Shown here: in pieces, positions 1 through 64,000 of the stretch | Layout of the letters: every line of letters begins with the position of its first letter | How positions within the stretch are numbered: position 1 is the first letter of the stretch | From: Aureimonas altamirensis | GTDB taxonomy: Bacteria; Pseudomonadota; Alphaproteobacteria; Rhizobiales; Rhizobiaceae | Length of the DNA: 64,000 nucleotides | NCBI RefSeq assembly: GCF_001463885.1 | Contig: NZ_BBWQ01000018.1 | Location: 1 to 64,000 of the forward strand | Direction: 5' to 3' | The notes under the pieces: generated by a model | Database searches by the model: none | Told to the model about the DNA's origin: nothing | What the model saw: the letters and a program-made list of their open reading frames with translations, nothing else | Translations under genes and position numbers: made by a program

Positions 1-1131
1 GCCCGTCGCCGCAACCGCCGGCCCGGCCCTGCCGCAGTGGGCGGCGTCAAGCGCGGCGCTACCTTCGTTTCCGGTGTGGCCGGCGTCGCGCTGATCAGCA
101 TCGCCGCCGCCGTCGCCTGGAACAGCCTGTTCGGCGGCGGAGCCGGCAGCGGCGAGCCGCTGGTGGTCGCAGCCGATACCCAGCCCTACAAGACACGGCC
201 GGAAGATCCGGGCGGACGCGAAATTCCGAATCAGAACAAGGCCGTCTACCAGCGTGCCACCGGGCAGGGCGCGTCGGCTCCGACGCAGGAGGCGCTGATC
301 ACCTCCGAGGAAGAGCCTGTCGATATCTCCGCCGAAGATGCGTTCGAATTGCCGGGTGTGGCCATCGGCCAGAGCCAGATACCGCTGAACGACGAGGATC
401 TCGATGCCCGGATGGCAGCGCTTGCCGGCGACGGCGACGGCGACGGTGCCACCGCATCGGCCGAGGGGCGGACAGGCGTGCTGGAGCCGCGCCGCGTGCG
501 TACGGTCGAGGTGCGCCCGGACGGAACCATCGTCGGGGCAGCGGCGCCGATGGCGGCGGCAGCAGCAGCCGAAAGCGTCCCGTCTGCCGGCCAGGCACCG
601 GCCGACGAAGACCCGATGGCCGCGCTGATCGCCTCTGCCACGGCCGAGCGTGATGCGCTTGCCTCCGGCCAGGTCTCTTTGCCGACTTCCATGCCGGCGG
701 CCCAGCCGCTTCCCGTGGAGCCGCCAGCCGCCGCCGAGGCCCTGCCGCCGGAAGTCAGCGTCGTGCCGACGCCGGCGCCCGCGCGCCGTCCGGCAGCGAC
801 CCCGGGCCCATCGGCCTCCGCTGCTTCGACGGTGACGGCGCTGGCGCCGGAGCCCCGGCCAGCCCAGATGCCGGCGGCGCCGACCGGATCGGGCTTCTAT
901 GTCCAGCTCTCGGCCCAGCCGAGCGAGGCGCAGGCGCGCCAGGCCCTGCGAGACGCTTCGCTGCGCTACGCCAACATCCTGTCCGGGTCGCGGCTCAGCA
1001 TTCAGAGTGCGGCAGTGGAGAATCGCGGAACCTTCTACCGCGTCCGGGCCGAAGCGCCGAGTTACGCGGAAGCGGAGCAGGTCTGCAGCCGGTTGCAGCG
1101 CGCCGGGGCCGAATGCTTCGTGACACGCTGA
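1..1131 (+). CDS. SPOR domain protein, 5' end outside window
   Basis: The frame is open from base 1, so the gene probably starts upstream; a GTG at 37 is the first possible start inside the window. The visible protein has an arginine-rich cytoplasmic stretch, one membrane segment (about residues 11-31 from the GTG) and a long Pro/Ala-rich periplasmic linker. A C-terminal SPOR domain follows (last ~80 residues, beginning near GFYVQLSAQPSEAQA). SPOR domains bind denuded peptidoglycan glycan strands at the division site. The next gene, nagZ, acts in peptidoglycan recycling, which suits a cell-wall role. In related genomes argS usually lies upstream; that cannot be checked here. The fold and topology are clear, the exact function is not. 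Confidence 0.85.
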   Translation, partial: ARRRNRRPGPAAVGGVKRGATFVSGVAGVALISIAAAVAWNSLFGGGAGSGEPLVVAADTQPYKTRPEDPGGREIPNQNKAVYQRATGQGASAPTQEALITSEEEPVDISAEDAFELPGVAIGQSQIPLNDEDLDARMAALAGDGDGDGATASAEGRTGVLEPRRVRTVEVRPDGTIVGAAAPMAAAAAAESVPSAGQAPADEDPMAALIASATAERDALASGQVSLPTSMPAAQPLPVEPPAAAEALPPEVSVVPTPAPARRPAATPGPSASAASTVTALAPEPRPAQMPAAPTGSGFYVQLSAQPSEAQARQALRDASLRYANILSGSRLSIQSAAVENRGTFYRVRAEAPSYAEAEQVCSRLQRAGAECFVTR

Positions 1132-1136
1132 CGCGG

Positions 1137-2159
1137 ATGCACAGGAAAGCCTGGATATCCGGCTGCTCCGGAACCGCGCTGACGCCGGACGAGCGCGTAT
1201 TCTTTGCCGATGAGCGCCCGTGGGGTTTCATCCTGTTCGGCCGCAACGTCGAAAGCGTCGGGCAACTGACGGCTCTTTGCGCCAGCCTGCAGGAGTTCGG
1301 CGACGGGCAGGAACTGCCGATCTTCATCGACCAGGAAGGCGGACGGGTGCGGCGGCTGAAGCCGCCCTTGGCCCATCCGCTGCCGGCCGGGCAGGCTCTC
1401 GGGCGTGTCTATGACAAAGACAGGCAGGCCGGGATTGCCGCCGCGCGGGCGCATGGCCGTCTTCTGGCCGCGGACCTGCGGCGCTACGGCATCAATGCAG
1501 ACTGTATCCCGTGCCTGGACGTCGCCTTCGACGGCGCGCACAGCGTTATCGGCGACAGGGCGCTGTCCGCCGATCCGGATGCCGTCGCGGCGCTTGGCCG
1601 CGCAATGGCAGAGGGCGCGCTGTCGCTGGGCGTGCTTCCCGTCATGAAGCATCTGCCGGGCCATGGCCGTGTCCAGGTGGACAGTCATTACGACCTTCCG
1701 CATGTGCATGCCGACCGAGCGGTGCTGGAGGCCGTGGACATGCGGCCGTTCAAGGCCCTGTCCGACCTGCCGGCCGCCATGACGGCCCATATCCTTTATG
1801 AGGCGATCGACCGGGCAAGGCCTGCAACGCTGTCGCCCACGGTCATCGCGGATACGATCCGCGGCACCATAGGGTTCGACGGACTGTTGATGACAGATGA
1901 TATCTCGATGAAGGCGCTCCGCGCGCCGATCGCAGAATCGGCAGGGCAGGCGATAGAGGCCGGCTGTGATATCGTTCTGCATTGCAATGGCGACATGGCC
2001 GAGATGCGCGCCGTGGCGGGCGCTGTGCCCGTGCTGGCGGGGCAGGCGGCACGCCGTGCCGCGCATGCCATGGCGCTGATCGGCCAGCCGTCAGCCACGC
2101 CTGTCGACGTCGCCGAAGTTTGGTCGGAATATCAAGGGCTTGTCGAGGCAGTTGCCTGA
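1137..2159 (+). CDS. nagZ: Beta-N-acetylhexosaminidase NagZ
   Basis: Glycoside hydrolase family 3 enzyme that removes GlcNAc from GlcNAc-1,6-anhydro-muropeptides in the cytoplasm during peptidoglycan recycling. The protein shows the GH3/NagZ signature KHLPGHG followed by the DSHYDLP loop, whose Asp-His pair is the family's acid/base dyad. The nucleophile motif MTDDISM lies further on. Length is 340 residues from ATG 1137, normal for a single-domain NagZ. An in-frame ATG at 1113 would overlap the SPOR gene by 19 bases. I prefer 1137 because homologues begin only a few residues before the conserved KAWISGC-like segment. NagZ products are known to influence AmpC expression in other bacteria, and a class C beta-lactamase lies 54 kb away in this window. 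Confidence 0.93.
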   Translation: MHRKAWISGCSGTALTPDERVFFADERPWGFILFGRNVESVGQLTALCASLQEFGDGQELPIFIDQEGGRVRRLKPPLAHPLPAGQALGRVYDKDRQAGIAAARAHGRLLAADLRRYGINADCIPCLDVAFDGAHSVIGDRALSADPDAVAALGRAMAEGALSLGVLPVMKHLPGHGRVQVDSHYDLPHVHADRAVLEAVDMRPFKALSDLPAAMTAHILYEAIDRARPATLSPTVIADTIRGTIGFDGLLMTDDISMKALRAPIAESAGQAIEAGCDIVLHCNGDMAEMRAVAGAVPVLAGQAARRAAHAMALIGQPSATPVDVAEVWSEYQGLVEAVA

Positions 2160-2333
2160 CGCTGCGTCGTTTATTGGCCATGATCGCACCGTAAACGGGA
2201 ATTTCATCGCGCCGTCAGGGATTATGTCCGCGTTGGCCACCATCTCGCGTTGATCTGCGATGGATAATGGTGTTTGAAGTTGTCAGGCCATGCCGGGCGG
2301 CGGGGCATTCGAAATCGCATCCAGGAGAGCAGA

Positions 2334-2567
2334 ATGGGCAGTCTCAGCATCTGGCATTGGTTGATCGTCCTTGCGGTCGTCTTGCTTCTGTTCGGCCGTG
2401 GCAAGATCCCCGAGTTGATGGGCGACGTGGCCAAGGGCATCAAGAGCTTCAAGAAGGGCATGGCCGACGAGGACACGCCCGAAGCGGTGCAGGAGCGCCG
2501 TAACCTGGAGCACCAGGAGGGCGAGATCCTCCACCGCGATACCACGGCTGAAAAGACGCGTATCTAA
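2334..2567 (+). CDS. tatA: Sec-independent translocase subunit TatA
   Basis: Small single-span subunit that oligomerises to form the twin-arginine protein-conducting channel for folded proteins. The 77-residue product starts [12 protein letters not shown] and has one hydrophobic helix, the [12 protein letters not shown] hinge and an amphipathic helix rich in lysine, then a charged tail. The start at 2334 follows AGGAGAG at 2323; the open frame extends upstream to 2274 but that extension has no TatA character. It heads tatA-tatB-tatC. The scpA-scpB pair usually found between nagZ and tatA in related bacteria is absent. Confidence 0.95.
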
Positions 2568-2579
2568 TTCCGCGCTTTC

Positions 2580-2597
2580 GGCGGGCTTCGGCCCGCC
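2580..2597. other. Hairpin between tatA and tatB
   Basis: Seven-base-pair GC stem (GGCGGGC/GCCCGCC) with a stable TTCG tetraloop. No T-tract follows, so it is more likely an mRNA stability or attenuation element, setting high TatA relative to TatB and TatC, than a full terminator. That role is inference. Confidence 0.5.
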
Positions 2598-2633
2598 GAC
2601 CGGTCACGCATACTCCGCTACGTTAGGCGCCCC

Positions 2634-3191
2634 ATGTTTGAAGTCGGTTGGCTGGAACTGCTGGTCATAGCAGTCGTCCTTATTGTCGTGGTGGGCCCGA
2701 AGGATCTGCCGGGCATGCTCCGAACCTTCGGCCGCGTCACCACACAGTTGCGGCGGATGGCGGGCGATTTCCGCAAGCAGTTCGACGATGCTTTGCGTGA
2801 GGCCGAGATGGACGATGTGCGCAAGGCTGCGAGCGACCTGAAGAAGCTCGATCCCCGCAACGACATCCGCAAGGCCATGAACCCGATGAAGTCGGTCGGC
2901 GACGAGATTCGCTCGTCCCTCAAGGCGGCGACGCAGGCCCCGCAGCCCAAGGTTCCGTCGGCCGACGCCGGCGCGCGGCCCATGGACGATGCCGATCCGG
3001 CCGCAGCGGTTACGCCTGCCGAGCCGGCGGCGGCATCGCCGATTGCGGAGCCTGCGCCGGTGGCCACCGCCACTGATGCAACGCCGCCGACAGCAGCCGC
3101 AACCGATGCGGCGCCGCTCACAACAGCCGCCACCGATGCGGCGCCTGGTGGTTCGGGCGAGCAAAGACGCAATGCCGGAGAGGTCGCATGA
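2634..3191 (+). CDS. tatB: Sec-independent translocase subunit TatB
   Basis: Membrane protein that, with TatC, forms the receptor for twin-arginine signal peptides. The 185-residue product opens MFEVGWLELLVIAVVLIVV, a single N-terminal helix carrying the TatB-type glutamate at position 3 and the GPKDLP hinge. An amphipathic region (about 30-105) and a disordered Ala/Pro/Thr-rich tail (about 110-175) follow. The tail contains a repeated A-A-T-D-A-P pattern and is longer than in E. coli, which is common in alphaproteobacteria. Its stop overlaps the tatC start by four bases (ATGA), indicating translational coupling. Confidence 0.94.
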   Translation: MFEVGWLELLVIAVVLIVVVGPKDLPGMLRTFGRVTTQLRRMAGDFRKQFDDALREAEMDDVRKAASDLKKLDPRNDIRKAMNPMKSVGDEIRSSLKAATQAPQPKVPSADAGARPMDDADPAAAVTPAEPAAASPIAEPAPVATATDATPPTAAATDAAPLTTAATDAAPGGSGEQRRNAGEVA

Positions 3192-3997
3192 AGAGCGGGC
3201 AGGAAGAGATCGAGGCCTCCTCGGCACCGCTGATCGAGCATCTGATCGAGCTGCGGCGGCGCCTGATCTGGAGCCTCGTCGGGTTTTTCATTGCGTTCCT
3301 GTTCTGCTTCGCCTTCGCCAAGCAGATATTCAACCTGCTCGTCATCCCGTACCAGATCGGCACGGCATGGGCCGGCCTGGACGCGAGCAAGGTCGAACTC
3401 ATCTACACCGCGCCGCAGGAATTCTTCTTCACTCAGGTCAAGATCGCGGCCTTCGGCGGCCTCTTCCTGGCGTTTCCGCTTATCGCCATGCAGCTCTACA
3501 AATTCGTGGCGCCGGGCCTCTACCGTGACGAGCGAGAGGCCTTCCTGCCGTTCCTGGTCGCGACGCCCATCCTGTTCCTGATCGGTGCCGCGCTGGTTTA
3601 TTTCTTCTTCACGCCGATGGTCATGTGGTTCTTCCTGTCCATGCAGCAGGCCGGCGGCGGCGGGCAGGCCACCATCGCGCTGTTGCCGCGCGTGTCGGAA
3701 TACCTGTCGCTCATCATGACGCTCATCTTCGCCTTCGGGCTCGTGTTCCAGTTGCCGGTCGTGTCGTCGCTGCTGGTGCGCTCGGGCATCGTCTCGGCCG
3801 CTGGCCTTGCGTCGAAGCGCAAATGGGCCATCGTCATCGCCTTCATCGTCGCGGCGGTCATCACGCCGCCCGATCCGCTGTCCCAGATCGGCCTTGCGAT
3901 ACCGACCATCATTCTCTACGAGATTTCCATCATTACGGCCCGGATGATCGAGAAGAAGCGTGCCGAACGCCTTGCCGAAAGGGAGGCGCAGAGCTGA
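3188..3997 (+). CDS. tatC: Sec-independent translocase subunit TatC
   Basis: Polytopic core of the Tat receptor complex that recognises the twin-arginine motif. The 269-residue protein has the N-terminal cytoplasmic IEHLIELRRRL motif and about six membrane helices. The conserved PGLYRDERE loop and the ITPPDPLSQ segment typical of TatC are present. The start ATG lies inside the tatB stop (ATGA). The C-terminus is charged (RAERLAEREAQS), a common alphaproteobacterial ending. Length and motifs are standard and nothing is truncated. Confidence 0.96.
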   Translation: MKSGQEEIEASSAPLIEHLIELRRRLIWSLVGFFIAFLFCFAFAKQIFNLLVIPYQIGTAWAGLDASKVELIYTAPQEFFFTQVKIAAFGGLFLAFPLIAMQLYKFVAPGLYRDEREAFLPFLVATPILFLIGAALVYFFFTPMVMWFFLSMQQAGGGGQATIALLPRVSEYLSLIMTLIFAFGLVFQLPVVSSLLVRSGIVSAAGLASKRKWAIVIAFIVAAVITPPDPLSQIGLAIPTIILYEISIITARMIEKKRAERLAEREAQS

Positions 3998-4051
3998 TGT
4001 GACGGCCATCGGCTCCACCTTCTCGATTAATCGGGCGATCGGTGGGGCGAT

Positions 4052-5338
4052 ATGCTGGACATCAAGTGGATACGGGACAATCCCGAGGCTCTCGACGCGG
4101 CTTTGAAGAACAGGGGCGCGGCGCCGCTGTCCGCCGAGATCCTCCGTCTCGACGAGGCGCGGCGCGATCATCTGCGCCGCCTGCAGGACCTGCAGGGGCG
4201 CCGCAACGACGTCTCCAAGGAAATCGGCAAGGCCAAAGGCGCGGGCGACGCTGCGCGGGCCGATGCGCTGATGCGCGAAGTGGCCGATATCAAGGGCGCG
4301 GTTCAGGAGGGCGAGGAGACGGAGCGCCGCCTCGACGCCAACCTGCAGGACGTGCTGTCGCAGGTTCCCAACATTCCGCTGGAAGACGTGCCGGTAGGCA
4401 CGGATGAATCCGACAATGTCGAAGTGCGCCGCGTGGGCGACAAGCCGGTGTTCGACTTCACCCCGCTGGAGCATTACGACCTCGGCGAGGCGCTCGGCCT
4501 GATGGATTTCGAGGCGGCGGCCCGTATGTCGGGGGCCCGCTTTACCGTGTTGCGGGGCAAGCTGGCTCGGCTCGAACGTGCACTCGGCCAGTTCATGCTG
4601 GACAACTCCACCGGCAATTTCGGCTACCAGGAAGTGTCGCCGCCGTTGCTGGTGCGGGACGAAGCCCTGTTCGGCACCGGGCAGCTGCCGAAATTCTCGG
4701 AAGATCTGTTCAATACGACCGACGGCCGCTGGCTGATCCCCACGGCAGAGGTATCGCTGACCAACCTCGTACGGGAGCAGATCCTGGACGAGGCCGCGCT
4801 GCCGCTGCGCGTGACGGCCCTGACGCCGTCCTTCCGCTCCGAGGCGGGCTCTGCCGGGCGCGACACCAAGGGCATGCTCCGGCAGCACCAGTTCTACAAG
4901 GCCGAACTCGTCTCGGTGACGACGCCGGAAAACTCCGGCGCCGAACTGGAGCGCATGACCGAGTGCGCCGAGCGGGTGCTGCAGATGCTTGGCCTGCATT
5001 ACCGCGTCGTCACGCTGTGCACAGGCGACATGGGCTTTTCGTCCCGCAAGACCTACGACATCGAGGTATGGCTGCCCGGGCAGGACACGTTCCGCGAAAT
5101 CTCGTCCTGCTCCGTCTGCGGCGATTTCCAGGCACGCCGCATGCAGGCGCGCTACCGCCCATCCGGCGAAAAGCAGCCGCCGCGCTACGTACACACCCTG
5201 AACGGCTCCGGAACCGCCGTCGGGCGCGCGCTCATCGCCGTCATGGAAAATTATCAGACGGCAGATGGCGGCATCATTATTCCTGAAGCATTGCGCCCCT
5301 ATATGGGCGGCCTGGAACGGATCGAGAAAGACGCCTGA
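4052..5338 (+). CDS. serS: Serine--tRNA ligase
   Basis: Charges tRNA-Ser (and tRNA-Sec) with serine in the cytoplasm. The 428-residue protein starts [19 protein letters not shown], followed by the long antiparallel coiled-coil arm (about residues 25-100) that binds the tRNA variable arm. The class II catalytic core carries motif 2 ([15 protein letters not shown]) and motif 3 ([11 protein letters not shown]). Length is normal. It lies 54 bases after tatC and only 5 bases before surE, suggesting co-transcription with surE and pcm. Confidence 0.97.
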
Positions 5339-5343
5339 GGCTC

Positions 5344-6099
5344 ATGAGAATACTGCTGACCAACGATGACGGCATCCACGCCGAGGGACTGGCCGTCCTG
5401 GAGCGGATTGCCGCAGAGCTCTCCGACGAGGTGTGGATCGTCGCCCCGGAAACGGACCAGAGCGGGCTGTCGCATTCGTTGACGCTGTCTTCCCCGCTGC
5501 GTTTGCGGCGCATCTCCGAACGGCGGTTTGCCTTGTCCGGCACGCCCACCGACTGCGTCATCATGGCGGCCAAGCATCTGATGCCGGCGCCGCCGGACCT
5601 TGTCCTGTCCGGCGTCAATGCGGGCCAGAACCTGTGCGACGACGTGACGTATTCGGGCACGGTCGCGGGTGCAATCGAAGGCACCATGCTGGGCTTGCGT
5701 TCGGTCGCACTCAGCCAGGCCTTCACGCCCGGCTCCGACAGGGAAACCCTGTGGGAGACGGCCGAGCGCCATGCCCCGGACGTGATCCGCAAGCTGTTGT
5801 CCGTACCGTTCCGTCCGGGAACGCTGGTCAACGTCAACTTCCCGCCGGTGCAGCCCGAGGCGGTGGCCGGCGTGTCCGTCACGCGCCAGGGCAAGCTGGA
5901 TTACAGCCTGGGCCTTGAAGAGCGGCGCGACGGGCGCGGCTTCCCGTATTATTGGCTGAAGTTCGGGCGCGAGGCGGGGGCCGACATGGAGCACTCCGAC
6001 ATCGGCGCCATTCGCGATGGCCGCATCTCGGTGACGCCGCTGCAACTGGACCTCACCGACCACGCGATGCGGCGCGAGATGGAGAACCTCTTTGTCTGA
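5344..6099 (+). CDS. surE: 5'/3'-nucleotidase SurE
   Basis: Metal-dependent nucleoside monophosphate phosphatase, a stationary-phase survival protein. The 251-residue product begins [10 protein letters not shown]; Asp8 and Asp9 are metal ligands. The SGLSHS loop and the SGVNAGQNL segment with the conserved Asn follow, along with [11 protein letters not shown]. The start is five bases after serS and its end overlaps pcm by eight bases. The serS-surE-pcm arrangement is widespread in alphaproteobacteria and pairs a stress nucleotidase with a protein-repair enzyme. Confidence 0.96.
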
Positions 6100-6763
6100 G
6101 ACGCGCGGCGCGCGCCCCGGCACGGAGGCCGACCGCGAGCAGCTTGCGGCTTTTCTCCTGTCCATGCGGTCGCGCCTTGGGGCCGACGGGCGGATGCTGT
6201 CGGCGTTGGAAACCGTGCCACGGCGCGCCTTTTTGCCGGGCGTGCGGGGCGACCTCTATGCCGCACAGTCCTTTCCGCTGCCCTGCGGAGAGACGATGCC
6301 CAGCGCCGAACTGACGGTGCGCTGCCTGATGGCGCTGAAAGTACAGCCGGACAGCCGTATTCTGGAGATCGGCACCGGCAGCGGCTATTGCAGCGCGCTT
6401 CTGGCGCGGCTGGGCGCACGCGTCACCACGATCGAGCGATATCGCACCCTCTATCTGGACGCGAGCGAGCGGGCGAAGGCACTGGGCTTCGAAAATATCA
6501 CCTTCATTCATGATGACGGCGCACGCGGCCATGCCGAAGGCGGCCCCTACGATCGCATCATCGTGCACGCCGCCGTGCCGGGCGTGCCGAAGCCGTTGGT
6601 GGAGCAACTCGCCTCGCACGGGGTCCTGCTGTGCGCCGTCGGGCCGGGCAGCGGCATGCAACGGCTGGTACGCCATGAAAAGGCGGGCAGCAGGCTGGAG
6701 GACGCGGTCGTCGGGACCGTGTGGTGGCAGCCGTTGAAGGCGGGCAGGGCAGCGGCCCTCTGA
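6092..6763 (+). CDS. pcm: Protein-L-isoaspartate O-methyltransferase
   Basis: Repairs isoaspartyl residues in damaged proteins using S-adenosylmethionine. The 223-residue protein shows the SAM-binding motif [16 protein letters not shown] and the [10 protein letters not shown] post-motif. Upstream lies a variant of the catalytic loop of the family ([11 protein letters not shown], where classic Pcm has a more SQP-like sequence). The start is a TTG overlapping the surE stop region by eight bases, so translation is probably coupled. Rhizobial Pcm proteins commonly use this divergent loop, so function is likely but less certain than the fold. Confidence 0.88.
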
Positions 6764-6816
6764 GGCGCGTTTTTTACGCTCCTCTCCCGAAGTTGAACAA
6801 ATTTCCTCGTAATCAA

Positions 6817-6846
6817 TTGTCGGGCTTAACCACGCGGTAAGATTAA
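6817..6846 (+). promoter_or_regulatory. Candidate promoter with CtrA-like site
   Basis: TTGTCG at 6817 is followed after 18 bases by GATTAA at 6841, a plausible -35/-10 pair upstream of the LytM lipoprotein. Within it TTAA-N7-GTAA (6826-6840) differs by one base from the CtrA half-site arrangement TTAA-N7-TTAA known in alphaproteobacteria. Position suits cell-cycle control, but the match is imperfect. Confidence 0.35.
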
Positions 6847-6892
6847 CGCGCTCTTATGTGTCCACTGTGATGGCGTTGGCACGGGGACGGAA

Positions 6893-8023
6893 ATGACATT
6901 CGGCGAATTGAAAGTGACACGTGGCAAGCTCATGCGCATTGCCGGTCTGCTGGCCGTCACAACAGCCGTCGCCGGTTGCAGCAGTGACGCGACACGCCTG
7001 CAGGACAGCTTCTACACGGGAGCCATTCCGCAGAGTGCGCCACAGCAGCCGGCTTATGCCCAGGCGCCGCAGCAGCCCGCATACGGTGCCTATCCGGCCC
7101 AGCAGGGCGGCGGCGCCACCTATACGCCGCAGCCATCTGCCGGATCGCCCGTCAGCCGCTCCGAACTGCCGCCTCCGTCGGCCGCGCCGGCTGCCGCGCA
7201 AAGCGCAGCCCCGGTCCAGACCGCATCCCGTGCGCCTTCGGGTGGCGGGATCACGGTGGAATCCGGTGACTCGCTCGGCGGCATCGCACGGCGGGCCGGC
7301 GTCAGCGTGGCCGATTTGCGCGCGGCAAACGGCCTGAGCTCCGACAATATCCGCATCGGCCAGGTGCTGCAGCTTCCCGCCGGCGCCAACACCGGTGCCG
7401 CCAATACCCGCGTCGCTTCGCTGGGCACGCCGCCTACCACACTGCAGGAGCAGGCGGCGCACGTGACGCCCAGCGCGGCACCCGCAACGACGCCCGTGCA
7501 AACGGCTCCGGTGCAGGCCAGCGCAACGCCGGCGCAGACGCCGCCAGCCAGCCAGCCGCAGCAGAGCCAGCCGGCCGCCGTGGCAAGCACCACGGTGGAG
7601 GAACAGACAGAGCAGCAGACGGCGGCTCTGGCGCCCGAATCCACCGGCATCTCGCAGTTCCGCTGGCCGGTGCAGGGCCGGGTCGTGAAGAGCTTCGGCG
7701 ACAAGGTCGGCAGCCGCCGCAATGACGGCCTCAACATTTCCGTGCCGCGCGGCACGCCCGTCAAGGCCGCCGAGAACGGCGTCGTCATCTATGCCGGCGA
7801 GGGCCTCAAGGAATTCGGCAAGACGGTTCTTGTCAAACACGACAACGGCCTGGTCACCGTCTACGGCCATGCCGATGAAATCCTGGTCGAGCGGGGCGCA
7901 AATGTGCGTCGCGGGCAGGATATCGCAAAGGCGGGTATGACCGGCGATACGGACGCGCCCATGCTGCACTTCGAAGTGCGCAAGGACTCGTCCCCGGTCA
8001 ACCCGATGACCTACCTCCAGTAG
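6893..8023 (+). CDS. LysM/LytM (M23-fold) lipoprotein, NlpD/DipM-like
   Basis: The 376-residue product has a lipoprotein signal ending AVAGC, so Cys29 is the likely lipidated residue. A Gln/Pro/Ala-rich linker, one LysM domain (about 118-162, GDSLGGIARRAGVSVADLRAANG) and a C-terminal M23 domain (about 262-376) follow. Three zinc-ligand positions of active LytM enzymes appear substituted. The HxxxD site reads N277-D-G-L-N281, and the first His of the HxH pair reads Met357; His326 and His359 remain. Degenerate LytM proteins such as NlpD, EnvC and Caulobacter DipM act by activating amidases at division. I infer that role here rather than direct peptidase activity. A strong terminator follows. 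Confidence 0.85.
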   Translation: MTFGELKVTRGKLMRIAGLLAVTTAVAGCSSDATRLQDSFYTGAIPQSAPQQPAYAQAPQQPAYGAYPAQQGGGATYTPQPSAGSPVSRSELPPPSAAPAAAQSAAPVQTASRAPSGGGITVESGDSLGGIARRAGVSVADLRAANGLSSDNIRIGQVLQLPAGANTGAANTRVASLGTPPTTLQEQAAHVTPSAAPATTPVQTAPVQASATPAQTPPASQPQQSQPAAVASTTVEEQTEQQTAALAPESTGISQFRWPVQGRVVKSFGDKVGSRRNDGLNISVPRGTPVKAAENGVVIYAGEGLKEFGKTVLVKHDNGLVTVYGHADEILVERGANVRRGQDIAKAGMTGDTDAPMLHFEVRKDSSPVNPMTYLQ

Positions 8024-8046
8024 CGTACTGCGTCAGTTGGAGTGTC

Positions 8047-8079
8047 GGCCCGGCTCGTCGTCCCGAGCCGGGCCTTTTT
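8047..8079 (+). terminator. Rho-independent terminator of LytM lipoprotein gene
   Basis: Perfect 11-base-pair stem (8047-8057 with 8064-8074), six-base loop and a run of five T. It ends the serS-to-lipoprotein block before the convergent DUF815 gene. Confidence 0.92.
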
Positions 8080-8093
8080 GCGTCCGCAGATCG

Positions 8094-8960
8094 TCAATCG
8101 ATTACGTGCCCGCGCTCTGCCGCGTAATCCTGCACGAACTGCCAGGCCACGCGCCCGGACCGGCTGCCCCGCGTCGTATACCATTCCAGCGCGGCGCGCC
8201 TTGCATCCTGCGCGTCGTGCGAAACCGCATAGGCAGCCAGATAGCCGTCCACCATGGCCAGATACTCGTCCTGCGAGCAGGCATGGAAGCCGATCCACAG
8301 GCCGAAGCGATCGGACAGGGAGACCTTCTCTTCGACGGCCTCGCCGGGCGAGATCGCCGTGGACTGCTCGTTCTCCATCATCGAGCGCGGCAGAAGATGC
8401 CGGCGATTCGACGTGGAATAGAAGACGACGTTGCGGGGCCTGCCCTCGACGCCGCCATCCAGCACCGCCTTCAGCGATTTGTAGCTGGTGTCGTCATGAT
8501 CGAACGACAGGTCGTCGCAGAACAGGACGATCCGGTAAGGGCTTTCGCGCAGGAAACCCATCAACGCCGGCAGGTGATCGATGTCCTCGCGGTGGATCTC
8601 GATCAGCTTCAGGGCGGCTTGCGGCACCAGGGCGTTCACCTCGGCATGCGCCGCCTTGACCAGAGACGATTTGCCCATGCCGCGCGCGCCCCACAGAAGC
8701 GCATTGTTGGCGGGCAGGCCTTCGGCAAAGCGCTTCGTATTGGTTAGCAGGATGTCGCGGGCGCGGTCGATACCGGTCAGAAGCGATATCGGCACGCGGC
8801 TTACCTGCCGCACCGGGCGCAGCGTCATCGGCGGCTCGAACACGAAACAGTCCGCAGTGGAAAGATCGGGGGCGCGGTCCGGGGCAGGTGCGATCCTCTC
8901 CAGCGCGGCCGCGATGCGCGACAGCGTCGATTCGAGATCCTGTTGCCGATGGATATCCAT
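8094..8960 (-). CDS. DUF815 family ATP-binding protein
   Basis: AAA-like ATPase of the DUF815 family, 288 residues, cytoplasmic. It shows a Walker A motif (LLWGARGMGKSSLV), a Walker B-like stretch (IVLFCDDLSFD), a sensor-type FYSTSNRRHL segment with a likely arginine finger, and a C-terminal LEWYTTRGSRSGRVAWQF signature typical of the family. Its cellular role is not established. The gene is divergent from yajC and convergent with the LytM lipoprotein gene. Start ATG at 8958-8960 gives the usual family length. Confidence 0.85.
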   Translation of the reverse strand: MDIHRQQDLESTLSRIAAALERIAPAPDRAPDLSTADCFVFEPPMTLRPVRQVSRVPISLLTGIDRARDILLTNTKRFAEGLPANNALLWGARGMGKSSLVKAAHAEVNALVPQAALKLIEIHREDIDHLPALMGFLRESPYRIVLFCDDLSFDHDDTSYKSLKAVLDGGVEGRPRNVVFYSTSNRRHLLPRSMMENEQSTAISPGEAVEEKVSLSDRFGLWIGFHACSQDEYLAMVDGYLAAYAVSHDAQDARRAALEWYTTRGSRSGRVAWQFVQDYAAERGHVID

Positions 8961-9034
8961 GATTGCGCTCTCCCTGCTGGCACCCGGTTGCGGCGCTCAT
9001 CACGCCGACGCGATGGGTCTATGACGCAGCCTTA

Positions 9035-9062
9035 TTGCATTCGGACCGACCGTTCGTATATT
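9035..9062 (+). promoter_or_regulatory. Candidate promoter of yajC-secDF
   Basis: TTGCAT (9035) and TATATT (9057) are separated by 16 bases, in the divergent intergenic region between DUF815 and yajC. Predicted start of transcription is near 9069, giving a short leader with AGGAG at 9101 ahead of ATG 9111. Confidence 0.4.
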
Positions 9063-9110
9063 GCGGCCACTTCGTAAAGACCCTCGAACACTGATCAACC
9101 AGGAGCTACC

Positions 9111-9452
9111 ATGTTCGTATCCCCGGCTTACGCCCAGACCGCAGGTGCCGCCGGCGGAACGGAAAGCCTGCTCATCACCATCCTGCCCTTCGTGGCCGTC
9201 TTCGCCATCATGTACTTCCTCATCATTCGGCCGCAGCGCCGCCAGATGAAGAAGCGTGACGAGATGCTGCGCAATGTTCGCCGTGGCGATACGGTGGTGA
9301 CGGGCGGCGGCATCATCGGCAAGGTGACCAAGGTTCTCGACAATGGCGAGCTCGAGGTGCAGATTTCCGAGCAGGTCAAGATCCGCGTGCTTCAGTCGAC
9401 CATCGGCGACGTCCGCGTGAAGGGCGAGCCGGCGGCGGCCAACACGAAATAG
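9111..9452 (+). CDS. yajC: Preprotein translocase subunit YajC
   Basis: Accessory membrane protein of the Sec holotranslocon, associated with SecDF. The 113-residue product has one N-terminal membrane helix (LLITILPFVAVFAIMYFLII), then the family signature RPQRRQMKKRDEML, then a small cytoplasmic beta domain (GDTVVTGGGIIGKV). AGGAG five bases upstream supports ATG 9111. It precedes secDF with a structured spacer, the classic yajC-secD order. Confidence 0.96.
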   Translation: MFVSPAYAQTAGAAGGTESLLITILPFVAVFAIMYFLIIRPQRRQMKKRDEMLRNVRRGDTVVTGGGIIGKVTKVLDNGELEVQISEQVKIRVLQSTIGDVRVKGEPAAANTK

Positions 9453-9474
9453 CCTTTGTTCCGCCTCACAAGCG

Positions 9475-9517
9475 GCTGAACAGCCCGGGTTTTCGACCCC
9501 GGGCGCTTGCGTTCAGC
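9475..9517 (+). other. Two-tier hairpin between yajC and secDF
   Basis: An inner stem GCCCGGG/CCCGGGC (9483-9489 with 9498-9504) sits inside an outer complementary pair GCTGAAC/GTTCAGC (9475-9481 with 9511-9517). No T-tract follows, so transcription probably continues into secDF. It may stabilise the yajC message or attenuate downstream expression; this is inference. Confidence 0.5.
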
Positions 9518-9575
9518 AAATCATTGATACGGTGTGCGCCGCGCAGGCGGCTTAAAGCCCTTTCCCGGAACGGCC

Positions 9576-12134
9576 ATGCTCTACTTCTCGCGCTGGAAAT
9601 CCATTCTCATCTGGTTGGTCGTTGCGATGGGCGTTCTTTTCGCCCTTCCCAACATCCTGACCCAGCGCCAGTTGGAGGCCATGCCGGGCTGGCTGCCCGA
9701 CAGGCCGATGACCCTTGGTCTCGACCTTCAGGGCGGCTCCTACATCCTCCTGGAAATCGACCGTGCATCGCTGGTAACGGCGCGCCTCAACTCCGTGCGC
9801 GACGACGCGCAGTTGCAACTGCGCAATGGCAATGTCGGCTTTACCGACCTGCGCGAAGTGAATGGCGGCGTCGAGTTCCGCCTGCGCGATCCGGCGCAGG
9901 CTGCCGCGGCACGCACCGCGCTGCGCCCCCTGACCGACCCGGTCTCGTCCGGCATGATGGCCGGCGGCACGATCACCGAGGTCGATCTTGCCGAGCCGCA
10001 ATCCGGCACATTCCGCCTGACCCTGACCGAGCAGGGAATCAACCATCGTCTGTCGACCGCCGTTTCGCAGTCGATCGAGGTCGTGCGCCGCCGCGTCGAC
10101 GAACTCGGTACGACGGAGCCCGTCATCCAGCGCCAGGGCGTTGATCGAATCATGGTGCAGGTGCCGGGCCTGCAGGATCCGGCGCGCCTGAAGGCATTGT
10201 TGAACCAGACCGCGCAGCTGACCTTCCGCCTGGTCGATCTGCAGCATTCCGCCGAGGCCGTTGCCGCCGGGCAGCAGCCGGCGCCCGCCGGATCGGAGCT
10301 GCTCTACACCACAGACAATCCGGCGATGCCCATTCTGGTGCAGCGCCAGGTGATGGTGTCGGGTGAAAACCTGACGGATGCGCAGGCCGGCTTCGACCAG
10401 CAGACCAACGCGGCCGTCGTCAACATCCGCTTCGATTCGCGCGGGGCGCAGCGCTTCGGCGCGGTGACCCAGCAGAATGTCGGGCGCCCCTTCGCCATCG
10501 TTCTCGACGACAAGGTGCTGTCGGCGCCCAATATCCGCGAGCCGATCCTGGGCGGGCAGGCACAGATCTCCGGCAATTTCACCGTGCAGACGGCCAACGA
10601 TCTTTCCGTGCTGCTGCGCGCCGGCGCGCTTCCGGCCAATCTGAACATCCTGGAAGAGCGCACCGTCGGCCCCGGCCTCGGCGCGGATTCCGTCGCCGCC
10701 GGCCAGATGGCCGGCATTATCGGCGGCATCTTCGTGATCGTGTTCATGTTTGCGGCCTATGGCTTTCTCGGCCTCATCGCCAACATCGCGCTGATCATCA
10801 ACATCATCCTGCTGGTGGCCCTCCTGTCATTCCTGGGGGCAACGCTGACACTGCCGGGCATCGCGGGCATCGTGCTCACCATGGGCATGGCCGTGGATTC
10901 CAACGTGCTCATCTACGAGCGAATACTGGAAGAGCGAAAACAGGGCCGCTCGGTGATCCAGTCGATCGACGCCGGCTTCCACAAGGCGTTCGGCACGATC
11001 ATGGACGCCAACATAACGTCGCTCATCGCGGCGGCGGTGTTGTTCTTCCTCGGCTCCGGTCCGGTGCGGGGCTTCGCCGTTACCCTGGCGCTGGGCATCC
11101 TCACCACCATCTTCACCGCCATCACGCTGACGCGCTGGCTGGTCGCCTATTGGGTCAAGCATCGTCGCCCCAAGGAAGTGCATCGCGGCTTCTTCACCTT
11201 CGTCCCGGAGAAGACGAATGTGCGCTTCATGGCGGTGCGTCGCATTGGCTTCGCCATAACGCTCATCCTGTCGATCGCCTCGGTGGGTGGCTTGGCCACG
11301 ATGGGTCTCAATTACGGCATCGACTTTACCGGCGGCACGGTCATCGAGGCGCAGTCCAAGGGACCTGAGGCCGATGTCGGCGCCATCCGCGCGGCGCTTG
11401 TGCCCATCATCGAAGGCGAGGCGCAGGTGCAGGAGTTCGGCTCCGCGCGCGATGTGCTGATCCGCTTCGGGGCGCAGAGCGCCGACCAGGAAACGCCACA
11501 GACCAGCATCAACGCCGTGCGCGCTGCCTTGTCGGCGGATTACGACTTCCAGCGGGTGGAAGTCGTCGGTCCATCCGTCTCCAACGAGCTGGCCATCGCA
11601 GCCGTGCTGGGCATTCTCGGCGCCATGTTTGGCATCATGGTCTATGTCTGGGTGCGGTTCGAATGGCAGTTCGCCATCGGCGCCATCGTGTCGACGGCGC
11701 ACGACGTGATCATGACCATCGGCTTCTTCGTGTTGATGCGGGCCGAGTTCAACCTCACCAGTATCGCCGCGGTGCTGACCATCGTCGGCTACTCGCTCAA
11801 CGACACCATCGTCGTCTTCGACCGCATGCGCGAGAATTTGCGCAAGTACAAAAAGATGCCGCTGGATACGCTGATCGACCTGTCGCTGAATGAAACGTTG
11901 AACCGTACGATCATGACGGGCGCCACCATGATCCTCGCGCTCGTCGCGCTGTACTTCTTCGGCGGCGACGTGATCCGCAACTTCGTTGCGCCGATGATCG
12001 TCGGCGTTATCGTGGGCGTGTACTCGTCGGTCTTCATCGCCGGCCCGATGCTGATCTACTTCAAGCTTCGGCCGGAAAAGGCCGCCATGGACAAGGCCGA
12101 GTCCGCCTCCGCCGGCGCGGCAAAGGAAGCCTGA
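9576..12134 (+). CDS. secDF: Fused protein translocase subunit SecDF
   Basis: Single polypeptide combining SecD (about residues 1-530) and SecF (about 560-852), which uses proton motive force to drive late steps of Sec export and membrane insertion. SecD shows the LGLDLQGGSYILLEID motif near the N-terminus and the large P1 periplasmic domain. The SecF half opens with LNYGIDFTGGTVIE. About twelve membrane helices are visible, with the conserved MAVDSNVLIYERI and YSLNDTIVVFDR segments. I use ATG 9576, giving MLYFSRWKSILIWLVV; the frame extends to 9534 with no signal-like content. Fusion is common in this order. Two complex-I-assembly-like genes follow at once. Confidence 0.96.
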   Translation: MLYFSRWKSILIWLVVAMGVLFALPNILTQRQLEAMPGWLPDRPMTLGLDLQGGSYILLEIDRASLVTARLNSVRDDAQLQLRNGNVGFTDLREVNGGVEFRLRDPAQAAAARTALRPLTDPVSSGMMAGGTITEVDLAEPQSGTFRLTLTEQGINHRLSTAVSQSIEVVRRRVDELGTTEPVIQRQGVDRIMVQVPGLQDPARLKALLNQTAQLTFRLVDLQHSAEAVAAGQQPAPAGSELLYTTDNPAMPILVQRQVMVSGENLTDAQAGFDQQTNAAVVNIRFDSRGAQRFGAVTQQNVGRPFAIVLDDKVLSAPNIREPILGGQAQISGNFTVQTANDLSVLLRAGALPANLNILEERTVGPGLGADSVAAGQMAGIIGGIFVIVFMFAAYGFLGLIANIALIINIILLVALLSFLGATLTLPGIAGIVLTMGMAVDSNVLIYERILEERKQGRSVIQSIDAGFHKAFGTIMDANITSLIAAAVLFFLGSGPVRGFAVTLALGILTTIFTAITLTRWLVAYWVKHRRPKEVHRGFFTFVPEKTNVRFMAVRRIGFAITLILSIASVGGLATMGLNYGIDFTGGTVIEAQSKGPEADVGAIRAALVPIIEGEAQVQEFGSARDVLIRFGAQSADQETPQTSINAVRAALSADYDFQRVEVVGPSVSNELAIAAVLGILGAMFGIMVYVWVRFEWQFAIGAIVSTAHDVIMTIGFFVLMRAEFNLTSIAAVLTIVGYSLNDTIVVFDRMRENLRKYKKMPLDTLIDLSLNETLNRTIMTGATMILALVALYFFGGDVIRNFVAPMIVGVIVGVYSSVFIAGPMLIYFKLRPEKAAMDKAESASAGAAKEA

Positions 12135-12136
12135 GC

Positions 12137-12526
12137 TTGGCGCAGGAAACCGCCGAAACCCGGGATGCGCATCTGCCGCGGCAGGTGCCCATCGACGCTT
12201 ACGGCAATGGCGGCTTCCGCTTCGGAGGCATGTCGCATCGCGGTTCTCTCCTGTGCCTGCCGTCCGGCCTTTACGGTTGGACTGGGACGGCGCAGGCGCC
12301 TTTTTCGGGCGAGCGGCTTTTGAAGGCGCTGGAAGAATCGGAAATCCGCTTCATGCTTTTCGGTACCGGGGCCGACATAAGGCGCGTCCCGGCCGCCTTG
12401 GCGGCCCGCTTCAACGCCGCCGGCATGTCCTGCGACGCCATGTCGACCGGGGCGGCGGTGCGCACCTACAACATCATGCTTCTCGAGGGGCGACCGGTCG
12501 GTGCGGCCCTCGTCGCGGTGGACTGA
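12137..12526 (+). CDS. Mth938/DUF498 family protein, NDUFAF3-like
   Basis: The 129-residue protein matches the Mth938-like (DUF498) fold: IDAYGNGGFRFGG near the N-terminus, LLCLPSGLYGW, LFGTGADIRR and the C-terminal VRTYNIMLLEGRPVGAALVAV. Human NDUFAF3, a complex I assembly factor, belongs to this family and from memory aligns over the same blocks. Translation probably starts at TTG 12137, two bases after the secDF stop, so it should be coupled to secDF. The neighbouring gene resembles another complex I assembly factor. Family assignment is strong; an assembly role in this organism is inference from family and context. Confidence 0.8.
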   Translation: MAQETAETRDAHLPRQVPIDAYGNGGFRFGGMSHRGSLLCLPSGLYGWTGTAQAPFSGERLLKALEESEIRFMLFGTGADIRRVPAALAARFNAAGMSCDAMSTGAAVRTYNIMLLEGRPVGAALVAVD

Positions 12527-12528
12527 CC

Positions 12529-13365
12529 TTGGACGAGGGCCTTGCCGCCGACTTCGCCGAATGCCGCAGGCTGGTCGACGAAAGCGACGCAGACCGCGCG
12601 GTATCGCTGGCCTATGCGCCCGATGACCGCCGGAATGCGCTGGCGGCTCTCTATGCCTTCGATATCGAGACGGGGCGCATCCGCGCCCAGGTGAGCCAAC
12701 CCCTGCCGGGAGAGATCCGCCTGCAATGGTGGCGGGACCGATTGGCAAATCCGCAGGATGAAGGGCAGGGCGCGCCGGTTGCGCATGCGCTGCTGGACAC
12801 GATCCAGCGATACGACCTGCCGCGCGATGCCTTTGAACGTTACCTCGAAGCACGCATCTTCGACCTCTACGACGACCCCATGCCCGCGCAGGCCGAGTTC
12901 GAGGCCTATGCCGGTGAAACGGCATCCACGATCATCATGCTTGCGGCCATGATACTGGGCGGCAGGCCCGACACGGTCGTTGCGGATGCCGCCGGCCATG
13001 CCGGGGTTGCAACGCTTGCCGCCGGACTTCTGCGCCGCGAGCCCCAGTTGCGACGGCTGGGGCAGAACTACGTTCCCGGCGATCTTCTATCCGCCGCCGG
13101 CGCGGACCATGCCGGATGGGCGTCCGGGCCGGATGGGTTGCAGGCCGCGCGGCTGGCGCTGGCGGCCTATGCACAGGACCATCTCAAGGCCGTAACAGGC
13201 CGCCTTTCGCAAATACCGCCTGCGATCAGGCCCGCCTTTCTGCCGGCCCTTGCCAATGGGGCAGCCCTGCGCATGGTGGAACGCAGAGGCGGTCTGCCCT
13301 ATGTCGAGTCCCGGTTTGCGGCGATGCAGCGCTTGTGGAGCTATTGGCGGGCCATGCGCGCCTGA
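12529..13365 (+). CDS. Phytoene/squalene-synthase-fold protein, NDUFAF6-like
   Basis: Likely start TTG 12529, two bases after the DUF498 stop, giving 278 residues; the same frame is open from 12253 but that part is a shadow. The all-helical trans-isoprenyl synthase fold is suggested by ALAALYAFDIETGRIR, LQWWRDRL, FEAYAGETAS and NYVPGDLL. Both aspartate-rich catalytic motifs are lost. The first reads FDIETGRIR (44-52) instead of a DxxxD form, and the second region (about 163-184) reads GLLRREPQLRRLGQNYVP without the Asp pair. This pattern fits the non-catalytic NDUFAF6 branch (complex I assembly) better than HpnC/D or CrtB. Function is inferred. Confidence 0.75.
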   Translation: MDEGLAADFAECRRLVDESDADRAVSLAYAPDDRRNALAALYAFDIETGRIRAQVSQPLPGEIRLQWWRDRLANPQDEGQGAPVAHALLDTIQRYDLPRDAFERYLEARIFDLYDDPMPAQAEFEAYAGETASTIIMLAAMILGGRPDTVVADAAGHAGVATLAAGLLRREPQLRRLGQNYVPGDLLSAAGADHAGWASGPDGLQAARLALAAYAQDHLKAVTGRLSQIPPAIRPAFLPALANGAALRMVERRGGLPYVESRFAAMQRLWSYWRAMRA

Positions 13366-13389
13366 ACAGGCATTCTGGAAGGGGCAGAC

Positions 13390-14904
13390 ATGGTGTCCAT
13401 GCGGCACGGCGGCCGGGCCGCATTCCTGACGGCGCTGCCATCGCGCATCCTCAGCGCTGCCGGCGGGGCCGTGTCGCGGTTTCCATTCACGGTCTTATGC
13501 CTGCTTGCAGCCGCCATACTGGCCAATGCCTGGATTGCCGGCTATGGCGCGCTGTCCGGCAGCCAGCAGCGCCATATTCTTGCGGCCCTGTCCGTTGCGG
13601 TGCTCTGGTCGGTGGGCGTGGCGTCGGCCCTGTCCGCCGCGGGGCGTTCCCGCACGGTTACGCAAGCCGCCGCGGCCACGGCGGGCGTGGTGGCCGGCTG
13701 CATCGCCTGGTTTCATGAGCCGTTCGAGGATGCGTCCTGGGTTCTCCAACTGGCATCGCTGCTTTTCTTGTTCGCCGTGCCGTTTATCCGCAGGTCTGAG
13801 CCGGTCGGCCTGTGGACCTTCGTGCTGCGCAGCTTTGCTGCTTTCGGCCTTGCCTTCGTTGCCGTGCTGGCCTTCGTATCCGGCATGGTGCTGCTGGTGG
13901 AGCTGTTCCGGCTCCTGTTCGGCATCGGGCCGGGCTGGGAAACCTATGCCCATGTCTATGCGACGGCGCTGTTGCTGGTTGGCCCCATGGCGACGCTGGG
14001 TCTTTTTCCGGATGCGGGGAAAAACCTTCCGTCCGCCCGCCTGGAGGGGCTGGTCCGTGGTTTCCTGACCTTTGTGGCGGTCCCCCTTCTGATCGCTGCG
14101 CTTGTGGTGCTGCATCTTTACGCCATCAGGGTGGTCGTGACCGCAGACCTGGCTGCGCGCGACATGGTGTGGATCGTGCCGGTTCTTCTGCTGGATCTTG
14201 CCTTCGTGCGCTTCCTGTCGCAGCCGTTCGGCGGGACGCAGGCGCCGATGCCGGTGCGCGCCGTTCGGCGGTTCTGGCCCTTGGCATTGCCCGTGCCCCT
14301 CGTGCTGTTCACGATGGCGATCACGTCCGAGTCGGCGCGCAGTTGGACGCTGGAGCTGTATTATTCGGCGCTGTTCTGCCTGGTTTGCGCCATCCTCGGC
14401 GTCATGCAAATCGTGCCGGCTTTGCGCGGCGATCCACGCTGGTTCTTAGGGCTGCCGGCAGTTGCGCTGGCAGCCTCGCTTTTCGGTCCCTGGGGCGCGG
14501 CGGCGGTTACCTCACAGATGCCGGCCCGGCAACCGGCGGCCCCGGTCGCCTCGTTCAGCGACTATAACGCGCCGGCCGCGCCGGCCTTGCCGACACAGGG
14601 GTTCGATCTTGCGCTGGCCGATGTGGCCCTTGGCCAGGACGCAGGCAACGCCAGCCTGGACTTTGCCGCTCGCTTCGATGGGGGCGATCTCGTGCTGGAA
14701 CCTTCCGGCGGGGCGCCGGTGCGGTTTGCGATGGCGCCCATCATCGAGGCGATCGCGGCACAACCCTCTGTGCCCGCGCGCGGCATGTTGACTGCCGCGT
14801 CGGGCGAAACCCTGCTCTACGATGTAAAGTTTCTGCGCGTGGTGGACGGCCGGCCGCAAGTCGGCCGGATGACCATTCTGCTCCGCGCCGCCGACTGGGA
14901 GTAG
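13390..14904 (+). CDS. DUF4153 family membrane protein
   Basis: The 504-residue protein has roughly ten or eleven hydrophobic helices between residues 30 and 380, then a short periplasmic-type soluble tail. Features resembling DUF4153 include the helix FGLAFVAVLAFVSGMVLLVEL followed by an aromatic loop, and the later helix pair separated by RRFWPLALPVPLVLF. GGAAGGGG at 13376 supports ATG 13390. The role of the family is unknown. It sits 24 bases after the phytoene-synthase-like gene and converges on trmFO with a nine-base gap. Confidence 0.7.
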   Translation: MVSMRHGGRAAFLTALPSRILSAAGGAVSRFPFTVLCLLAAAILANAWIAGYGALSGSQQRHILAALSVAVLWSVGVASALSAAGRSRTVTQAAAATAGVVAGCIAWFHEPFEDASWVLQLASLLFLFAVPFIRRSEPVGLWTFVLRSFAAFGLAFVAVLAFVSGMVLLVELFRLLFGIGPGWETYAHVYATALLLVGPMATLGLFPDAGKNLPSARLEGLVRGFLTFVAVPLLIAALVVLHLYAIRVVVTADLAARDMVWIVPVLLLDLAFVRFLSQPFGGTQAPMPVRAVRRFWPLALPVPLVLFTMAITSESARSWTLELYYSALFCLVCAILGVMQIVPALRGDPRWFLGLPAVALAASLFGPWGAAAVTSQMPARQPAAPVASFSDYNAPAAPALPTQGFDLALADVALGQDAGNASLDFAARFDGGDLVLEPSGGAPVRFAMAPIIEAIAAQPSVPARGMLTAASGETLLYDVKFLRVVDGRPQVGRMTILLRAADWE

Positions 14905-14913
14905 CGGCCGGGC

Positions 14914-16320
14914 TTAGCTCGCCTCGGCCAGGGCATGCGCGGCGTTCCACGCGCCGAAGTCGGACAAAGCGCGCGCTGCCATCGCCTTCTTCTTGGCGAC
15001 GGTCTTTTCCTTGCCTCGAAGGCGCTTGCCCTCGATCTTCGGCGCCTCCATCGGCGGAAACAACCCGAAATTGACGTTCATCGGCTGGAACGAGCGTTTG
15101 CCGGGCTCTTCGTCGGTGCTGATATGCCCGCCGGTAATATGGTTCAGCAGCGCGCCCATGGCGGTCGTCACCGGCGGCGGGGTTGGCGCGCGGCCAAGAG
15201 CCTCCGCAATGGCGAAGCGCCCGGCCATCAGGCCGACGCTTGTCGATTCGACATAGCCTTCGCATCCGGTTATCTGGCCCGCGAAGCGCAGATCGGGCCG
15301 CGCCTTGAGGCGCAGCGTGCCATCCAGCACGACAGGCGAGTTCAGATAGGTATTGCGATGCAGGCCGCCCAACCGTGCGAACTCCGCTGCCTCGAGGCCG
15401 GGGATCATGCGGAAGATGCGGGCCTGCTCGGCGTATTTCAGCTTGGTCTGGAATCCGACCATATTGTAGAGCGTGCCGAGCGCATTATCCTGCCGTAGCT
15501 GCACCACGGCATAGGCCTTGATGTCCGGTTGATGCGCGTTCGTCAGCCCCATCGGCTTCATCGGGCCGTGGCGCAGCGTCTCCGGCCCGCGTTCGGCCAT
15601 GACCTCGATGGGCAGGCAGCCGTCGAAATAGGGTGTCCCCTCCCACTCGCGGAACTCGGTCTTGTCGCCCTCTATCAGGGCGGCGACGAATGCCTCGTAG
15701 GTCGGCTTGTCGAGCGGGCAGTTGATGTAATCCTTGCCGGTGCCGCCGGGCCCGACCTTGTCATAGCGGCTTTGAAACCAGGCCTTGTCCAGGTCGATCG
15801 ATTCGAAATGGACGATGGGCGCGATGGCATCGAAGAAGGCGAGCGAATCCGCCCCGGTTTCCCGTGCGATCGCCTCTGCCAGGCCCGGGGCGGTCAGGGG
15901 CCCGGTGGCCACGATGGCGCTGCCCCATTCGGCGGGCGGCAGGCCGGTGATTTCTTCGCGGCGAATCTCCACCAGCGGATGGGCTTCCAGCGCCTGCGTC
16001 ACCGCGCGGGCGAATCCGTCGCGGTCGACGGCGAGGGCGCTGCCGGCGGGAACCTGGTTGGCATCCGCGGCGCGCATGATCAGGCTGCCGGCCAGGCGCA
16101 GCTCTGCATGCAGCACGCCGACGGCATTGCCCTCGGCGTCGTCGGAGCGGAACGAGTTGGAGCAGACGAGCTCTGCGAGGTCGTCCGTCTTGTGCGCATC
16201 GGTGCCGCGCACGCCGCGCATTTCGTGGAGGATGACGGGAATTCCTGCCTCGGCGATCTGCCAGGCGGCTTCCGAACCGGCGAGGCCGCCGCCGACGATG
16301 TGGATGGGTCTGTGTGCCAT
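14914..16320 (-). CDS. trmFO: tRNA m5U54 methyltransferase, folate/FAD-dependent (TrmFO)
   Basis: Methylates U54 in the T-loop of tRNA using methylenetetrahydrofolate and FADH2. The 468-residue protein begins with the FAD-binding [19 protein letters not shown]. It contains the TrmFO signatures [21 protein letters not shown] and [15 protein letters not shown], and ends with the [10 protein letters not shown] and NVNFGLFPP motifs. Length is typical. It is transcribed toward DUF4153 and is preceded by the DUF1127 gene and its terminator on the same strand. Confidence 0.96.
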
Positions 16321-16347
16321 GGCGAATGCTCTACAGCATTACCCCCG

Positions 16348-16390
16348 AAAACGACAACACCCGCCGGGGGAGGACCGGCGGGTGTCGTTT
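16348..16390 (-). terminator. Terminator of the DUF1127 gene
   Basis: An 11-base-pair GC stem (16357-16367 with 16375-16385) is flanked by AAACGA/TCGTTT. Read on the minus strand it ends in a T-rich stretch (TTGTCGTTTTC), which suits termination of the DUF1127 message before trmFO. The flanks are nearly symmetrical, so it may also act on the plus strand. Confidence 0.75.
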
Positions 16391-16482
16391 GGAAACCTGC
16401 GATTTGGGAGGAGGAGTTCGCAGGTTCTATTCGCAGCGGCTATTGGGAGGAGAAGCCGCGGCGAAAACTGGTAATTTCAAGT

Positions 16483-16626
16483 TCAGCGGGTCGCTGCCTT
16501 CGCGATGGAAGGAATATCCGCGCGGGAGATGCCAAGATCGGCAAGTTCACGCTGCGAGAGACGGTTCAGTTCCGTGCAGGTTTCGCGGTAACGGCGCCAG
16601 CTGGCGTAGGAGCGAACGATGTTCAT
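16483..16626 (-). CDS. DUF1127 small arginine-rich protein
   Basis: A 47-residue protein starting at ATG 16626 and ending with TGA at 16483. It has the classic DUF1127 pattern: N-terminal YASWRRYRETCTELNRLS followed by QRELADLGISRADIP and IAKAA. In Agrobacterium, DUF1127 proteins affect phosphate and carbon metabolism and the domain binds RNA; the role of this one is unknown. It is monocistronic, with its own terminator just downstream and an AT-rich upstream region. The pattern of conserved Arg, Leu and Gly residues makes it a confident call despite its size. Confidence 0.92.
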   Translation of the reverse strand: MNIVRSYASWRRYRETCTELNRLSQRELADLGISRADIPSIAKAATR

Positions 16627-16815
16627 GTGACCCAACAGCCTTTGACTGTATTAGAGTTTAAATCGATTGAAGCTTTAGGTCCGTGTGGTCCGTTGCTTCG
16701 ATGGTTGGAATGTAGCTGAGCGCTCCGTGCATCACCAGAGCCGGTTTCGCATAGCAGCCTTGCGGATGGTGCAACGCAACACGGCCGGCTACGGCGTCGC
16801 TGCGGCGTTTCCTGT

Positions 16816-16843
16816 TTGACGTCAAATCTGGCAGTGATATAGA
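16816..16843 (+). promoter_or_regulatory. Promoter of tRNA-Leu gene
   Basis: TTGACG at 16816 and TATAGA at 16838, spaced 16 bases, lie about 32 bases ahead of the mature tRNA 5' end. This is a near-consensus housekeeping promoter. Confidence 0.7.
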
Positions 16844-16875
16844 GACGCGCGCTACGCGATGAGCCAAGGCGCTGT

Positions 16876-16959
16876 GCGGGTGTGGCGGAATTGGTAGACG
16901 CACTAGATTTAGGTTCTAGCGCCTATGGTGTGGGGGTTCGAGTCCCTCCACCCGCACCA
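16876..16959 (+). tRNA. tRNA-Leu (anticodon TAG)
   Basis: An 84-base cloverleaf including encoded CCA. Acceptor stem GCGGGTG pairs with CACCCGC (16949-16955). The anticodon stem CTAGA/TCTAG encloses loop TTTAGGT with anticodon TAG at 16910-16912. A long variable arm and the T-loop GTTCGAGTC are present, as expected of a type II tRNA. The discriminator is A, as in tRNA-Leu. Confidence 0.98.
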
Positions 16960-17039
16960 GCTCCTAGAGTTTCTCGCATCGGAATTGAAATCGACTTCGG
17001 CGGTCTTCCGTCGGACAACCTGAAATCGAAGGGTTTAGA

Positions 17040-18398
17040 ATGCAGGTAACGGAAACCAAGGCCGAGGGCCTTACGCGCGAGATCGAAGTCGTCGTGCCGG
17101 CCGCGGACCTCGAGGCACGGCTCCAGACCCGGCTGTTTGAAGCGAAGGATCAGGTGCGCCTCAAGGGCTTCCGGCCCGGCAAGGTGCCGGTGTCCCACCT
17201 GCGCAAGACCTATGGCCGTTCGCTGATGGCCGAGATCGTCAACCAGATCATCAACGAGACGCCGCGCAAGGTCATTGCCGACCGCAACGAACGGTCTGCC
17301 ATGCAGCCCGAGGTCGCGATGAGCGAAGACGAGGGCGAAGCCGAGAAGGTTCTCGGCGGCGGCACCGACTTCCGCTTCACCCTGCGCTACGAGACGCTGC
17401 CGACCTTCGACGTCAAGGATACGTCGGACATCGCCATCGAACGGCCGGTGGTCGAGGTGGCGGACGAGGAAGTCGAAGAGCAGGTCAAGCGCATCGCCGA
17501 GAACGCCCGCACCTATGCCGACAAGGACGGTGCGGCCGAAAACGGCGACCGCGTCACCATGGACTTCGTCGGCAAGATCGACGGCGAGGCCTTCCAGGGC
17601 GGCTCGGCGGAAGATTCCAACCTTGTCATCGGCTCGGGCCAGTTCATCCCCGGTTTCGAAGACCAGCTCATCGGCGCCAAGGCCGGTGACGAGCGCGAGG
17701 TGAAGGTGTCCTTCCCCGAAGATTACGGCGCGGCGCATCTGGCCGGCAAGGAAGCCGTCTTCGACGTCAAGGTGAAGGCCATCGCCGCCCCCGGCGAGCT
17801 GGAGCTGAACGACGAGCTCGCCAAGCAGATGGGCCTTGAGTCCATCGAGAAGCTGCGCGAGATCGTGCGTGGCCAGATCGAAAGCCAGTTCGGCGCCATG
17901 ACGCGCCAGAAGGTCAAGCGCCAGCTTCTGGACGCCCTCGATAAGGATTACGATTTCCCGCTGCCGGAAAAGCTCGTGGAAGCCGAATTCAACAACATCT
18001 GGTCGCAGGTCAGCCGCGAGCTCGAGCAGAGCGGCAAGACCTTCGAGGATGAGGACACGACCGAGGAGAAGGCCCGCGAGGATTATCGCAAGCTGGCCGA
18101 GCGTCGCGTTCGTCTGGGTCTCGTCCTGTCCGAGATCGGCGAGAAGGCCGGCGTGACCATTTCTGACGAAGAGCTGCAGCGCGCTTTGTTCGAGCAGGTC
18201 CGCCAGTATCCTGGCCAGGAGCAGCAGGTCTACGACTACTTCCGCAAGACGCCGGAAGCGATCCAGAGCCTGCGTGCGCCGATCTACGAAGAGAAGGTCG
18301 TCGACCACCTGCTCGGCTCGGTCAAGGTGACGGACAAGACCGTCAGCCGCGAAGAGCTGATGAAGGAAGACGAAGAAGAGACGAGCGCCGCCGCCTGA
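17040..18398 (+). CDS. tig: Trigger factor
   Basis: Ribosome-bound chaperone and peptidyl-prolyl isomerase for nascent chains. The 452-residue protein has the N-terminal ribosome-docking signature [19 protein letters not shown] central FKBP-type domain (about 150-250; [16 protein letters not shown] and [15 protein letters not shown]) and a long helical substrate-binding C-terminal domain follow. The C-terminus is very acidic ([11 protein letters not shown]). It opens the tig-clpP-clpX-lon-hup quality-control region, although an opposite-strand transporter pair separates it from clpP. A strong terminator follows. Confidence 0.97.
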
Positions 18399-18431
18399 CG
18401 GCGTCGCGCAAGCCTCTGTCTGCAACGAAAA

Positions 18432-18462
18432 GGGCCGCTTCGGAAACGAAGCGGCCCTTTTT
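18432..18462. terminator. Bidirectional terminator between tig and tctA
   Basis: Perfect 11-base-pair stem (GGGCCGCTTCG with CGAAGCGGCCC) and GAAA tetraloop, followed by five T on the plus strand and preceded by four A (T on the minus strand). It can serve both tig and the convergent tctBA unit. Confidence 0.93.
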
Positions 18463-18507
18463 CATGTCTGCGGGGTGGCCCGTGTGTCGGGCCTTATCCC
18501 TTTTCTC

Positions 18508-20028
18508 TTATGCCTCGGCTGCCTGCAGCCTGCGCTCTCGGCGGTAGACCGCATAGGCCGCCCAGGCGCTCCAGATGAGGATGAGTCCGGTGACGGCCAG
18601 GACCGTGCCGCTGATCGGCCGCTCAATGAAGGTCATCAAATTTCCGCGCGAGATCAGCATGGCGCGTCGGAAATGCTCTTCCATCAGCGGGCCGAGCACG
18701 AAGCCCAGCAGCAGCGGGGCTGTCGGCAGATCCAGAAGGCGCATGACGTACCCGAGGCCGCCGAAGAAGACCACCAGCCACACATCGAACGGATTGTTGT
18801 TCACCGTGTAGACGCCGATACAGATGAACATCAGCACGGCCGGGTACAGCAGGTGATAGGGGATCAGCAGCAGCCGTACCCACAAGCCGATCAACGGCAC
18901 GTTCAGCACCACCAGCAAGAGATTGCCGATCCAGAAGCTCATGATCAGGCCCCAGAACAGGCTGGCCTGTTCGGTCATCAACTGCGGGCCCGGCGCTATG
19001 CCGTGGATGATCAGCGCCCCCAGCATCAACGCCATGGTGGGGCTGCCCGGGATGCCCAAGGCGAGCGTCGGGATGAAAGACGTCTGGTCGGCGGAATTGT
19101 TCGCCGATTCGGGAGCCATGATGCCCTCGATGGCGCCCTTGCCGAAACGCGACCTGTCCTTGGCCACCCGCTTCTCCACGGCATAGGCCATGAAGGCAGC
19201 AACCGAGGGGCCCGTGCCGGGCAGCGTCCCGAAGAAGGAGCCGATGCCGGTGCCGCGTGCCATGGGGCCGATGGAGCGGCGCCAGTCGTCTTTCGTGGGT
19301 TTCATCGCCCTCAGCGTCACGCTGGAGCGATCGATGGCGTTGGCCGACACGTTGCGGATGCCGACGATAATCTCCGATACGCCGAACAGGCCCATGGCCA
19401 GCGCCACCAGGCTGATGCCGTCGGCAAGTTCGAGCCAGCCGAAGGTGAAGCGCTGGCCGCCGGAATAGATGTCCATGCCAACGCAGCCGAAGGCGATGCC
19501 AAGCACCACCATGGCCAGGCCCTTCATTGCGGAGCCGTCGGAAATGGTCGAGGCGGCGACGAGCCCCAGCACCATCAGCGCGAAGTAATCGGCCGACCCG
19601 AAGGACAAGGCATAGGCCGCGATGGTGGGTGCAAACAGCATCATCAGGATGATGCCGATGGTTCCGCCGACGAAGGAGGCCACCGTCGTCATCAGCAGCG
19701 CGACGCCGCCGCGCCCCTGCTTCGTCATCGGATAGCCGTCGAGGCAGGTGACTGCATTTGCCGGCGTGCCGGGAATATTCAGCAGGATAGACGCCGTGTT
19801 GCCGCCATAGCTGGTGCCGTACCAGATGCCGGCAAGCATAATCAGCGCCGCTGTCGCGTCGAGATGGAAGGTGATGGGAAACAGCATCGAGATGGCGGCC
19901 AGCGCGCCGAGGCCGGGGATGACCCCGACGACGGTACCGAGGAAGACGCCGACGAAGCAGTAGAAAAGATTGTTGAGGCTGAGGGCCGTGGACAGGCCCA
20001 GGGCGACGTTACCGTAGAGCTGATCCAT
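18508..20028 (-). CDS. tctA: Tripartite tricarboxylate transporter, large membrane subunit TctA
   Basis: The 506-residue protein has about twelve membrane helices and the TctA hallmarks: GVIPGLGALAAISMLFP, WYGTSYGGNTASILLNIPGT near the N-terminus, GTLPGTGPSVAAFMAY in the middle, and LGIPGSPTMALMLGAL. These belong to the tripartite tricarboxylate transporters, which import citrate-like or other carboxylates with a periplasmic TctC receptor. ATG 20028 overlaps the tctB stop by one base (TGATG). The same frame stays open to 20778, but that part is antisense to clpP. No tctC lies nearby, so the substrate cannot be guessed. Confidence 0.93.
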   Translation of the reverse strand: MDQLYGNVALGLSTALSLNNLFYCFVGVFLGTVVGVIPGLGALAAISMLFPITFHLDATAALIMLAGIWYGTSYGGNTASILLNIPGTPANAVTCLDGYPMTKQGRGGVALLMTTVASFVGGTIGIILMMLFAPTIAAYALSFGSADYFALMVLGLVAASTISDGSAMKGLAMVVLGIAFGCVGMDIYSGGQRFTFGWLELADGISLVALAMGLFGVSEIIVGIRNVSANAIDRSSVTLRAMKPTKDDWRRSIGPMARGTGIGSFFGTLPGTGPSVAAFMAYAVEKRVAKDRSRFGKGAIEGIMAPESANNSADQTSFIPTLALGIPGSPTMALMLGALIIHGIAPGPQLMTEQASLFWGLIMSFWIGNLLLVVLNVPLIGLWVRLLLIPYHLLYPAVLMFICIGVYTVNNNPFDVWLVVFFGGLGYVMRLLDLPTAPLLLGFVLGPLMEEHFRRAMLISRGNLMTFIERPISGTVLAVTGLILIWSAWAAYAVYRRERRLQAAEA

Positions 20029-20492
20029 CAGTGCGGCCACCGAGCCATGTTCAGCGGCAGGCCCAGCCCTGCCTTGAAGATCAGCCAGGCGAGCGTCGCC
20101 ATGACAACGATGCTGGCCAGGATGGACACCGGCCTGAAGGTGCGCTCGGCAAGCGTGGCGACGACGACGAGCGCGGCGATGGCCGGGATAAGGCCATAGG
20201 GCCGGATCACCATCGCAAAGGCCGCGATGCTGCTTAGCACGGCGAGCGTGGAGCGGATCTCGATCTCTTCGAATGTGCCTTGCCGGAAGAAGGCCGGTAT
20301 CATGATGGCGATGCCGAACAGCGCCAGAATGATGCCGATGGCGACGGGGAACATGCCCGGACCCATCCGGCGCACGCTGCCAAGGTCGAGCGTGCCTTGC
20401 GCATACAGCGCCATCCACACGCCGGCTGCCATCAGCAGCCCCCCTGCGATAATGTCTCGATAGTCTCGCGACAGCAATATCGCCTCCCTCAT
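20028..20492 (-). CDS. tctB: Tripartite tricarboxylate transporter, small membrane subunit TctB
   Basis: The 154-residue protein has four predicted membrane helices (for example [18 protein letters not shown] and [17 protein letters not shown]), normal for TctB. Conserved sequence between subunits is low, so the call rests on size, topology and coupling to tctA. I prefer ATG 20492 for family length; an in-frame GTG at 20555 is possible. No obvious ribosome-binding site decides between them. The pair tctBA is inserted between tig and clpP on the opposite strand. Confidence 0.82.
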
Positions 20493-20605
20493 TGCCGGTT
20501 CGAATGCGCCTTGCTGCCGAATTGCCGCCAGCCAGTCCAACCCGGGGGCGATCACGACTATTCACAAGGACGTCATGCCAGGGCCCGGCGCAGGGGGCGG
20601 GGCGT

Positions 20606-20635
20606 CTTGCACAAGGTGCAGCTTCGGCCCTATCT
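20606..20635 (+). promoter_or_regulatory. Candidate RpoH (heat-shock) promoter of clpP
   Basis: CTTGCA at 20606 is followed after 17 bases by CCTATCT at 20629. The latter fits the alphaproteobacterial RpoH -10 form CYTATNT, and CTTG fits the -35 core. It lies about 85 bases ahead of clpP. Heat-shock control of clpP is usual, which agrees. Confidence 0.45.
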
Positions 20636-20719
20636 ACAGGAGGAGACGCTCCCCGTCGTGATTCTGGCTTCCCGGTCATGATCGCCGGGCGGCGACAACG
20701 TAGACGGAAGCCAAATTTC

Positions 20720-21358
20720 ATGAAGCATCCAATCGAAACCGCGCTGAACCTGGTACCGATGGTGGTCGAGCAGACCAATCGCGGCGAACGGGCCTATGAC
20801 ATTTTCTCCCGTCTCCTGAAGGAGCGCATCATCTTCGTGACCGGCCCCATCGAGGATTCGATGGCGACGCTGATCTGCGCGCAGCTCCTCTTCCTCGAGG
20901 CGGAAAACCCCAAGAAGGAAATCGCCCTCTACATCAACTCGCCGGGCGGCGTGGTGACGAGCGGCATGGCCATCTACGACACGATGCAGTTCATCAAGCC
21001 TGCCGTATCGACGCTGTGCGTCGGGCAGGCGGCCTCGATGGGTTCGCTGCTTCTGTGTGCCGGCCACAAGGACATGCGCTTCGCGACGCCGAACGCGCGC
21101 ATCATGGTGCACCAGCCCTCGGGCGGCTTCTCGGGCCAGGCGTCGGACATCGAGCGCCACGCCCAGGACATCATCAAGCTGAAGCGTCGCCTCAACGAGG
21201 TTTACGTCGAGCATACCGGCCAGGATTACGAGACCATTGACCGGACGCTCGACCGTGACCATTTCATGACGGCGGAGGAAGCCCAGGCCTTCGGTCTCAT
21301 CGACAAGGTCTACTCATCGCGCGATGCGCTCGAGACCGCACTTTCCAGCGGGCAGTGA
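20720..21358 (+). CDS. clpP: ATP-dependent Clp protease proteolytic subunit ClpP
   Basis: Serine protease that forms the tetradecameric barrel fed by ClpX or ClpA. The 212-residue protein starts [18 protein letters not shown] and carries the catalytic triad: Ser106 in GQAASMGS, His131 in IMVHQPSGG, and an Asp near 180 in the DRTLDRD segment. The frame extends upstream to 20492 without ClpP content. clpX follows after about 200 bases. In alphaproteobacteria ClpXP degrades cell-cycle regulators such as CtrA, relevant to divK in this window. Confidence 0.97.
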
Positions 21359-21554
21359 CGGCGGAACGCGAAGCAAGGGTCGGTCAAGCTGACCCGGCTA
21401 GTTTGGGTTCGAGCAAAACTGTCACATTCGCCCATTGGAATACGGATTGGGCCCGAAGGTCATATTGTGGGCATCTGGAGAAGCGAATAGCTTTCCTCTG
21501 CAGCCCACCGGCGGAACCGCCGCAAAGGCGGTTCCCGAGCGGAAGGAACGGAAC

Positions 21555-22823
21555 ATGAGCAAGATCAGCGGCGGCGACTCCAAGAACACGCTCTATTGCT
21601 CTTTCTGCGGAAAGAGCCAGCATGAAGTCCGCAAGCTCATTGCGGGGCCGACGGTCTTCATCTGCGACGAATGCGTCGAGCTGTGCATGGACATCATCCG
21701 GGAAGAGAACAAATCTTCCATGGTGAAGTCGCGCGAGGGCGTGCCCACGCCTCAGGAGATCATCGCGGTTCTGGACGATTACGTCATCGGCCAGTCCTTC
21801 GCGAAGAAGGTCCTGTCTGTGGCGGTGCACAACCACTACAAGCGGCTGGCCCATGCGGCAAAGAACAACGACGTCGAATTGGCGAAGTCGAACATCCTGC
21901 TGATCGGCCCCACCGGCTGCGGCAAGACGTTGCTTGCCCAGACGCTGGCGCGCATCCTGGATGTGCCCTTCACCATGGCCGACGCCACCACGCTGACGGA
22001 AGCCGGCTATGTGGGCGAGGATGTCGAGAACATCATCCTCAAGCTGCTCCAGTCTGCCGACTACAATGTCGAGCGGGCACAGCGCGGCATCGTCTATATC
22101 GACGAGATCGACAAGATCAGCCGCAAGTCCGACAACCCGTCCATCACGCGCGACGTGTCGGGCGAGGGCGTGCAGCAGGCCCTTCTGAAGATCATGGAAG
22201 GAACGGTCGCCTCCGTACCGCCGCAGGGCGGCCGGAAGCATCCGCAGCAGGAATTCCTCCAGGTCGATACCGCGAACATCCTGTTCATCTGCGGCGGCGC
22301 CTTCGCCGGGTTGGATCGCATCATTTCGGACAGGGGCCGAAAGACGTCGATCGGGTTCAGCGCCAACGTCCTGTCGCCGGAAGACCGGCGCACGGGCGAG
22401 CTGTTCCGTCAGGTCGAGCCGGAAGATCTGCTGAAGTTCGGTCTCATCCCCGAATTCGTCGGCCGTCTGCCCGTTCTGGCAACGCTGGAGGATCTCGACG
22501 AGGTCGCTCTCGTGCAGATCCTGGTGCAGCCCAAGAACGCGCTGGTGAAGCAGTATCAGCGGCTGTTCGAGATGGAGAATGTCGAGCTGTCCTTCCACGA
22601 GGACGCGCTCAAGGCGATCGCCCGCAAGGCCATCGAGCGCAAGACCGGCGCACGCGGCCTGCGCTCCATCATGGAAGCCATGCTGCTGGACACGATGTTC
22701 GACCTGCCGACGCTGGAAGGCGTGCGGGAAGTCGTCATCTCGGAAGATGTCATCGACGGCAATGCCCGGCCCTTGTACATCTACGCGGACCGTAAGGACG
22801 AGAAGGAGAACGTCAGCGCCTGA
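21555..22823 (+). CDS. clpX: ATP-dependent Clp protease ATP-binding subunit ClpX
   Basis: AAA+ unfoldase delivering substrates to ClpP. The 422-residue protein has an N-terminal zinc-binding domain (Cys15, Cys18, Cys37, Cys40), Walker A GPTGCGKT (118-125), Walker [10 protein letters not shown] and the pore loop of the GYVGEDVEN region. The RKH loop ([10 protein letters not shown]) and the Sensor 2 GARGLRSI follow. GGAAGGAACGG upstream supports ATG 21555; the frame extends to 21435 without homology. A long GC hairpin follows the stop, then lon. Confidence 0.97.
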
Positions 22824-22881
22824 CGCAGACGTTTGCGGCGATCCACCGCCCTGTACGGGCAGAGGCGCCCCCTTGATCCGG

Positions 22882-22914
22882 CAGGCCCGCGTCGCGTCCA
22901 GCGGCGCGGGCCTG
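22882..22914 (+). terminator. Hairpin after clpX
   Basis: Ten-base-pair stem CAGGCCCGCG with CGCGGGCCTG and a 13-base loop, followed by TTGCGTTTC. The T content is weak, so termination may be partial. Confidence 0.55.
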
Positions 22915-22963
22915 TTGCGTTTCATGCCCCCGATGCAAGGCGATTTTGCAAGGCAGCATGATG

Positions 22964-22993
22964 CTTGAATGTCGGTGGGTTTGAGACCACATT
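22964..22993 (+). promoter_or_regulatory. Candidate RpoH (heat-shock) promoter of lon
   Basis: CTTGAA at 22964 and CCACATT at 22987 are spaced 17 bases, close to the RpoH consensus CTTGAA-N(13-17)-CCCCATNT. It lies about 90 bases upstream of lon, after the clpX hairpin. lon is a classic heat-shock gene. Confidence 0.45.
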
Positions 22994-23081
22994 GAGATTG
23001 GTAATGGGCGGTGCGCCAGGTGCTTCGACGAAGGCCCGGCAGGCTGGCCCAAGGCGGCTTTGCCCGCAGAAAGGATAGTTG

Positions 23082-25502
23082 ATGTCCATCGATCAAACGG
23101 TACAAGCCGGCTCTCCCGAGACCCTGTACCCGGTGCTCCCCCTGCGGGACATCGTCGTATTCCCGCACATGATCGTGCCGCTGTTCGTGGGGCGCGAGAA
23201 ATCCATCAAGGCTCTCGAAGAGGTGATGGGTGCGGACAAGCAGATCCTGCTTGCGACGCAGCGCAATGCGACCGACGAAGACCCGGCGCCCGACGCCATC
23301 TACGAGATCGGCACGCTGGCCAATGTCCTGCAGCTTCTGAAACTCCCCGACGGGACCGTGAAGGTTCTGGTGGAGGGGATTTCGCGCGCGCATATCGATC
23401 GCTTCACCGACCGTGCCGATTGGCACGAGGCGGTGGCCAGCATCGTGCCGCCCCGCGCGGAAGACCCGGTCGAGATCGAGGCGCTGGCGCGCTCGGTGAT
23501 CTCGGAGTTCGAGAATTACGTAAAGCTGAACAAGAAGATCTCGCCGGAAGTCGTTGGTGCGGCTGGCCAGATCGACGATTATTCCAAGCTGGCCGATACG
23601 GTCGCTTCGCATCTGGCCATCAAGATCTCCGAAAAGCAGGAGATGCTGACCCTGGTCGGCACGCGCGAGCGGCTTGAAAAGGCGCTCTCCTTCATGGAGT
23701 CGGAGATTTCCGTCCTGCAGGTGGAAAAGCGCATCCGCTCTCGCGTCAAGCGGCAGATGGAGAAGACGCAGCGCGAGTACTATCTGAACGAGCAGATGAA
23801 GGCCATCCAGAAGGAGCTCGGCGACGGCGAGGAAGGCCGCGACGAGATGGCCGAGATCGAGGAGCGCATCAAGAAGACGCGCCTTTCGAAGGAGGCCAAG
23901 GAGAAGGCCAATGCCGAGCTGAAGAAGCTGCGGCAGATGAGCCCGATGTCGGCCGAGGCGACGGTTGTCCGCAACTATCTGGATTGGCTGCTGGGTCTGC
24001 CCTGGGGCAAGTTCTCGCGCGCCAAGATCGACCTCAAGAAGGCCGAGGCCCTGCTAGACGCAGAGCATTACGGCCTCGACAAGGTCAAGGAGCGCATCGT
24101 CGAGTATCTCGCGGTGCAGAGCCGTCAGACCAAGTTGAAGGGGCCCATCCTGTGCCTCGTCGGGCCTCCGGGCGTCGGCAAGACGTCGCTTGCCAAGTCC
24201 ATCGCCAAGGCGACGGGCCGTGAGTATGTGCGTGTGGCCCTGGGCGGCGTCCGTGACGAGGCCGAGATCCGCGGCCACAGGCGCACCTATATCGGCTCCA
24301 TGCCCGGCAAGGTCGTGCAGTCGATGAAGAAGGCGAAGAAGGCCAATCCGCTGTTCCTGCTCGACGAGATCGACAAGCTCGGCCAGGATTATCGGGGCGA
24401 TCCGTCTTCGGCGCTGCTCGAGGTGCTGGATCCGGAGCAGAACTCCACCTTCATGGATCATTACTTGGAGGTCGAGTTCGACCTGTCGTCGGTGATGTTC
24501 GTGACGACGGCCAACACGCTCAACATCCCCGGGCCGCTGATGGACCGGATGGAGATCATCCGCATCGCGGGCTACACCGAGGACGAGAAGGTCGAGATCG
24601 CCAAGCGGCATCTGCTGCCCAAGGCCATCCGCGACCACGCCCTGCAGCCGAACGAGTTCTCGGTCAGCGACGACGCTCTCCACGAGATCGCCCGCCGCTA
24701 CACCCGTGAGGCCGGTGTGCGCTCCTATGAGCGGGAGGTCATGACGCTCGCCCGTAAGGCGGTGACCCTGATCCTGAAGGGTGAAACCAAGCGGGTGGAC
24801 GTGACGGCCGCGAACATCTCCGACTATCTCGGTGTGCCGCGCTACCGCTATGGCGAGGTTGAGGCCGACGATCAGATCGGCGTCGTGACCGGTCTGGCCT
24901 GGACGGAGGTTGGCGGCGAGCTGTTGACCATCGAAGGCGTCATGATGCCCGGCAAGGGCCGCATGACGGTGACGGGCAACCTGCGCGACGTGATGAAGGA
25001 ATCGATCTCCGCTGCCGCATCCTATGTGCGCAGCCGTGCGGTCGATTACGGGATCGAGCCGCCGCTCTTCGACCGTCGCGACATCCACGTGCACGTACCG
25101 GAAGGTGCAACGCCCAAGGATGGTCCGTCGGCCGGCGTGGCGATGGCAACGTCCATCATCTCGGTGATGACGGGCATTCCGGTGCGCCGCGATATCGCCA
25201 TGACGGGCGAGATCACGTTGCGCGGTCGCGTGCTGCCAATCGGCGGGCTCAAGGAAAAGCTTCTGGCCGCGCTGCGGGGCGGGATCAAGAAGGTCCTGAT
25301 CCCGGAGGACAACGCCAAGGATCTGGTCGATATTCCAGATAATGTGAAGAACAATCTGGAGATCGTGCCTGTGTCCCGCATCGGCGAGGTGCTCAAGCAT
25401 GCGCTGGTGCGCCAGCCCGAACCTATCGATTGGGATGAGTCGGCCCACCCCCTTCCGGCGGTCGATAATGCCGACGATACGGCCGCAACAACGGCTCACT
25501 AG
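23082..25502 (+). CDS. lon: ATP-dependent protease Lon
   Basis: Cytoplasmic AAA+ protease for misfolded and regulatory proteins. The 806-residue protein has an N-terminal substrate domain (about 15-210), coiled coil, Walker [11 protein letters not shown], Walker [10 protein letters not shown], and a C-terminal S16 protease domain. Its catalytic Ser lies in [10 protein letters not shown] and the catalytic Lys in [16 protein letters not shown] at 23071 supports ATG 23082 rather than the TTG just before it. A terminator follows. In alphaproteobacteria Lon degrades DnaA and CcrM, so it belongs with the cell-cycle machinery. Confidence 0.98.
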
Positions 25503-25525
25503 GCCGCATTTGCGACACAAAGTGG

Positions 25526-25554
25526 AAAAATGCCGCCTTCGGGCGGCATTTTTT
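25526..25554 (+). terminator. Terminator of lon
   Basis: Stem TGCCGCC/GGCGGCA with TTCG loop, extended by A-run/T-run pairing, ending in six T. Confidence 0.93.
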
Positions 25555-25669
25555 GTGCGAAAAGGCCAGTTTTCCGGGCTTTCGGGGCTTGCATAGCTTG
25601 AATGATGTGGCGCTTTTGACCATCGTCTGCACCCAACCGGTGCGGTGCGCCGTAGTCAGGAGGATACTG

Positions 25670-25948
25670 ATGAACAAGAATGAACTCGTTTCGGCCGTGG
25701 CTGAAAAGGCCGGTCTCAGCAAGGCACAGGCGACCGAAGCGGTCGACGCCGTCTTCACCTCGATCGAGGGTGCGCTCTCGGGCGGTGACGACCTGCGTCT
25801 CGTCGGCTTTGGCACCTTCTCGGTTTCGCGTCGCGAAGCCAGCAAGGGCCGCAACCCGTCCACGGGCGCGGAAGTCGACATTCCGGCACGCAACGTGCCG
25901 AAGTTCACGCCCGGCAAGGGCCTGAAGGATGCAGTCAACAATCGCTAA
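25670..25948 (+). CDS. hupB: DNA-binding protein HU
   Basis: Small histone-like dimer that bends and compacts DNA. The 92-residue protein starts MNKNELVSAVAEKAGLSKAQ and includes the beta-arm signature GFGTFSVSRREASKGRNPSTG. CAGGAGG at 25657 supports ATG 25670; an upstream extension to 25553 in the same frame is spurious. The lon-hup order is conserved widely in proteobacteria. It is separated from lon by a terminator and so probably has its own promoter in the 115-base gap. Confidence 0.97.
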   Translation: MNKNELVSAVAEKAGLSKAQATEAVDAVFTSIEGALSGGDDLRLVGFGTFSVSRREASKGRNPSTGAEVDIPARNVPKFTPGKGLKDAVNNR

Positions 25949-25968
25949 GCTGCGACTGCGAAAGTTTT

Positions 25969-26022
25969 GCCGGCCCTAAGGCCGGCCAAAAGGGGTGGGT
26001 GCCTTTGGCGTCCACCCCTTTT
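25969..26022. terminator. Tandem hairpins after hupB
   Basis: First stem GCCGGCC/GGCCGGC (25969-25986), then AAGGGGTGG/CCACCCCTT (25990-26020) ending in TTTT. On the minus strand the second stem is followed by TTTTGG, so it can also end the convergent MFS gene. Confidence 0.88.
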
Positions 26023-26069
26023 CCGTGTCCGCTCCGGATTGCCGGATCGGCACGAAACCCCATCGGCTC

Positions 26070-27266
26070 TTACGCGTTGCAGCGTCCCGAGTTTGTCTCG
26101 ACCCGTGCCGCGTAGTCGGGCGCCTGTGCCGTGGCCCAGGCGATCACCGCCAGCGAAAGGGCGATCAGCGACAGCACGGCGCCTGCCCAGTTTGGCGAGG
26201 CAAGGCCCAGCCCGGCTGCGATGGTGGCCCCGCCAAGCCACGCGCCGATGGCGTTGCCCAGATTGAACATCCCGATATTCACCGATGCGGCCATCGTCGG
26301 AGCGCCGGCGCTGGCGGCCCGATCCATCACCAGCTTCTGGATGGGGGAGCAGGTGGCGAAACCGAACGCCGCCATCAGGAAGACCGAGACGCAGGCAACG
26401 ACGCCATTGTCCGCCTTCAGCCAGAAGACGAATAGAACGGCAGCCTGCGCGGCCAGCGTAACGAACAGAGTTCCGAACAGGGACCGGTCGGCAAAGCGCC
26501 CGCCAAACCAGTTGCCAACGGCCAGGCCCAGGCCGAACAGAATCATGATCCGCGCGACGCCGGCCTCCGTAAACCCGGCCAATTCCATCGTCATCGGCGC
26601 GATGTATGTGATGGAGGTGAAGAACGCGGCAGGGCCGAAGACGGTGATCGCCATGGCAAGCAAAACCTGCGGGTCGACGAAGGCCCGCAGTTCTGATTTC
26701 AGTTCTATGGCCTTGCCGGCCTTGATCGTCGGCACGAGTATCGCCACGCTCAGCATAGTCGCGACACCGATCCCGGCCGCCAGCCAGAACGCCAGCCGCC
26801 AGTCGTACATTTGCGCCAGCCACGTTCCGGCGGGTACGCCGAAGAGATTGGCGAAGGTCAGGCCGGAGAACATGAACGCAATGGCGCTGGCCTGCTTGTC
26901 CTTTGCCACCAGCGATGCGGCGATGATGGAGCCGATGCCGAAGAAGGTGCCGTGATTGAAGGCCGTCAGCACGCGGCCCGCAAGCGCAACGGTCAGGTTC
27001 GGCGCCAGAGCGGTCACGACATTGCCGAGGGTGAAGATGATCGACAGCACGATCAGCATCGTCTTTCGCGGGACGCGCGATCCCAGCACCGTCAGGATCG
27101 GGGCGCCGACGAACACGCCCAGGGCATAGATGGTGGCCATCAGGCCGGCTTGAGGAATTCCCACGCCAAAATCCCGGGCGATCTGGGGCAGGATTCCGGC
27201 GACGACGAATTCGGTCAGTCCGATGCCGAATGCGCCGATCGCCAGCGCGAAGAGTGCGACTGGCAT
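26070..27266 (-). CDS. MFS exporter, AraJ/NepI/SotB-like
   Basis: The 398-residue protein has twelve predicted membrane helices and the DHA1-type drug/sugar/nucleoside efflux pattern. It opens with LFALAIGAFGIGLTEFVVAGILPQIARDFGV, a sequence typical of the AraJ, NepI and SotB group. A motif A-like loop GSRVPRKTML lies between helices 2 and 3. The substrate is unknown. It is divergent from an Lrp/AsnC-type regulator over an 87-base region with inverted repeats, a common regulator-exporter arrangement, so the regulator likely controls it. Confidence 0.85.
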   Translation of the reverse strand: MPVALFALAIGAFGIGLTEFVVAGILPQIARDFGVGIPQAGLMATIYALGVFVGAPILTVLGSRVPRKTMLIVLSIIFTLGNVVTALAPNLTVALAGRVLTAFNHGTFFGIGSIIAASLVAKDKQASAIAFMFSGLTFANLFGVPAGTWLAQMYDWRLAFWLAAGIGVATMLSVAILVPTIKAGKAIELKSELRAFVDPQVLLAMAITVFGPAAFFTSITYIAPMTMELAGFTEAGVARIMILFGLGLAVGNWFGGRFADRSLFGTLFVTLAAQAAVLFVFWLKADNGVVACVSVFLMAAFGFATCSPIQKLVMDRAASAGAPTMAASVNIGMFNLGNAIGAWLGGATIAAGLGLASPNWAGAVLSLIALSLAVIAWATAQAPDYAARVETNSGRCNA

Positions 27267-27268
27267 GA

Positions 27269-27331
27269 ATGTCTCCGTTAAAGCGAGCTGGACGCCGAAC
27301 CGTGTTCGGTTGTAACGGAGATAGGAGACAT
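27269..27331. promoter_or_regulatory. Candidate operator between MFS and Lrp-type regulator
   Basis: Three nested inverted repeats: ATGTCTCC (27269-27276) with GGAGACAT (27324-27331), TCTCCGTTA (27272-27280) with TAACGGAGA (27313-27321), and AACCG-TGTT-CGGTT (27298-27311). Such symmetry is usual for operators shared by divergent genes; the bound regulator is inferred to be the adjacent Lrp-type protein. Confidence 0.5.
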
Positions 27332-27353
27332 ATCATCTGGATAGAAAGCCATT

Positions 27354-27866
27354 ATGAGCGTATCCGATAAAGAAACAGATGTCATTCGGCAGGTTCGGCA
27401 TCATCCCGCCGAGCTGGACCGGATCGACCGAAAGATATTAGGCGCCCTGGCGGAGGATGCCTCTCGCAGCTATGCGGAACTCAGCGGGATCGTGAATCTC
27501 TCCGCGCCCGCCGTGCATGACAGGGTGAAGCGCCTGAAGCGGGACGGCGTCATCAAGGGCACGGTCGCCGTGCTGGATGGCTGCAAGCTCGGCCGCACGC
27601 TGTTGACCTTTCTGGTGGTCGATACGAGCAGCTACAGCGCAACGCGGCAGTTGCTGAAGTTTGCGGATCGGCCCGAGGTTGAAGAGTTGCACACCGTGGC
27701 GGGCGACGGCTGCGTGCTGATCAAGGTGCGTGCCGCCGATACCGAAGGGCTGGAGAGTTTCCTGATGGAAATTCAAAGCCTGGAGGGCGTCCGGTCTGTC
27801 CGCAGTTACATAACCCTGTCCACCTTCCTTGAGCGCGGCCCGACTCCAGGGCAGGGCGCGCCTTAG
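27354..27866 (+). CDS. Lrp/AsnC family transcriptional regulator
   Basis: The 170-residue protein has an N-terminal winged helix-turn-helix (about 18-75; LDRIDRKILGALAEDASRSYAELSG and VHDRVKRLKRDGVIKG). A C-terminal RAM ligand-binding domain (about 85-155) includes VEELHTVAGDGCVLIKVRA. These are the standard Lrp/AsnC parts, and such proteins usually sense amino acids. Divergent placement next to the MFS exporter suggests it controls amino acid or metabolite efflux. The effector is not predictable from sequence. Confidence 0.92.
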   Translation: MSVSDKETDVIRQVRHHPAELDRIDRKILGALAEDASRSYAELSGIVNLSAPAVHDRVKRLKRDGVIKGTVAVLDGCKLGRTLLTFLVVDTSSYSATRQLLKFADRPEVEELHTVAGDGCVLIKVRAADTEGLESFLMEIQSLEGVRSVRSYITLSTFLERGPTPGQGAP

Positions 27867-28016
27867 CGATGGCGCCATAGGGCGTGCTGCGGCGCACGCA
27901 GGCCGCAGCCACGGCGCCGCCATGTAAGCTCAATGGGCGCACCCGCGCGACATGGTATCGCGGTGGGAACGAGCTGCGGACTAGTCGAAGTGGAATCAGA
28001 CGCCGGAAGAGGCGGA

Positions 28017-28092
28017 TGGTGGGCGATGAGAGACTCGAACTCCCGACATCCTCGGTGTAAACGAGGCGCTCTACCAACTGAGCTAATCGCCC
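28017..28092 (-). tRNA. tRNA-Val (anticodon TAC)
   Basis: Minus-strand cloverleaf of 76 bases including encoded CCA. It begins GGGCGATTAGCTCAG; the anticodon stem CCTCG/CGAGG encloses TTTACAC with anticodon TAC. T-loop GTTCGAGTC and discriminator A are present. Confidence 0.98.
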
Positions 28093-28123
28093 GCGCGCCC
28101 GGTAAGGCTGCGTCTGGAGCGAC

Positions 28124-28152
28124 TGCCTACCGGTTCGTCCGCTGATTTGCAA
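28124..28152 (-). promoter_or_regulatory. Candidate promoter of tRNA-Val
   Basis: On the minus strand TTGCAA (28152-28147) is followed after 17 bases by TAGGCA (28129-28124), about 31 bases ahead of the tRNA. The -10 is weak. Confidence 0.4.
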
Positions 28153-28296
28153 GCCGATCTTTTCCGGCCCGCAGAAGCCGCACGACGATTCGTTCGCGCG
28201 CTTCGATTCGTCGGTGGGCACCCGATCGACGTCCCATCCTAAGTCATTGAAATGTCGTCGTCGGCGGAAGAATGTTTCGAACGGTTCGCGATCCGC

Positions 28297-28324
28297 TTGA
28301 CAGGGGGGCAGGGGTCCCTTAAAC
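28297..28324 (+). promoter_or_regulatory. Promoter of tRNA-Asp
   Basis: A consensus TTGACA (28297) is followed after 16 bases by TTAAAC (28319), about 42 bases before the tRNA. Confidence 0.6.
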
Positions 28325-28366
28325 GACCGCTCACGCCGCCGACACAAGCAGTCGACGGCGCAAAGC

Positions 28367-28443
28367 GCGGGTGTAGCTCAGTCGGTTAGAGTGCCGGCCT
28401 GTCACGCCGGAGGTCGCGGGTTCGAGCCCCGTCACTCGCGCCA
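28367..28443 (+). tRNA. tRNA-Asp (anticodon GTC)
   Basis: A 77-base cloverleaf including CCA. Acceptor GCGGGTG pairs with CACTCGC with one G-T wobble. The anticodon stem CCGGC/GCCGG encloses CTGTCAC with anticodon GTC. The discriminator is G, the known Asp identity base. Confidence 0.98.
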
Positions 28444-28730
28444 TTTTCTCTTCCCAAGACCCTCCCTTTATTCCGTCTCCACGATCGCGATGCGTCGCGG
28501 AAGGAAGCCTATTCGACCGCTGCGTCGACATGATCCAAAAGCTTGATGACTCTGTCACTTGCGCCAAGTTTAGGAAGGGTCTAATCGTCCGCCATCGCGC
28601 TGCGGTGCGGGATCGACCAGGCGGTTGAATCGGCATCGCATCCGCATATGTCAGACGTCAGCGTCGAAATGCTTGTGTCGTACGGAGCCTTGAGTGCTCC
28701 CTGCGGTCGCGGTTCGGAAGGTTGATCCCG
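28444..28730. other. Gap between tRNA-Asp and nuoA
   Basis: About 290 bases without a supported gene. It should hold the nuo promoter. The best pair I see is TTGCGC (28559) with CTAATC (28581) at 16-base spacing, which is weak. No operator or hairpin stands out. GGAAGG at 28716 is the nuoA ribosome-binding site. Confidence 0.4.
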
Positions 28731-29096
28731 TTGAACGAACTTCTCGCCTCTTATTTGCCGATCGTCATCTTCGTGGGCGTGGCGCTGCTGATCGGAGTCG
28801 CCCTCTTGGTGTCGCCGTTCCTGCTGGCGTTCAAGGCGCCGGACGACGAGAAGCTGTCCGCCTACGAGTGCGGCTTCAACGCCTTCGACGACTCGCGCAT
28901 GAAGTTCGACGTCCGCTTCTACCTGGTCTCGATCCTGTTCATCATCTTCGACCTGGAAGTGGCCTTCCTGTTCCCGTGGGCGGCTTCGTTCGGCGACCTC
29001 GGATGGGCCGGCTTCTGGTCCATGATGGTATTCCTCGGCGTGCTGACCGTCGGCTTTGTCTATGAATGGAAGAAAGGCGCCCTCGAATGGGATTGA
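28731..29096 (+). CDS. nuoA: NADH-quinone oxidoreductase subunit A
   Basis: Membrane subunit at the junction of the arms of respiratory complex I. The 121-residue protein from TTG 28731 begins [14 protein letters not shown] and has three helices plus the loop [22 protein letters not shown], whose Cys lies near the quinone channel. Another TTG at 28722 is possible, but GGAAGG at 28716 is properly spaced only for 28731, and homologues start with a similar NELL sequence. It opens a 15.5-kb operon and overlaps nuoB by ten bases. Confidence 0.93.
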
Positions 29097-29644
29097 ACGA
29101 CAGTTCCTCCGGCGTTCTCGAACGGTCCAACCTGACCGTCGCCCCGGCGTCCGATCCCTTCGTGACGGACGTCAACAACGAGCTTGCGGACAAGGGCTTC
29201 CTGGTCACCTCGACCGAAGACCTCGTTCAATGGGCACGAACCGGCTCCCTGATGTGGATGACGTTCGGCCTGGCCTGCTGCGCTGTCGAGATGATGCAGA
29301 TGTCGATGCCGCGCTACGACGCCGAGCGCTTCGGCTTTGCGCCGCGCGCCAGCCCGCGCCAGTCCGACGTGATGATCGTGGCGGGCACGCTGACCAACAA
29401 GATGGCGCCTGCGCTGCGCAAGGTCTACGACCAGATGCCCGAGCCGCGTTACGTGATCTCGATGGGATCCTGCGCCAATGGCGGCGGGTACTATCACTAC
29501 TCCTATTCGGTCGTGCGTGGCTGCGACCGGGTGGTGCCCGTGGATATCTACGTGCCCGGCTGCCCGCCGACGGCCGAGGCTCTTCTGTATGGCGTGCTGC
29601 TGCTGCAGAAGAAGATCCGCCGCACCGGCACGATCGAGCGTTGA
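29087..29644 (+). CDS. nuoB: NADH-quinone oxidoreductase subunit B
   Basis: Carries cluster N2, the last iron-sulphur centre before quinone. The 185-residue protein shows the four ligands: adjacent Cys64 and Cys65 in [10 protein letters not shown], Cys129 in GSCANGGG and Cys159 in VPGCPPT. I use ATG 29087, which overlaps the nuoA end; an upstream in-frame ATG at 29066 adds seven residues not typical of the family. A 12-base gap separates it from nuoC. Confidence 0.96.
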
Positions 29645-29656
29645 GGGTCTGGACCG

Positions 29657-30247
29657 ATGGAAGAGCTGGCCCAATATCTCGCGGAATCGCAGATCGGTAA
29701 CAGGATCGTCGAAAGCAAGGTTGCCTTCGGAGAGCTGACGTTGCGGGTTGCCCCCGCCGACATCGTTTCCGTACTGACATTCCTTCGCGACGATCCGTCC
29801 TGCCTGTTCAAGAACTTTACCGACATTTGCGGTGTCGATTACCCGCAGCGCGCAGAGCGCTTCGAGGTCGTCTATCATCTTCTGTCTCCGCGGCATAACC
29901 AGCGCATCCGCGTGAAGCTGCGCCTCGAGGAAGATGAATCGGTCCCGTCGGCTACCGGTGTGTTTCCCGGCGCCGACTGGTACGAGCGCGAAGCCTTCGA
30001 CATGTATGGCATCCTGTTCTCGGGCCATCCGGACCTGCGCCGTCTTCTGACGGACTACGGGTTCGAGGGGCATCCGCTGCGCAAGGATTTCCCGCTGACC
30101 GGCTTCGTCGAAGTGCATTACGACGAAGAGTTGAAGCGCGTCGTCTACGAGCCGGTGGAGCTGCGCCAGGAGTTCCGCAATTTCGACTTCCTGTCCCCGT
30201 GGGAAGGGCCGGAATACGTCCTTCCCGGCGACGAGAAGGCGAACTGA
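29657..30247 (+). CDS. nuoC: NADH-quinone oxidoreductase subunit C
   Basis: 30-kDa peripheral-arm subunit of complex I that contacts NuoD. The 196-residue protein has the conserved [17 protein letters not shown] block and the downstream [12 protein letters not shown] motif. It is separate from NuoD here, unlike the fused enterobacterial form. Its stop is one base before the inserted GFA gene rather than before nuoD. Confidence 0.96.
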
Positions 30248-30248
30248 G

Positions 30249-30692
30249 ATGGGCGAGACTGCCTCCAACCCCGTGGCGTTGACCGGTGGTTGCCTGTGTG
30301 GAGCGGTGCGCTTCACCGCGACGCCGCGCAAGCACGAGATGGATGTCTGCCATTGCAGCATGTGCCGGAAATGGACGGCCGGCATGTTCATGGCCGTTCC
30401 ATGCGGTGACAGCGTGCAGGTGGAGGACGAGTCGTCCCTCAAGGCCTTCGCGTCTTCGGAGTGGGGCGAGCGCGTCTTCTGCCAGGAGTGCGGCACCAGC
30501 CTGTTCTGGCGCCTGCGCGACGGAAGCGAGACGATGGTATCGATGCAGGCATTCGACGACATCAGCTCGTTCCGCTTTGTGGAAGAGATTTTCATCGACG
30601 AGAAGCCGGCGCTCTACGACTTCCGCAACGATACGCGCAAACTCACCGGGGCCGAAGTGATGGCCGCCTTCGCGGCGGGTCAGGGATCGTAA
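30249..30692 (+). CDS. GFA family zinc protein inserted in the nuo operon
   Basis: The 147-residue protein belongs to the GFA (glutathione-dependent formaldehyde-activating enzyme/CENP-V) family. Its Mss4-like zinc sites appear complete: [16 protein letters not shown] and FCQECGTS. It begins one base after the nuoC stop and ends one base before the nuoD start, so it is fully built into the operon and must be co-transcribed. GFA was named for helping glutathione react with formaldehyde, but most family members have no proven activity. A link to complex I, such as redox or cluster protection, is only suggested by position. Confidence 0.88.
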
Positions 30693-30693
30693 C

Positions 30694-31884
30694 ATGGCTG
30701 AGATCGACGTCAGAAACTTCAATATCAACTTCGGACCGCAGCATCCTGCCGCGCACGGCGTGCTGCGACTGGTGCTGGAACTCGACGGCGAAGTCGTCGA
30801 GCGGGTCGATCCGCATATCGGCCTGCTTCATCGCGGCACCGAAAAGCTGATCGAAACCAAGACCTACCTGCAGGCGATCCCCTATTTCGACCGGCTCGAC
30901 TATGTCGCGCCGATGAACCAGGAGCATGCCTTCTGCCTGGCCGTAGAGCGGCTGGCCGGCGTTGCCGTGCCGACGCGCGGGCAGTTGATCCGCGTTCTCT
31001 ACAGCGAGATCGGGCGTATCCTTTCGCATCTTCTCAACGTGACCACCCAGGCCATGGACGTCGGCGCGCTGACACCGCCGCTCTGGGGCTTCGAGGAGCG
31101 CGAGAAGCTGATGGTCTTCTATGAGAGGGCCTGCGGCGCGCGCCTCCATGCGGCGTATTTCCGGCCGGGCGGCGTCCATCAGGATATTCCGCCGGAACTG
31201 GTGGACGATATCGGCGCATGGTGCGATCCGTTCCTCAAGCGCGTCGACGACATCGACGAACTGTTGACCGGCAACCGCATCTTCAAGCAGCGCAATGTCG
31301 ACATCGGCGTGGTGGATCTCGACGATGCGTGGGCGTGGGGATTCTCGGGCGTCATGGTGCGCGGATCGGGCGCGGCATGGGATCTGCGCAAAAGCCAGCC
31401 CTATGAATGCTACGACGAGATGGATTTCGACATTCCGATCGGCAAGAACGGCGATTGCTACGACCGCTACCTCATCCGCATGGAAGAGATGCGCCAGTCC
31501 ACCTACATCATGAAGCAGTGCATCGAGCGCCTTGCCGGCAGCGACCGCGTTGGGCCGGTATCGGCCGTCGACGGCAAGCTGGTGCCGCCCAAGCGTGGCG
31601 AGATGAAGCGCTCGATGGAAGCGCTCATCCATCACTTCAAGCTTTATACCGAGGGCTTCCACGTGCCCGAAGGCGAGGTTTTCGCGGCCGTCGAAGCGCC
31701 CAAGGGCGAGTTCGGCGTGTATCTGGTGGCAGACGGAACCAACAAGCCCTACCGCTGCAAGATCAAGGCCCCCGGCTTCTCGCATCTTCAGGCTATGGAT
31801 TTCCTGTGCCGCAAGCACATGCTGGCCGACGTGTCGGCCATTCTCGGCTCTTGCGATATCGTCTTCGGCGAGGTCGATCGCTGA
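30694..31884 (+). CDS. nuoD: NADH-quinone oxidoreductase subunit D
   Basis: 49-kDa subunit forming the quinone-binding pocket with NuoB. The 396-residue protein starts with [15 protein letters not shown], whose HPAAH segment carries a histidine at the quinone head-group site. [10 protein letters not shown], the conserved [14 protein letters not shown] and the C-terminal [11 protein letters not shown] follow. Length and motifs are standard. A 144-base gap holding inverted repeats follows before nuoE, the only large internal gap in this part of the operon. Confidence 0.97.
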
Positions 31885-31964
31885 CAGCTTCGCCGACTGC
31901 CGCGCGGATCCGTGCGGCGGCCTGTTTTCATACCCGGCCATGCGGTCTCGACCGCTGGCGTTTT

Positions 31965-32013
31965 GCGCGTTCTATGATAGAACGCGCCGCAACATGGAAC
32001 GTTGTAACCGTTC
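31965..32013 (+). repeat. Inverted repeats upstream of nuoE
   Basis: A perfect ten-base inverted repeat GCGCGTTCTA-TGA-TAGAACGCGC occupies 31965-31987. A second, GAACG-N7-CGTTC, occupies 31997-32013, sharing the GAACG core. They lie 16 to 64 bases before nuoE. As RNA they form hairpins that could protect or cleave the long nuo message; as DNA they resemble an operator. There is no T-tract, so termination is unlikely. Confidence 0.6.
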
Positions 32014-32028
32014 TGAAGTAGAGGTCCG

Positions 32029-33225
32029 ATGTCCGTCAGGCGTCTCGCGGAAGATTCCGTCCAACCCCAGAGTTTCTCCTTCTCCTCGGAGAACGAGGGC
32101 TGGGCGGAAAAGACGATCCGCAAGTATCCCGAAGGCCGGCAGCAGTCGGCGGTGATCCCGCTGCTGATGCGCGCGCAGGAGCAGGAAGGCTGGGTCACGA
32201 AGGCCGCGATCGAGCATGTCGCCGTCAGGCTGTCGATGCCGCTGATCCGGGTTCTCGAGGTTGCGACCTTCTATACCCAGTTCCAGTTGGCCCCGGTGGG
32301 CACGCGGGCGCATATCCAGGTGTGCGGCACCACGCCCTGCATGCTGCGGGGATCCGACGCGCTGAAGGATGTGTGCAAGCGCCGCATCCATCCCGACCAG
32401 TTCCAGCCCAATGCCGACGGCACCCTGTCCTGGGAAGAGGTCGAGTGCCTTGGCGCCTGCGTCAACGCTCCGATGGTCATGATTTTCAAGGATACCTACG
32501 AAGACCTGACGCCCGAGCGGCTGGAAGAGATCATCGACGCCTTCGCTGCGGGCGATGGCGCTTCGGTGCCGGTCGGTCCGCAGATCGACAGGCACCTGTC
32601 TGCCCCGATCGGCGGCGCGACGACATTGAACAGCTTCGACGACGATGCCGATATCGGCGATGCAAAGCCGTCCGGCCCGGCCTCCGGTTCGGCGGCGACG
32701 GGCGAGGGGGCAAGCGTTGCTCCATCCGAGGCAGCGCGTGTCGACACCCATGCCGAAGAGACGGACCCGACCATCAAGGGCCCGGCGCCGGATTCGGCAA
32801 AGACCAGCCCCGCTGTCGAAGAGGCCGCGAGCGCCGACCCGGCCACCAATGGCGGCGGTGGCACGACCGGCGGTACGCAGCAGGGCGAAACCGGTGCTGC
32901 CCGCAAGGAATCCGATGCAGGCAAAGCCGCCGTCGACGGTGGCGATGCCCCGGCGGCGATTGGTGCGGCCGAGGGGCCGGGCGCGCCGGCGGGCCTTCTG
33001 TCCGACGTGCCGGCCGATGCCGACGACCTCAAGATACTGAATGGCGTCGGCCCGAAGATCGAGGCGGCACTGAACGAGATCGGCGTGTATCGTCTGGGCC
33101 AGGTTGCCGGCTGGACCGAGGGCGAACTCGCCTGGGTCGACAAGCGGCTGGGGCTTGGCGGGCGTGCTGTTCGCGGCGGCTGGATCGAGCAGGCCCACGC
33201 GCGGCTGGCCGAGAAGGGTGAGTGA
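32029..33225 (+). CDS. nuoE: NADH-quinone oxidoreductase subunit E with C-terminal HhH extension
   Basis: 24-kDa subunit carrying cluster N1a. The thioredoxin-like core (about 1-185) has the four ligands Cys99, Cys104, Cys140 and Cys144 (CGTTPC and ECLGAC). At 398 residues it is about twice the usual length. A low-complexity Ala/Gly/Thr/Asp linker (about 195-325) leads to a C-terminal helix-hairpin-helix-like domain (about 326-398; [20 protein letters not shown] and WIEQAHARL). The same kind of tail occurs on other proteins in this order, including ribosomal L21. The tail's function is unknown; cluster chemistry should be unaffected. Confidence 0.95.
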
Positions 33226-33235
33226 GGGCTGAACG

Positions 33236-34543
<1,308 letters not shown>

Positions 34544-34617
34544 CATGGCGTTTGGGGGCGGCGATCGCGCAGCCCCGTCGGATTGCCGGCAACGGCTCGG
34601 GACTTGAGAAGAAGCAG

Positions 34618-36696
34618 ATGGCAAAGATCAAAGTCGACGGAACGGAAATCGAAGTACCCGACCACTATACGCTGCTGCAGGCGGCGGAAGAGGCGGGTGC
34701 GGAAATTCCACGCTTCTGCTTCCACGAGCGGCTGTCGGTCGCCGGCAATTGCCGCATGTGTCTGGTGGAAGTGAAGGGTGGGCCGCCCAAGCCTGCCGCG
34801 TCCTGCGCCATGGGCGTGCGCGACCTGCGCCCCGGGCCGAACGGCGAAACGCCGGAAATCTTCACCAATACGCCGATGGTCAAGAAGGCGCGCGAAGGGG
34901 TGATGGAGTTTCTCCTCATCAACCATCCGCTGGATTGCCCGATCTGCGACCAGGGCGGCGAATGCGACCTGCAGGACCAGGCGATGGCCTTCGGCGTCGA
35001 TTCCTCGCGCTACCGCGAAAACAAGCGCGCCGTCGAAGACAAGTATATCGGCCCGCTGGTCAAGACGATCATGACGCGCTGCATCCATTGCACGCGCTGC
35101 GTCCGCTTCACGACCGAGGTTGCCGGCATCTCCGAGCTGGGGCTGATCGGCCGTGGCGAGGATGCCGAGATCACCACCTATCTCGAACATGCGATGACGT
35201 CCGAGTTGCAGGGCAACGTCATCGACCTTTGCCCGGTCGGCGCGCTCACCTCTCGGCCCTATGCCTTCCAGGCGCGCCCGTGGGAACTGACCAAGACCGA
35301 GTCGGTCGACGTGATGGATGCCGTCGGTTCGGCCATCCGGGTGGATACGCGCGGCCGCGAGGTGATGCGCATCCTGCCCCGCGCCAATGACGACATCAAC
35401 GAGGAGTGGATCTCCGACAAGACCCGCTTCGTCTGGGATGGCCTGCGCACCCAGCGCCTGGACCGGCCCTATGTCCGCCGCGACGGACGGCTTCAGGCCG
35501 TAAGCTGGCCGGAGGCCTTCGCAGAAATCCGCGCAAGGCTGGACGGCGTTCCGGGCGAGCGCATCGGCGCCATTGCAGGCGATCTCGCCGCCGTGGAAGA
35601 CATGTGGGCCCTCAAGGGCCTGATGGGTGCTCTCGGCAGCACCAACCTCGACTGCAGGCAGGATGGTGTCGCCCTGGACCCGGCCCATGGCCGCGCTTCC
35701 TATGTCTTCAACAGCGGTATCACCGGTATCGAGGAAGCCGACGCGCTTCTGCTGATCGGCGTCAATCCGCGGTTCGAGGCGTCCGTTCTCAACGCGCGCA
35801 TCCGCAAACGCTGGCGGCAGGGCAATTTCACCATCGGCATGATCGGGCAGAATGCCGATCTTCGCTACGGTGCAACGTATCTCGGCGCAGGCGTCGATAC
35901 CTTGACGGGCCTGAAGTCCGACAATGGCGCCTTCTACGACGTCCTGTCCAAGGCCGAGCGGCCGATGATCATCGTCGGCTCCGGTGCGCTTTCGGGCGAT
36001 AACGGCGCGGGCGTCCTGGCGGCGGCGGCTGCGCTGGCCCGCGACGTCGGGGCAACCGGCGGCGCATGGGCGGGCTTCAACGTCCTGGCCACGGCGGCAT
36101 CGCGCGTCGGCGGCCTGGATATCGGCTTCGTGCCGGGCAAGGGCGGTCGCAAGGCGGCCGAGATGGCATCCGGCGGCGTCGACATCCTGTTCAATCTCGG
36201 CGCGGACGAAATCGATGTGGCGGCGGGCCCCTTCGTCGTCTACATCGGCACGCATGGCGACCGCGGCGCGCACCGCGCCGACGTCATCCTGCCGGCGGCT
36301 GCCTACACGGAAAAGTCGGGCACCTACGTCAACCTCGAGGGGCGCGTGCAGGTTGGGCAGAGGGCTGCTTTCCCGCCCGGCGATGCGCGCGAGGATTGGG
36401 CCATCTTCCGCGCACTGTCCGCGGTGCTGGGCCGGACGCTGCCATACGACTCCCTCAATGCGCTGCGCGCCGACCTTCACGCGGCCCATCCGCACCTTTC
36501 CCGGGAAGAAAAGATCGTTGCCGATCAGTCGGTTCTGGCAAAGCTTGCCGATGCAGCATCGGCCAATCTCGGAGGGGGCGCCTTCACGGCCGCCGTTTCC
36601 GATTTCTACCTGACCAATCCGATCGCACGCGCTTCCAAGATCATGGCGGAATGCTCCCGCCTGGCCCAGGAAGCGCATGTCGAAGCGGCCGAGTAG
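34618..36696 (+). CDS. nuoG: NADH-quinone oxidoreductase subunit G
   Basis: 75-kDa iron-sulphur subunit holding clusters N1b, N4 and N5. The 692-residue protein starts [20 protein letters not shown], a 2Fe-2S ferredoxin domain with [15 protein letters not shown]. It continues through the His/Cys site [18 protein letters not shown] and the [10 protein letters not shown] / LCPVGALTS four-cysteine set. A molybdopterin-oxidoreductase-like C-terminal half follows, without the extra N7 cluster seen in E. coli. ATG 34618 fits GAGAAGAAG upstream; the in-frame extension to 34552 is unlikely. Confidence 0.96.
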
Positions 36697-36709
36697 GACG
36701 AGTTAAGTT

Positions 36710-37756
36710 ATGGAATTCTTCGGAACCTATGTCTGGCCGGCCATCGTGATCCTGGGACAGAGCCTCCTCTTCCTGGTGGTTCTGCTTGTCCTGATCGCCT
36801 ACATCCTTCTGGCCGACCGCAAGATCTGGGCTGCCGTCCAGATGCGGCGCGGGCCGAACGTCGTCGGGCCCTTCGGCCTGTTCCAGTCCTTCGCGGATCT
36901 GTTGAAGTTCGTGCTCAAGGAGCCGACGGTTCCGGCGGCATCCGACAAGATCGTCTTCCTGCTTGCGCCGCTTGTCGCGGTGACGCTGGCCCTGGCCACC
37001 TTTGCCGTCGTGCCTGTGGCGGACGGATGGGTGATCGCCAATATCAATATCGGCATTCTCTACATCTTCGCCATTTCCTCGCTGGAGGTTTATGGCGTCA
37101 TCATGGGTGGCTGGGCTTCCAACTCCAAATACGCGTTCCTGGGCGCCCTGCGCTCGGCTGCGCAGATGGTGTCCTACGAGGTCTCCATCGGCTTCGTCAT
37201 CGTGACGGTGCTTCTCTGCGTCGGCTCGCTGAACCTGACCGATATCGTCCTGGCACAGAATACGGGCCTTGGAACCATGCTCGGCTTGCCCGGCAGCTTC
37301 CTCGACTGGCACTGGCTGGCGCTGTTCCCGATGTTCGTCATCTTCTTCATCTCGGCCTTGGCCGAGACGAACCGCCCGCCCTTCGACCTTCCGGAAGCGG
37401 AATCGGAGCTGGTTGCAGGCTTCATGGTCGAGTACGGCTCCACCCCGTACATGATGTTCATGCTGGGCGAGTACGCGGCCATCACCCTGATGTGCTCGCT
37501 GATGACGATCCTCTTCCTTGGCGGCTGGCTGCCTCCGTTCGACTTCGCGCCCTTCACCTGGGTGCCGGGTGTCATCTGGTTCCTGCTGAAAGTCGCCTTC
37601 TGCTTCTTCCTCTTCGCGATGGTGAAGGCCTTCGTGCCGCGTTACCGTTACGACCAGTTGATGCGGCTTGGCTGGAAGGTCTTCCTGCCGATCTCGCTGG
37701 CTTCGGTCGTCGTCGTCGCCTTCGTTCTCCAGGTCACGGGGTGGGCCGCGTCATGA
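36710..37756 (+). CDS. nuoH: NADH-quinone oxidoreductase subunit H
   Basis: Membrane subunit that lines the quinone channel with NuoA and NuoD. The 348-residue protein has eight or nine helices and the conserved loop [21 protein letters not shown]. The [20 protein letters not shown] segment carries the acidic residues of the E-channel. The stop overlaps the nuoI start (ATGA). Confidence 0.97.
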
Positions 37757-38244
37757 GCGCACTCGCACACAACATCAAGTCGCTTTTCCTGATCGAGTTC
37801 GTGAAGGCTTTCGGCCTTTCGATGCGGTATTTCTTCGCGCCCAAGGCGACGCTGAACTACCCCTACGAGAAGGGCCCGGTCAGCGCGCGCTTCCGGGGCG
37901 AGCACGCCTTGCGCCGCTATCCCAACGGGGAAGAGCGGTGCATCGCCTGCAAGCTCTGCGAGGCCATCTGCCCGGCCCAGGCCATCACCATCGAGGCGGG
38001 CCCCCGCCGCAATGACGGCACCCGCCGCACGGTGCGCTACGACATCGACATGGTGAAGTGCATCTATTGCGGCTTCTGCCAGGAGGCGTGCCCTGTCGAC
38101 GCCATCGTGGAAGGGCCGAATTTCGAGTTCTCGACCGAAACGCGCGAAGAGCTCTACTACGACAAGGAAAAGCTTTTGGCGAACGGCGACCGCTGGGAGC
38201 GGGAGATCGCCCGCAACATCGCCATCGATGCGCCATACCGCTGA
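37753..38244 (+). CDS. nuoI: NADH-quinone oxidoreductase subunit I
   Basis: 23-kDa ferredoxin-like subunit with clusters N6a and N6b. The 163-residue protein has two CxxCxxCxxxCP motifs, [12 protein letters not shown] and [12 protein letters not shown], both complete. The start ATG 37753 overlaps nuoH by four bases; the same frame is open from 37027 as a shadow of nuoH. The N-terminal helix ([19 protein letters not shown]) rests on the membrane arm. Confidence 0.97.
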
Positions 38245-38344
38245 GCGGGAAGGGCGGTAAGCCGCCCCTTTCGCGCACAAGATTTGAAACTCGATGCCGC
38301 GCCGCTACGGCGTGGTTCCGCCGGACGACCAAAGGAGCCCGAGG

Positions 38345-38962
38345 ATGCTGGGCCTTCAGGCACTCTTCTTCTACATATTCGCGCTGATCACCGTCGGCGC
38401 CGCGCTCATGGTTGTGTTTTCCCGCAACCCGGTTCACTCGGTGCTCTTCCTGATCCTCACCTTCGTGAGCGCGGCAGGGCTGTTCCTGCTGACCGGGGCG
38501 GAGTTCCTGGCGCTGATCCTCATCGTCGTCTATGTCGGCGCGGTGGCGATCCTGTTCCTGTTCGTCGTCATGATGCTCGATCTCGACATCGGGCAGGTGA
38601 AGCGCGGGGCGTTGAAATATGCGCCTATCGGCGCGCTGGTGGGCCTTATCATCCTGGCGCAGCTGGTGATCGCGGTGACGGGCAGCTACTTCAACCCCGA
38701 GCTTGCCGGCAACACGGTGATGCCGATCCCGCCGATCGATCAGGTGTCCAACATCGAGGCGCTCGGGCAGGTTCTTTACACCCGCTACATCTTCTTCTTC
38801 CAGATGGCCGGCCTGGTGCTGTTCGTCGCCATGATCGGTGCGATCGTGCTGACGCTGCGTCACAAGGAAGGCATCAAGCGGCAGTCGATCCCGGAGCAGG
38901 TGCGCCGCACCCCGGAGACATCCATCGAAATCCGCAAGGTCGAGAGCGGCAAGGGAATCTGA
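38345..38962 (+). CDS. nuoJ: NADH-quinone oxidoreductase subunit J
   Basis: Membrane subunit of the proton-pumping arm. The 205-residue protein has five helices, with the conserved [20 protein letters not shown] and [20 protein letters not shown] segments; the latter contains the pi-bulge helix. AAAGGAG at 38331 supports ATG 38345 over an upstream in-frame ATG at 38294. A 100-base gap after nuoI holds only this ribosome-binding site. Confidence 0.95.
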
Positions 38963-38972
38963 GGACAGTACA

Positions 38973-39281
38973 ATGGAAGTCGGTCTCGGACATTATCTCA
39001 CTGTCGGCGCCATCCTCTTCGTTATCGGGGTGTTCGGCATTTTCATGAACCGCAAGAACATCATCACGATCCTGATGTCGATCGAGCTGATCCTGCTTTC
39101 GGTCAACATCAATCTCGTGGCGTTCTCGGCCTTTCTCAACGATCTGGCCGGCCAGGTGTTCGCGCTGTTCATCCTGACGGTCGCGGCCGCGGAGGCCGCA
39201 ATCGGCCTGGCGATCCTGGTCACCTTCTTCCGTAACCGCGGCTCCATCGCCGTGGATGACGTCAGCACGATGAAAGGCTGA
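38973..39281 (+). CDS. nuoK: NADH-quinone oxidoreductase subunit K
   Basis: Three-helix membrane subunit homologous to MrpC. The 102-residue protein has the key glutamates in [15 protein letters not shown] and in [12 protein letters not shown], both part of the proton path. It lies ten bases after nuoJ and 14 bases before nuoL. Confidence 0.97.
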
Positions 39282-39295
39282 GGCGGGCACCACAC

Positions 39296-41302
39296 ATGTA
39301 TCAGGCAATCGTCCTACTGCCGCTTCTGGGCTTTCTCATCGCCGGCCTCTTCGGCCGCGCGATCGGGGCCAAGGCATCCGAATACGTCACCAGCGGGCTG
39401 GTCATCCTGGCAGCCACGCTGTCGTGGGTGGGCTTCATCACTTTCGGCATGGGCGACGGCGAGCCCATCCGCATCACGTTGCTGCAATGGGTGCAGTCGG
39501 GCTCGCTGAGCTTCGACTGGTCGCTGCGCATCGATCGGCTGACGCTCATCATGCTGGTGGTGATCAACACCGTTTCGGCGCTCGTGCATGTCTATTCCAT
39601 CGGGTACATGCACCACGATCCGCACCGCCCGCGCTTCTTTGCCTATCTGTCGCTGTTCACCTTCGCCATGCTGATGCTGGTGACGGCCAACAATCTGGTG
39701 CAGATGTTCTTCGGCTGGGAAGGCGTCGGTCTGGCCTCGTACCTGCTGATCGGCTTCTGGTACAAGAAGCCCTCGGCCAACAAGGCGGCAATGAAGGCCT
39801 TCGTGGTCAACCGCGTCGGCGACTTCGGCTTTCTGCTGGGCATCTTCGGCCTGTTCGTCGTCTTCGGCTCGGTGCAGCTCGACACCATCTTCACCAACGC
39901 CATCGGCATGGCCGGTCCGGTTGCGGAGCATGGTGCGGAAGCCGCCGCAGCAGCCACTGCGACGCCGGCAGCCACCGACATCATGTTCCATTTCGGAAGC
40001 TGGGGCTTCACCTATGGCGGGGCGATGACCGTCATCTGCCTGCTTCTGTTCATGGGCGCCATGGGCAAGTCGGCGCAGCTTGGCCTGCACACCTGGCTGC
40101 CGGACGCCATGGAAGGCCCGACCCCCGTTTCCGCGCTGATCCACGCCGCCACCATGGTGACGGCGGGTGTCTTCATGCTGGCGCGCATGTCGCCGGTGTT
40201 CGAGCTGGCGCCAAGCGCCCTGACCTTCGTGACCTTCATCGGCGCCACCACCGCGTTCTTCGCGGCGACGGTCGGCATGGTGCAGAACGACATCAAGCGC
40301 GTCATCGCCTATTCCACGTGCTCGCAGCTCGGCTACATGTTCGTGGCGCTGGGCGTCGGCGCCTATGGCGCGGCGGTGTTCCACCTGTTCACGCACGCCT
40401 TTTTCAAGGCGCTTCTGTTCCTTGGGGCCGGCTCGGTCATCCACGCCGTCTCGGACGAGCAGGACATGCGCAACATGGGCGGCCTGCGCAAGCATATCCC
40501 GCTGACCTACTGGATGATGGTCATCGGTACGCTGGCGCTGACGGGCTTTCCCTTCACGGCGGGCTACTATTCCAAGGACGCGATCATCGAAAGCGCCTTT
40601 GCGGGGCACAACAGCTTCGCCATGTATGGCTACATCATGCTGGTGGTAGCGGCCCTGATGACGAGCTTCTATTCCTGGCGGCTCATCTTCATGACCTTCC
40701 ACGGCAAGCCGCGCGCCAGCCACGAAGTGATGCACCACGTGCACGAGTCTCCCCCCATCATGACGGTTCCGCTGTTCGTGCTGGCGGCCGGCGCGCTCCT
40801 GGCGGGCATCGTGTTCTATCCGTTCTTCATGGGCGGCAGCTACGACGCCTTCTGGCACGGCGCGATCTTCACCGGTCCGAACAACCACATCCTGCACGAG
40901 ATGCACGAGGTGCCCGGGCTTGTGATCTGGTCGCCCACCATCGCGATGGTCATCGGCTTCGTGCTGGCCTGGCTGTTCTATATCCGCCAGCCGCAGCGCC
41001 CGGCGCAGATCGCCGCGCGCAATCCGGGGCTCTACAAGTTCCTCTTGAACAAGTGGTACTTCGACGAGCTCTATGACTTCCTCTTCGTACGGTCGGCCAA
41101 GGCCATCGGCCGCTTCCTCTGGAAGACGGGCGACGGCAAGATCATCGACGGCTACGGACCCAACGGCATTTCGGCGCGCGTCGTCGATGTCACCAACCGC
41201 GTCGTCCGGCTGCAGACCGGCTACCTTTACCACTATGCGTTCATCATGCTGATCGGCGTCGCGGCGCTCGTCACCTTCATGATGTTCGGGGGAATGAACT
41301 GA
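39296..41302 (+). CDS. nuoL: NADH-quinone oxidoreductase subunit L
   Basis: Distal antiporter-like proton-pumping subunit with the long lateral helix. The 668-residue protein shows [19 protein letters not shown], the lysine-bearing [20 protein letters not shown] and [18 protein letters not shown] motifs, and the C-terminal amphipathic helix HL region. An Ala/Thr-rich loop (around 205-225) between helices is longer than in E. coli. Its stop overlaps nuoM by one base (TGATG). Confidence 0.97.
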
Positions 41303-42813
41303 TGTCCGGTTGGCCGATCCTCTCGACCGTCACCTTCCTGCCGCTCGTCGGCGCCGCGCTGATCTTCTTCATCCGCGACGACAGCGCGCTGGCGCGGCGC
41401 AACATCCGCAACGTCGCGCTTCTGACGACGCTGTTCACCTTCGTGCTGTCGCTCGGCATCTGGATCGGCTTCGACGATACGCAGGCCGGCTTCCAGTTCG
41501 TCGAGCGTGCGGACTGGCTCGGCGTCGGCGGGATTTCCTATTATATGGGCGTGGACGGCATCTCGATGCTGTTCGTCATCCTCACCACCTTCCTGATGCC
41601 GATCTGCATCCTGGCGAGCTGGGAAAGCGTGACCTCGCGCGTCAAGGATTACATGATCGCCTTCCTTGTGCTGGAAACGCTGGTCATCGGCGTCTTCTGC
41701 GCGCTGGATATCGTGCTGTTCTATGTCTTCTTCGAAGGCAGCCTCATCCCGATGTTCCTGATCATCGGCGTATGGGGCGGCAAGCGGCGCGTCTATGCCA
41801 GCTACAAGTTCTTCCTCTACACCTTCCTCGGCTCGGTGCTGATGCTGGTGGCGCTGATGGCGATGTACTGGACGGCGGGCAGCACCGCGATCCCGGATCT
41901 GCTTGCGCATGACTTCCCCGCCGGCATGCAGACATGGCTCTGGCTGGCCTTCTTCGCGTCCTTCGCGGTGAAGATGCCGATGTGGCCGGTGCATACGTGG
42001 CTGCCCGATGCGCACGTCGAGGCGCCCACGGCCGGCTCGGTCATCCTGGCGGGCATCCTGCTGAAACTCGGCGGCTATGGCTTCATACGCTTCTCGCTGC
42101 CGATGTTTCCGCTGGCCTCGGCCGATTTTGCGCCGCTCGTCTATACGCTGTCGGTGATCGCGATCATCTACACGTCGCTCGTGGCGCTGATGCAGGACGA
42201 CATCAAGAAGCTGATCGCCTATTCGTCGGTAGCCCATATGGGCTTCGTGACCATGGGCATCTTCGCCGGCAATGCGCAGGGCGTGGAGGGCGCGATCTTC
42301 CAGATGCTGTCGCACGGCCTGATCTCGGGCGCGCTGTTCCTGTGCGTCGGTGTCATCTATGACCGCATGCACACCCGCGAGATTTCCGCCTATGGCGGTC
42401 TCGTCAACCGCATGCCGGCCTATGCGACGGTGTTCCTGATCCTGACCATGGCCAATGTCGGCCTGCCGGGCACCAGCGGCTTCGTCGGCGAGTTTTTGAC
42501 GCTGATCGGCGTGTACCAGGCAAATAGCTGGGTTGCGATCTTCGCGGCGACGGGCGTGATCCTGTCGGCGGCCTATGCCCTCTGGGTGTACCGCCGGGTG
42601 GTTTTCGGCACGCTCGACAAGGAGAACCTGCAGAACATCCTCGACCTGTCGCGGCGCGAAAAGGCGATGCTGTATCCGCTGGTTGCCCTGGTCATCTTCT
42701 TCGGCGTCTACCCGATGCCGGTCTTCAACGTCACGGCTGCTTCCGTAGAGCAGTTGCTGAACGGTTATCATTCCGCCATCGAGGCCGTTTCGGCGGTCGC
42801 CTCGGTGCAGTAA
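41302..42813 (+). CDS. nuoM: NADH-quinone oxidoreductase subunit M
   Basis: Second antiporter-like proton-pumping subunit. The 503-residue protein has about fourteen helices, with [20 protein letters not shown] carrying the conserved Glu, and [20 protein letters not shown] carrying the pumping Lys. [13 protein letters not shown] and [15 protein letters not shown] follow. The length is normal for alphaproteobacteria. A 21-base gap precedes nuoN. Confidence 0.97.
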
Positions 42814-42834
42814 GGACGGACAGGCGAACATCTC

Positions 42835-44280
42835 ATGTCGATGCACGAATTCATCGCCCAAAGTCTTCCCATCGTGGGGCCGGAGCTGATCCTGTCGGTC
42901 GGCGCCATGGTTCTGTTGATGGTCGGCACCTTCGTCGGCGAGCGCAGCGGGCGGCTGGTCATGTCGCTGGCGGTTGCCGTCATCCTCGGAACCGCGCTCT
43001 GGCTTCTGGCGGTAACGCCCGAAGGCGTCGCCTTTGGCGGTTCGCTGATCGTCGATCCCTTTGCCCGCTTCATGAAGGTGCTCGTGCTGCTGGGTTCGGC
43101 AGCCGCGGTGCTGATGACCATGAGCTTCGCCAAGAACGAGCGGTTCGACCGTTTCGAGTTTCCGGTGCTCATCATGCTGGCCACGGTCGGCATGATGGTC
43201 ATGGTGTCGGCGGGCGATCTCATCGCCCTTTACCTCGGCCTCGAATTGCAGTCGCTGGCGCTATACGTCATCGCCGCGATCAACCGCGACAATGTCCGCT
43301 CCTCCGAGGCCGGGCTAAAGTACTTCGTGCTTGGCGCCCTGTCGTCCGGCATGTTGCTGTACGGCGCTTCGCTGGTCTACGGATTCACCGGGCAGATCGG
43401 CTTCGTGGAAATCGCGGCGGCCCTGACGGCCGAGGGCCGGTCCTTCGGACTGCTGGTCGGCCTCGTCTTCGTTATCGCGGGCCTTGCCTTCAAAATTTCG
43501 GCCGTGCCCTTCCACATGTGGACGCCGGACGTCTATGAGGGCGCACCGACCCCGGTGACCGCCTTCTTCGCGGCCGCGCCCAAGGTGGCGGCCATGGCGC
43601 TGCTGACGCGCTTCACCGTGCAGAGCTTCCTGCCGCTCGCCGCCGACTGGCAGCAGATCCTGGTGTTCGTGTCCATCGCCTCGATGGTGCTGGGCGCCTT
43701 CGCCGCCATCGGCCAGCGCAACATCAAGCGCCTGATGGCCTATTCCTCGATCGGCCATATGGGCTACGCGCTGGTGGGCCTTGCCGCGGCCGACGAGGCG
43801 GGCGTGACCGGCGTGATGATCTACATGGCCACCTATATGGCGATGACGCTCGGCACGTTCGGCGTCATCCTTTCCATGCGCCGCAAGGACGGCATGGTGG
43901 AGAATGTCGACGATCTCGCGGGCCTGTCGCGGACCCATCCCATGATGGCGCTGGCCATGACCGTGCTGATGCTGTCGCTTGCCGGTCTGCCTCCGTTGCT
44001 GGGCTTCTGGGGCAAGTACTACGTGTTCATGGCGGCGGTCGGCGCCGGCCTGATCCCGCTGGCGATCATCGGCGTCGTCGCGTCCACCGTGGGCTTGTTC
44101 TACTATCTACGCGTCGTCAAGGTGATGTGGGTGGACGAGCCGGCGGAAGCCTTCATAGCGATGCCGACGGAGCTGCGCGTGGTCACGGGGCTTGCCACGC
44201 TGTTCATCTTCCCGGCCTACATCTTTCTGGCCGCACCGCTGTTCGCGGCGGCACAGGCAGCGGCCCGGACCTTCTTTTGA
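42835..44280 (+). CDS. nuoN: NADH-quinone oxidoreductase subunit N
   Basis: Third antiporter-like subunit. The 481-residue protein has about fourteen helices and the conserved [40 protein letters not shown], with the pumping Lys, and [14 protein letters not shown] follow. Its stop overlaps the birA TTG start by four bases, so birA is likely translated from the nuo message. No terminator is visible after it. Confidence 0.97.
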
Positions 44281-45071
44281 CAGCGGCTGACGCTGCATCG
44301 CGCCGGGCACGTCGCCTGGCGCTGGAGGAGGTGAGTTCCACCAACTCCATCGCCATGGAAGCCGTGCGCGCCGGCGACCCGGGGCAGCTTTGGGTCACCG
44401 CCCTGCGCCAGACCCAAGGGCGCGGCCGTAGGGGGCGGAGCTGGGTTTCGGAGCGCGGCAATCTCTATGCCAGCCTGCTGCTGGTGGATGCCGCCCCGCT
44501 GGCCAGTCTCGGGCAACTGCCGCTGGTGATCGCGCTTGGACTTGCAAGAGCCCTTTCGGCCCTACGCGGTATCGAGCCCGATGCCGTCCGCATCAAATGG
44601 CCGAATGACATCCTGCTCGATGGCCGCAAATGCGTCGGCATCCTGATCGAAAGCGAGCGGCTGGCCGATGGCCGGCAGGCCGTCGTTATCGGAGCCGGCA
44701 TCAACGTCGCGGCTGCTCCCGATGGCCAGCCCTATGGCGTGACCACGCTGTCGGACCACGGTTTCACGGGCAATCTCGAAGATGTGTTCCGCGCCATCGC
44801 CGGCGAGGTCGAGACGGTTCTTGCGCTATGGAAGGGCGGGCGCGGCTTTTCCGAGATTCGGGCGGGCTGGCTGGAGCATGCGCGCGGGCTGGGGCAGGCG
44901 ATCCGCGTCAACCTTCCGGACCGCTCCATCGACGGTATCTTCCATGCGCTGGATCCCGAAGGGCGGCTGGTGCTGAAGCGCGACGATGGCGCGCTCGAGA
45001 CGCACTCGGCCGGCGATGTGTTCCTGCTGGGGGAGGACATGGCGGGCATAATCTGCGATAAGGCGCGCTGA
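44277..45071 (+). CDS. birA: Biotin--[acetyl-CoA carboxylase] ligase
   Basis: Attaches biotin to the carrier domain of acetyl-CoA carboxylase and other carboxylases. The 264-residue protein has the biotinoyl-AMP motif [17 protein letters not shown], the catalytic [20 protein letters not shown] and the C-terminal SH3-like domain. It lacks the N-terminal DNA-binding domain of E. coli BirA, so it is a monofunctional ligase. The likely start TTG 44277 overlaps the nuoN stop; no good ATG is nearby. The nuoN-birA-rnj order is conserved in alphaproteobacteria. Confidence 0.94.
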
Positions 45072-45197
45072 CGAAGCTGGCGCGCGCCCCCATGGCCGCC
45101 TGCGGCCGGCTTTTGAGAGTTTCGGTGGCCCGCCGTCCAACGGGCAGAATGACAACGCGCGCCAGGATGGCTGCGCCATGACGGAAGTGAACGAAAC

Positions 45198-46856
45198 GTG
45201 AGTCAACTTGTATTCGTGCCGCTGGGCGGCATCGGCGAGATCGGCATGAATCTCGCCCTTTACGGCTATGGGCCGGAAAACAACCGGGAGTGGATCGCCG
45301 TGGATTGCGGCGTCGCCTTTGCCGGGCCGGAACAGCCCGGGGTCGACCTTATCTTCCCCGATATCCGGTTTCTGGAAAGCCAGCGCCACAACCTCAAGGC
45401 CATTATCATCACGCATGCGCACGAAGATCACTTCGGCGGTTTGCTGGATCTGTGGCCGCGCCTGAAGGCGCCGGTCTATGCAACGCCCTTCACCGCGGCG
45501 TTGCTGGAGGCCAAGCGCGAGGGCGAGGCGGGGGCCGCCAAGGTTCCGGTGAACGTCTTTTCCGCCGGCGACCGGTTCAAAGTCGGCCCCTTCGAGATCG
45601 AGGCCGTCAACGTGACGCACTCCATCCCGGAGCCGGTGGCGCTGGCGATCCGCACGCCGCTCGGCACCGTTGTCCATACCGGCGACTGGAAGATCGACCT
45701 GACGCCGGCGCTCGGCAAGCCGACCGACGAGGCGCGGTTGCGCGCCATCGGCGACGAGGGCGTTCTGGCCCTCATCTGCGATTCCACCAACGCCATGCGC
45801 GAAGGCGTTTCGCCGAGCGAGCAGGACGTCAACCGCAGCCTCGCGCAAATCATCAAGGCGGCCGAGGGGCGTGTGGCCCTGACGACCTTCTCGTCCAATA
45901 TCGGGCGTATCCGCTCCATTGCGGAGGCTTCGGCCGAGGCGGGGCGGCAGGTGCTGCTGATGGGCCGGTCCATGAAGCGTATGGCCGATGTCGCCAGCGA
46001 GCTCGGCTATATGGACAAGTTGCCGCCGTTCCTGTCGGAGCAGGATTTCGGCTACATCCCGCGCGAGAAGGCCGTCATCGTGCTGACGGGCAGCCAGGGT
46101 GAGGCGCGGGCCGCGTTGGCCCGCCTTGCGCGTGACGAGCATCCGTCCGTCGCCCTTTCGAAGGGCGACATGGTCATCTTCTCGTCCCGGGCCATTCCCG
46201 GCAACGAGAAGGCCATCAACGAGATCAAGAACAATCTGGTCGAGCTGGGCGTGCAAGTGGTGGAGGATCACGACAAGCTGGTCCACGTATCGGGCCATCC
46301 GCGCCGCACCGAACTGCGCCAGATGTACGAGTGGATCCGCCCATCGATCGCGGTGCCCGCGCATGGCGAGGCACAGCACCTGGAGGCGCATGCCCAGCTT
46401 GCCCGCGACCTCGGCGTGCGCAACGTCGTCTCGCTGCGCAACGGGCAGATGGTCCGCCTGGCGCCCGGCTTTGCCGAAGTGATCGACGAAGTGCCCGTCG
46501 GGCGCATCTACAAGGACGGCTTCCTGGTTGGCACCCAGGACGAGATGGGTATCGGCGAGCGCCGCAAGCTGTCCTATGCGGGGCATGTCTCGGTCGTCGT
46601 CCAGCTCAACGCGCGGCTGGAATTGCGTGGCGACCCCGAATTGTCGATGATCGGCCTGCCGAAAGCGGATTTCGAGGGCGAAGACATGGAAGAGGCGCTG
46701 GTGGATGCCGCCGCAGGCGCAGTCGAAAGCATTCCCAAGGCGCGCCGCAAGGATTTTGCACTGGTTCGTGAAGCCGTGCGCCGCGCGATCCGGGGCGAAG
46801 CCAACGACGCCTGGGGCAAGAAGCCGCTCGTGACGGTCTTCGTGATCGGGGGATAA
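45198..46856 (+). CDS. rnj: Ribonuclease J
   Basis: Metallo-beta-lactamase/beta-CASP ribonuclease with 5'-3' exonuclease and endonuclease activity in rRNA and mRNA processing. The 552-residue protein has the metal motif THAHEDHFGG, the VHTGDWKID loop, DSTNAM, and the beta-CASP histidine regions VSGHPRR and VPAHGEAQHL. GTG 45198 starts MSQLVFVPLGGIGEIGMN, matching the family N-terminus. The next gene starts one base after its stop. Confidence 0.95.
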   Translation: MSQLVFVPLGGIGEIGMNLALYGYGPENNREWIAVDCGVAFAGPEQPGVDLIFPDIRFLESQRHNLKAIIITHAHEDHFGGLLDLWPRLKAPVYATPFTAALLEAKREGEAGAAKVPVNVFSAGDRFKVGPFEIEAVNVTHSIPEPVALAIRTPLGTVVHTGDWKIDLTPALGKPTDEARLRAIGDEGVLALICDSTNAMREGVSPSEQDVNRSLAQIIKAAEGRVALTTFSSNIGRIRSIAEASAEAGRQVLLMGRSMKRMADVASELGYMDKLPPFLSEQDFGYIPREKAVIVLTGSQGEARAALARLARDEHPSVALSKGDMVIFSSRAIPGNEKAINEIKNNLVELGVQVVEDHDKLVHVSGHPRRTELRQMYEWIRPSIAVPAHGEAQHLEAHAQLARDLGVRNVVSLRNGQMVRLAPGFAEVIDEVPVGRIYKDGFLVGTQDEMGIGERRKLSYAGHVSVVVQLNARLELRGDPELSMIGLPKADFEGEDMEEALVDAAAGAVESIPKARRKDFALVREAVRRAIRGEANDAWGKKPLVTVFVIGG

Positions 46857-46857
46857 G

Positions 46858-47265
46858 TTGATCGGACGCCTGAACCACGTCGCCATCGCCGTGCCCGACC
46901 TGGCAGCCGCCATCGCGTTGTATCGCGATACGTTGGGCGCCACCCTGTCTGCCGAGCAGGTATTGCCGGAGCACGGCGTGCGGCTGGTTTTTGCCGATCT
47001 GCCGAACACCCGCATCGAGTTGATGGAGCCGCTGGACGCTACGTCGCCCATCGCCGGCTTCCTCCAGAAAAACAGCCGCGGCGGCATCCATCACATCTGC
47101 TACGAGGTCGACGATATCGCGGCGGCCGCCGACGAGCTGGTGGCCAAGGGGGCCCGTGTCCTCGGCGACGGCAAGCCGCGCATCGGTGCCCATGGCAACC
47201 CTGTCCTGTTTTTGCACCCTGCCGATTTTCTAGGCACACTCATCGAACTGGAAGAGGTCCGCTGA
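46858..47265 (+). CDS. mce: Methylmalonyl-CoA epimerase
   Basis: Interconverts (R)- and (S)-methylmalonyl-CoA in propionate and branched-chain catabolism. The 135-residue glyoxalase-fold protein starts IGRLNHVAIAVPDLAAAIALYRD. It carries the metal-binding GIHHICYEVDD block and ends VLFLHPADFLGTLIELEEV, with the expected His and Glu ligands. The start TTG 46858 is one base after the rnj stop. The gene overlaps DUF1467 by one base (TGATG), so rnj-mce-DUF1467 form one unit. Confidence 0.92.
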   Translation: MIGRLNHVAIAVPDLAAAIALYRDTLGATLSAEQVLPEHGVRLVFADLPNTRIELMEPLDATSPIAGFLQKNSRGGIHHICYEVDDIAAAADELVAKGARVLGDGKPRIGAHGNPVLFLHPADFLGTLIELEEVR

Positions 47266-47531
47266 TGGGTATCCTGACGGCGGTAGCCATCTATTTCGTG
47301 ATCTGGTGGACGGTGCTTTTCGCTATTCTGCCCATCGGGGTGAAGTCTCAGGCCGAGAACGAGGACATCGTCCTCGGCACGACTCACAGCGCGCCGGCCG
47401 ACCCGCGGCTGGGCTTCAAGGCAATCATCACGAGTATCGTTTCGGCTGCCATCTTCGCCGCGTTCTACCTTGTCACCGAAGTGTACGGTTTCACCTTCAA
47501 CAGCCTGCCGCACATCATTCCGGGCACATGA
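47265..47531 (+). CDS. DUF1467 family membrane protein
   Basis: An 88-residue protein with two membrane helices (AVAIYFVIWWTVLFAILPIG and IITSIVSAAIFAAFYLV). They are separated by a cytoplasmic loop containing VKSQAEN, which is characteristic of DUF1467. Its function is unknown. ATG 47265 overlaps the mce stop. A terminator follows within 50 bases, ending the rnj unit. Conserved placement after mce in alphaproteobacteria suggests a role tied to this cluster but gives no specific function. Confidence 0.88.
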   Translation: MGILTAVAIYFVIWWTVLFAILPIGVKSQAENEDIVLGTTHSAPADPRLGFKAIITSIVSAAIFAAFYLVTEVYGFTFNSLPHIIPGT

Positions 47532-47548
47532 TCGGCTGAGGCGAGGGC

Positions 47549-47580
47549 AAAAAAAATGCGAGGCTTTCGCCTCGCATTTT
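47549..47580. terminator. Bidirectional terminator after DUF1467
   Basis: Stem AAAATGCGAGGC with GCCTCGCATTTT and loop TTTC, flanked by A-run and T-run, so it can work on both strands. Confidence 0.92.
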
Positions 47581-47911
47581 AGTTGCAGGTCTGGATCTCA
47601 CACCGGGTCTTGAAACCGGGGCAGCGCATTGAGCGCGCCGGAGATCACGTCCTCCCAAGACTAGACCGCGAATGCGACACCGTCTCCGGTGCCTTGGTAT
47701 TGGAGAAACCATATTACAAGAGTTTAATGTCTGTCATCAGAAATTTTGCGATTCGTGTCACTTTTTTGAACAAATCGCCTTCGTAGATGGCAGGGGGTTG
47801 TGCGAAGCCGGATTGCGATGGGGCGTTACTCTGATCGCGCTTTGCAAGCCTTCGAACTGAGGATAAGAAGTCGGTTCATTTTTCCGGCCATCCAATACCT
47901 TTCGGGGCATC
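47581..47911. other. AT-rich gap upstream of proS
   Basis: About 330 bases with no supported gene. Small open frames here (for example 47583-47786) match no family, have no ribosome-binding site and overlap one another. The middle part (47700-47790) is clearly more AT-rich than its surroundings and probably includes the proS promoter; I see no consensus pair worth naming. No repeat or hairpin beyond the preceding terminator. Confidence 0.5.
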
Positions 47912-49234
47912 ATGCGTCTCTCCAGCTATTTTCTTCCCATCCTCAAAGAGACACCGAAGGAAGCCGAGATCGTTTCCCACCGGCTGATGCTCAGGGCCGG
48001 CATGATCCGCCAGCAGGCAGCGGGCCTCTATTCGTGGCTGCCGCTCGGCAAGAAGGTTCTGGACAAGGTCTGCGACATTATCCGCGAAGAGCAGAACCGC
48101 TCCGGTGCGATCGAGATTCTGATGCCGACGATCCAGTCGGCGGACCTCTGGCGCGAAAGCGGCCGCTACGACGATTACGGCAAGGAGATGCTGCGGATCA
48201 CCGATCGGCACGAGCGCGATCTTCTGTTCGGCCCGACCAACGAGGAGATGGTCACCGACATCTTCCGGTCCTATGTGCGCTCCTACAAGGATCTGCCGCT
48301 CAACCTGTACCACGTACAATGGAAGTTCCGCGACGAGGTGCGCCCGCGCTTCGGCGTCATGCGCTCCCGCGAGTTCCTGATGAAGGATGCCTACTCCTTC
48401 GACGTCGACTACGAATCGGCGAAGGTCGCCTATGACCGCATGTTCGTGGCGTATCTGCGCACCTTCGAGCGCTGCGGCCTGAAGGCCATCCCCATGCGGG
48501 CCGATACCGGCCCCATCGGCGGAGAGCTGAGCCACGAGTTCATCATTCTGGCCTCCACCGGCGAAAGCGAGGTGTTCTGCCAGCGCGACTATCTCGACAT
48601 GAAGGTGCCGGCACACGACGTCGACTTTTCCGACAAGACGGAGCTTGCCGAGATCGTCCGCGAGTGGACCACGCCCTACGCCGCCACCGAGGAGATGCAC
48701 GACCAGGCCGCCTGGGATGCGCTTCCCGAGGCCGAGCGGGTTGCGGCACGCGGCATCGAGGTGGGGCATATCTTCCATTTCGGCACGAAATATTCCGAGC
48801 CGATGAAAGCCTTCGTCACCGGGCCGGACGGCAAGGACGCGCCGGTGCACATGGGCTCCTACGGCATCGGCCCCAGCAGGCTCGTGGCCGCCATCATCGA
48901 AGCCTCGCACGACGAAGCAGGCATCATCTGGCCGAAGGGCGTCGCGCCCTTCGATGTCGGCCTCATCAACATGAAGCCGGGCGACGCCGATTGCGACACG
49001 GCGTGCGAGGGCCTCTACCGCGAACTTGGCCGCGCCGGGTTCGACGTCCTCTACGACGACCAGGATACGCGGGCCGGCGCCAAGTTCGCCACGATGGACC
49101 TGATCGGCCTTCCGCTGCAGGTCATCGTCGGACCGCGCGGCGCCAAGGCCGGCGAGGTGGAGATCAAGCATCGCGCCACCGGCGAGCGGGAGACGGTAAC
49201 GCTGGCCAACCTCGTCGCGCGGCTGTCCGCATGA
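47912..49234 (+). CDS. proS: Proline--tRNA ligase, short bacterial form
   Basis: Charges tRNA-Pro with proline. The 440-residue protein shows class II motifs: [21 protein letters not shown], motif 2 in [22 protein letters not shown], and motif 3 in [12 protein letters not shown]. At 440 residues it lacks the ~180-residue editing insertion of E. coli ProRS, the form standard in alphaproteobacteria. Its stop overlaps the lolC start (ATGA). Confidence 0.97.
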
Positions 49235-50526
49235 CCGTGCCTGCCGGCGATCTGCCGGGCGCGGCCGGCGGCACGCGCCCTTTCTCGCGCTTCGAATGGA
49301 TGATCGCGGGGCGGTACCTGCGGGCGCGCCGGCGCGATGCCGGCGTCTCGGTGATCGCCGGTTTCTCCTTTGTCGGCATCATGCTGGGCGTGGCCGCCCT
49401 GATCATTGTGATGTCGGTGATGAACGGTTTCCGTACCGAGCTTCTGACGCGCATCCTCGGCGTCAACGGCCATGTGATCCTGATGCCCATCGATACGCCG
49501 CTGCGCGATTTCGATACGGTGGCGCAGCGCATCGACGGCGTTTCCGGTGTCCAGTTCACCATGCCGCTGGTGCAGGGGCAGGTGCTGGCCAGCGGGGCCA
49601 ACTCGGCCGGCACAGGAGCGCTGGTGAAGGGTGTGCGCGAAGCCGACCTGAAAAAGCTTGCGCCCATCGCTGACAATATACGCGGCGGCACGCTGGACGG
49701 GTTCGACGACAGCGGCGGCGTCGCCGTCGGCAGCCGTCTGGCCTCATCCCTCGGCCTGTCGCCCGGCGACATGATCACCCTCGTTTCGCCGGAAGGCGAT
49801 GTTACCCCCTTCGGCAACACACCCCGCGTGAAGGCCTATCCGATTTCGGCGATCTTCGAGATCGGCCTGTCGGAGTACGACGCGGCCTATGTCTACATGC
49901 CGTTGTCGGAAGCACAGCTTTTCTTCAACAGTGAAGACCAGGCACAGCAGATCGAGATATTCGTTGCCAACCCCGATGCGGTGGTTTCCCTTCAGGGGCC
50001 GATAGAGCAGGCGGCCGGGCGCCCCGGCTATACGGTGACCTGGCAGCAGCAGAACGCCAGCTTCTTCTCGGCCCTGCAGGTAGAGCGGAACGTGATGTTC
50101 ATCATCCTGACGCTGATCGTGCTGGTTGCCGCGCTGAATATCATCTCCGGCCTGTTCATGCTGGTGAAGGACAAGGGCAGCGCCATCGCCATCCTGCGGA
50201 CCATGGGCGCCACCAAGGGGGCGATCATGCGCGTCTTCCTGATCACCGGCGCGTCCATCGGTGTTGCCGGTACGCTGGCGGGGCTGGTCCTGGGCGTCGT
50301 GTTCTGCCTCAACATCGAGAATCTGCGCCAGTTCTTCTCGTGGATATCGGGCACGACGATCTTCAATCCGGAGTTCTACTTCCTCAGCCGCCTGCCGGCG
50401 GAAGTCCAGGTGGGAGAGGTGGTGACCGTGGTCGCGATGGCTGTCGGCATGTCTTTCCTGGCCACCTTGCTGCCGTCCTGGCAGGCATCCCGGCTCGATC
50501 CCGTAGAGGCGCTGCGTTACGAATGA
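49231..50526 (+). CDS. lolC: Lipoprotein-releasing ABC transporter permease LolC/LolE
   Basis: Inner-membrane subunit that, with LolD, extracts outer-membrane lipoproteins and passes them to LolA. The 431-residue protein starts [25 protein letters not shown]-type sequence with a helix near 45-65. A large periplasmic domain and three helices in the FtsX-fold C-terminal part follow, ending with [19 protein letters not shown]. Only one permease gene is present, as is common in alphaproteobacteria, which probably forms a homodimer (LolF type). A longer same-frame extension back to 48664 is a shadow. Confidence 0.93.
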
Positions 50527-51218
50527 CCGATACCATGCTGAGGCTCGACGCCGTCGAGCGCCGCTACACGCAGGGCGAAAACGAGCTCATCATCCTGGAC
50601 AAGGCCGACTTCGCCATGGTGCCGGGCGAGATGGTGGCCCTTGTTGCGCCGTCGGGCGCGGGCAAGTCGACGCTGCTGCATATCGCCGGCCTTCTGGAGC
50701 GGCCTGACGGCGGAGAGGTGTATATTGGCGGGCAGGCCTGCGGCGGGCTTTCCGACGCCGAGCGGACGAGCGCAAGGCGCAATGCCATCGGCTTCGTCTA
50801 CCAGTTCCACCATCTGCTGCCCGAGTTCTCGGCGCTCGAAAACGTCATGCTGCCGCAGATGATCGCCGGCCTGCCGCGGCGCAAGGCCGCCGAACGCGCC
50901 GAACAGCTTCTCGGCTATCTGCGCATCGGCAAGCGTGCCGAGCATCGACCCGCGGAACTGTCCGGCGGCGAGCAGCAGCGCGTCGCCATCGCGCGGGCCG
51001 TGGCCAACAATCCGTACGTCCTGTTGGCGGATGAGCCCACCGGCAATCTCGATCCGGTGACGTCGCATTACGTCTTCGACGCGCTCACCGCACTGGTGCG
51101 GCAGTCCGGCGTGGCGGCGCTGATCGCTACGCACAACCACGAGTTGGCCAAGCGCATGGACCGCGTCGTGACCCTTGCGGACGGGCGGATCGTGCCTTTC
51201 GACGGCTTCGCTGCCTGA
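50523..51218 (+). CDS. lolD: Lipoprotein-releasing ABC transporter ATP-binding protein LolD
   Basis: ATPase of the Lol lipoprotein-sorting system. The 231-residue protein has Walker [10 protein letters not shown] (42-50), the Q-loop region [16 protein letters not shown], the signature [14 protein letters not shown] and Walker [25 protein letters not shown] resembles the LolD motif that contacts the permease. The start overlaps the lolC stop by four bases; its own frame extends upstream only as a lolC shadow. Confidence 0.96.
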
Positions 51219-51315
51219 GCCTTCTTAACCTTAACACGCATCCCGAGCGCTTAAGCCTTGACGGGCGGGATCAAAAAGAGAACAAATAGCGAACAAAAAC
51301 GGAAAGGATCATGAC

Positions 51316-51399
51316 ATGACCATCGTTCGTGAAGTTCTCTCTCTGACGGCGATCTCGGGTTTCGTGCTTGGCTTCTCGCTTGTCATCCACGCTCTGTGA
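51316..51399 (+). CDS. 27-residue membrane peptide
   Basis: A short gene with ATG at 51316 and TGA at 51397-51399, preceded by AAAGGA at about 51303. The product, beginning MTIVREVLSLTA and ending LVIHAL, is almost entirely one hydrophobic helix of about 20 residues with a charged N-terminus. It lies between lolD and dnaE in a region otherwise without a gene. I do not recognise a family. The membrane-helix composition, ribosome-binding site and codon choice (GTT, CTC, CTG) make a real small protein plausible. Confidence 0.5.
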   Translation: MTIVREVLSLTAISGFVLGFSLVIHAL

Positions 51400-51407
51400 C
51401 ACACGCG

Positions 51408-51453
51408 CCCGGCATATTTGCCGGGGATGACCTCGGCGGTCAGGTCGCCGAGG
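51408..51453 (+). other. Two hairpins after the small peptide gene
   Basis: CCCGGC/GCCGGG (51408-51425) and CCTCGGCG/CGCCGAGG (51431-51453). Neither is followed by a T-tract. They could end the small gene's message weakly or structure the dnaE leader. Confidence 0.45.
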
Positions 51454-51540
51454 GAAGACTCCAAAACCCGTCCGGGCTAATATCGGGCGGTACGGAAGGC
51501 GGATCGCCGCCGACCCGGATTTCACCCGCAGGAGACGACG

Positions 51541-54500
51541 ATGGCCGAATCGACGGGCAACCCCGCACGACCGCTCAGGTTCATCCACCTCCGGGTGCAT
51601 AGCGCCTATTCGCTGCTGGAAGGCGCCTTGCGGCTCGACCAGATCGTCAAGCATGCCAAGGGCGACAATGCCCCGGCCATCGGCATCGCCGACACAAACA
51701 ATCTGTTCGGCGCACTCGAATTCTCGGAGAAAGCCGCCAAGGCTGGTATCCAGCCCATCATCGGCTGCCAGCTCGACGTCGATTTTCAGGATGGCGACGC
51801 CGATTCTGCCCGCGACAAGGACAATGCGACCGCGCCGCTTGTGCTGATCGCAATGGACGATGCCGGCTACGAGAACCTCGTCGAGATCGTATCCATGGCC
51901 TATCTGCGGCACGAGGGGGACCAGCGCCCGCATGTGCTGGCCGACTGGATAGCGGAAAAGGCGGACGGCATCATCTGCCTGACGGGCGGCCCTCTCGGGC
52001 CTATCGGCACGGCGCTGGCGGCCGGCCGCATGGCGGTGGCCCGCCAGCGGCTGGAAGTATTGCGCGGCGCCTTCGGCGACCGCCTGTATGTGGAACTGCA
52101 GCGCCATGGCGGACGCGGCCGGCGGACCGAGCCGGCGACACTCGATCTCGCCTACGAGATGGGGTTGCCGCTGGTGGCCACCAACGAGCCGTTCTTCTTC
52201 TGCGCCGAAGATTTCGACGCCCATGACGCGCTGATCGCCGTCGCCAGCAACCGGCTGGTCAGCCACGAAGACAGGCGGCGGCTGTCGTCCGACCATTGCC
52301 TGAAGACGCAGGACCAGATGGCGGCGCTGTTTGCCGACCTGCCGGAGGCGATCGACAATACGATCGAGATCGCCAGGCGGTGCTCGTTCCGTCCAACGAC
52401 GCGAAAGCCGATCCTGCCGCGTTTCACCACCGGGGACGAGCCGGCGGAATCGGCCATAGACGCCGAGGCGGCCGAGCTGCGCCGCCAGGCGGAGGAGGGG
52501 CTGGAACGGCGCTTGCAGTCGCACGGGCCGGCGGCCGGGCAGAGCGAGCAGGATTACCGCGACCGGCTGGCCTTCGAGCTGTCCATCATCGAAAGGATGA
52601 AGTTTCCGGGCTACTTCCTGATCGTGGCGGACTTCATCAAATGGGCCAAGGCCAACGGCATCCCAGTGGGGCCGGGGCGCGGTTCCGGCGCGGGCTCGCT
52701 CGTCGCCTATTCGTTGACCATCACCGACCTCGACCCTCTGCGCTTCTCGTTGCTCTTCGAGCGCTTCCTCAATCCGGACCGCGTCTCGATGCCGGATTTC
52801 GACATCGACTTCTGCCAGGACCGGCGCGAAGAGGTGATCCGCTACGTGCAGGCGAAGTACGGGCGCGATCAGGTGGCACAGATCATCACCTTCGGTTCGA
52901 TGCAGGCGCGCGCTGTCCTGCGCGATGTCGGCCGCGTGTTGGAGATGAGCTACGGCCATGTCGACAAGCTGTGCAAGCTCGTGCCGGCAAACCCCGCCAA
53001 TCCGGTGACGCTGGCGCAGGCGCTGGAGGAAGAGCCGCGCCTTCAGGAAGCGCGCGAAAAGGAAGAGGTGGTCGACCGGCTGATCGCCATCGCGCTGAAA
53101 CTGGAGGGGCTTTACCGCCACGCGTCCACCCACGCCGCCGGCATCGTGATCGGCGACAGGCCCTTGTCGCAACTTGTGCCGATGTACCGCGATCCGCGCT
53201 CCGACATGCCGGTGACGCAGTACAACATGAAGTGGGTGGAGCAGGCCGGGCTCGTCAAGTTCGACTTTCTGGGCCTGAAGACGCTGACGACCCTGCAGAC
53301 CGCGGTCCAGCTCATCGCGCGGCAGGGCGTGGATATCGATCTTGGCACCATCCCGCTGGACGACACGCTGACCTACGAGATGCTGGCGCGCGGCGAAACC
53401 GTCGGCGTGTTCCAGGTGGAATCGGTGGGCATGCGCAAGGCGCTCATCGGCATGCGCCCCGACTGCTTCGAGGATATCATCGCGCTGGTGGCGCTGTACC
53501 GGCCGGGGCCGATGGAGAACATCCCGGTCTACAACGCGCGCAAGCACAAGGAAGAAGAGGTGGAGATCATCCACCCGAAGATCGAGCCGATCCTGCGCGA
53601 GACGCAGGGCGTGATCGTCTACCAGGAACAGGTGATGCAGATCGCCCAGGTTCTGGCAGGCTACACGCTGGGCGAAGCCGATCTTCTGCGCCGCGCCATG
53701 GGCAAGAAGATCCGCGCCGAAATGGACAAGCAGCGCGAACGCTTCGTGGAAGGCTGTATCGAGGGTGGCATCCCCAAGGGGCAGGCCAACACGATCTTCG
53801 ACCTTCTGGCCAAGTTTGCCGATTACGGCTTCAACAAGAGCCACGCCGCCGCCTACGCCCTTGTCGCCTATCATACGGCCTATCTGAAGGCGAATTACCC
53901 GACTGAGTTCCTGGCCGCGTCGATGACGCTGGATATGAACAACACCGACAAGCTCAACGACTTCCGCAACGATGCCAAACGCCTCGGCATAGAGGTGGTG
54001 GCGCCGTCGGTGCAGACGTCGTTCCGCCCCTTCGAGGTGGAGAAGGGGCGCATCTTCTATTCGCTGGCCGCCATCAAGGGTGTCGGCGAGTACGCGGTGG
54101 ACCATATCGTTGCCGAGCGTGCCAACGGGCCCTTCCGATCGCTCGAGGATTTCTGCGCCCGGATCGATCCGAAGATCGTCAACAAGCGGACACTGGAATG
54201 CCTGATCACCGCCGGCGCGCTGGATTGCTTCGGCCACGACCGGGCGCGGCTGTGCGGTAACATCGAGCGCCTGTCGGCCTATGCGATCATGGTCAATGAA
54301 GGCCGGCTCAGCGGCCAGCACGATATGTTCGGCGGCAGCGGCGAGCCGGAGCCGCTGACCTTGAAGGACGCGCCCTTGTGGACGACGGCGGAACGCCTGC
54401 TGCGCGAGTTCCAGTCGATCGGCTTCTATCTGTCGGCCCACCCGCTGGACGAGTACAAGGCCGCGTTGAAGCGGTTGAACGTGCAATCCTATGCCGAGTT

Positions 54501-55005
54501 GACGGCATCGGTGCGCAAGGGCGCAACGGCGGGCCGCGTGGCTGGTACGGTTACAAGCCGTCAGGAGCGCAAGACACGCACCGGCGGCAAGATCGGCATC
54601 GTGCAATTGTCGGATCCGACCGGCCAGTTCGAGATCGTCCTGTTTACCGAAATGCTGGTGAACTTCCGCGACATGCTGGAGGCTGGGGCATCGGTCATCG
54701 TCTCCGTATCGGCGGAGGAGCGGCCCGAGGGCATGTCGTTGCGGGCGCAGGGGGTGGAAAGCCTGGAAGTGCAGGCGGCCCGCATGCAGAAGGCCATGAA
54801 GATATTCATGCGCGATGCGCGCCCGCTGGCCAGCTTCCGCAGCCATCTGGCGGCCGGCGGCGACAGCGAGGTTTCCCTCGTGCTGGTGCAGGACAATGGC
54901 GAGCGGGAGGTCGAGTTGCTGCTGCCCGGCCGGTTCCGTGTTTCGCCGCAGATGGCCGGCGCGATCAAGGCCGCGCCCGGCGTTCTGGATGTGGAACTTA
55001 GCTGA
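51541..55005 (+). CDS. dnaE: DNA polymerase III subunit alpha (DnaE1)
   Basis: Replicative polymerase of the chromosome. The 1154-residue protein has an N-terminal PHP domain (FIHLRVHSAYSLLEG), the catalytic palm motif MPDFDIDFCQDRR with paired aspartates, the HASTHAAGIVIG region and the third-Asp region LVKFDFLGLKTL. A C-terminal OB/tau-binding portion (about 1000-1154) follows. GCAGGAG about nine bases upstream supports ATG 51541. Its stop lies three bases from the stop of the convergent beta-lactamase gene. There is a long antisense open frame over it that is not real. Confidence 0.98.
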   Translation: MAESTGNPARPLRFIHLRVHSAYSLLEGALRLDQIVKHAKGDNAPAIGIADTNNLFGALEFSEKAAKAGIQPIIGCQLDVDFQDGDADSARDKDNATAPLVLIAMDDAGYENLVEIVSMAYLRHEGDQRPHVLADWIAEKADGIICLTGGPLGPIGTALAAGRMAVARQRLEVLRGAFGDRLYVELQRHGGRGRRTEPATLDLAYEMGLPLVATNEPFFFCAEDFDAHDALIAVASNRLVSHEDRRRLSSDHCLKTQDQMAALFADLPEAIDNTIEIARRCSFRPTTRKPILPRFTTGDEPAESAIDAEAAELRRQAEEGLERRLQSHGPAAGQSEQDYRDRLAFELSIIERMKFPGYFLIVADFIKWAKANGIPVGPGRGSGAGSLVAYSLTITDLDPLRFSLLFERFLNPDRVSMPDFDIDFCQDRREEVIRYVQAKYGRDQVAQIITFGSMQARAVLRDVGRVLEMSYGHVDKLCKLVPANPANPVTLAQALEEEPRLQEAREKEEVVDRLIAIALKLEGLYRHASTHAAGIVIGDRPLSQLVPMYRDPRSDMPVTQYNMKWVEQAGLVKFDFLGLKTLTTLQTAVQLIARQGVDIDLGTIPLDDTLTYEMLARGETVGVFQVESVGMRKALIGMRPDCFEDIIALVALYRPGPMENIPVYNARKHKEEEVEIIHPKIEPILRETQGVIVYQEQVMQIAQVLAGYTLGEADLLRRAMGKKIRAEMDKQRERFVEGCIEGGIPKGQANTIFDLLAKFADYGFNKSHAAAYALVAYHTAYLKANYPTEFLAASMTLDMNNTDKLNDFRNDAKRLGIEVVAPSVQTSFRPFEVEKGRIFYSLAAIKGVGEYAVDHIVAERANGPFRSLEDFCARIDPKIVNKRTLECLITAGALDCFGHDRARLCGNIERLSAYAIMVNEGRLSGQHDMFGGSGEPEPLTLKDAPLWTTAERLLREFQSIGFYLSAHPLDEYKAALKRLNVQSYAELTASVRKGATAGRVAGTVTSRQERKTRTGGKIGIVQLSDPTGQFEIVLFTEMLVNFRDMLEAGASVIVSVSAEERPEGMSLRAQGVESLEVQAARMQKAMKIFMRDARPLASFRSHLAAGGDSEVSLVLVQDNGEREVELLLPGRFRVSPQMAGAIKAAPGVLDVELS

Positions 55006-55008
55006 GCA

Positions 55009-56148
55009 TCAGTCGATGGCGCCCATCGCCTGCAGGATCGTATGGGCGGCCCGGATGCGGTCGGCATTCGGGTAGTTGCGATTTGCCAGAATGGCGATAC
55101 CCGCCTGCCGATCCGGCAGGAATACGGCATAGGCCCCAAAACCGGCGGTGGAGCCGGTCTTGTTGTAGAGCGCGTGGGGCAGGGGCGGCTCGGTGTCCAG
55201 CGGACGGGCGTCCTGCGCCTTCATGGCCATGTCGGTCGAGTTGCCAGCCAGCAGCGCATCCAGATCGGCCGGGTCTTCGTAGATTTCCCACCCATAGGCC
55301 TGCAGCATCGGCCCGACCTGGAACTGCGGTTTGTGCGTCTGCGCCAGCCCGCCGTCGAGGCTGCCGGCGTCCATCTGGGCTTCCAGAAACAGCGCAAGAT
55401 CGGATGCGGTCGTCTTGATGCCGTAGGCCTGCGTATCCAGCGCACCGGGATTGACGCGCACCTGCCGGCCATCGCGGTTGAGGCCCCATGCGTAATCGTC
55501 CATGCGCTCATCCGGCACATGGGTGAAGGTGCTTTGCAGCTCCAGCGGCTGGATAACCTCCCGCTGCATCAGCGCGGCGAAGTCGCCGTCCATGGCGGCG
55601 GCCACCGCCGCGCCGTACAGGCCGATGCTGGGGTTGGAATATTGGCGGCTGTGGCCCGGCGCGCCCTTTGGCTTCGACCCGGCAAACCACGCCTGCATCG
55701 ACGCATCGTCGGTCACGCTATCTGGAAACTGCAAAGGCAGGCCGCCGGCCGTATAGGTGGCAAGGTTCATCACCGGGGTCCGGGCCAGCGCGCTATCCCC
55801 CAGCCACGGCAGAAAACCACCGGCAGGGTCTTCCGCCTTCATCAGCCCCTTGTGCATGGCAACGCCGCCGAGCGCGGCGGTGAATGTCTTGCTGACCGAG
55901 CCGATCTCGAAAATCGTATCGTCGGTGACGGGCAGGCCGGAGTCGCGTGCGGCAACGCCGTAATTGAAGAGATGGCGTTCGCCGTTTTGGGTGACGGCGA
56001 TGGCAAGTCCCGGCACGTCATGCTGCTGCATGATCGTGCGTGCCGCAGCATCCACCGCCGCCTTGATTTCGGCCTCGCCGGCCAGCGCCTGCGGCGCAAC
56101 GAAAAGGACGGCGGATGCTACCAGCGCGCGGGATCGGGTCATCGTCAT
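55009..56148 (-). CDS. Class C (AmpC-type) serine beta-lactamase
   Basis: Serine beta-lactamase family C, probably periplasmic. From ATG 56148 the 379-residue protein has a signal peptide (about 1-23, ending QALA-G). The three active-site elements are Ser84-Val-Ser-Lys87, Tyr170-Ser-Asn172 and Lys330-Thr-Gly332. The YSNPSIGLYG context of motif two strongly resembles AmpC rather than a DD-peptidase or esterase. The gene starts 13 bases after the dinB stop, so it is probably in the DUF3572-HAD-dinB unit. No ampR lies next to it, so inducibility is unknown. Confidence 0.9.
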   Translation of the reverse strand: MTMTRSRALVASAVLFVAPQALAGEAEIKAAVDAAARTIMQQHDVPGLAIAVTQNGERHLFNYGVAARDSGLPVTDDTIFEIGSVSKTFTAALGGVAMHKGLMKAEDPAGGFLPWLGDSALARTPVMNLATYTAGGLPLQFPDSVTDDASMQAWFAGSKPKGAPGHSRQYSNPSIGLYGAAVAAAMDGDFAALMQREVIQPLELQSTFTHVPDERMDDYAWGLNRDGRQVRVNPGALDTQAYGIKTTASDLALFLEAQMDAGSLDGGLAQTHKPQFQVGPMLQAYGWEIYEDPADLDALLAGNSTDMAMKAQDARPLDTEPPLPHALYNKTGSTAGFGAYAVFLPDRQAGIAILANRNYPNADRIRAAHTILQAMGAID

Positions 56149-56161
56149 ACTCACTCTCGGT

Positions 56162-57451
56162 TCACGTGCCATCCTTGGCGCGGGACTGCGGCCGAAACGT
56201 GTAGCCGGTCTCGATGGAGCGATCGCCGAAGCGCCCACGCAGCGAATCGAGCGCGGCTTCTGCCTTGGCGCGCTTTTGCAGGCCAGGGTCCAGCATGTCG
56301 GGTGGGTCTGCGTGCACCGCAGGTGCAAACTCGTTGCAGCCGATGCCGAGCAGGCGGAAACGCGTTCCGTCCAACTCACGCTGCAGAAGCTCGCGCCCTG
56401 TCGCGAAAAGCCGGTCGGCAAGGCGGGTCGGGTCCGCAAGCTTGCGATTGCGCGTCCGTGTGCGGAAGTCTGCCGTCTTCAGCTTCAATACGACGGTCGT
56501 GCCGGCAAGGTCGGTCTGCTTCAGCCTGTGTGCGACCCGCTCGCAGAGCGTGCGCAGGATCGGCAGCAGCTCTTCGGGCCGGGATAGATCCTTGTCGAAC
56601 GTCGTCTCGGCGGAGATGCTCTTCGCCTCGCCGGTCGGGTCGACGCGCCGGTCGTCGATCCCGCGTGAGAGCCGCCACAGGCGTTGGCCCATGACGCCGT
56701 AGCGGCGTATGAGAGTTTCCAGCTCCATCTCCTGCAATTGCCCGATCATGACGATGCCGTCCGCCGCCAGGCTGCGCGCCGTGGCCGAGCCCACACCCCA
56801 GATCGACGTCACCTTGCGGCCGGCCAGAAGATGCGCCGTCTCCGCCTTGCCGATAACCGAAAAGCCCCGTGGTTTCTGCATGTCCGACGCAAGCTTGGCC
56901 AGGAACTTGTTGTGCGACAGGCCGACTGACACGCTGATCCCCAATTCGCGTTCCACGGCATCGGCAAGGCGCGCCAGCGACAGGGCCGGCGTGGCCTTAT
57001 GCAGCAATTCGGTGCCGCTGAGATCCAGGAACGCCTCGTCGATGGACAGGGGTTCCACCAAGGGGGTCAGGTCACGCATCCGCTCGCGGACGGCAAGGCC
57101 GACCTGCCTGTACTTGGCCATGTCGGGCTTCAGCACCACCGCATGCGGGCAGAGTTCCAGCGCCTTGAACATCGGCATCGCCGAGCGCACCCCGTAGATG
57201 CGGGCGTTGTAGCAGCAGGTCAGCACCACGCCGCGCCTGCGTCCACCGATGATGACAGGTTTGTCGGCAAGGTCGGGCCGGTCGCGTTTTTCCACCGTCG
57301 CGTAGAATGCGTCGCAATCGATATGGGCGATGGACAGGGCATTCAGCTCGGGGTGGCGCAGCACGCGCGGGCTTCCGCAGGCGATGCAGCGACGCGTTCC
57401 GGCCGGCTGCGCCCTCAGGCAGTCGCGGCAGAATGCGCCTTCATCGCTCAA
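56162..57451 (-). CDS. dinB: DNA polymerase IV (Y family) with N-terminal zinc site
   Basis: Error-prone translesion polymerase. The 429-residue protein has the Y-family motif [26 protein letters not shown] with paired acidic residues, and HhH-type [16 protein letters not shown] little-finger domain follows. The N-terminus, [14 protein letters not shown] then CIACGSPR, has a CxxC-x10-CxxC zinc-binding pattern (Cys8, Cys11, Cys22, Cys25) common in Rhizobiales but absent from E. coli DinB. The start is probably TTG 57451, with GGGAGA nine bases ahead, four bases after the HAD stop. No clear LexA box is visible. Confidence 0.93.
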
Positions 57452-57455
57452 TGGG

Positions 57456-58118
57456 TCATTCTCCCGAAAGAATGCGGCCGATACGATCCTCTGCCTCCTG
57501 CCATGTCCGGGCGCTGGTGACGCCCTGGGGCAGGCCGGGAAGATAAGGCCAGAACAGGCTGCTGGCCATAAGATGAAGAAGCCGGGTCTGCGGCGCGCTC
57601 CGGCGGACTTTTTCAAGGTTCGAGGGCAGGTCGTCCACGAAGACGATCGTCCCTTGCCAGCGCTCCTGCAATTCGCAGATGACCGCGCCCTTGTCCCTTT
57701 CGGTGGCGATCATCGGATAGGGCAGGCCGGATGCGTCGAGATGCAGCCTGCGCGTCTGGTGCCAGTGCGGCGCCATGGCCGTCAGAAAGACGATGTCCGC
57801 CTGGCCGGCGAGCCGCTCAAGCGCGTCGACGACACCGGCAACCGGCATCTGCCGCACGGCCTGCTCTTCGTACAGACGGTGCATGAGCCCTTTCAGCTCC
57901 TCGCCGCCCAGGGCCGCCCCGGTGGATTGCGACCGGACCTGACCCGTCAGCCGGAAGGAATCGGGCTTCAAATGAGCCCCCACCTCGGCCAGCAGGGCGA
58001 CGAACGGGTCGATGAACTGAAGCACCACCTCGTCGATGTCGAGAACGAGCAGGTGATCATGATGCCGGTCGATATCGCAGACGAGGGGGCCGGCTGTCAG
58101 GGGCTTGCGCGAAGCCAT
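57456..58118 (-). CDS. HAD-like hydrolase domain protein
   Basis: The 220-residue protein has HAD motif [11 protein letters not shown] (DxD nucleophile pair), a Thr-type motif II in VFLTAMAPH, a lysine in the DKGAVICEL region and a motif IV-like [10 protein letters not shown]. It is a member of the haloacid dehalogenase superfamily, probably a phosphatase, with unknown substrate. ATG 58118 is one base from the DUF3572 stop. It lies in a tight unit with DUF3572, dinB and the class C beta-lactamase. The upstream in-frame extension to 58208 is not needed. Confidence 0.85.
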
Positions 58119-58119
58119 C

Positions 58120-58428
58120 TCAATCGGAAGTTCCAAAGACCGGGGCAAGCGCGCTGCGGGCCGCCCCGACGCTGTCGGGCGAGACGTCGGCATGGGCCGC
58201 GAAGGCAAGAAGCGTCTTTTCGTTGCCGAGGATGTAATCCAGGACTCCGGCCAGAAAGGCCTTGCTTTGCGCCGCCTGCCGCAACTCGCCCACCGTCAGC
58301 CCGGACAGCGCCAGAAAACGAAGAAATTCGTCTTCGTTCTGCGCCAGGAAAGACAGTCCTTCTATGGACAGGCTTTCGGCTGCCTCCGGGGCCATGGTGC
58401 GCGGCTTTCGGCCGTGTGAATCAAGCAT
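58120..58428 (-). CDS. DUF3572 family protein
   Basis: A 102-residue acidic soluble protein with mostly helical predicted structure. Segments such as [21 protein letters not shown] and [20 protein letters not shown] match the DUF3572 family, which has no known function. It usually lies next to divK in this order, divergently, as here. It opens the minus-strand unit and is divergent from divK with 130 bases between the starts. Confidence 0.85.
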
Positions 58429-58558
58429 GAAGAAGCGTCCGACAATTTGCGTTGTTCTCGATTCTCAATTCTTAAATGATATCGTTCTACGACTCGATGC
58501 GAGGATGCGGGAGAAGTCTGCCTGTCCGCAAAATCGGCCGGACTTTGGAGTATTGCGG

Positions 58559-58933
58559 ATGTCCAAGACAGTGATGATCGTCGAAGACAATGAGCTGAAC
58601 ATGAAGCTCTTCCGCGACCTGATCGAAGCCAATGGCTACAAGACGGTGCATACGCGCAGCGGGCTGGCGGCGATGGATCTGGCGAGAGAGCACCGGCCCG
58701 ACCTGATCCTGATGGACATTCAGCTACCGGAGATTTCAGGTCTCGATGTGACCCGCAAGCTCAAGGCCGATGACGCATTGAAGTCGATTCCCGTGATTGC
58801 CGTTACGGCATTCGCCATGAAGGGCGACGAGGAGCGAATCCGGCAGGGCGGTTGCGAGGCCTATATTTCCAAGCCCATCTCCGTCACGCACTTCATCGAT
58901 ACGATCAAGCAGTTCCTGGGCGACGCCGCATAA
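58559..58933 (+). CDS. divK: Cell-cycle response regulator DivK
   Basis: Single-domain receiver protein that controls cell polarity and the CtrA pathway through DivJ/PleC in alphaproteobacteria. The 124-residue protein starts [18 protein letters not shown] with Glu9-Asp10, phospho-acceptor Asp53 in [10 protein letters not shown], the switch Thr in [12 protein letters not shown] and Lys in AYISKPI. ATG 58559 follows GGAG; the frame extends upstream to 58262 as a shadow. pleD, the usual downstream partner, is not here. Two GANTC sites (58460 and 58491) lie upstream. Confidence 0.96.
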
Positions 58934-58960
58934 ACAGAAAAGGCCCGGCAAAGCCGGGCC
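58932..58960 (-). terminator. Terminator of rpmG
   Basis: Eight-base-pair stem GGCCCGGC/GCCGGGCC with AAA loop. Read on the minus strand it ends TTTTCTGTTT, so it serves rpmG; the plus strand lacks a T-tract, so divK may only be partly ended here. Confidence 0.75.
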
Positions 58961-58997
58961 CAATGCAATGAGGGCAGAGCCCCTGGCGCGTAGAAGA

Positions 58998-59165
58998 TTA
59001 CTTGATCTTCGCTTCGCGGAACTCGACGTGCTTGCGCGCGACCGGATCGTACTTGGTCTTGACCATCTTCTCGGTCATCGTACGGCTGTTCTTCGTCGTG
59101 ACGTAGAAATAGCCGGTGTCAGCGGTGCTGAGCAGCTTGATCTTGATCGTGGTTGCCTTGGCCAT
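58998..59165 (-). CDS. rpmG: Large ribosomal subunit protein bL33
   Basis: A 55-residue ribosomal protein of the large subunit. It starts [23 protein letters not shown] and ends EFREAKIK, with the family core [12 protein letters not shown] in between. It has no CxxC pairs, so it is the zinc-free form. Position next to divK and MFS/NUDIX/rnr matches related genomes. Start ATG at 59165-59163 and stop TAA at 59000-58998. Confidence 0.97.
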
Positions 59166-59257
59166 TGCGGTCTATCCGTTTGGGAATTGGTGAACCGGCA
59201 GAACGGTGCACCCACCGCCGGCATTTGCGGCGGACACTACTCGTAAAGGCTGCGAAG

Positions 59258-60448
59258 TCAAGTTCTTCCGCTTGTTTTCGCCAGTCGGAACGCCATGAAA
59301 ACGAAATAGGCCGCGAACATGGATGCGATGGACCACGCGAATCCGCTGCTGCCGAATATGTCCATGGCGCCGCCGATCCATTGCGGGCCGACCAGCATGC
59401 CGATCGAATAGCAGAAGATGAAGGCCGCATTGGCAGACGCCAGGTCCGCGCCGGACAGGCGCGAGCCCAGATGCGCCAGCCCCACCGTGTAGAGCCCGGC
59501 CACGACGCCGCCCCACACGAAAAGCACCGCCGCCATGGCCCACCAGTTCAACGACAGGAAGGGCAGGGCGAGCGAGCCGGCAAGCCCGACGAGGGCGAAC
59601 AGAAGCAGCAGGTGCCGCCTGTCCCGCACGCGGTCGCTCACGAGGCCGATGGGTATCTGCAGGGCGACGCTGCCAAGCCCGACCGCCGTCAAAAGCTGTG
59701 CCGCCGACGCCTCGTCCATGCCGAGCCGGCTGCCGAAGATGGGGAAGAGGGCAAAGCCTCCGGCTTCCACCGCGCCGAATACCAGCACGGCCGCGGTGGC
59801 GGCCGGCACGGAAAAGATATGGCGGCGGAAGCCGGCATCGCGGTGGGATTTCTCAAGTGGCGGCTCGCGGCGCCACGCCGCGATCAGCGGGATCGCCGCC
59901 GCCAGGATGATTCCGGCCCCCAGTGCGAAGGGCGTCAGGCCCTGCGAGCCGACCTGCGAGAAGATGAACGGTCCGCCGGCAAAACCCAGCGCCAGACATG
60001 TCGCGTAGATGCCAAGCACGAGCCCGCGCCGCTTCGGGGGCGCGGCCGTGTTGATCCAGAATTCCGAAAGGACGAACATCGTCGTGACGGCGAAATGGAA
60101 CACCAGCCGCAGCGGAAACCAGGCCGCCAGCGAGGTGAAGTAATAGAAGCCGAGCGCCGAGGCCGATGCGGCGACGATGCAAGCCATCATGGTTTGCCGC
60201 ACGCCGAAGCGCCGGGCCAGCGGCGTTGTCAGGGGCGTTGCGATCAGCGAGGCGAGGCCGGCCACGGCGGTGTTGAGGCCGATCATGGTGGACGACACGC
60301 CGCGCCGTTCCAGGATGACGCTCAAGAGTGGCAGTCCGAGGCCCAGGGCTATGCCAACCGCCGTGATCGAGGCGATGGCGGCGGCGGCGCCGAGCCAGTC
60401 GGTAACCTCGTCCGGCCCCGTCGATGGCCGCCCTGAATTGTGATCCAT
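59258..60448 (-). CDS. MFS transporter, YcaD-like
   Basis: The 396-residue protein has twelve predicted membrane helices. The motif A-like loop TPLARRFGVRQTMMACIV lies between helices 2 and 3. The GLVSDRVRDRRHLLLLFAL loop marks the second half. It resembles the YcaD-type multidrug/hydrophobic-compound subgroup, with unknown substrate. It is preceded 13 bases upstream by the NUDIX gene, so these are likely co-transcribed. Confidence 0.85.
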   Translation of the reverse strand: MDHNSGRPSTGPDEVTDWLGAAAAIASITAVGIALGLGLPLLSVILERRGVSSTMIGLNTAVAGLASLIATPLTTPLARRFGVRQTMMACIVAASASALGFYYFTSLAAWFPLRLVFHFAVTTMFVLSEFWINTAAPPKRRGLVLGIYATCLALGFAGGPFIFSQVGSQGLTPFALGAGIILAAAIPLIAAWRREPPLEKSHRDAGFRRHIFSVPAATAAVLVFGAVEAGGFALFPIFGSRLGMDEASAAQLLTAVGLGSVALQIPIGLVSDRVRDRRHLLLLFALVGLAGSLALPFLSLNWWAMAAVLFVWGGVVAGLYTVGLAHLGSRLSGADLASANAAFIFCYSIGMLVGPQWIGGAMDIFGSSGFAWSIASMFAAYFVFMAFRLAKTSGRT

Positions 60449-60461
60449 GATGTCCCGCCGC

Positions 60462-61163
60462 TCAGACGAAAATGGTTTGAAAGCCGTTCGGCTGCCGGCG
60501 ATGCACGACCATCGGAGCCGACGAATCGAACAGATTGCCGTCTGCGATGCGCCGTATAAGGCCGGAAAGTATCAGTTGCGTGATTTCCGCCAGCGGCTGG
60601 CGCTGCAATTCCTCAAAACTCATCCAGGCCACGTCGTCCAGCTCGTCGGTCGGCAGCGCGTCGGCCTCGGTACGCCATGCGATATGGCGTGCATCCACGG
60701 CAAAGAAGCGCGCGTCGAAACGGCGCTTCTGGCCCGGCGGCGTGATGGCGCGTGCCACGGGCGTCAGAAGGTCGGGCGCGGGTTGGATGGCGCGCTCCTC
60801 GAAGGCGGCCCAGGCCGGGCAGGGTGCGCGGAACGTTCCCGGCCTGCCGATCATGATGCCGGCCTCTTCGTAGCCTTCGCGGATAGCGGCAAGGGCTATC
60901 GCGGTGGCGCGGTTGGCGGTGAAGCCACGGCGCACGCCGGCCAGCAGCCGCGCACATGCCGGCGGGGAAATCTCGTAGCGACGCGCCAGCCGGCTGTCGT
61001 CCCTGTCGACACGGCCGCCCGGAAACACAGTCTTGCCGGCCATGAAGACATGGCCCGAGGCCCGGCGCCCGGCCAGGACGCGCGGTTCGCTACCGCTTGC
61101 GTCGATGACGAACAGCGATGCGGCGTCATGGATGGCGGGTTTGATCCGGGCGGGCGCGTCCAT
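60462..61163 (-). CDS. NUDIX hydrolase with extended Nudix box
   Basis: The 233-residue protein has the Nudix fold; the C-terminal half of the box, REGYEEAGIMI, is intact with its metal-binding glutamates. About 35 extra residues lie between VFPGGRVDRDD and REGYEEAG, where the standard box has a short fixed spacing. Such insertions occur in NUDT19/CoA-diphosphatase-like members, so a CoA- or nucleotide-related substrate is possible but not proven. ATG 61163 is five bases after the DUF983 stop; the longer frame to 61616 is a shadow. Confidence 0.85.
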   Translation of the reverse strand: MDAPARIKPAIHDAASLFVIDASGSEPRVLAGRRASGHVFMAGKTVFPGGRVDRDDSRLARRYEISPPACARLLAGVRRGFTANRATAIALAAIREGYEEAGIMIGRPGTFRAPCPAWAAFEERAIQPAPDLLTPVARAITPPGQKRRFDARFFAVDARHIAWRTEADALPTDELDDVAWMSFEELQRQPLAEITQLILSGLIRRIADGNLFDSSAPMVVHRRQPNGFQTIFV

Positions 61164-61168
61164 GGCGA

Positions 61169-61594
61169 TCAGTGGTGCGTCGTCTCGTCTTCGCCGCCGA
61201 AGCCGTGCATGCGCAGGGCCCATTGCAGGCCGATCGTGGCGCCCTTGATCGGCTGCAGCAGGGCAAGGGTGAAGACGGTGGTGAGTGGAACCCAGATGGC
61301 CAGATGCGCCCACAATGGCAGGTCGCCGATTTCTTCGACCCCCATGAACAGGGCAACCACCACATGCCCGACGATGAAGATCGTCAGATAGGGCGGCAGA
61401 TCGTCGGCGCGATGGTGATGGTAGGTTTCGCCGCATTGCGCGCAGGCATCGACGCTGCGCAGGAAGCTCTTGAACAGGCGGCCCTTGCCGCAATTGGGGC
61501 AACGGCACAGGAATCCGCGCTTCAGCGCGGTGACGAGATCCCGCTGCCCGGCCTTGCCGCCGAGTTCCAGTCGGGTTTCCTGCCGTACCGTCAT
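61169..61594 (-). CDS. DUF983 family membrane protein
   Basis: The 141-residue protein has a zinc-ribbon-like N-terminus (CRCPNCGKG and ACAQCGETY) followed by two or three membrane helices (about 70-125). The LFKSFLRSVDACAQCG and DDLPPYLTI signature typical of DUF983 is present. Its function is unknown. ATG 61594 overlaps the rnr stop by one base (TGATG), so it is coupled to rnr. Confidence 0.88.
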   Translation of the reverse strand: MTVRQETRLELGGKAGQRDLVTALKRGFLCRCPNCGKGRLFKSFLRSVDACAQCGETYHHHRADDLPPYLTIFIVGHVVVALFMGVEEIGDLPLWAHLAIWVPLTTVFTLALLQPIKGATIGLQWALRMHGFGGEDETTHH

Positions 61595-63873
61595 CAACCC
61601 CTCCTTCTGCGGCCATGGGGAGGGCCGCTTCTGCCGCCCGGCCGCTTCATGCGTCCGCGCGCCTTGTGGTGCGACGCGGTCGACCCCGGCAACTTCCTGG
61701 GCTCGCTCAGCATCTGGAAGCGCATGGACCCGGCCAGGGGGATGGCCTCCACCAGCCGGACTTCTACCGCGTCGCCCAGCCTGTAACCGAGCTGGGTGCG
61801 TTGTCCGACGATCATATGGCCCGTTTCGTCGTAATGGTAGTAATCATTGCCAAGGCTGCCCATCGGTACGAAACCGTCCGCGCCGAAGGTCGGCAACTGC
61901 ACGAACAGGCCGGCCCGCGTGACGCCGGTGATGCGCCCGTCGAAGCTGTCGCCCAGATGGTCGGCCAGATGATGGGCGATCAGCCTGTCGACCGTATCAC
62001 GCTCGGCCGCCATGGCACGGCGCTCGGCCTTCGAAATCTCTTCGGCCGTCGCCTCCAGGCTTTCCTCGTCCTGGCGGCTGAGGCCGCCTTGCCCGAGGCC
62101 GAGTGCGGTGACCAGCGCGCGGTGCACGATCAAATCCGCGTAGCGGCGGATCGGCGACGTAAAATGCGCGTAGCGCATCAGGTTCAGGCCGAAATGGCCG
62201 ATATTCTCCGGCGTGTAGGCCGCCTGGCTCTGCGAGCGCAAAACCACCTCGTTGACGAGGCTCTCGTGCTCCGTATCGCGCACCTGCGCCAGGATCTCGT
62301 TGAAGTGCGAGGGGCGCAGGGCGCCGCTTTTCGCCAGCGGAATCTCCAATGAGCGCAAAAACTCGCGCAGCGATTCCAGCCGCGCCAGGGACGGGGAATC
62401 GTGGCCGCGGTAGATCAGTGCCTGGCGCGCGTTCTCCAGCGTTTCGGCGGCAGCCACGTTGGCCTGGATCATCATCTCTTCGATCAGGCGGTGCGCATCC
62501 AGCCGCTCCGGCACGATCACGCGGTCCACCTTGCCGTCCGGGCGCAGTTTCAGCTTGCGCTCCGGCAGGTCCAGTTCCAGCGGCTGGCGGCGCCGGCGCG
62601 CGTCGGACAGCGCCGCATAGGCGTTCCACAGCGGCCGCAGCACAGTGGAGACAAGCTCTGCGGGGACGTCGCCGGGGGCGCCGTCGATGGCGGCCTGCGC
62701 ATCCTCGTAGGCCAGCTTGGCGTGGCTGCGCATCATGATGCGGTGGAAGCGATGACTGACTTTGCCGCCATCGCTGCGGAACACCATGCGCACCGCGATG
62801 GCCGGTCGGTCTACCCCTTCGCGCAGCGAGCAAAGATCGTTCGAGATGCGCTCGGGCAGCATCGGCACGACCCTGTCGGGAAAGTAGACGGAATTGCCGC
62901 GCAACCGCGCTTCGGCATCCAGTTTCGTGCCCGGCCGCACGTACCAGGACACGTCGGCGATGGCGACCGTCACCACATGCCCGCCGGGATTGGCCGGGTC
63001 GGTGTCGGGCACGGCGTGCACGGCGTCGTCATGATCCTTGGCGTCGCGCGGGTCGATGGTCACCAGCGGCAGCGCACGCCAATCCTCCCGGTGGTCCATG
63101 TCAGCCGCGCCGGCTTTCTCGGCCTCGTCCATCACCGCCTTGGGGAAGACATGCGGAATACCATGCGCATGAAGGGCGATAGCCGAGATGGCCTTTTCGG
63201 TGCCGAGCGCGCCCAGGACGTCGACCACGCTTGCCGTTGGCAGGCCGGCCTTGTGGACGCGGTGCGGCTCCACCTCCACCAGGTCTCCGTCGCGGGCGCC
63301 CTTCACATCGTCGGCAGCCACCATGAATTCGGGCTGCTGGCGTTCCACCGGTTCGACACGGCCACCGCCGCCACGGCGGCTGCGGAATACGCCCAGTGCC
63401 AGCGCCTTGCGGCGATCCAGAACGCGGATCACCCGCGCCGATGGTCCACCGTCTGCGTCATAGTCTAGATGCGCCAAAACCCTGTCGCCGACGCCGGCTG
63501 CCGGGCCGCTGCTTGGCTGGCGCAGGCGGAAACGAGGCGTCTCGCCAAGTTCGTCCTCGTTCCACGAGACCGGATCGGCAAGAAGCCCTCCCTCGTCGTC
63601 GCGGCTGCGCACGTCGAGTACGCCGATCGCCGGCCGCGCGCCCGGCGTCGAGTAGCTCTTGCGTCCGCCTTCCAGAAGACCCTCGGCCTGAAGATCGTTC
63701 AGTATGTCCTTCAGCGCGGCGCGCATGTCGCCCTTGATGCCGAAGGCCTTGGCGATATCGCGCTTCGTCGCCCGGGTGGGGTTTTCCGCAATGAAGCGCA
63801 AGACTTCCTCGCGGGTAAGGTCCGGCCGGCCCTTGTCCGGCTGCCGGGATTCTCCCTTCGGGCGACGCGCCAT
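61594..63873 (-). CDS. rnr: Ribonuclease R
   Basis: 3'-5' exoribonuclease degrading structured RNA. The 759-residue protein has an N-terminal winged-helix region (TREEVLRFIAENPTRATKRD), cold-shock-like domains, and the RNB catalytic block TIDPRDAKDHDDAV with clustered aspartates. The FTSPIRRYADLIVHR motif, a C-terminal S1 domain (ITGVTRAGLFVQL) and a basic tail (about 735-759, Arg/Gly-rich) follow. It starts one base after the stop of the gene to its right (TAG-C-ATG). Length and motifs are standard. Confidence 0.97.
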   Translation of the reverse strand: MARRPKGESRQPDKGRPDLTREEVLRFIAENPTRATKRDIAKAFGIKGDMRAALKDILNDLQAEGLLEGGRKSYSTPGARPAIGVLDVRSRDDEGGLLADPVSWNEDELGETPRFRLRQPSSGPAAGVGDRVLAHLDYDADGGPSARVIRVLDRRKALALGVFRSRRGGGGRVEPVERQQPEFMVAADDVKGARDGDLVEVEPHRVHKAGLPTASVVDVLGALGTEKAISAIALHAHGIPHVFPKAVMDEAEKAGAADMDHREDWRALPLVTIDPRDAKDHDDAVHAVPDTDPANPGGHVVTVAIADVSWYVRPGTKLDAEARLRGNSVYFPDRVVPMLPERISNDLCSLREGVDRPAIAVRMVFRSDGGKVSHRFHRIMMRSHAKLAYEDAQAAIDGAPGDVPAELVSTVLRPLWNAYAALSDARRRRQPLELDLPERKLKLRPDGKVDRVIVPERLDAHRLIEEMMIQANVAAAETLENARQALIYRGHDSPSLARLESLREFLRSLEIPLAKSGALRPSHFNEILAQVRDTEHESLVNEVVLRSQSQAAYTPENIGHFGLNLMRYAHFTSPIRRYADLIVHRALVTALGLGQGGLSRQDEESLEATAEEISKAERRAMAAERDTVDRLIAHHLADHLGDSFDGRITGVTRAGLFVQLPTFGADGFVPMGSLGNDYYHYDETGHMIVGQRTQLGYRLGDAVEVRLVEAIPLAGSMRFQMLSEPRKLPGSTASHHKARGRMKRPGGRSGPPHGRRRRG

Positions 63874-63874
63874 G

Positions 63875-64000
63875 CTACTCCTTATCCGCCTTCGCCTTCG
63901 CGCCGGCCTTTGCCTTGGCGCGGGGCTTGGCCGCAGCCTTGGCCTTGGTCTTCGGCGACGCCGCCTTCTTGGCCGGCGCCTTCTTTACCTTTGCGCCGGT
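63875..64000 (-). CDS. C-terminal end of a Lys/Ala-rich protein, probably DNA topoisomerase I
   Basis: The last 41 codons of a gene that continues past the right window edge, ending TAG at 63877-63875 on the minus strand. The visible tail is a repeat of Ala, Lys and Pro (KKAPAKKAAS, KTKAKAAAK, KAKADKE). Basic tails like this occur on alphaproteobacterial TopA, and topA precedes rnr in related genomes. The identity rests on context plus the tail only; other basic-tailed proteins (histone-like) are possible. Confidence 0.6.
   Translation of the reverse strand, partial: TGAKVKKAPAKKAASPKTKAKAAAKPRAKAKAGAKAKADKE

Follow-up and report, generated by a model that had tools for sequence, protein, structure and literature searches.

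NDUFAF3-like and NDUFAF6-like genes behind yajC-secDF in Alphaproteobacteria and their association with complex I

The Candida protein NDU1 is described as the orthologue of human NDUFAF6 (C8orf38) and as required for complex I (PMC8007014). According to the relevant passages of that paper, NDU1, NDUFAF6 and their orthologues are devoid of both DxxxD motifs, the NDU1 cluster of the published tree holds eukaryotic as well as prokaryotic members, and yeasts without complex I are also without NDU1; the same passages state the actual function of NDUFAF6-type proteins as unknown and cite work on ND1 biogenesis together with a 2017 paper on NDUFAF6 evolution (PMC8007014). Co-evolution of NDUFAF3, C8orf38 and C2orf56 is reported in an excerpt of PMC3436739. 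Variants of NDUFAF6 are given as a cause of Leigh syndrome in excerpts of the clinical literature. Saada et al. are said to have linked NDUFAF3, in 2009, with bacterial SecD/SecF/YajC and with C8ORF38 (i.e. NDUFAF6). Their paper is cited in an extract of PMC4992684; a second paper stating the linkage of NDUFAF3 with SecDF was not found among the matches listed (best 2 to 30 per search).

The locus analysed here lies in a 64,000-nt stretch of Aureimonas altamirensis DNA (called the window, at its full length) and carries, next to yajC-secDF, one gene of the NDUFAF3/Mth938/DUF498 family and one NDUFAF6-like gene. Like NDUFAF6/C8orf38 and NDU1, the second protein has a squalene/phytoene-synthase fold from which both Asp motifs are gone; unlike NDUFAF6 it is bacterial and encoded beside yajC-secDF, its likeness to the human protein being drawn from the literature and its role in complex I being proposed by analogy. 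HpnC, HpnD and CrtB share its fold and Pfam family but keep the Asp motifs, which the window protein has lost, and it scores far below the cut-offs of their models. The gene linkage, and what is concluded from it, are the same as those attributed to the 2009 study. The association of secDF with NDUFAF3 and NDUFAF6 genes is therefore real and already known in outline: since the motif loss is in print in the NDU1 paper, in the passages mentioned, and the gene linkage reportedly dates from 2009, we regard it as the rediscovery of a published link and not, as a preliminary description of this DNA had it, as an under-described system. What is added here is that, in one lineage and through one event, the NDUFAF6-like gene tracks the mitochondrial-type complex I and not the E. 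coli type; a contrast between alphaproteobacterial-type and E. coli-type complex I in this respect was not met in the literature searched (best matches among open-access papers). The features of the window that matter for the argument are the following.

9111 to 9452, plus strand: yajC (Pfam YajC, 93.2 bits; NCBIfam TIGR00739 above cut-off)
9534 to 12134, plus strand: fused secDF (Pfam SecD_SecF_C, SecDF_P1_head and SecD_1st above cut-off; NCBIfam NF009583, SecDF subfamily, 897 bits against a cut-off of 721)
12137 to 12526, plus strand: DUF498/Mth938 gene, NDUFAF3 family, predicted TTG start (PF04430, 91.1 bits against a cut-off of 33)
12529 to 13365, plus strand: NDUFAF6-like gene, squalene/phytoene-synthase fold without Asp motifs, predicted TTG start (SQS_PSY PF00494, 152.4 bits against 26)
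13390 to 14904, plus strand: gene for a 504-aa protein without a Pfam match at E ≤ 1, membrane-like to the eye
29657 to 44277, plus strand: nuo genes for a complex I of alphaproteobacterial type, in which NuoC and NuoD are separate (Pfam matches for NuoC, D, E, F, H, L, M and N; NuoL/M/N distinguished by gene order)

The yajC, secDF, DUF498 and NDUFAF6-like genes of the window are found on one strand in this order. With the predicted start codons, 2 intergenic nt separate the SecDF stop codon (12132-12134) from the TTG of the DUF498 gene (12137), and another 2 nt separate the stop codon of the latter (12524-12526) from the TTG of the NDUFAF6-like gene (12529); translational coupling of the two genes is plausible from this spacing. 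Order, spacing, the assignment to both families and the presence of nuo genes downstream all agree with the preliminary description. The DUF498 protein shares PF04430 with NDUFAF3 and Mth938. Its solved bacterial relatives are 2fi9 (E = 8e-35) and 2fvt (E = 1.9e-26), which we take to be Mth938-like structures. Among the matches listed, the closest named relatives of the NDUFAF6-like protein occur in Aureimonas and Aurantimonas, the best ones at 52-56% identity.

Judged by profile and predicted fold, the NDUFAF6-like protein is probably a non-catalytic protein with the fold of a squalene synthase. An AlphaFold model, made with an alignment of 51 relatives, reached a pLDDT of 93.4, and among the best solved Foldseek matches were the CrtM-like 8is6 (E = 7.3e-9, TM 0.83) and HpnC 4hd1 (E = 1.7e-8, TM 0.77). 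Both Asp motifs, in line with what had been read from the sequence before, are lost: FDIETGRIR occupies residues 44-52, there is no Asp in residues 163-184, and profile alignment does not restore them, since it places YAFDIETGRIR at the first site (DIETG instead of DDxxD) and GLLRREPQLRR at the second (instead of LRDxxED). At those sites, catalytic paralogues and HpnD-type genes from the same stretches have CRxxDDIAD and NILRDxxEDA. The consensus of the 52 aligned proteins (window protein and 51 relatives) is YAFNxEIARxRExVSEPMLGxIRLQWWRE at the first site and GLLRAxPFHA at the second. Scores against the NCBIfam equivalog models stay well below cut-off (77.3 against 278.6 bits for HpnD, lower for CrtB and HpnC), and a second PF00494-family gene of the source genome, on contig 10, has its motifs intact. 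A catalytic isoprenoid enzyme was rejected on the loss of the Asp motifs together with these scores. The carbazole prenyltransferases LvqB4 and CqsB4, also among the Foldseek matches, would suit an enzyme that still works as a prenyltransferase through an atypical active site; we hold this to be very improbable given that other conserved residues replace both Asp motifs and that R64, W68 and D112 are invariant across the 52 proteins.

The separation of such proteins from catalytic synthases was followed in three trees of bacterial proteins, built after removal of the motif columns. A fast tree of 184 proteins has four changes between motif-less and catalytic labels. Two changes were counted in a tree of 80, for which a single clade was not rejected (AU p 0.888) and in which the motif-less row L022 had been mislabelled catalytic by pattern. 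In a second sample of 69, from which long-branch rows were excluded by hand, there are three changes, and a motif-less relative is the partner of the window protein (99/86). By sequence, then, motif-less and catalytic proteins appear to be largely separate, and a grouping with catalytic synthases, which would have spoken against the preliminary description, was not seen; strict monophyly was demonstrated by none of the three trees.

Gene order was analysed in 100 neighbourhoods reaching about 4 kb away from DUF498, hand-picked from the 164 DUF498 genomes of the class survey described below, among the matches listed and mostly with room on the contig. SecDF was found in 95 of them (94 clear cases and one 39-bit edge match), and YajC in 94. 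In 71, DUF498 is followed downstream by a motif-less synthase-fold ORF with the same orientation (a script found 70; the other is L012, where the locus ends within the gene). Because clear secDF is present in 94/100 and the motif-less gene in 71/100, the arrangement secDF-DUF498-NDUFAF6-like is not due to chance. Eighty named loci, whose titles point mostly to Rhizobiales and which were selected via their NDUFAF6-like gene, have DUF498 in 80 cases, YajC in 74 and SecDF in 72; in 72/80 the gap between the DUF498 and NDUFAF6-like genes is -16 to 36 nt, as estimated by extending tblastn matches. The conserved order behind yajC-secDF would also be expected if both proteins served general membrane-protein insertion with YajC-SecDF, their co-occurrence with complex I then arising through joint loss in reduced genomes. 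We consider this explanation unlikely on the basis of the genome data given below.

Several other genes were seen around these loci. The gene for the 504-aa protein starts 24 nt past the NDUFAF6-like gene, and relatives with 29-39% identity are present at 11/80 named loci (tblastn; ten with Aureimonas, Aurantimonas or Jiella in the title, the eleventh a Rhizobiaceae MAG) and at 0/100 class loci; it is probably lineage-specific and outside the conserved cluster. On the opposite strand, the DUF815 ATPase gene upstream (window 8094-8960, minus strand) has relatives at 71/80 named loci, and the gene downstream (14914-16320, minus strand), presumably TrmFO-like, at 67/80. In several families a putative Fe superoxide dismutase gene, read from the sequence, lies on the opposite strand between yajC or DUF498 and the NDUFAF6-like gene (L179 765-1376; L153 722-1330; also L012 and L049).

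Catalytic-motif synthase-fold genes occur a few kb from the DUF498/NDUFAF6-like genes at 13/100 loci by a script rule (L009, L010, L012, L019, L030, L038, L045, L055, L072, L084, L085, L096 and L099), and L029, L076 and L080, beyond these 13, also have a catalytic-looking second motif. Their nearness could be a sign that the motif-less gene arose in tandem. Together with the shared fold, they would also fit a role of the NDUFAF6-like protein in squalene/hopanoid synthesis, as a lipid-binding regulator or a partner without catalysis of its own, a pseudo-subunit of HpnC/HpnD. This is improbable, as catalytic copies remain where the NDUFAF6-like gene is gone: 23 genomes without alphaproteobacterial complex I, from the family with patchy complex I treated below, have catalytic-type synthase matches only, and 4 of the 22 complex-I-less genomes of the class survey hold synthase-fold genes, all of them catalytic with motifs intact.

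The class survey comprised 289 alphaproteobacterial genomes with completeness of at least 90%. NuoD was found in 266, DUF498 in 164 and the NDUFAF6-like gene in at least 178, a lower count since G125 and G282 were scored negative with a second weak match unread and G282 later turned out positive. In 150 genomes the NDUFAF6-like gene was called by a score of at least 146 bits (the top single catalytic copy then being at 118; motif check for the fetched loci), and in 28 by motif; the profile search at first scored at most 8 candidates per genome, and the remaining candidates were scored later. The NDUFAF6-like gene is present in 177/266 genomes with NuoD versus 1/23 without, and DUF498 in 163/266. 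The sole DUF498 carrier without NuoD is G189, a fragmented assembly which has both genes and also NuoH. The earlier proposal of a link with complex I is supported in that complex I was found in 178/178 carriers of the NDUFAF6-like gene (177 by NuoD, including a partial match in G193 at E = 8e-21, and G189 by NuoH) and in all 164 carriers of DUF498. Neither gene was detected in the 22 genomes without NuoD and without NuoH (0/22 each).

Neither gene is essential for complex I, because 89 of the 266 NuoD genomes were scored as lacking the NDUFAF6-like gene (88 once G282 was found positive) and 103 as lacking DUF498. The two genes also occur apart: 31 genomes have the NDUFAF6-like gene without DUF498, and 17 the reverse. 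Among 14 named genomes used as controls, E. coli matches NuoD and has no PF00494 match and no DUF498 match at E 0.001, while DUF498 matches were obtained in Thermus composti and Methanosarcina acetivorans; this family thus extends beyond the secDF/complex I setting.

All 22 complex-I-less genomes are 2.0 Mb or smaller, as joint loss during genome reduction would predict if the two proteins had a general insertion role. Against such a role, the contrast persists among small genomes: within a list of genomes of up to 2.0 Mb compiled by hand, the NDUFAF6-like gene is present in 17/78 with NuoD versus 0/22 without (P = 0.020, kinship ignored). For DUF498 the corresponding figures are not significant (13/78 versus 0/22, P = 0.066, kinship ignored).

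The type of complex I was compared in one family in which complex I is patchy. It includes G213, a genome counted both among the 22 of the class survey and among the 11 mentioned below, and by size and gene content it looks like Acetobacteraceae. For Acetobacteraceae, an extract of PMC10715153 mentions nuo operons of two kinds (nuo13 and nuo14); these would correspond to the two types of complex I distinguished here. NuoD was searched for in 150 genomes of the family and 53 were taken further: 11 without NuoH, 12 with E. coli-type NuoCD only, G309, 9 with both types and 20 of alphaproteobacterial type picked by hand. The other 97/150 stayed outside the set, including six with partial NuoD matches only (G290, G303, G305, G312, G360 and G412). 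Type was read from the NuoD sequence at 20 loci in 18 genomes (the 12, the E. coli-type copy of G309, the two copies in each of G341 and G392, and G328, G374 and G432); the fused NuoCD of the 12 is 58-83% identical to that of E. coli K-12 and 38-43% identical to the window NuoD.

The NDUFAF6-like gene was found in 28 of the 30 genomes with alphaproteobacterial complex I, alone or beside the other type, where the type was read from sequence in 5 and otherwise from NuoD and NuoH match scores. It is absent from G354 and G416. G309, at first classed with the genomes of E. coli type only, carries the gene; it also has two NuoH, the second of which scores as alphaproteobacterial. No NDUFAF6-like gene was detected in the 12 genomes with E. 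coli-type complex I only (0/12) or in the 11 without complex I (0/11), the latter being defined by lack of NuoH, with weak NuoD-family matches (E 3e-16 to 3e-8, above the Pfam cut-off) in 10 of them. Occurrence of the gene outside complex I genomes, which would have spoken against the proposed link, was thus seen neither here nor in the class survey (0/22).

Fisher's test on 28/30 versus 0/23 gives 5e-13, a value which we set aside because an HpnD tree of the family has a single change in alphaproteobacterial complex I. The loss of the NDUFAF6-like gene falls on the same branch (SH-aLRT of the split, 85), and the match within the family is for this reason one joint loss, not many. The tree, obtained by a quick method, holds 49 of the 53 genomes (G309, G328, G394 and G416, with HpnD below 150 bits, were excluded) and has G291 and G293 on a very long branch. 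The absence of the gene reaches genomes of 3.7 Mb with E. coli-type complex I only, which, as one event, argues against general insertion followed by loss in reduced genomes; in favour of that explanation, a YajC match lies near the NDUFAF6-like gene in 10/28 short loci of this family. DUF498 above cut-off was detected in 0/53 genomes of the family. As 28 of these carry the NDUFAF6-like gene, an obligate two-gene module is excluded, and the two genes do not form an obligate pair.

We therefore favour, with a probability of about two in three, the reading that the two genes are bacterial counterparts of NDUFAF3 and NDUFAF6 and that the second helps to assemble alphaproteobacterial (mitochondrial-type) complex I. 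It draws on the families, the motif loss, the gene order, the co-occurrence with complex I and, in one lineage and one event, the specificity for complex I type, while the assembly role itself would be carried over from the human and Candida proteins. As a proposed mechanism, the NDUFAF6-like protein would be located on the cytoplasmic side, near the Sec translocon at its YajC-SecDF part, where its cavity or surface might hold newly inserted NuoH (ND1), or the junction of the Q module with NuoH, until joining, and the DUF498 protein might assist on the Q-module side. NuoH as the client and a contact with SecDF are speculative. Of the assembly module working with SecDF that had been put forward for this locus, the link with complex I is supported, and cooperation with SecDF is suggested by gene order.

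A narrower version is possible, though we rate it as doubtful: the NDUFAF6-like pseudo-synthase would be a client-specific biogenesis factor for alphaproteobacterial complex I, acting most likely on the NuoH/ND1 region, and dropped when the complex is lost or succeeded by the E. coli type. If this is true, the type-specific sequence of NuoH would reveal what human NDUFAF6 recognises; the lineage with the joint loss, in which E. coli-type complex I occurs frequently, offers a ready comparison of client sequences, and a counterpart encoded in the bacterial yajC-secDF cluster provides a simple genetic system for finding the job of NDUFAF6.

The distance between DUF498 and NuoD was also computed in the class survey for 14 contigs with a length of 1 Mb or more, chosen by hand among the matches listed and treated as circular; the two genes are nearer to each other than random, the median circular distance being 0.11 of the contig compared with 0.25 expected (P 0.007).
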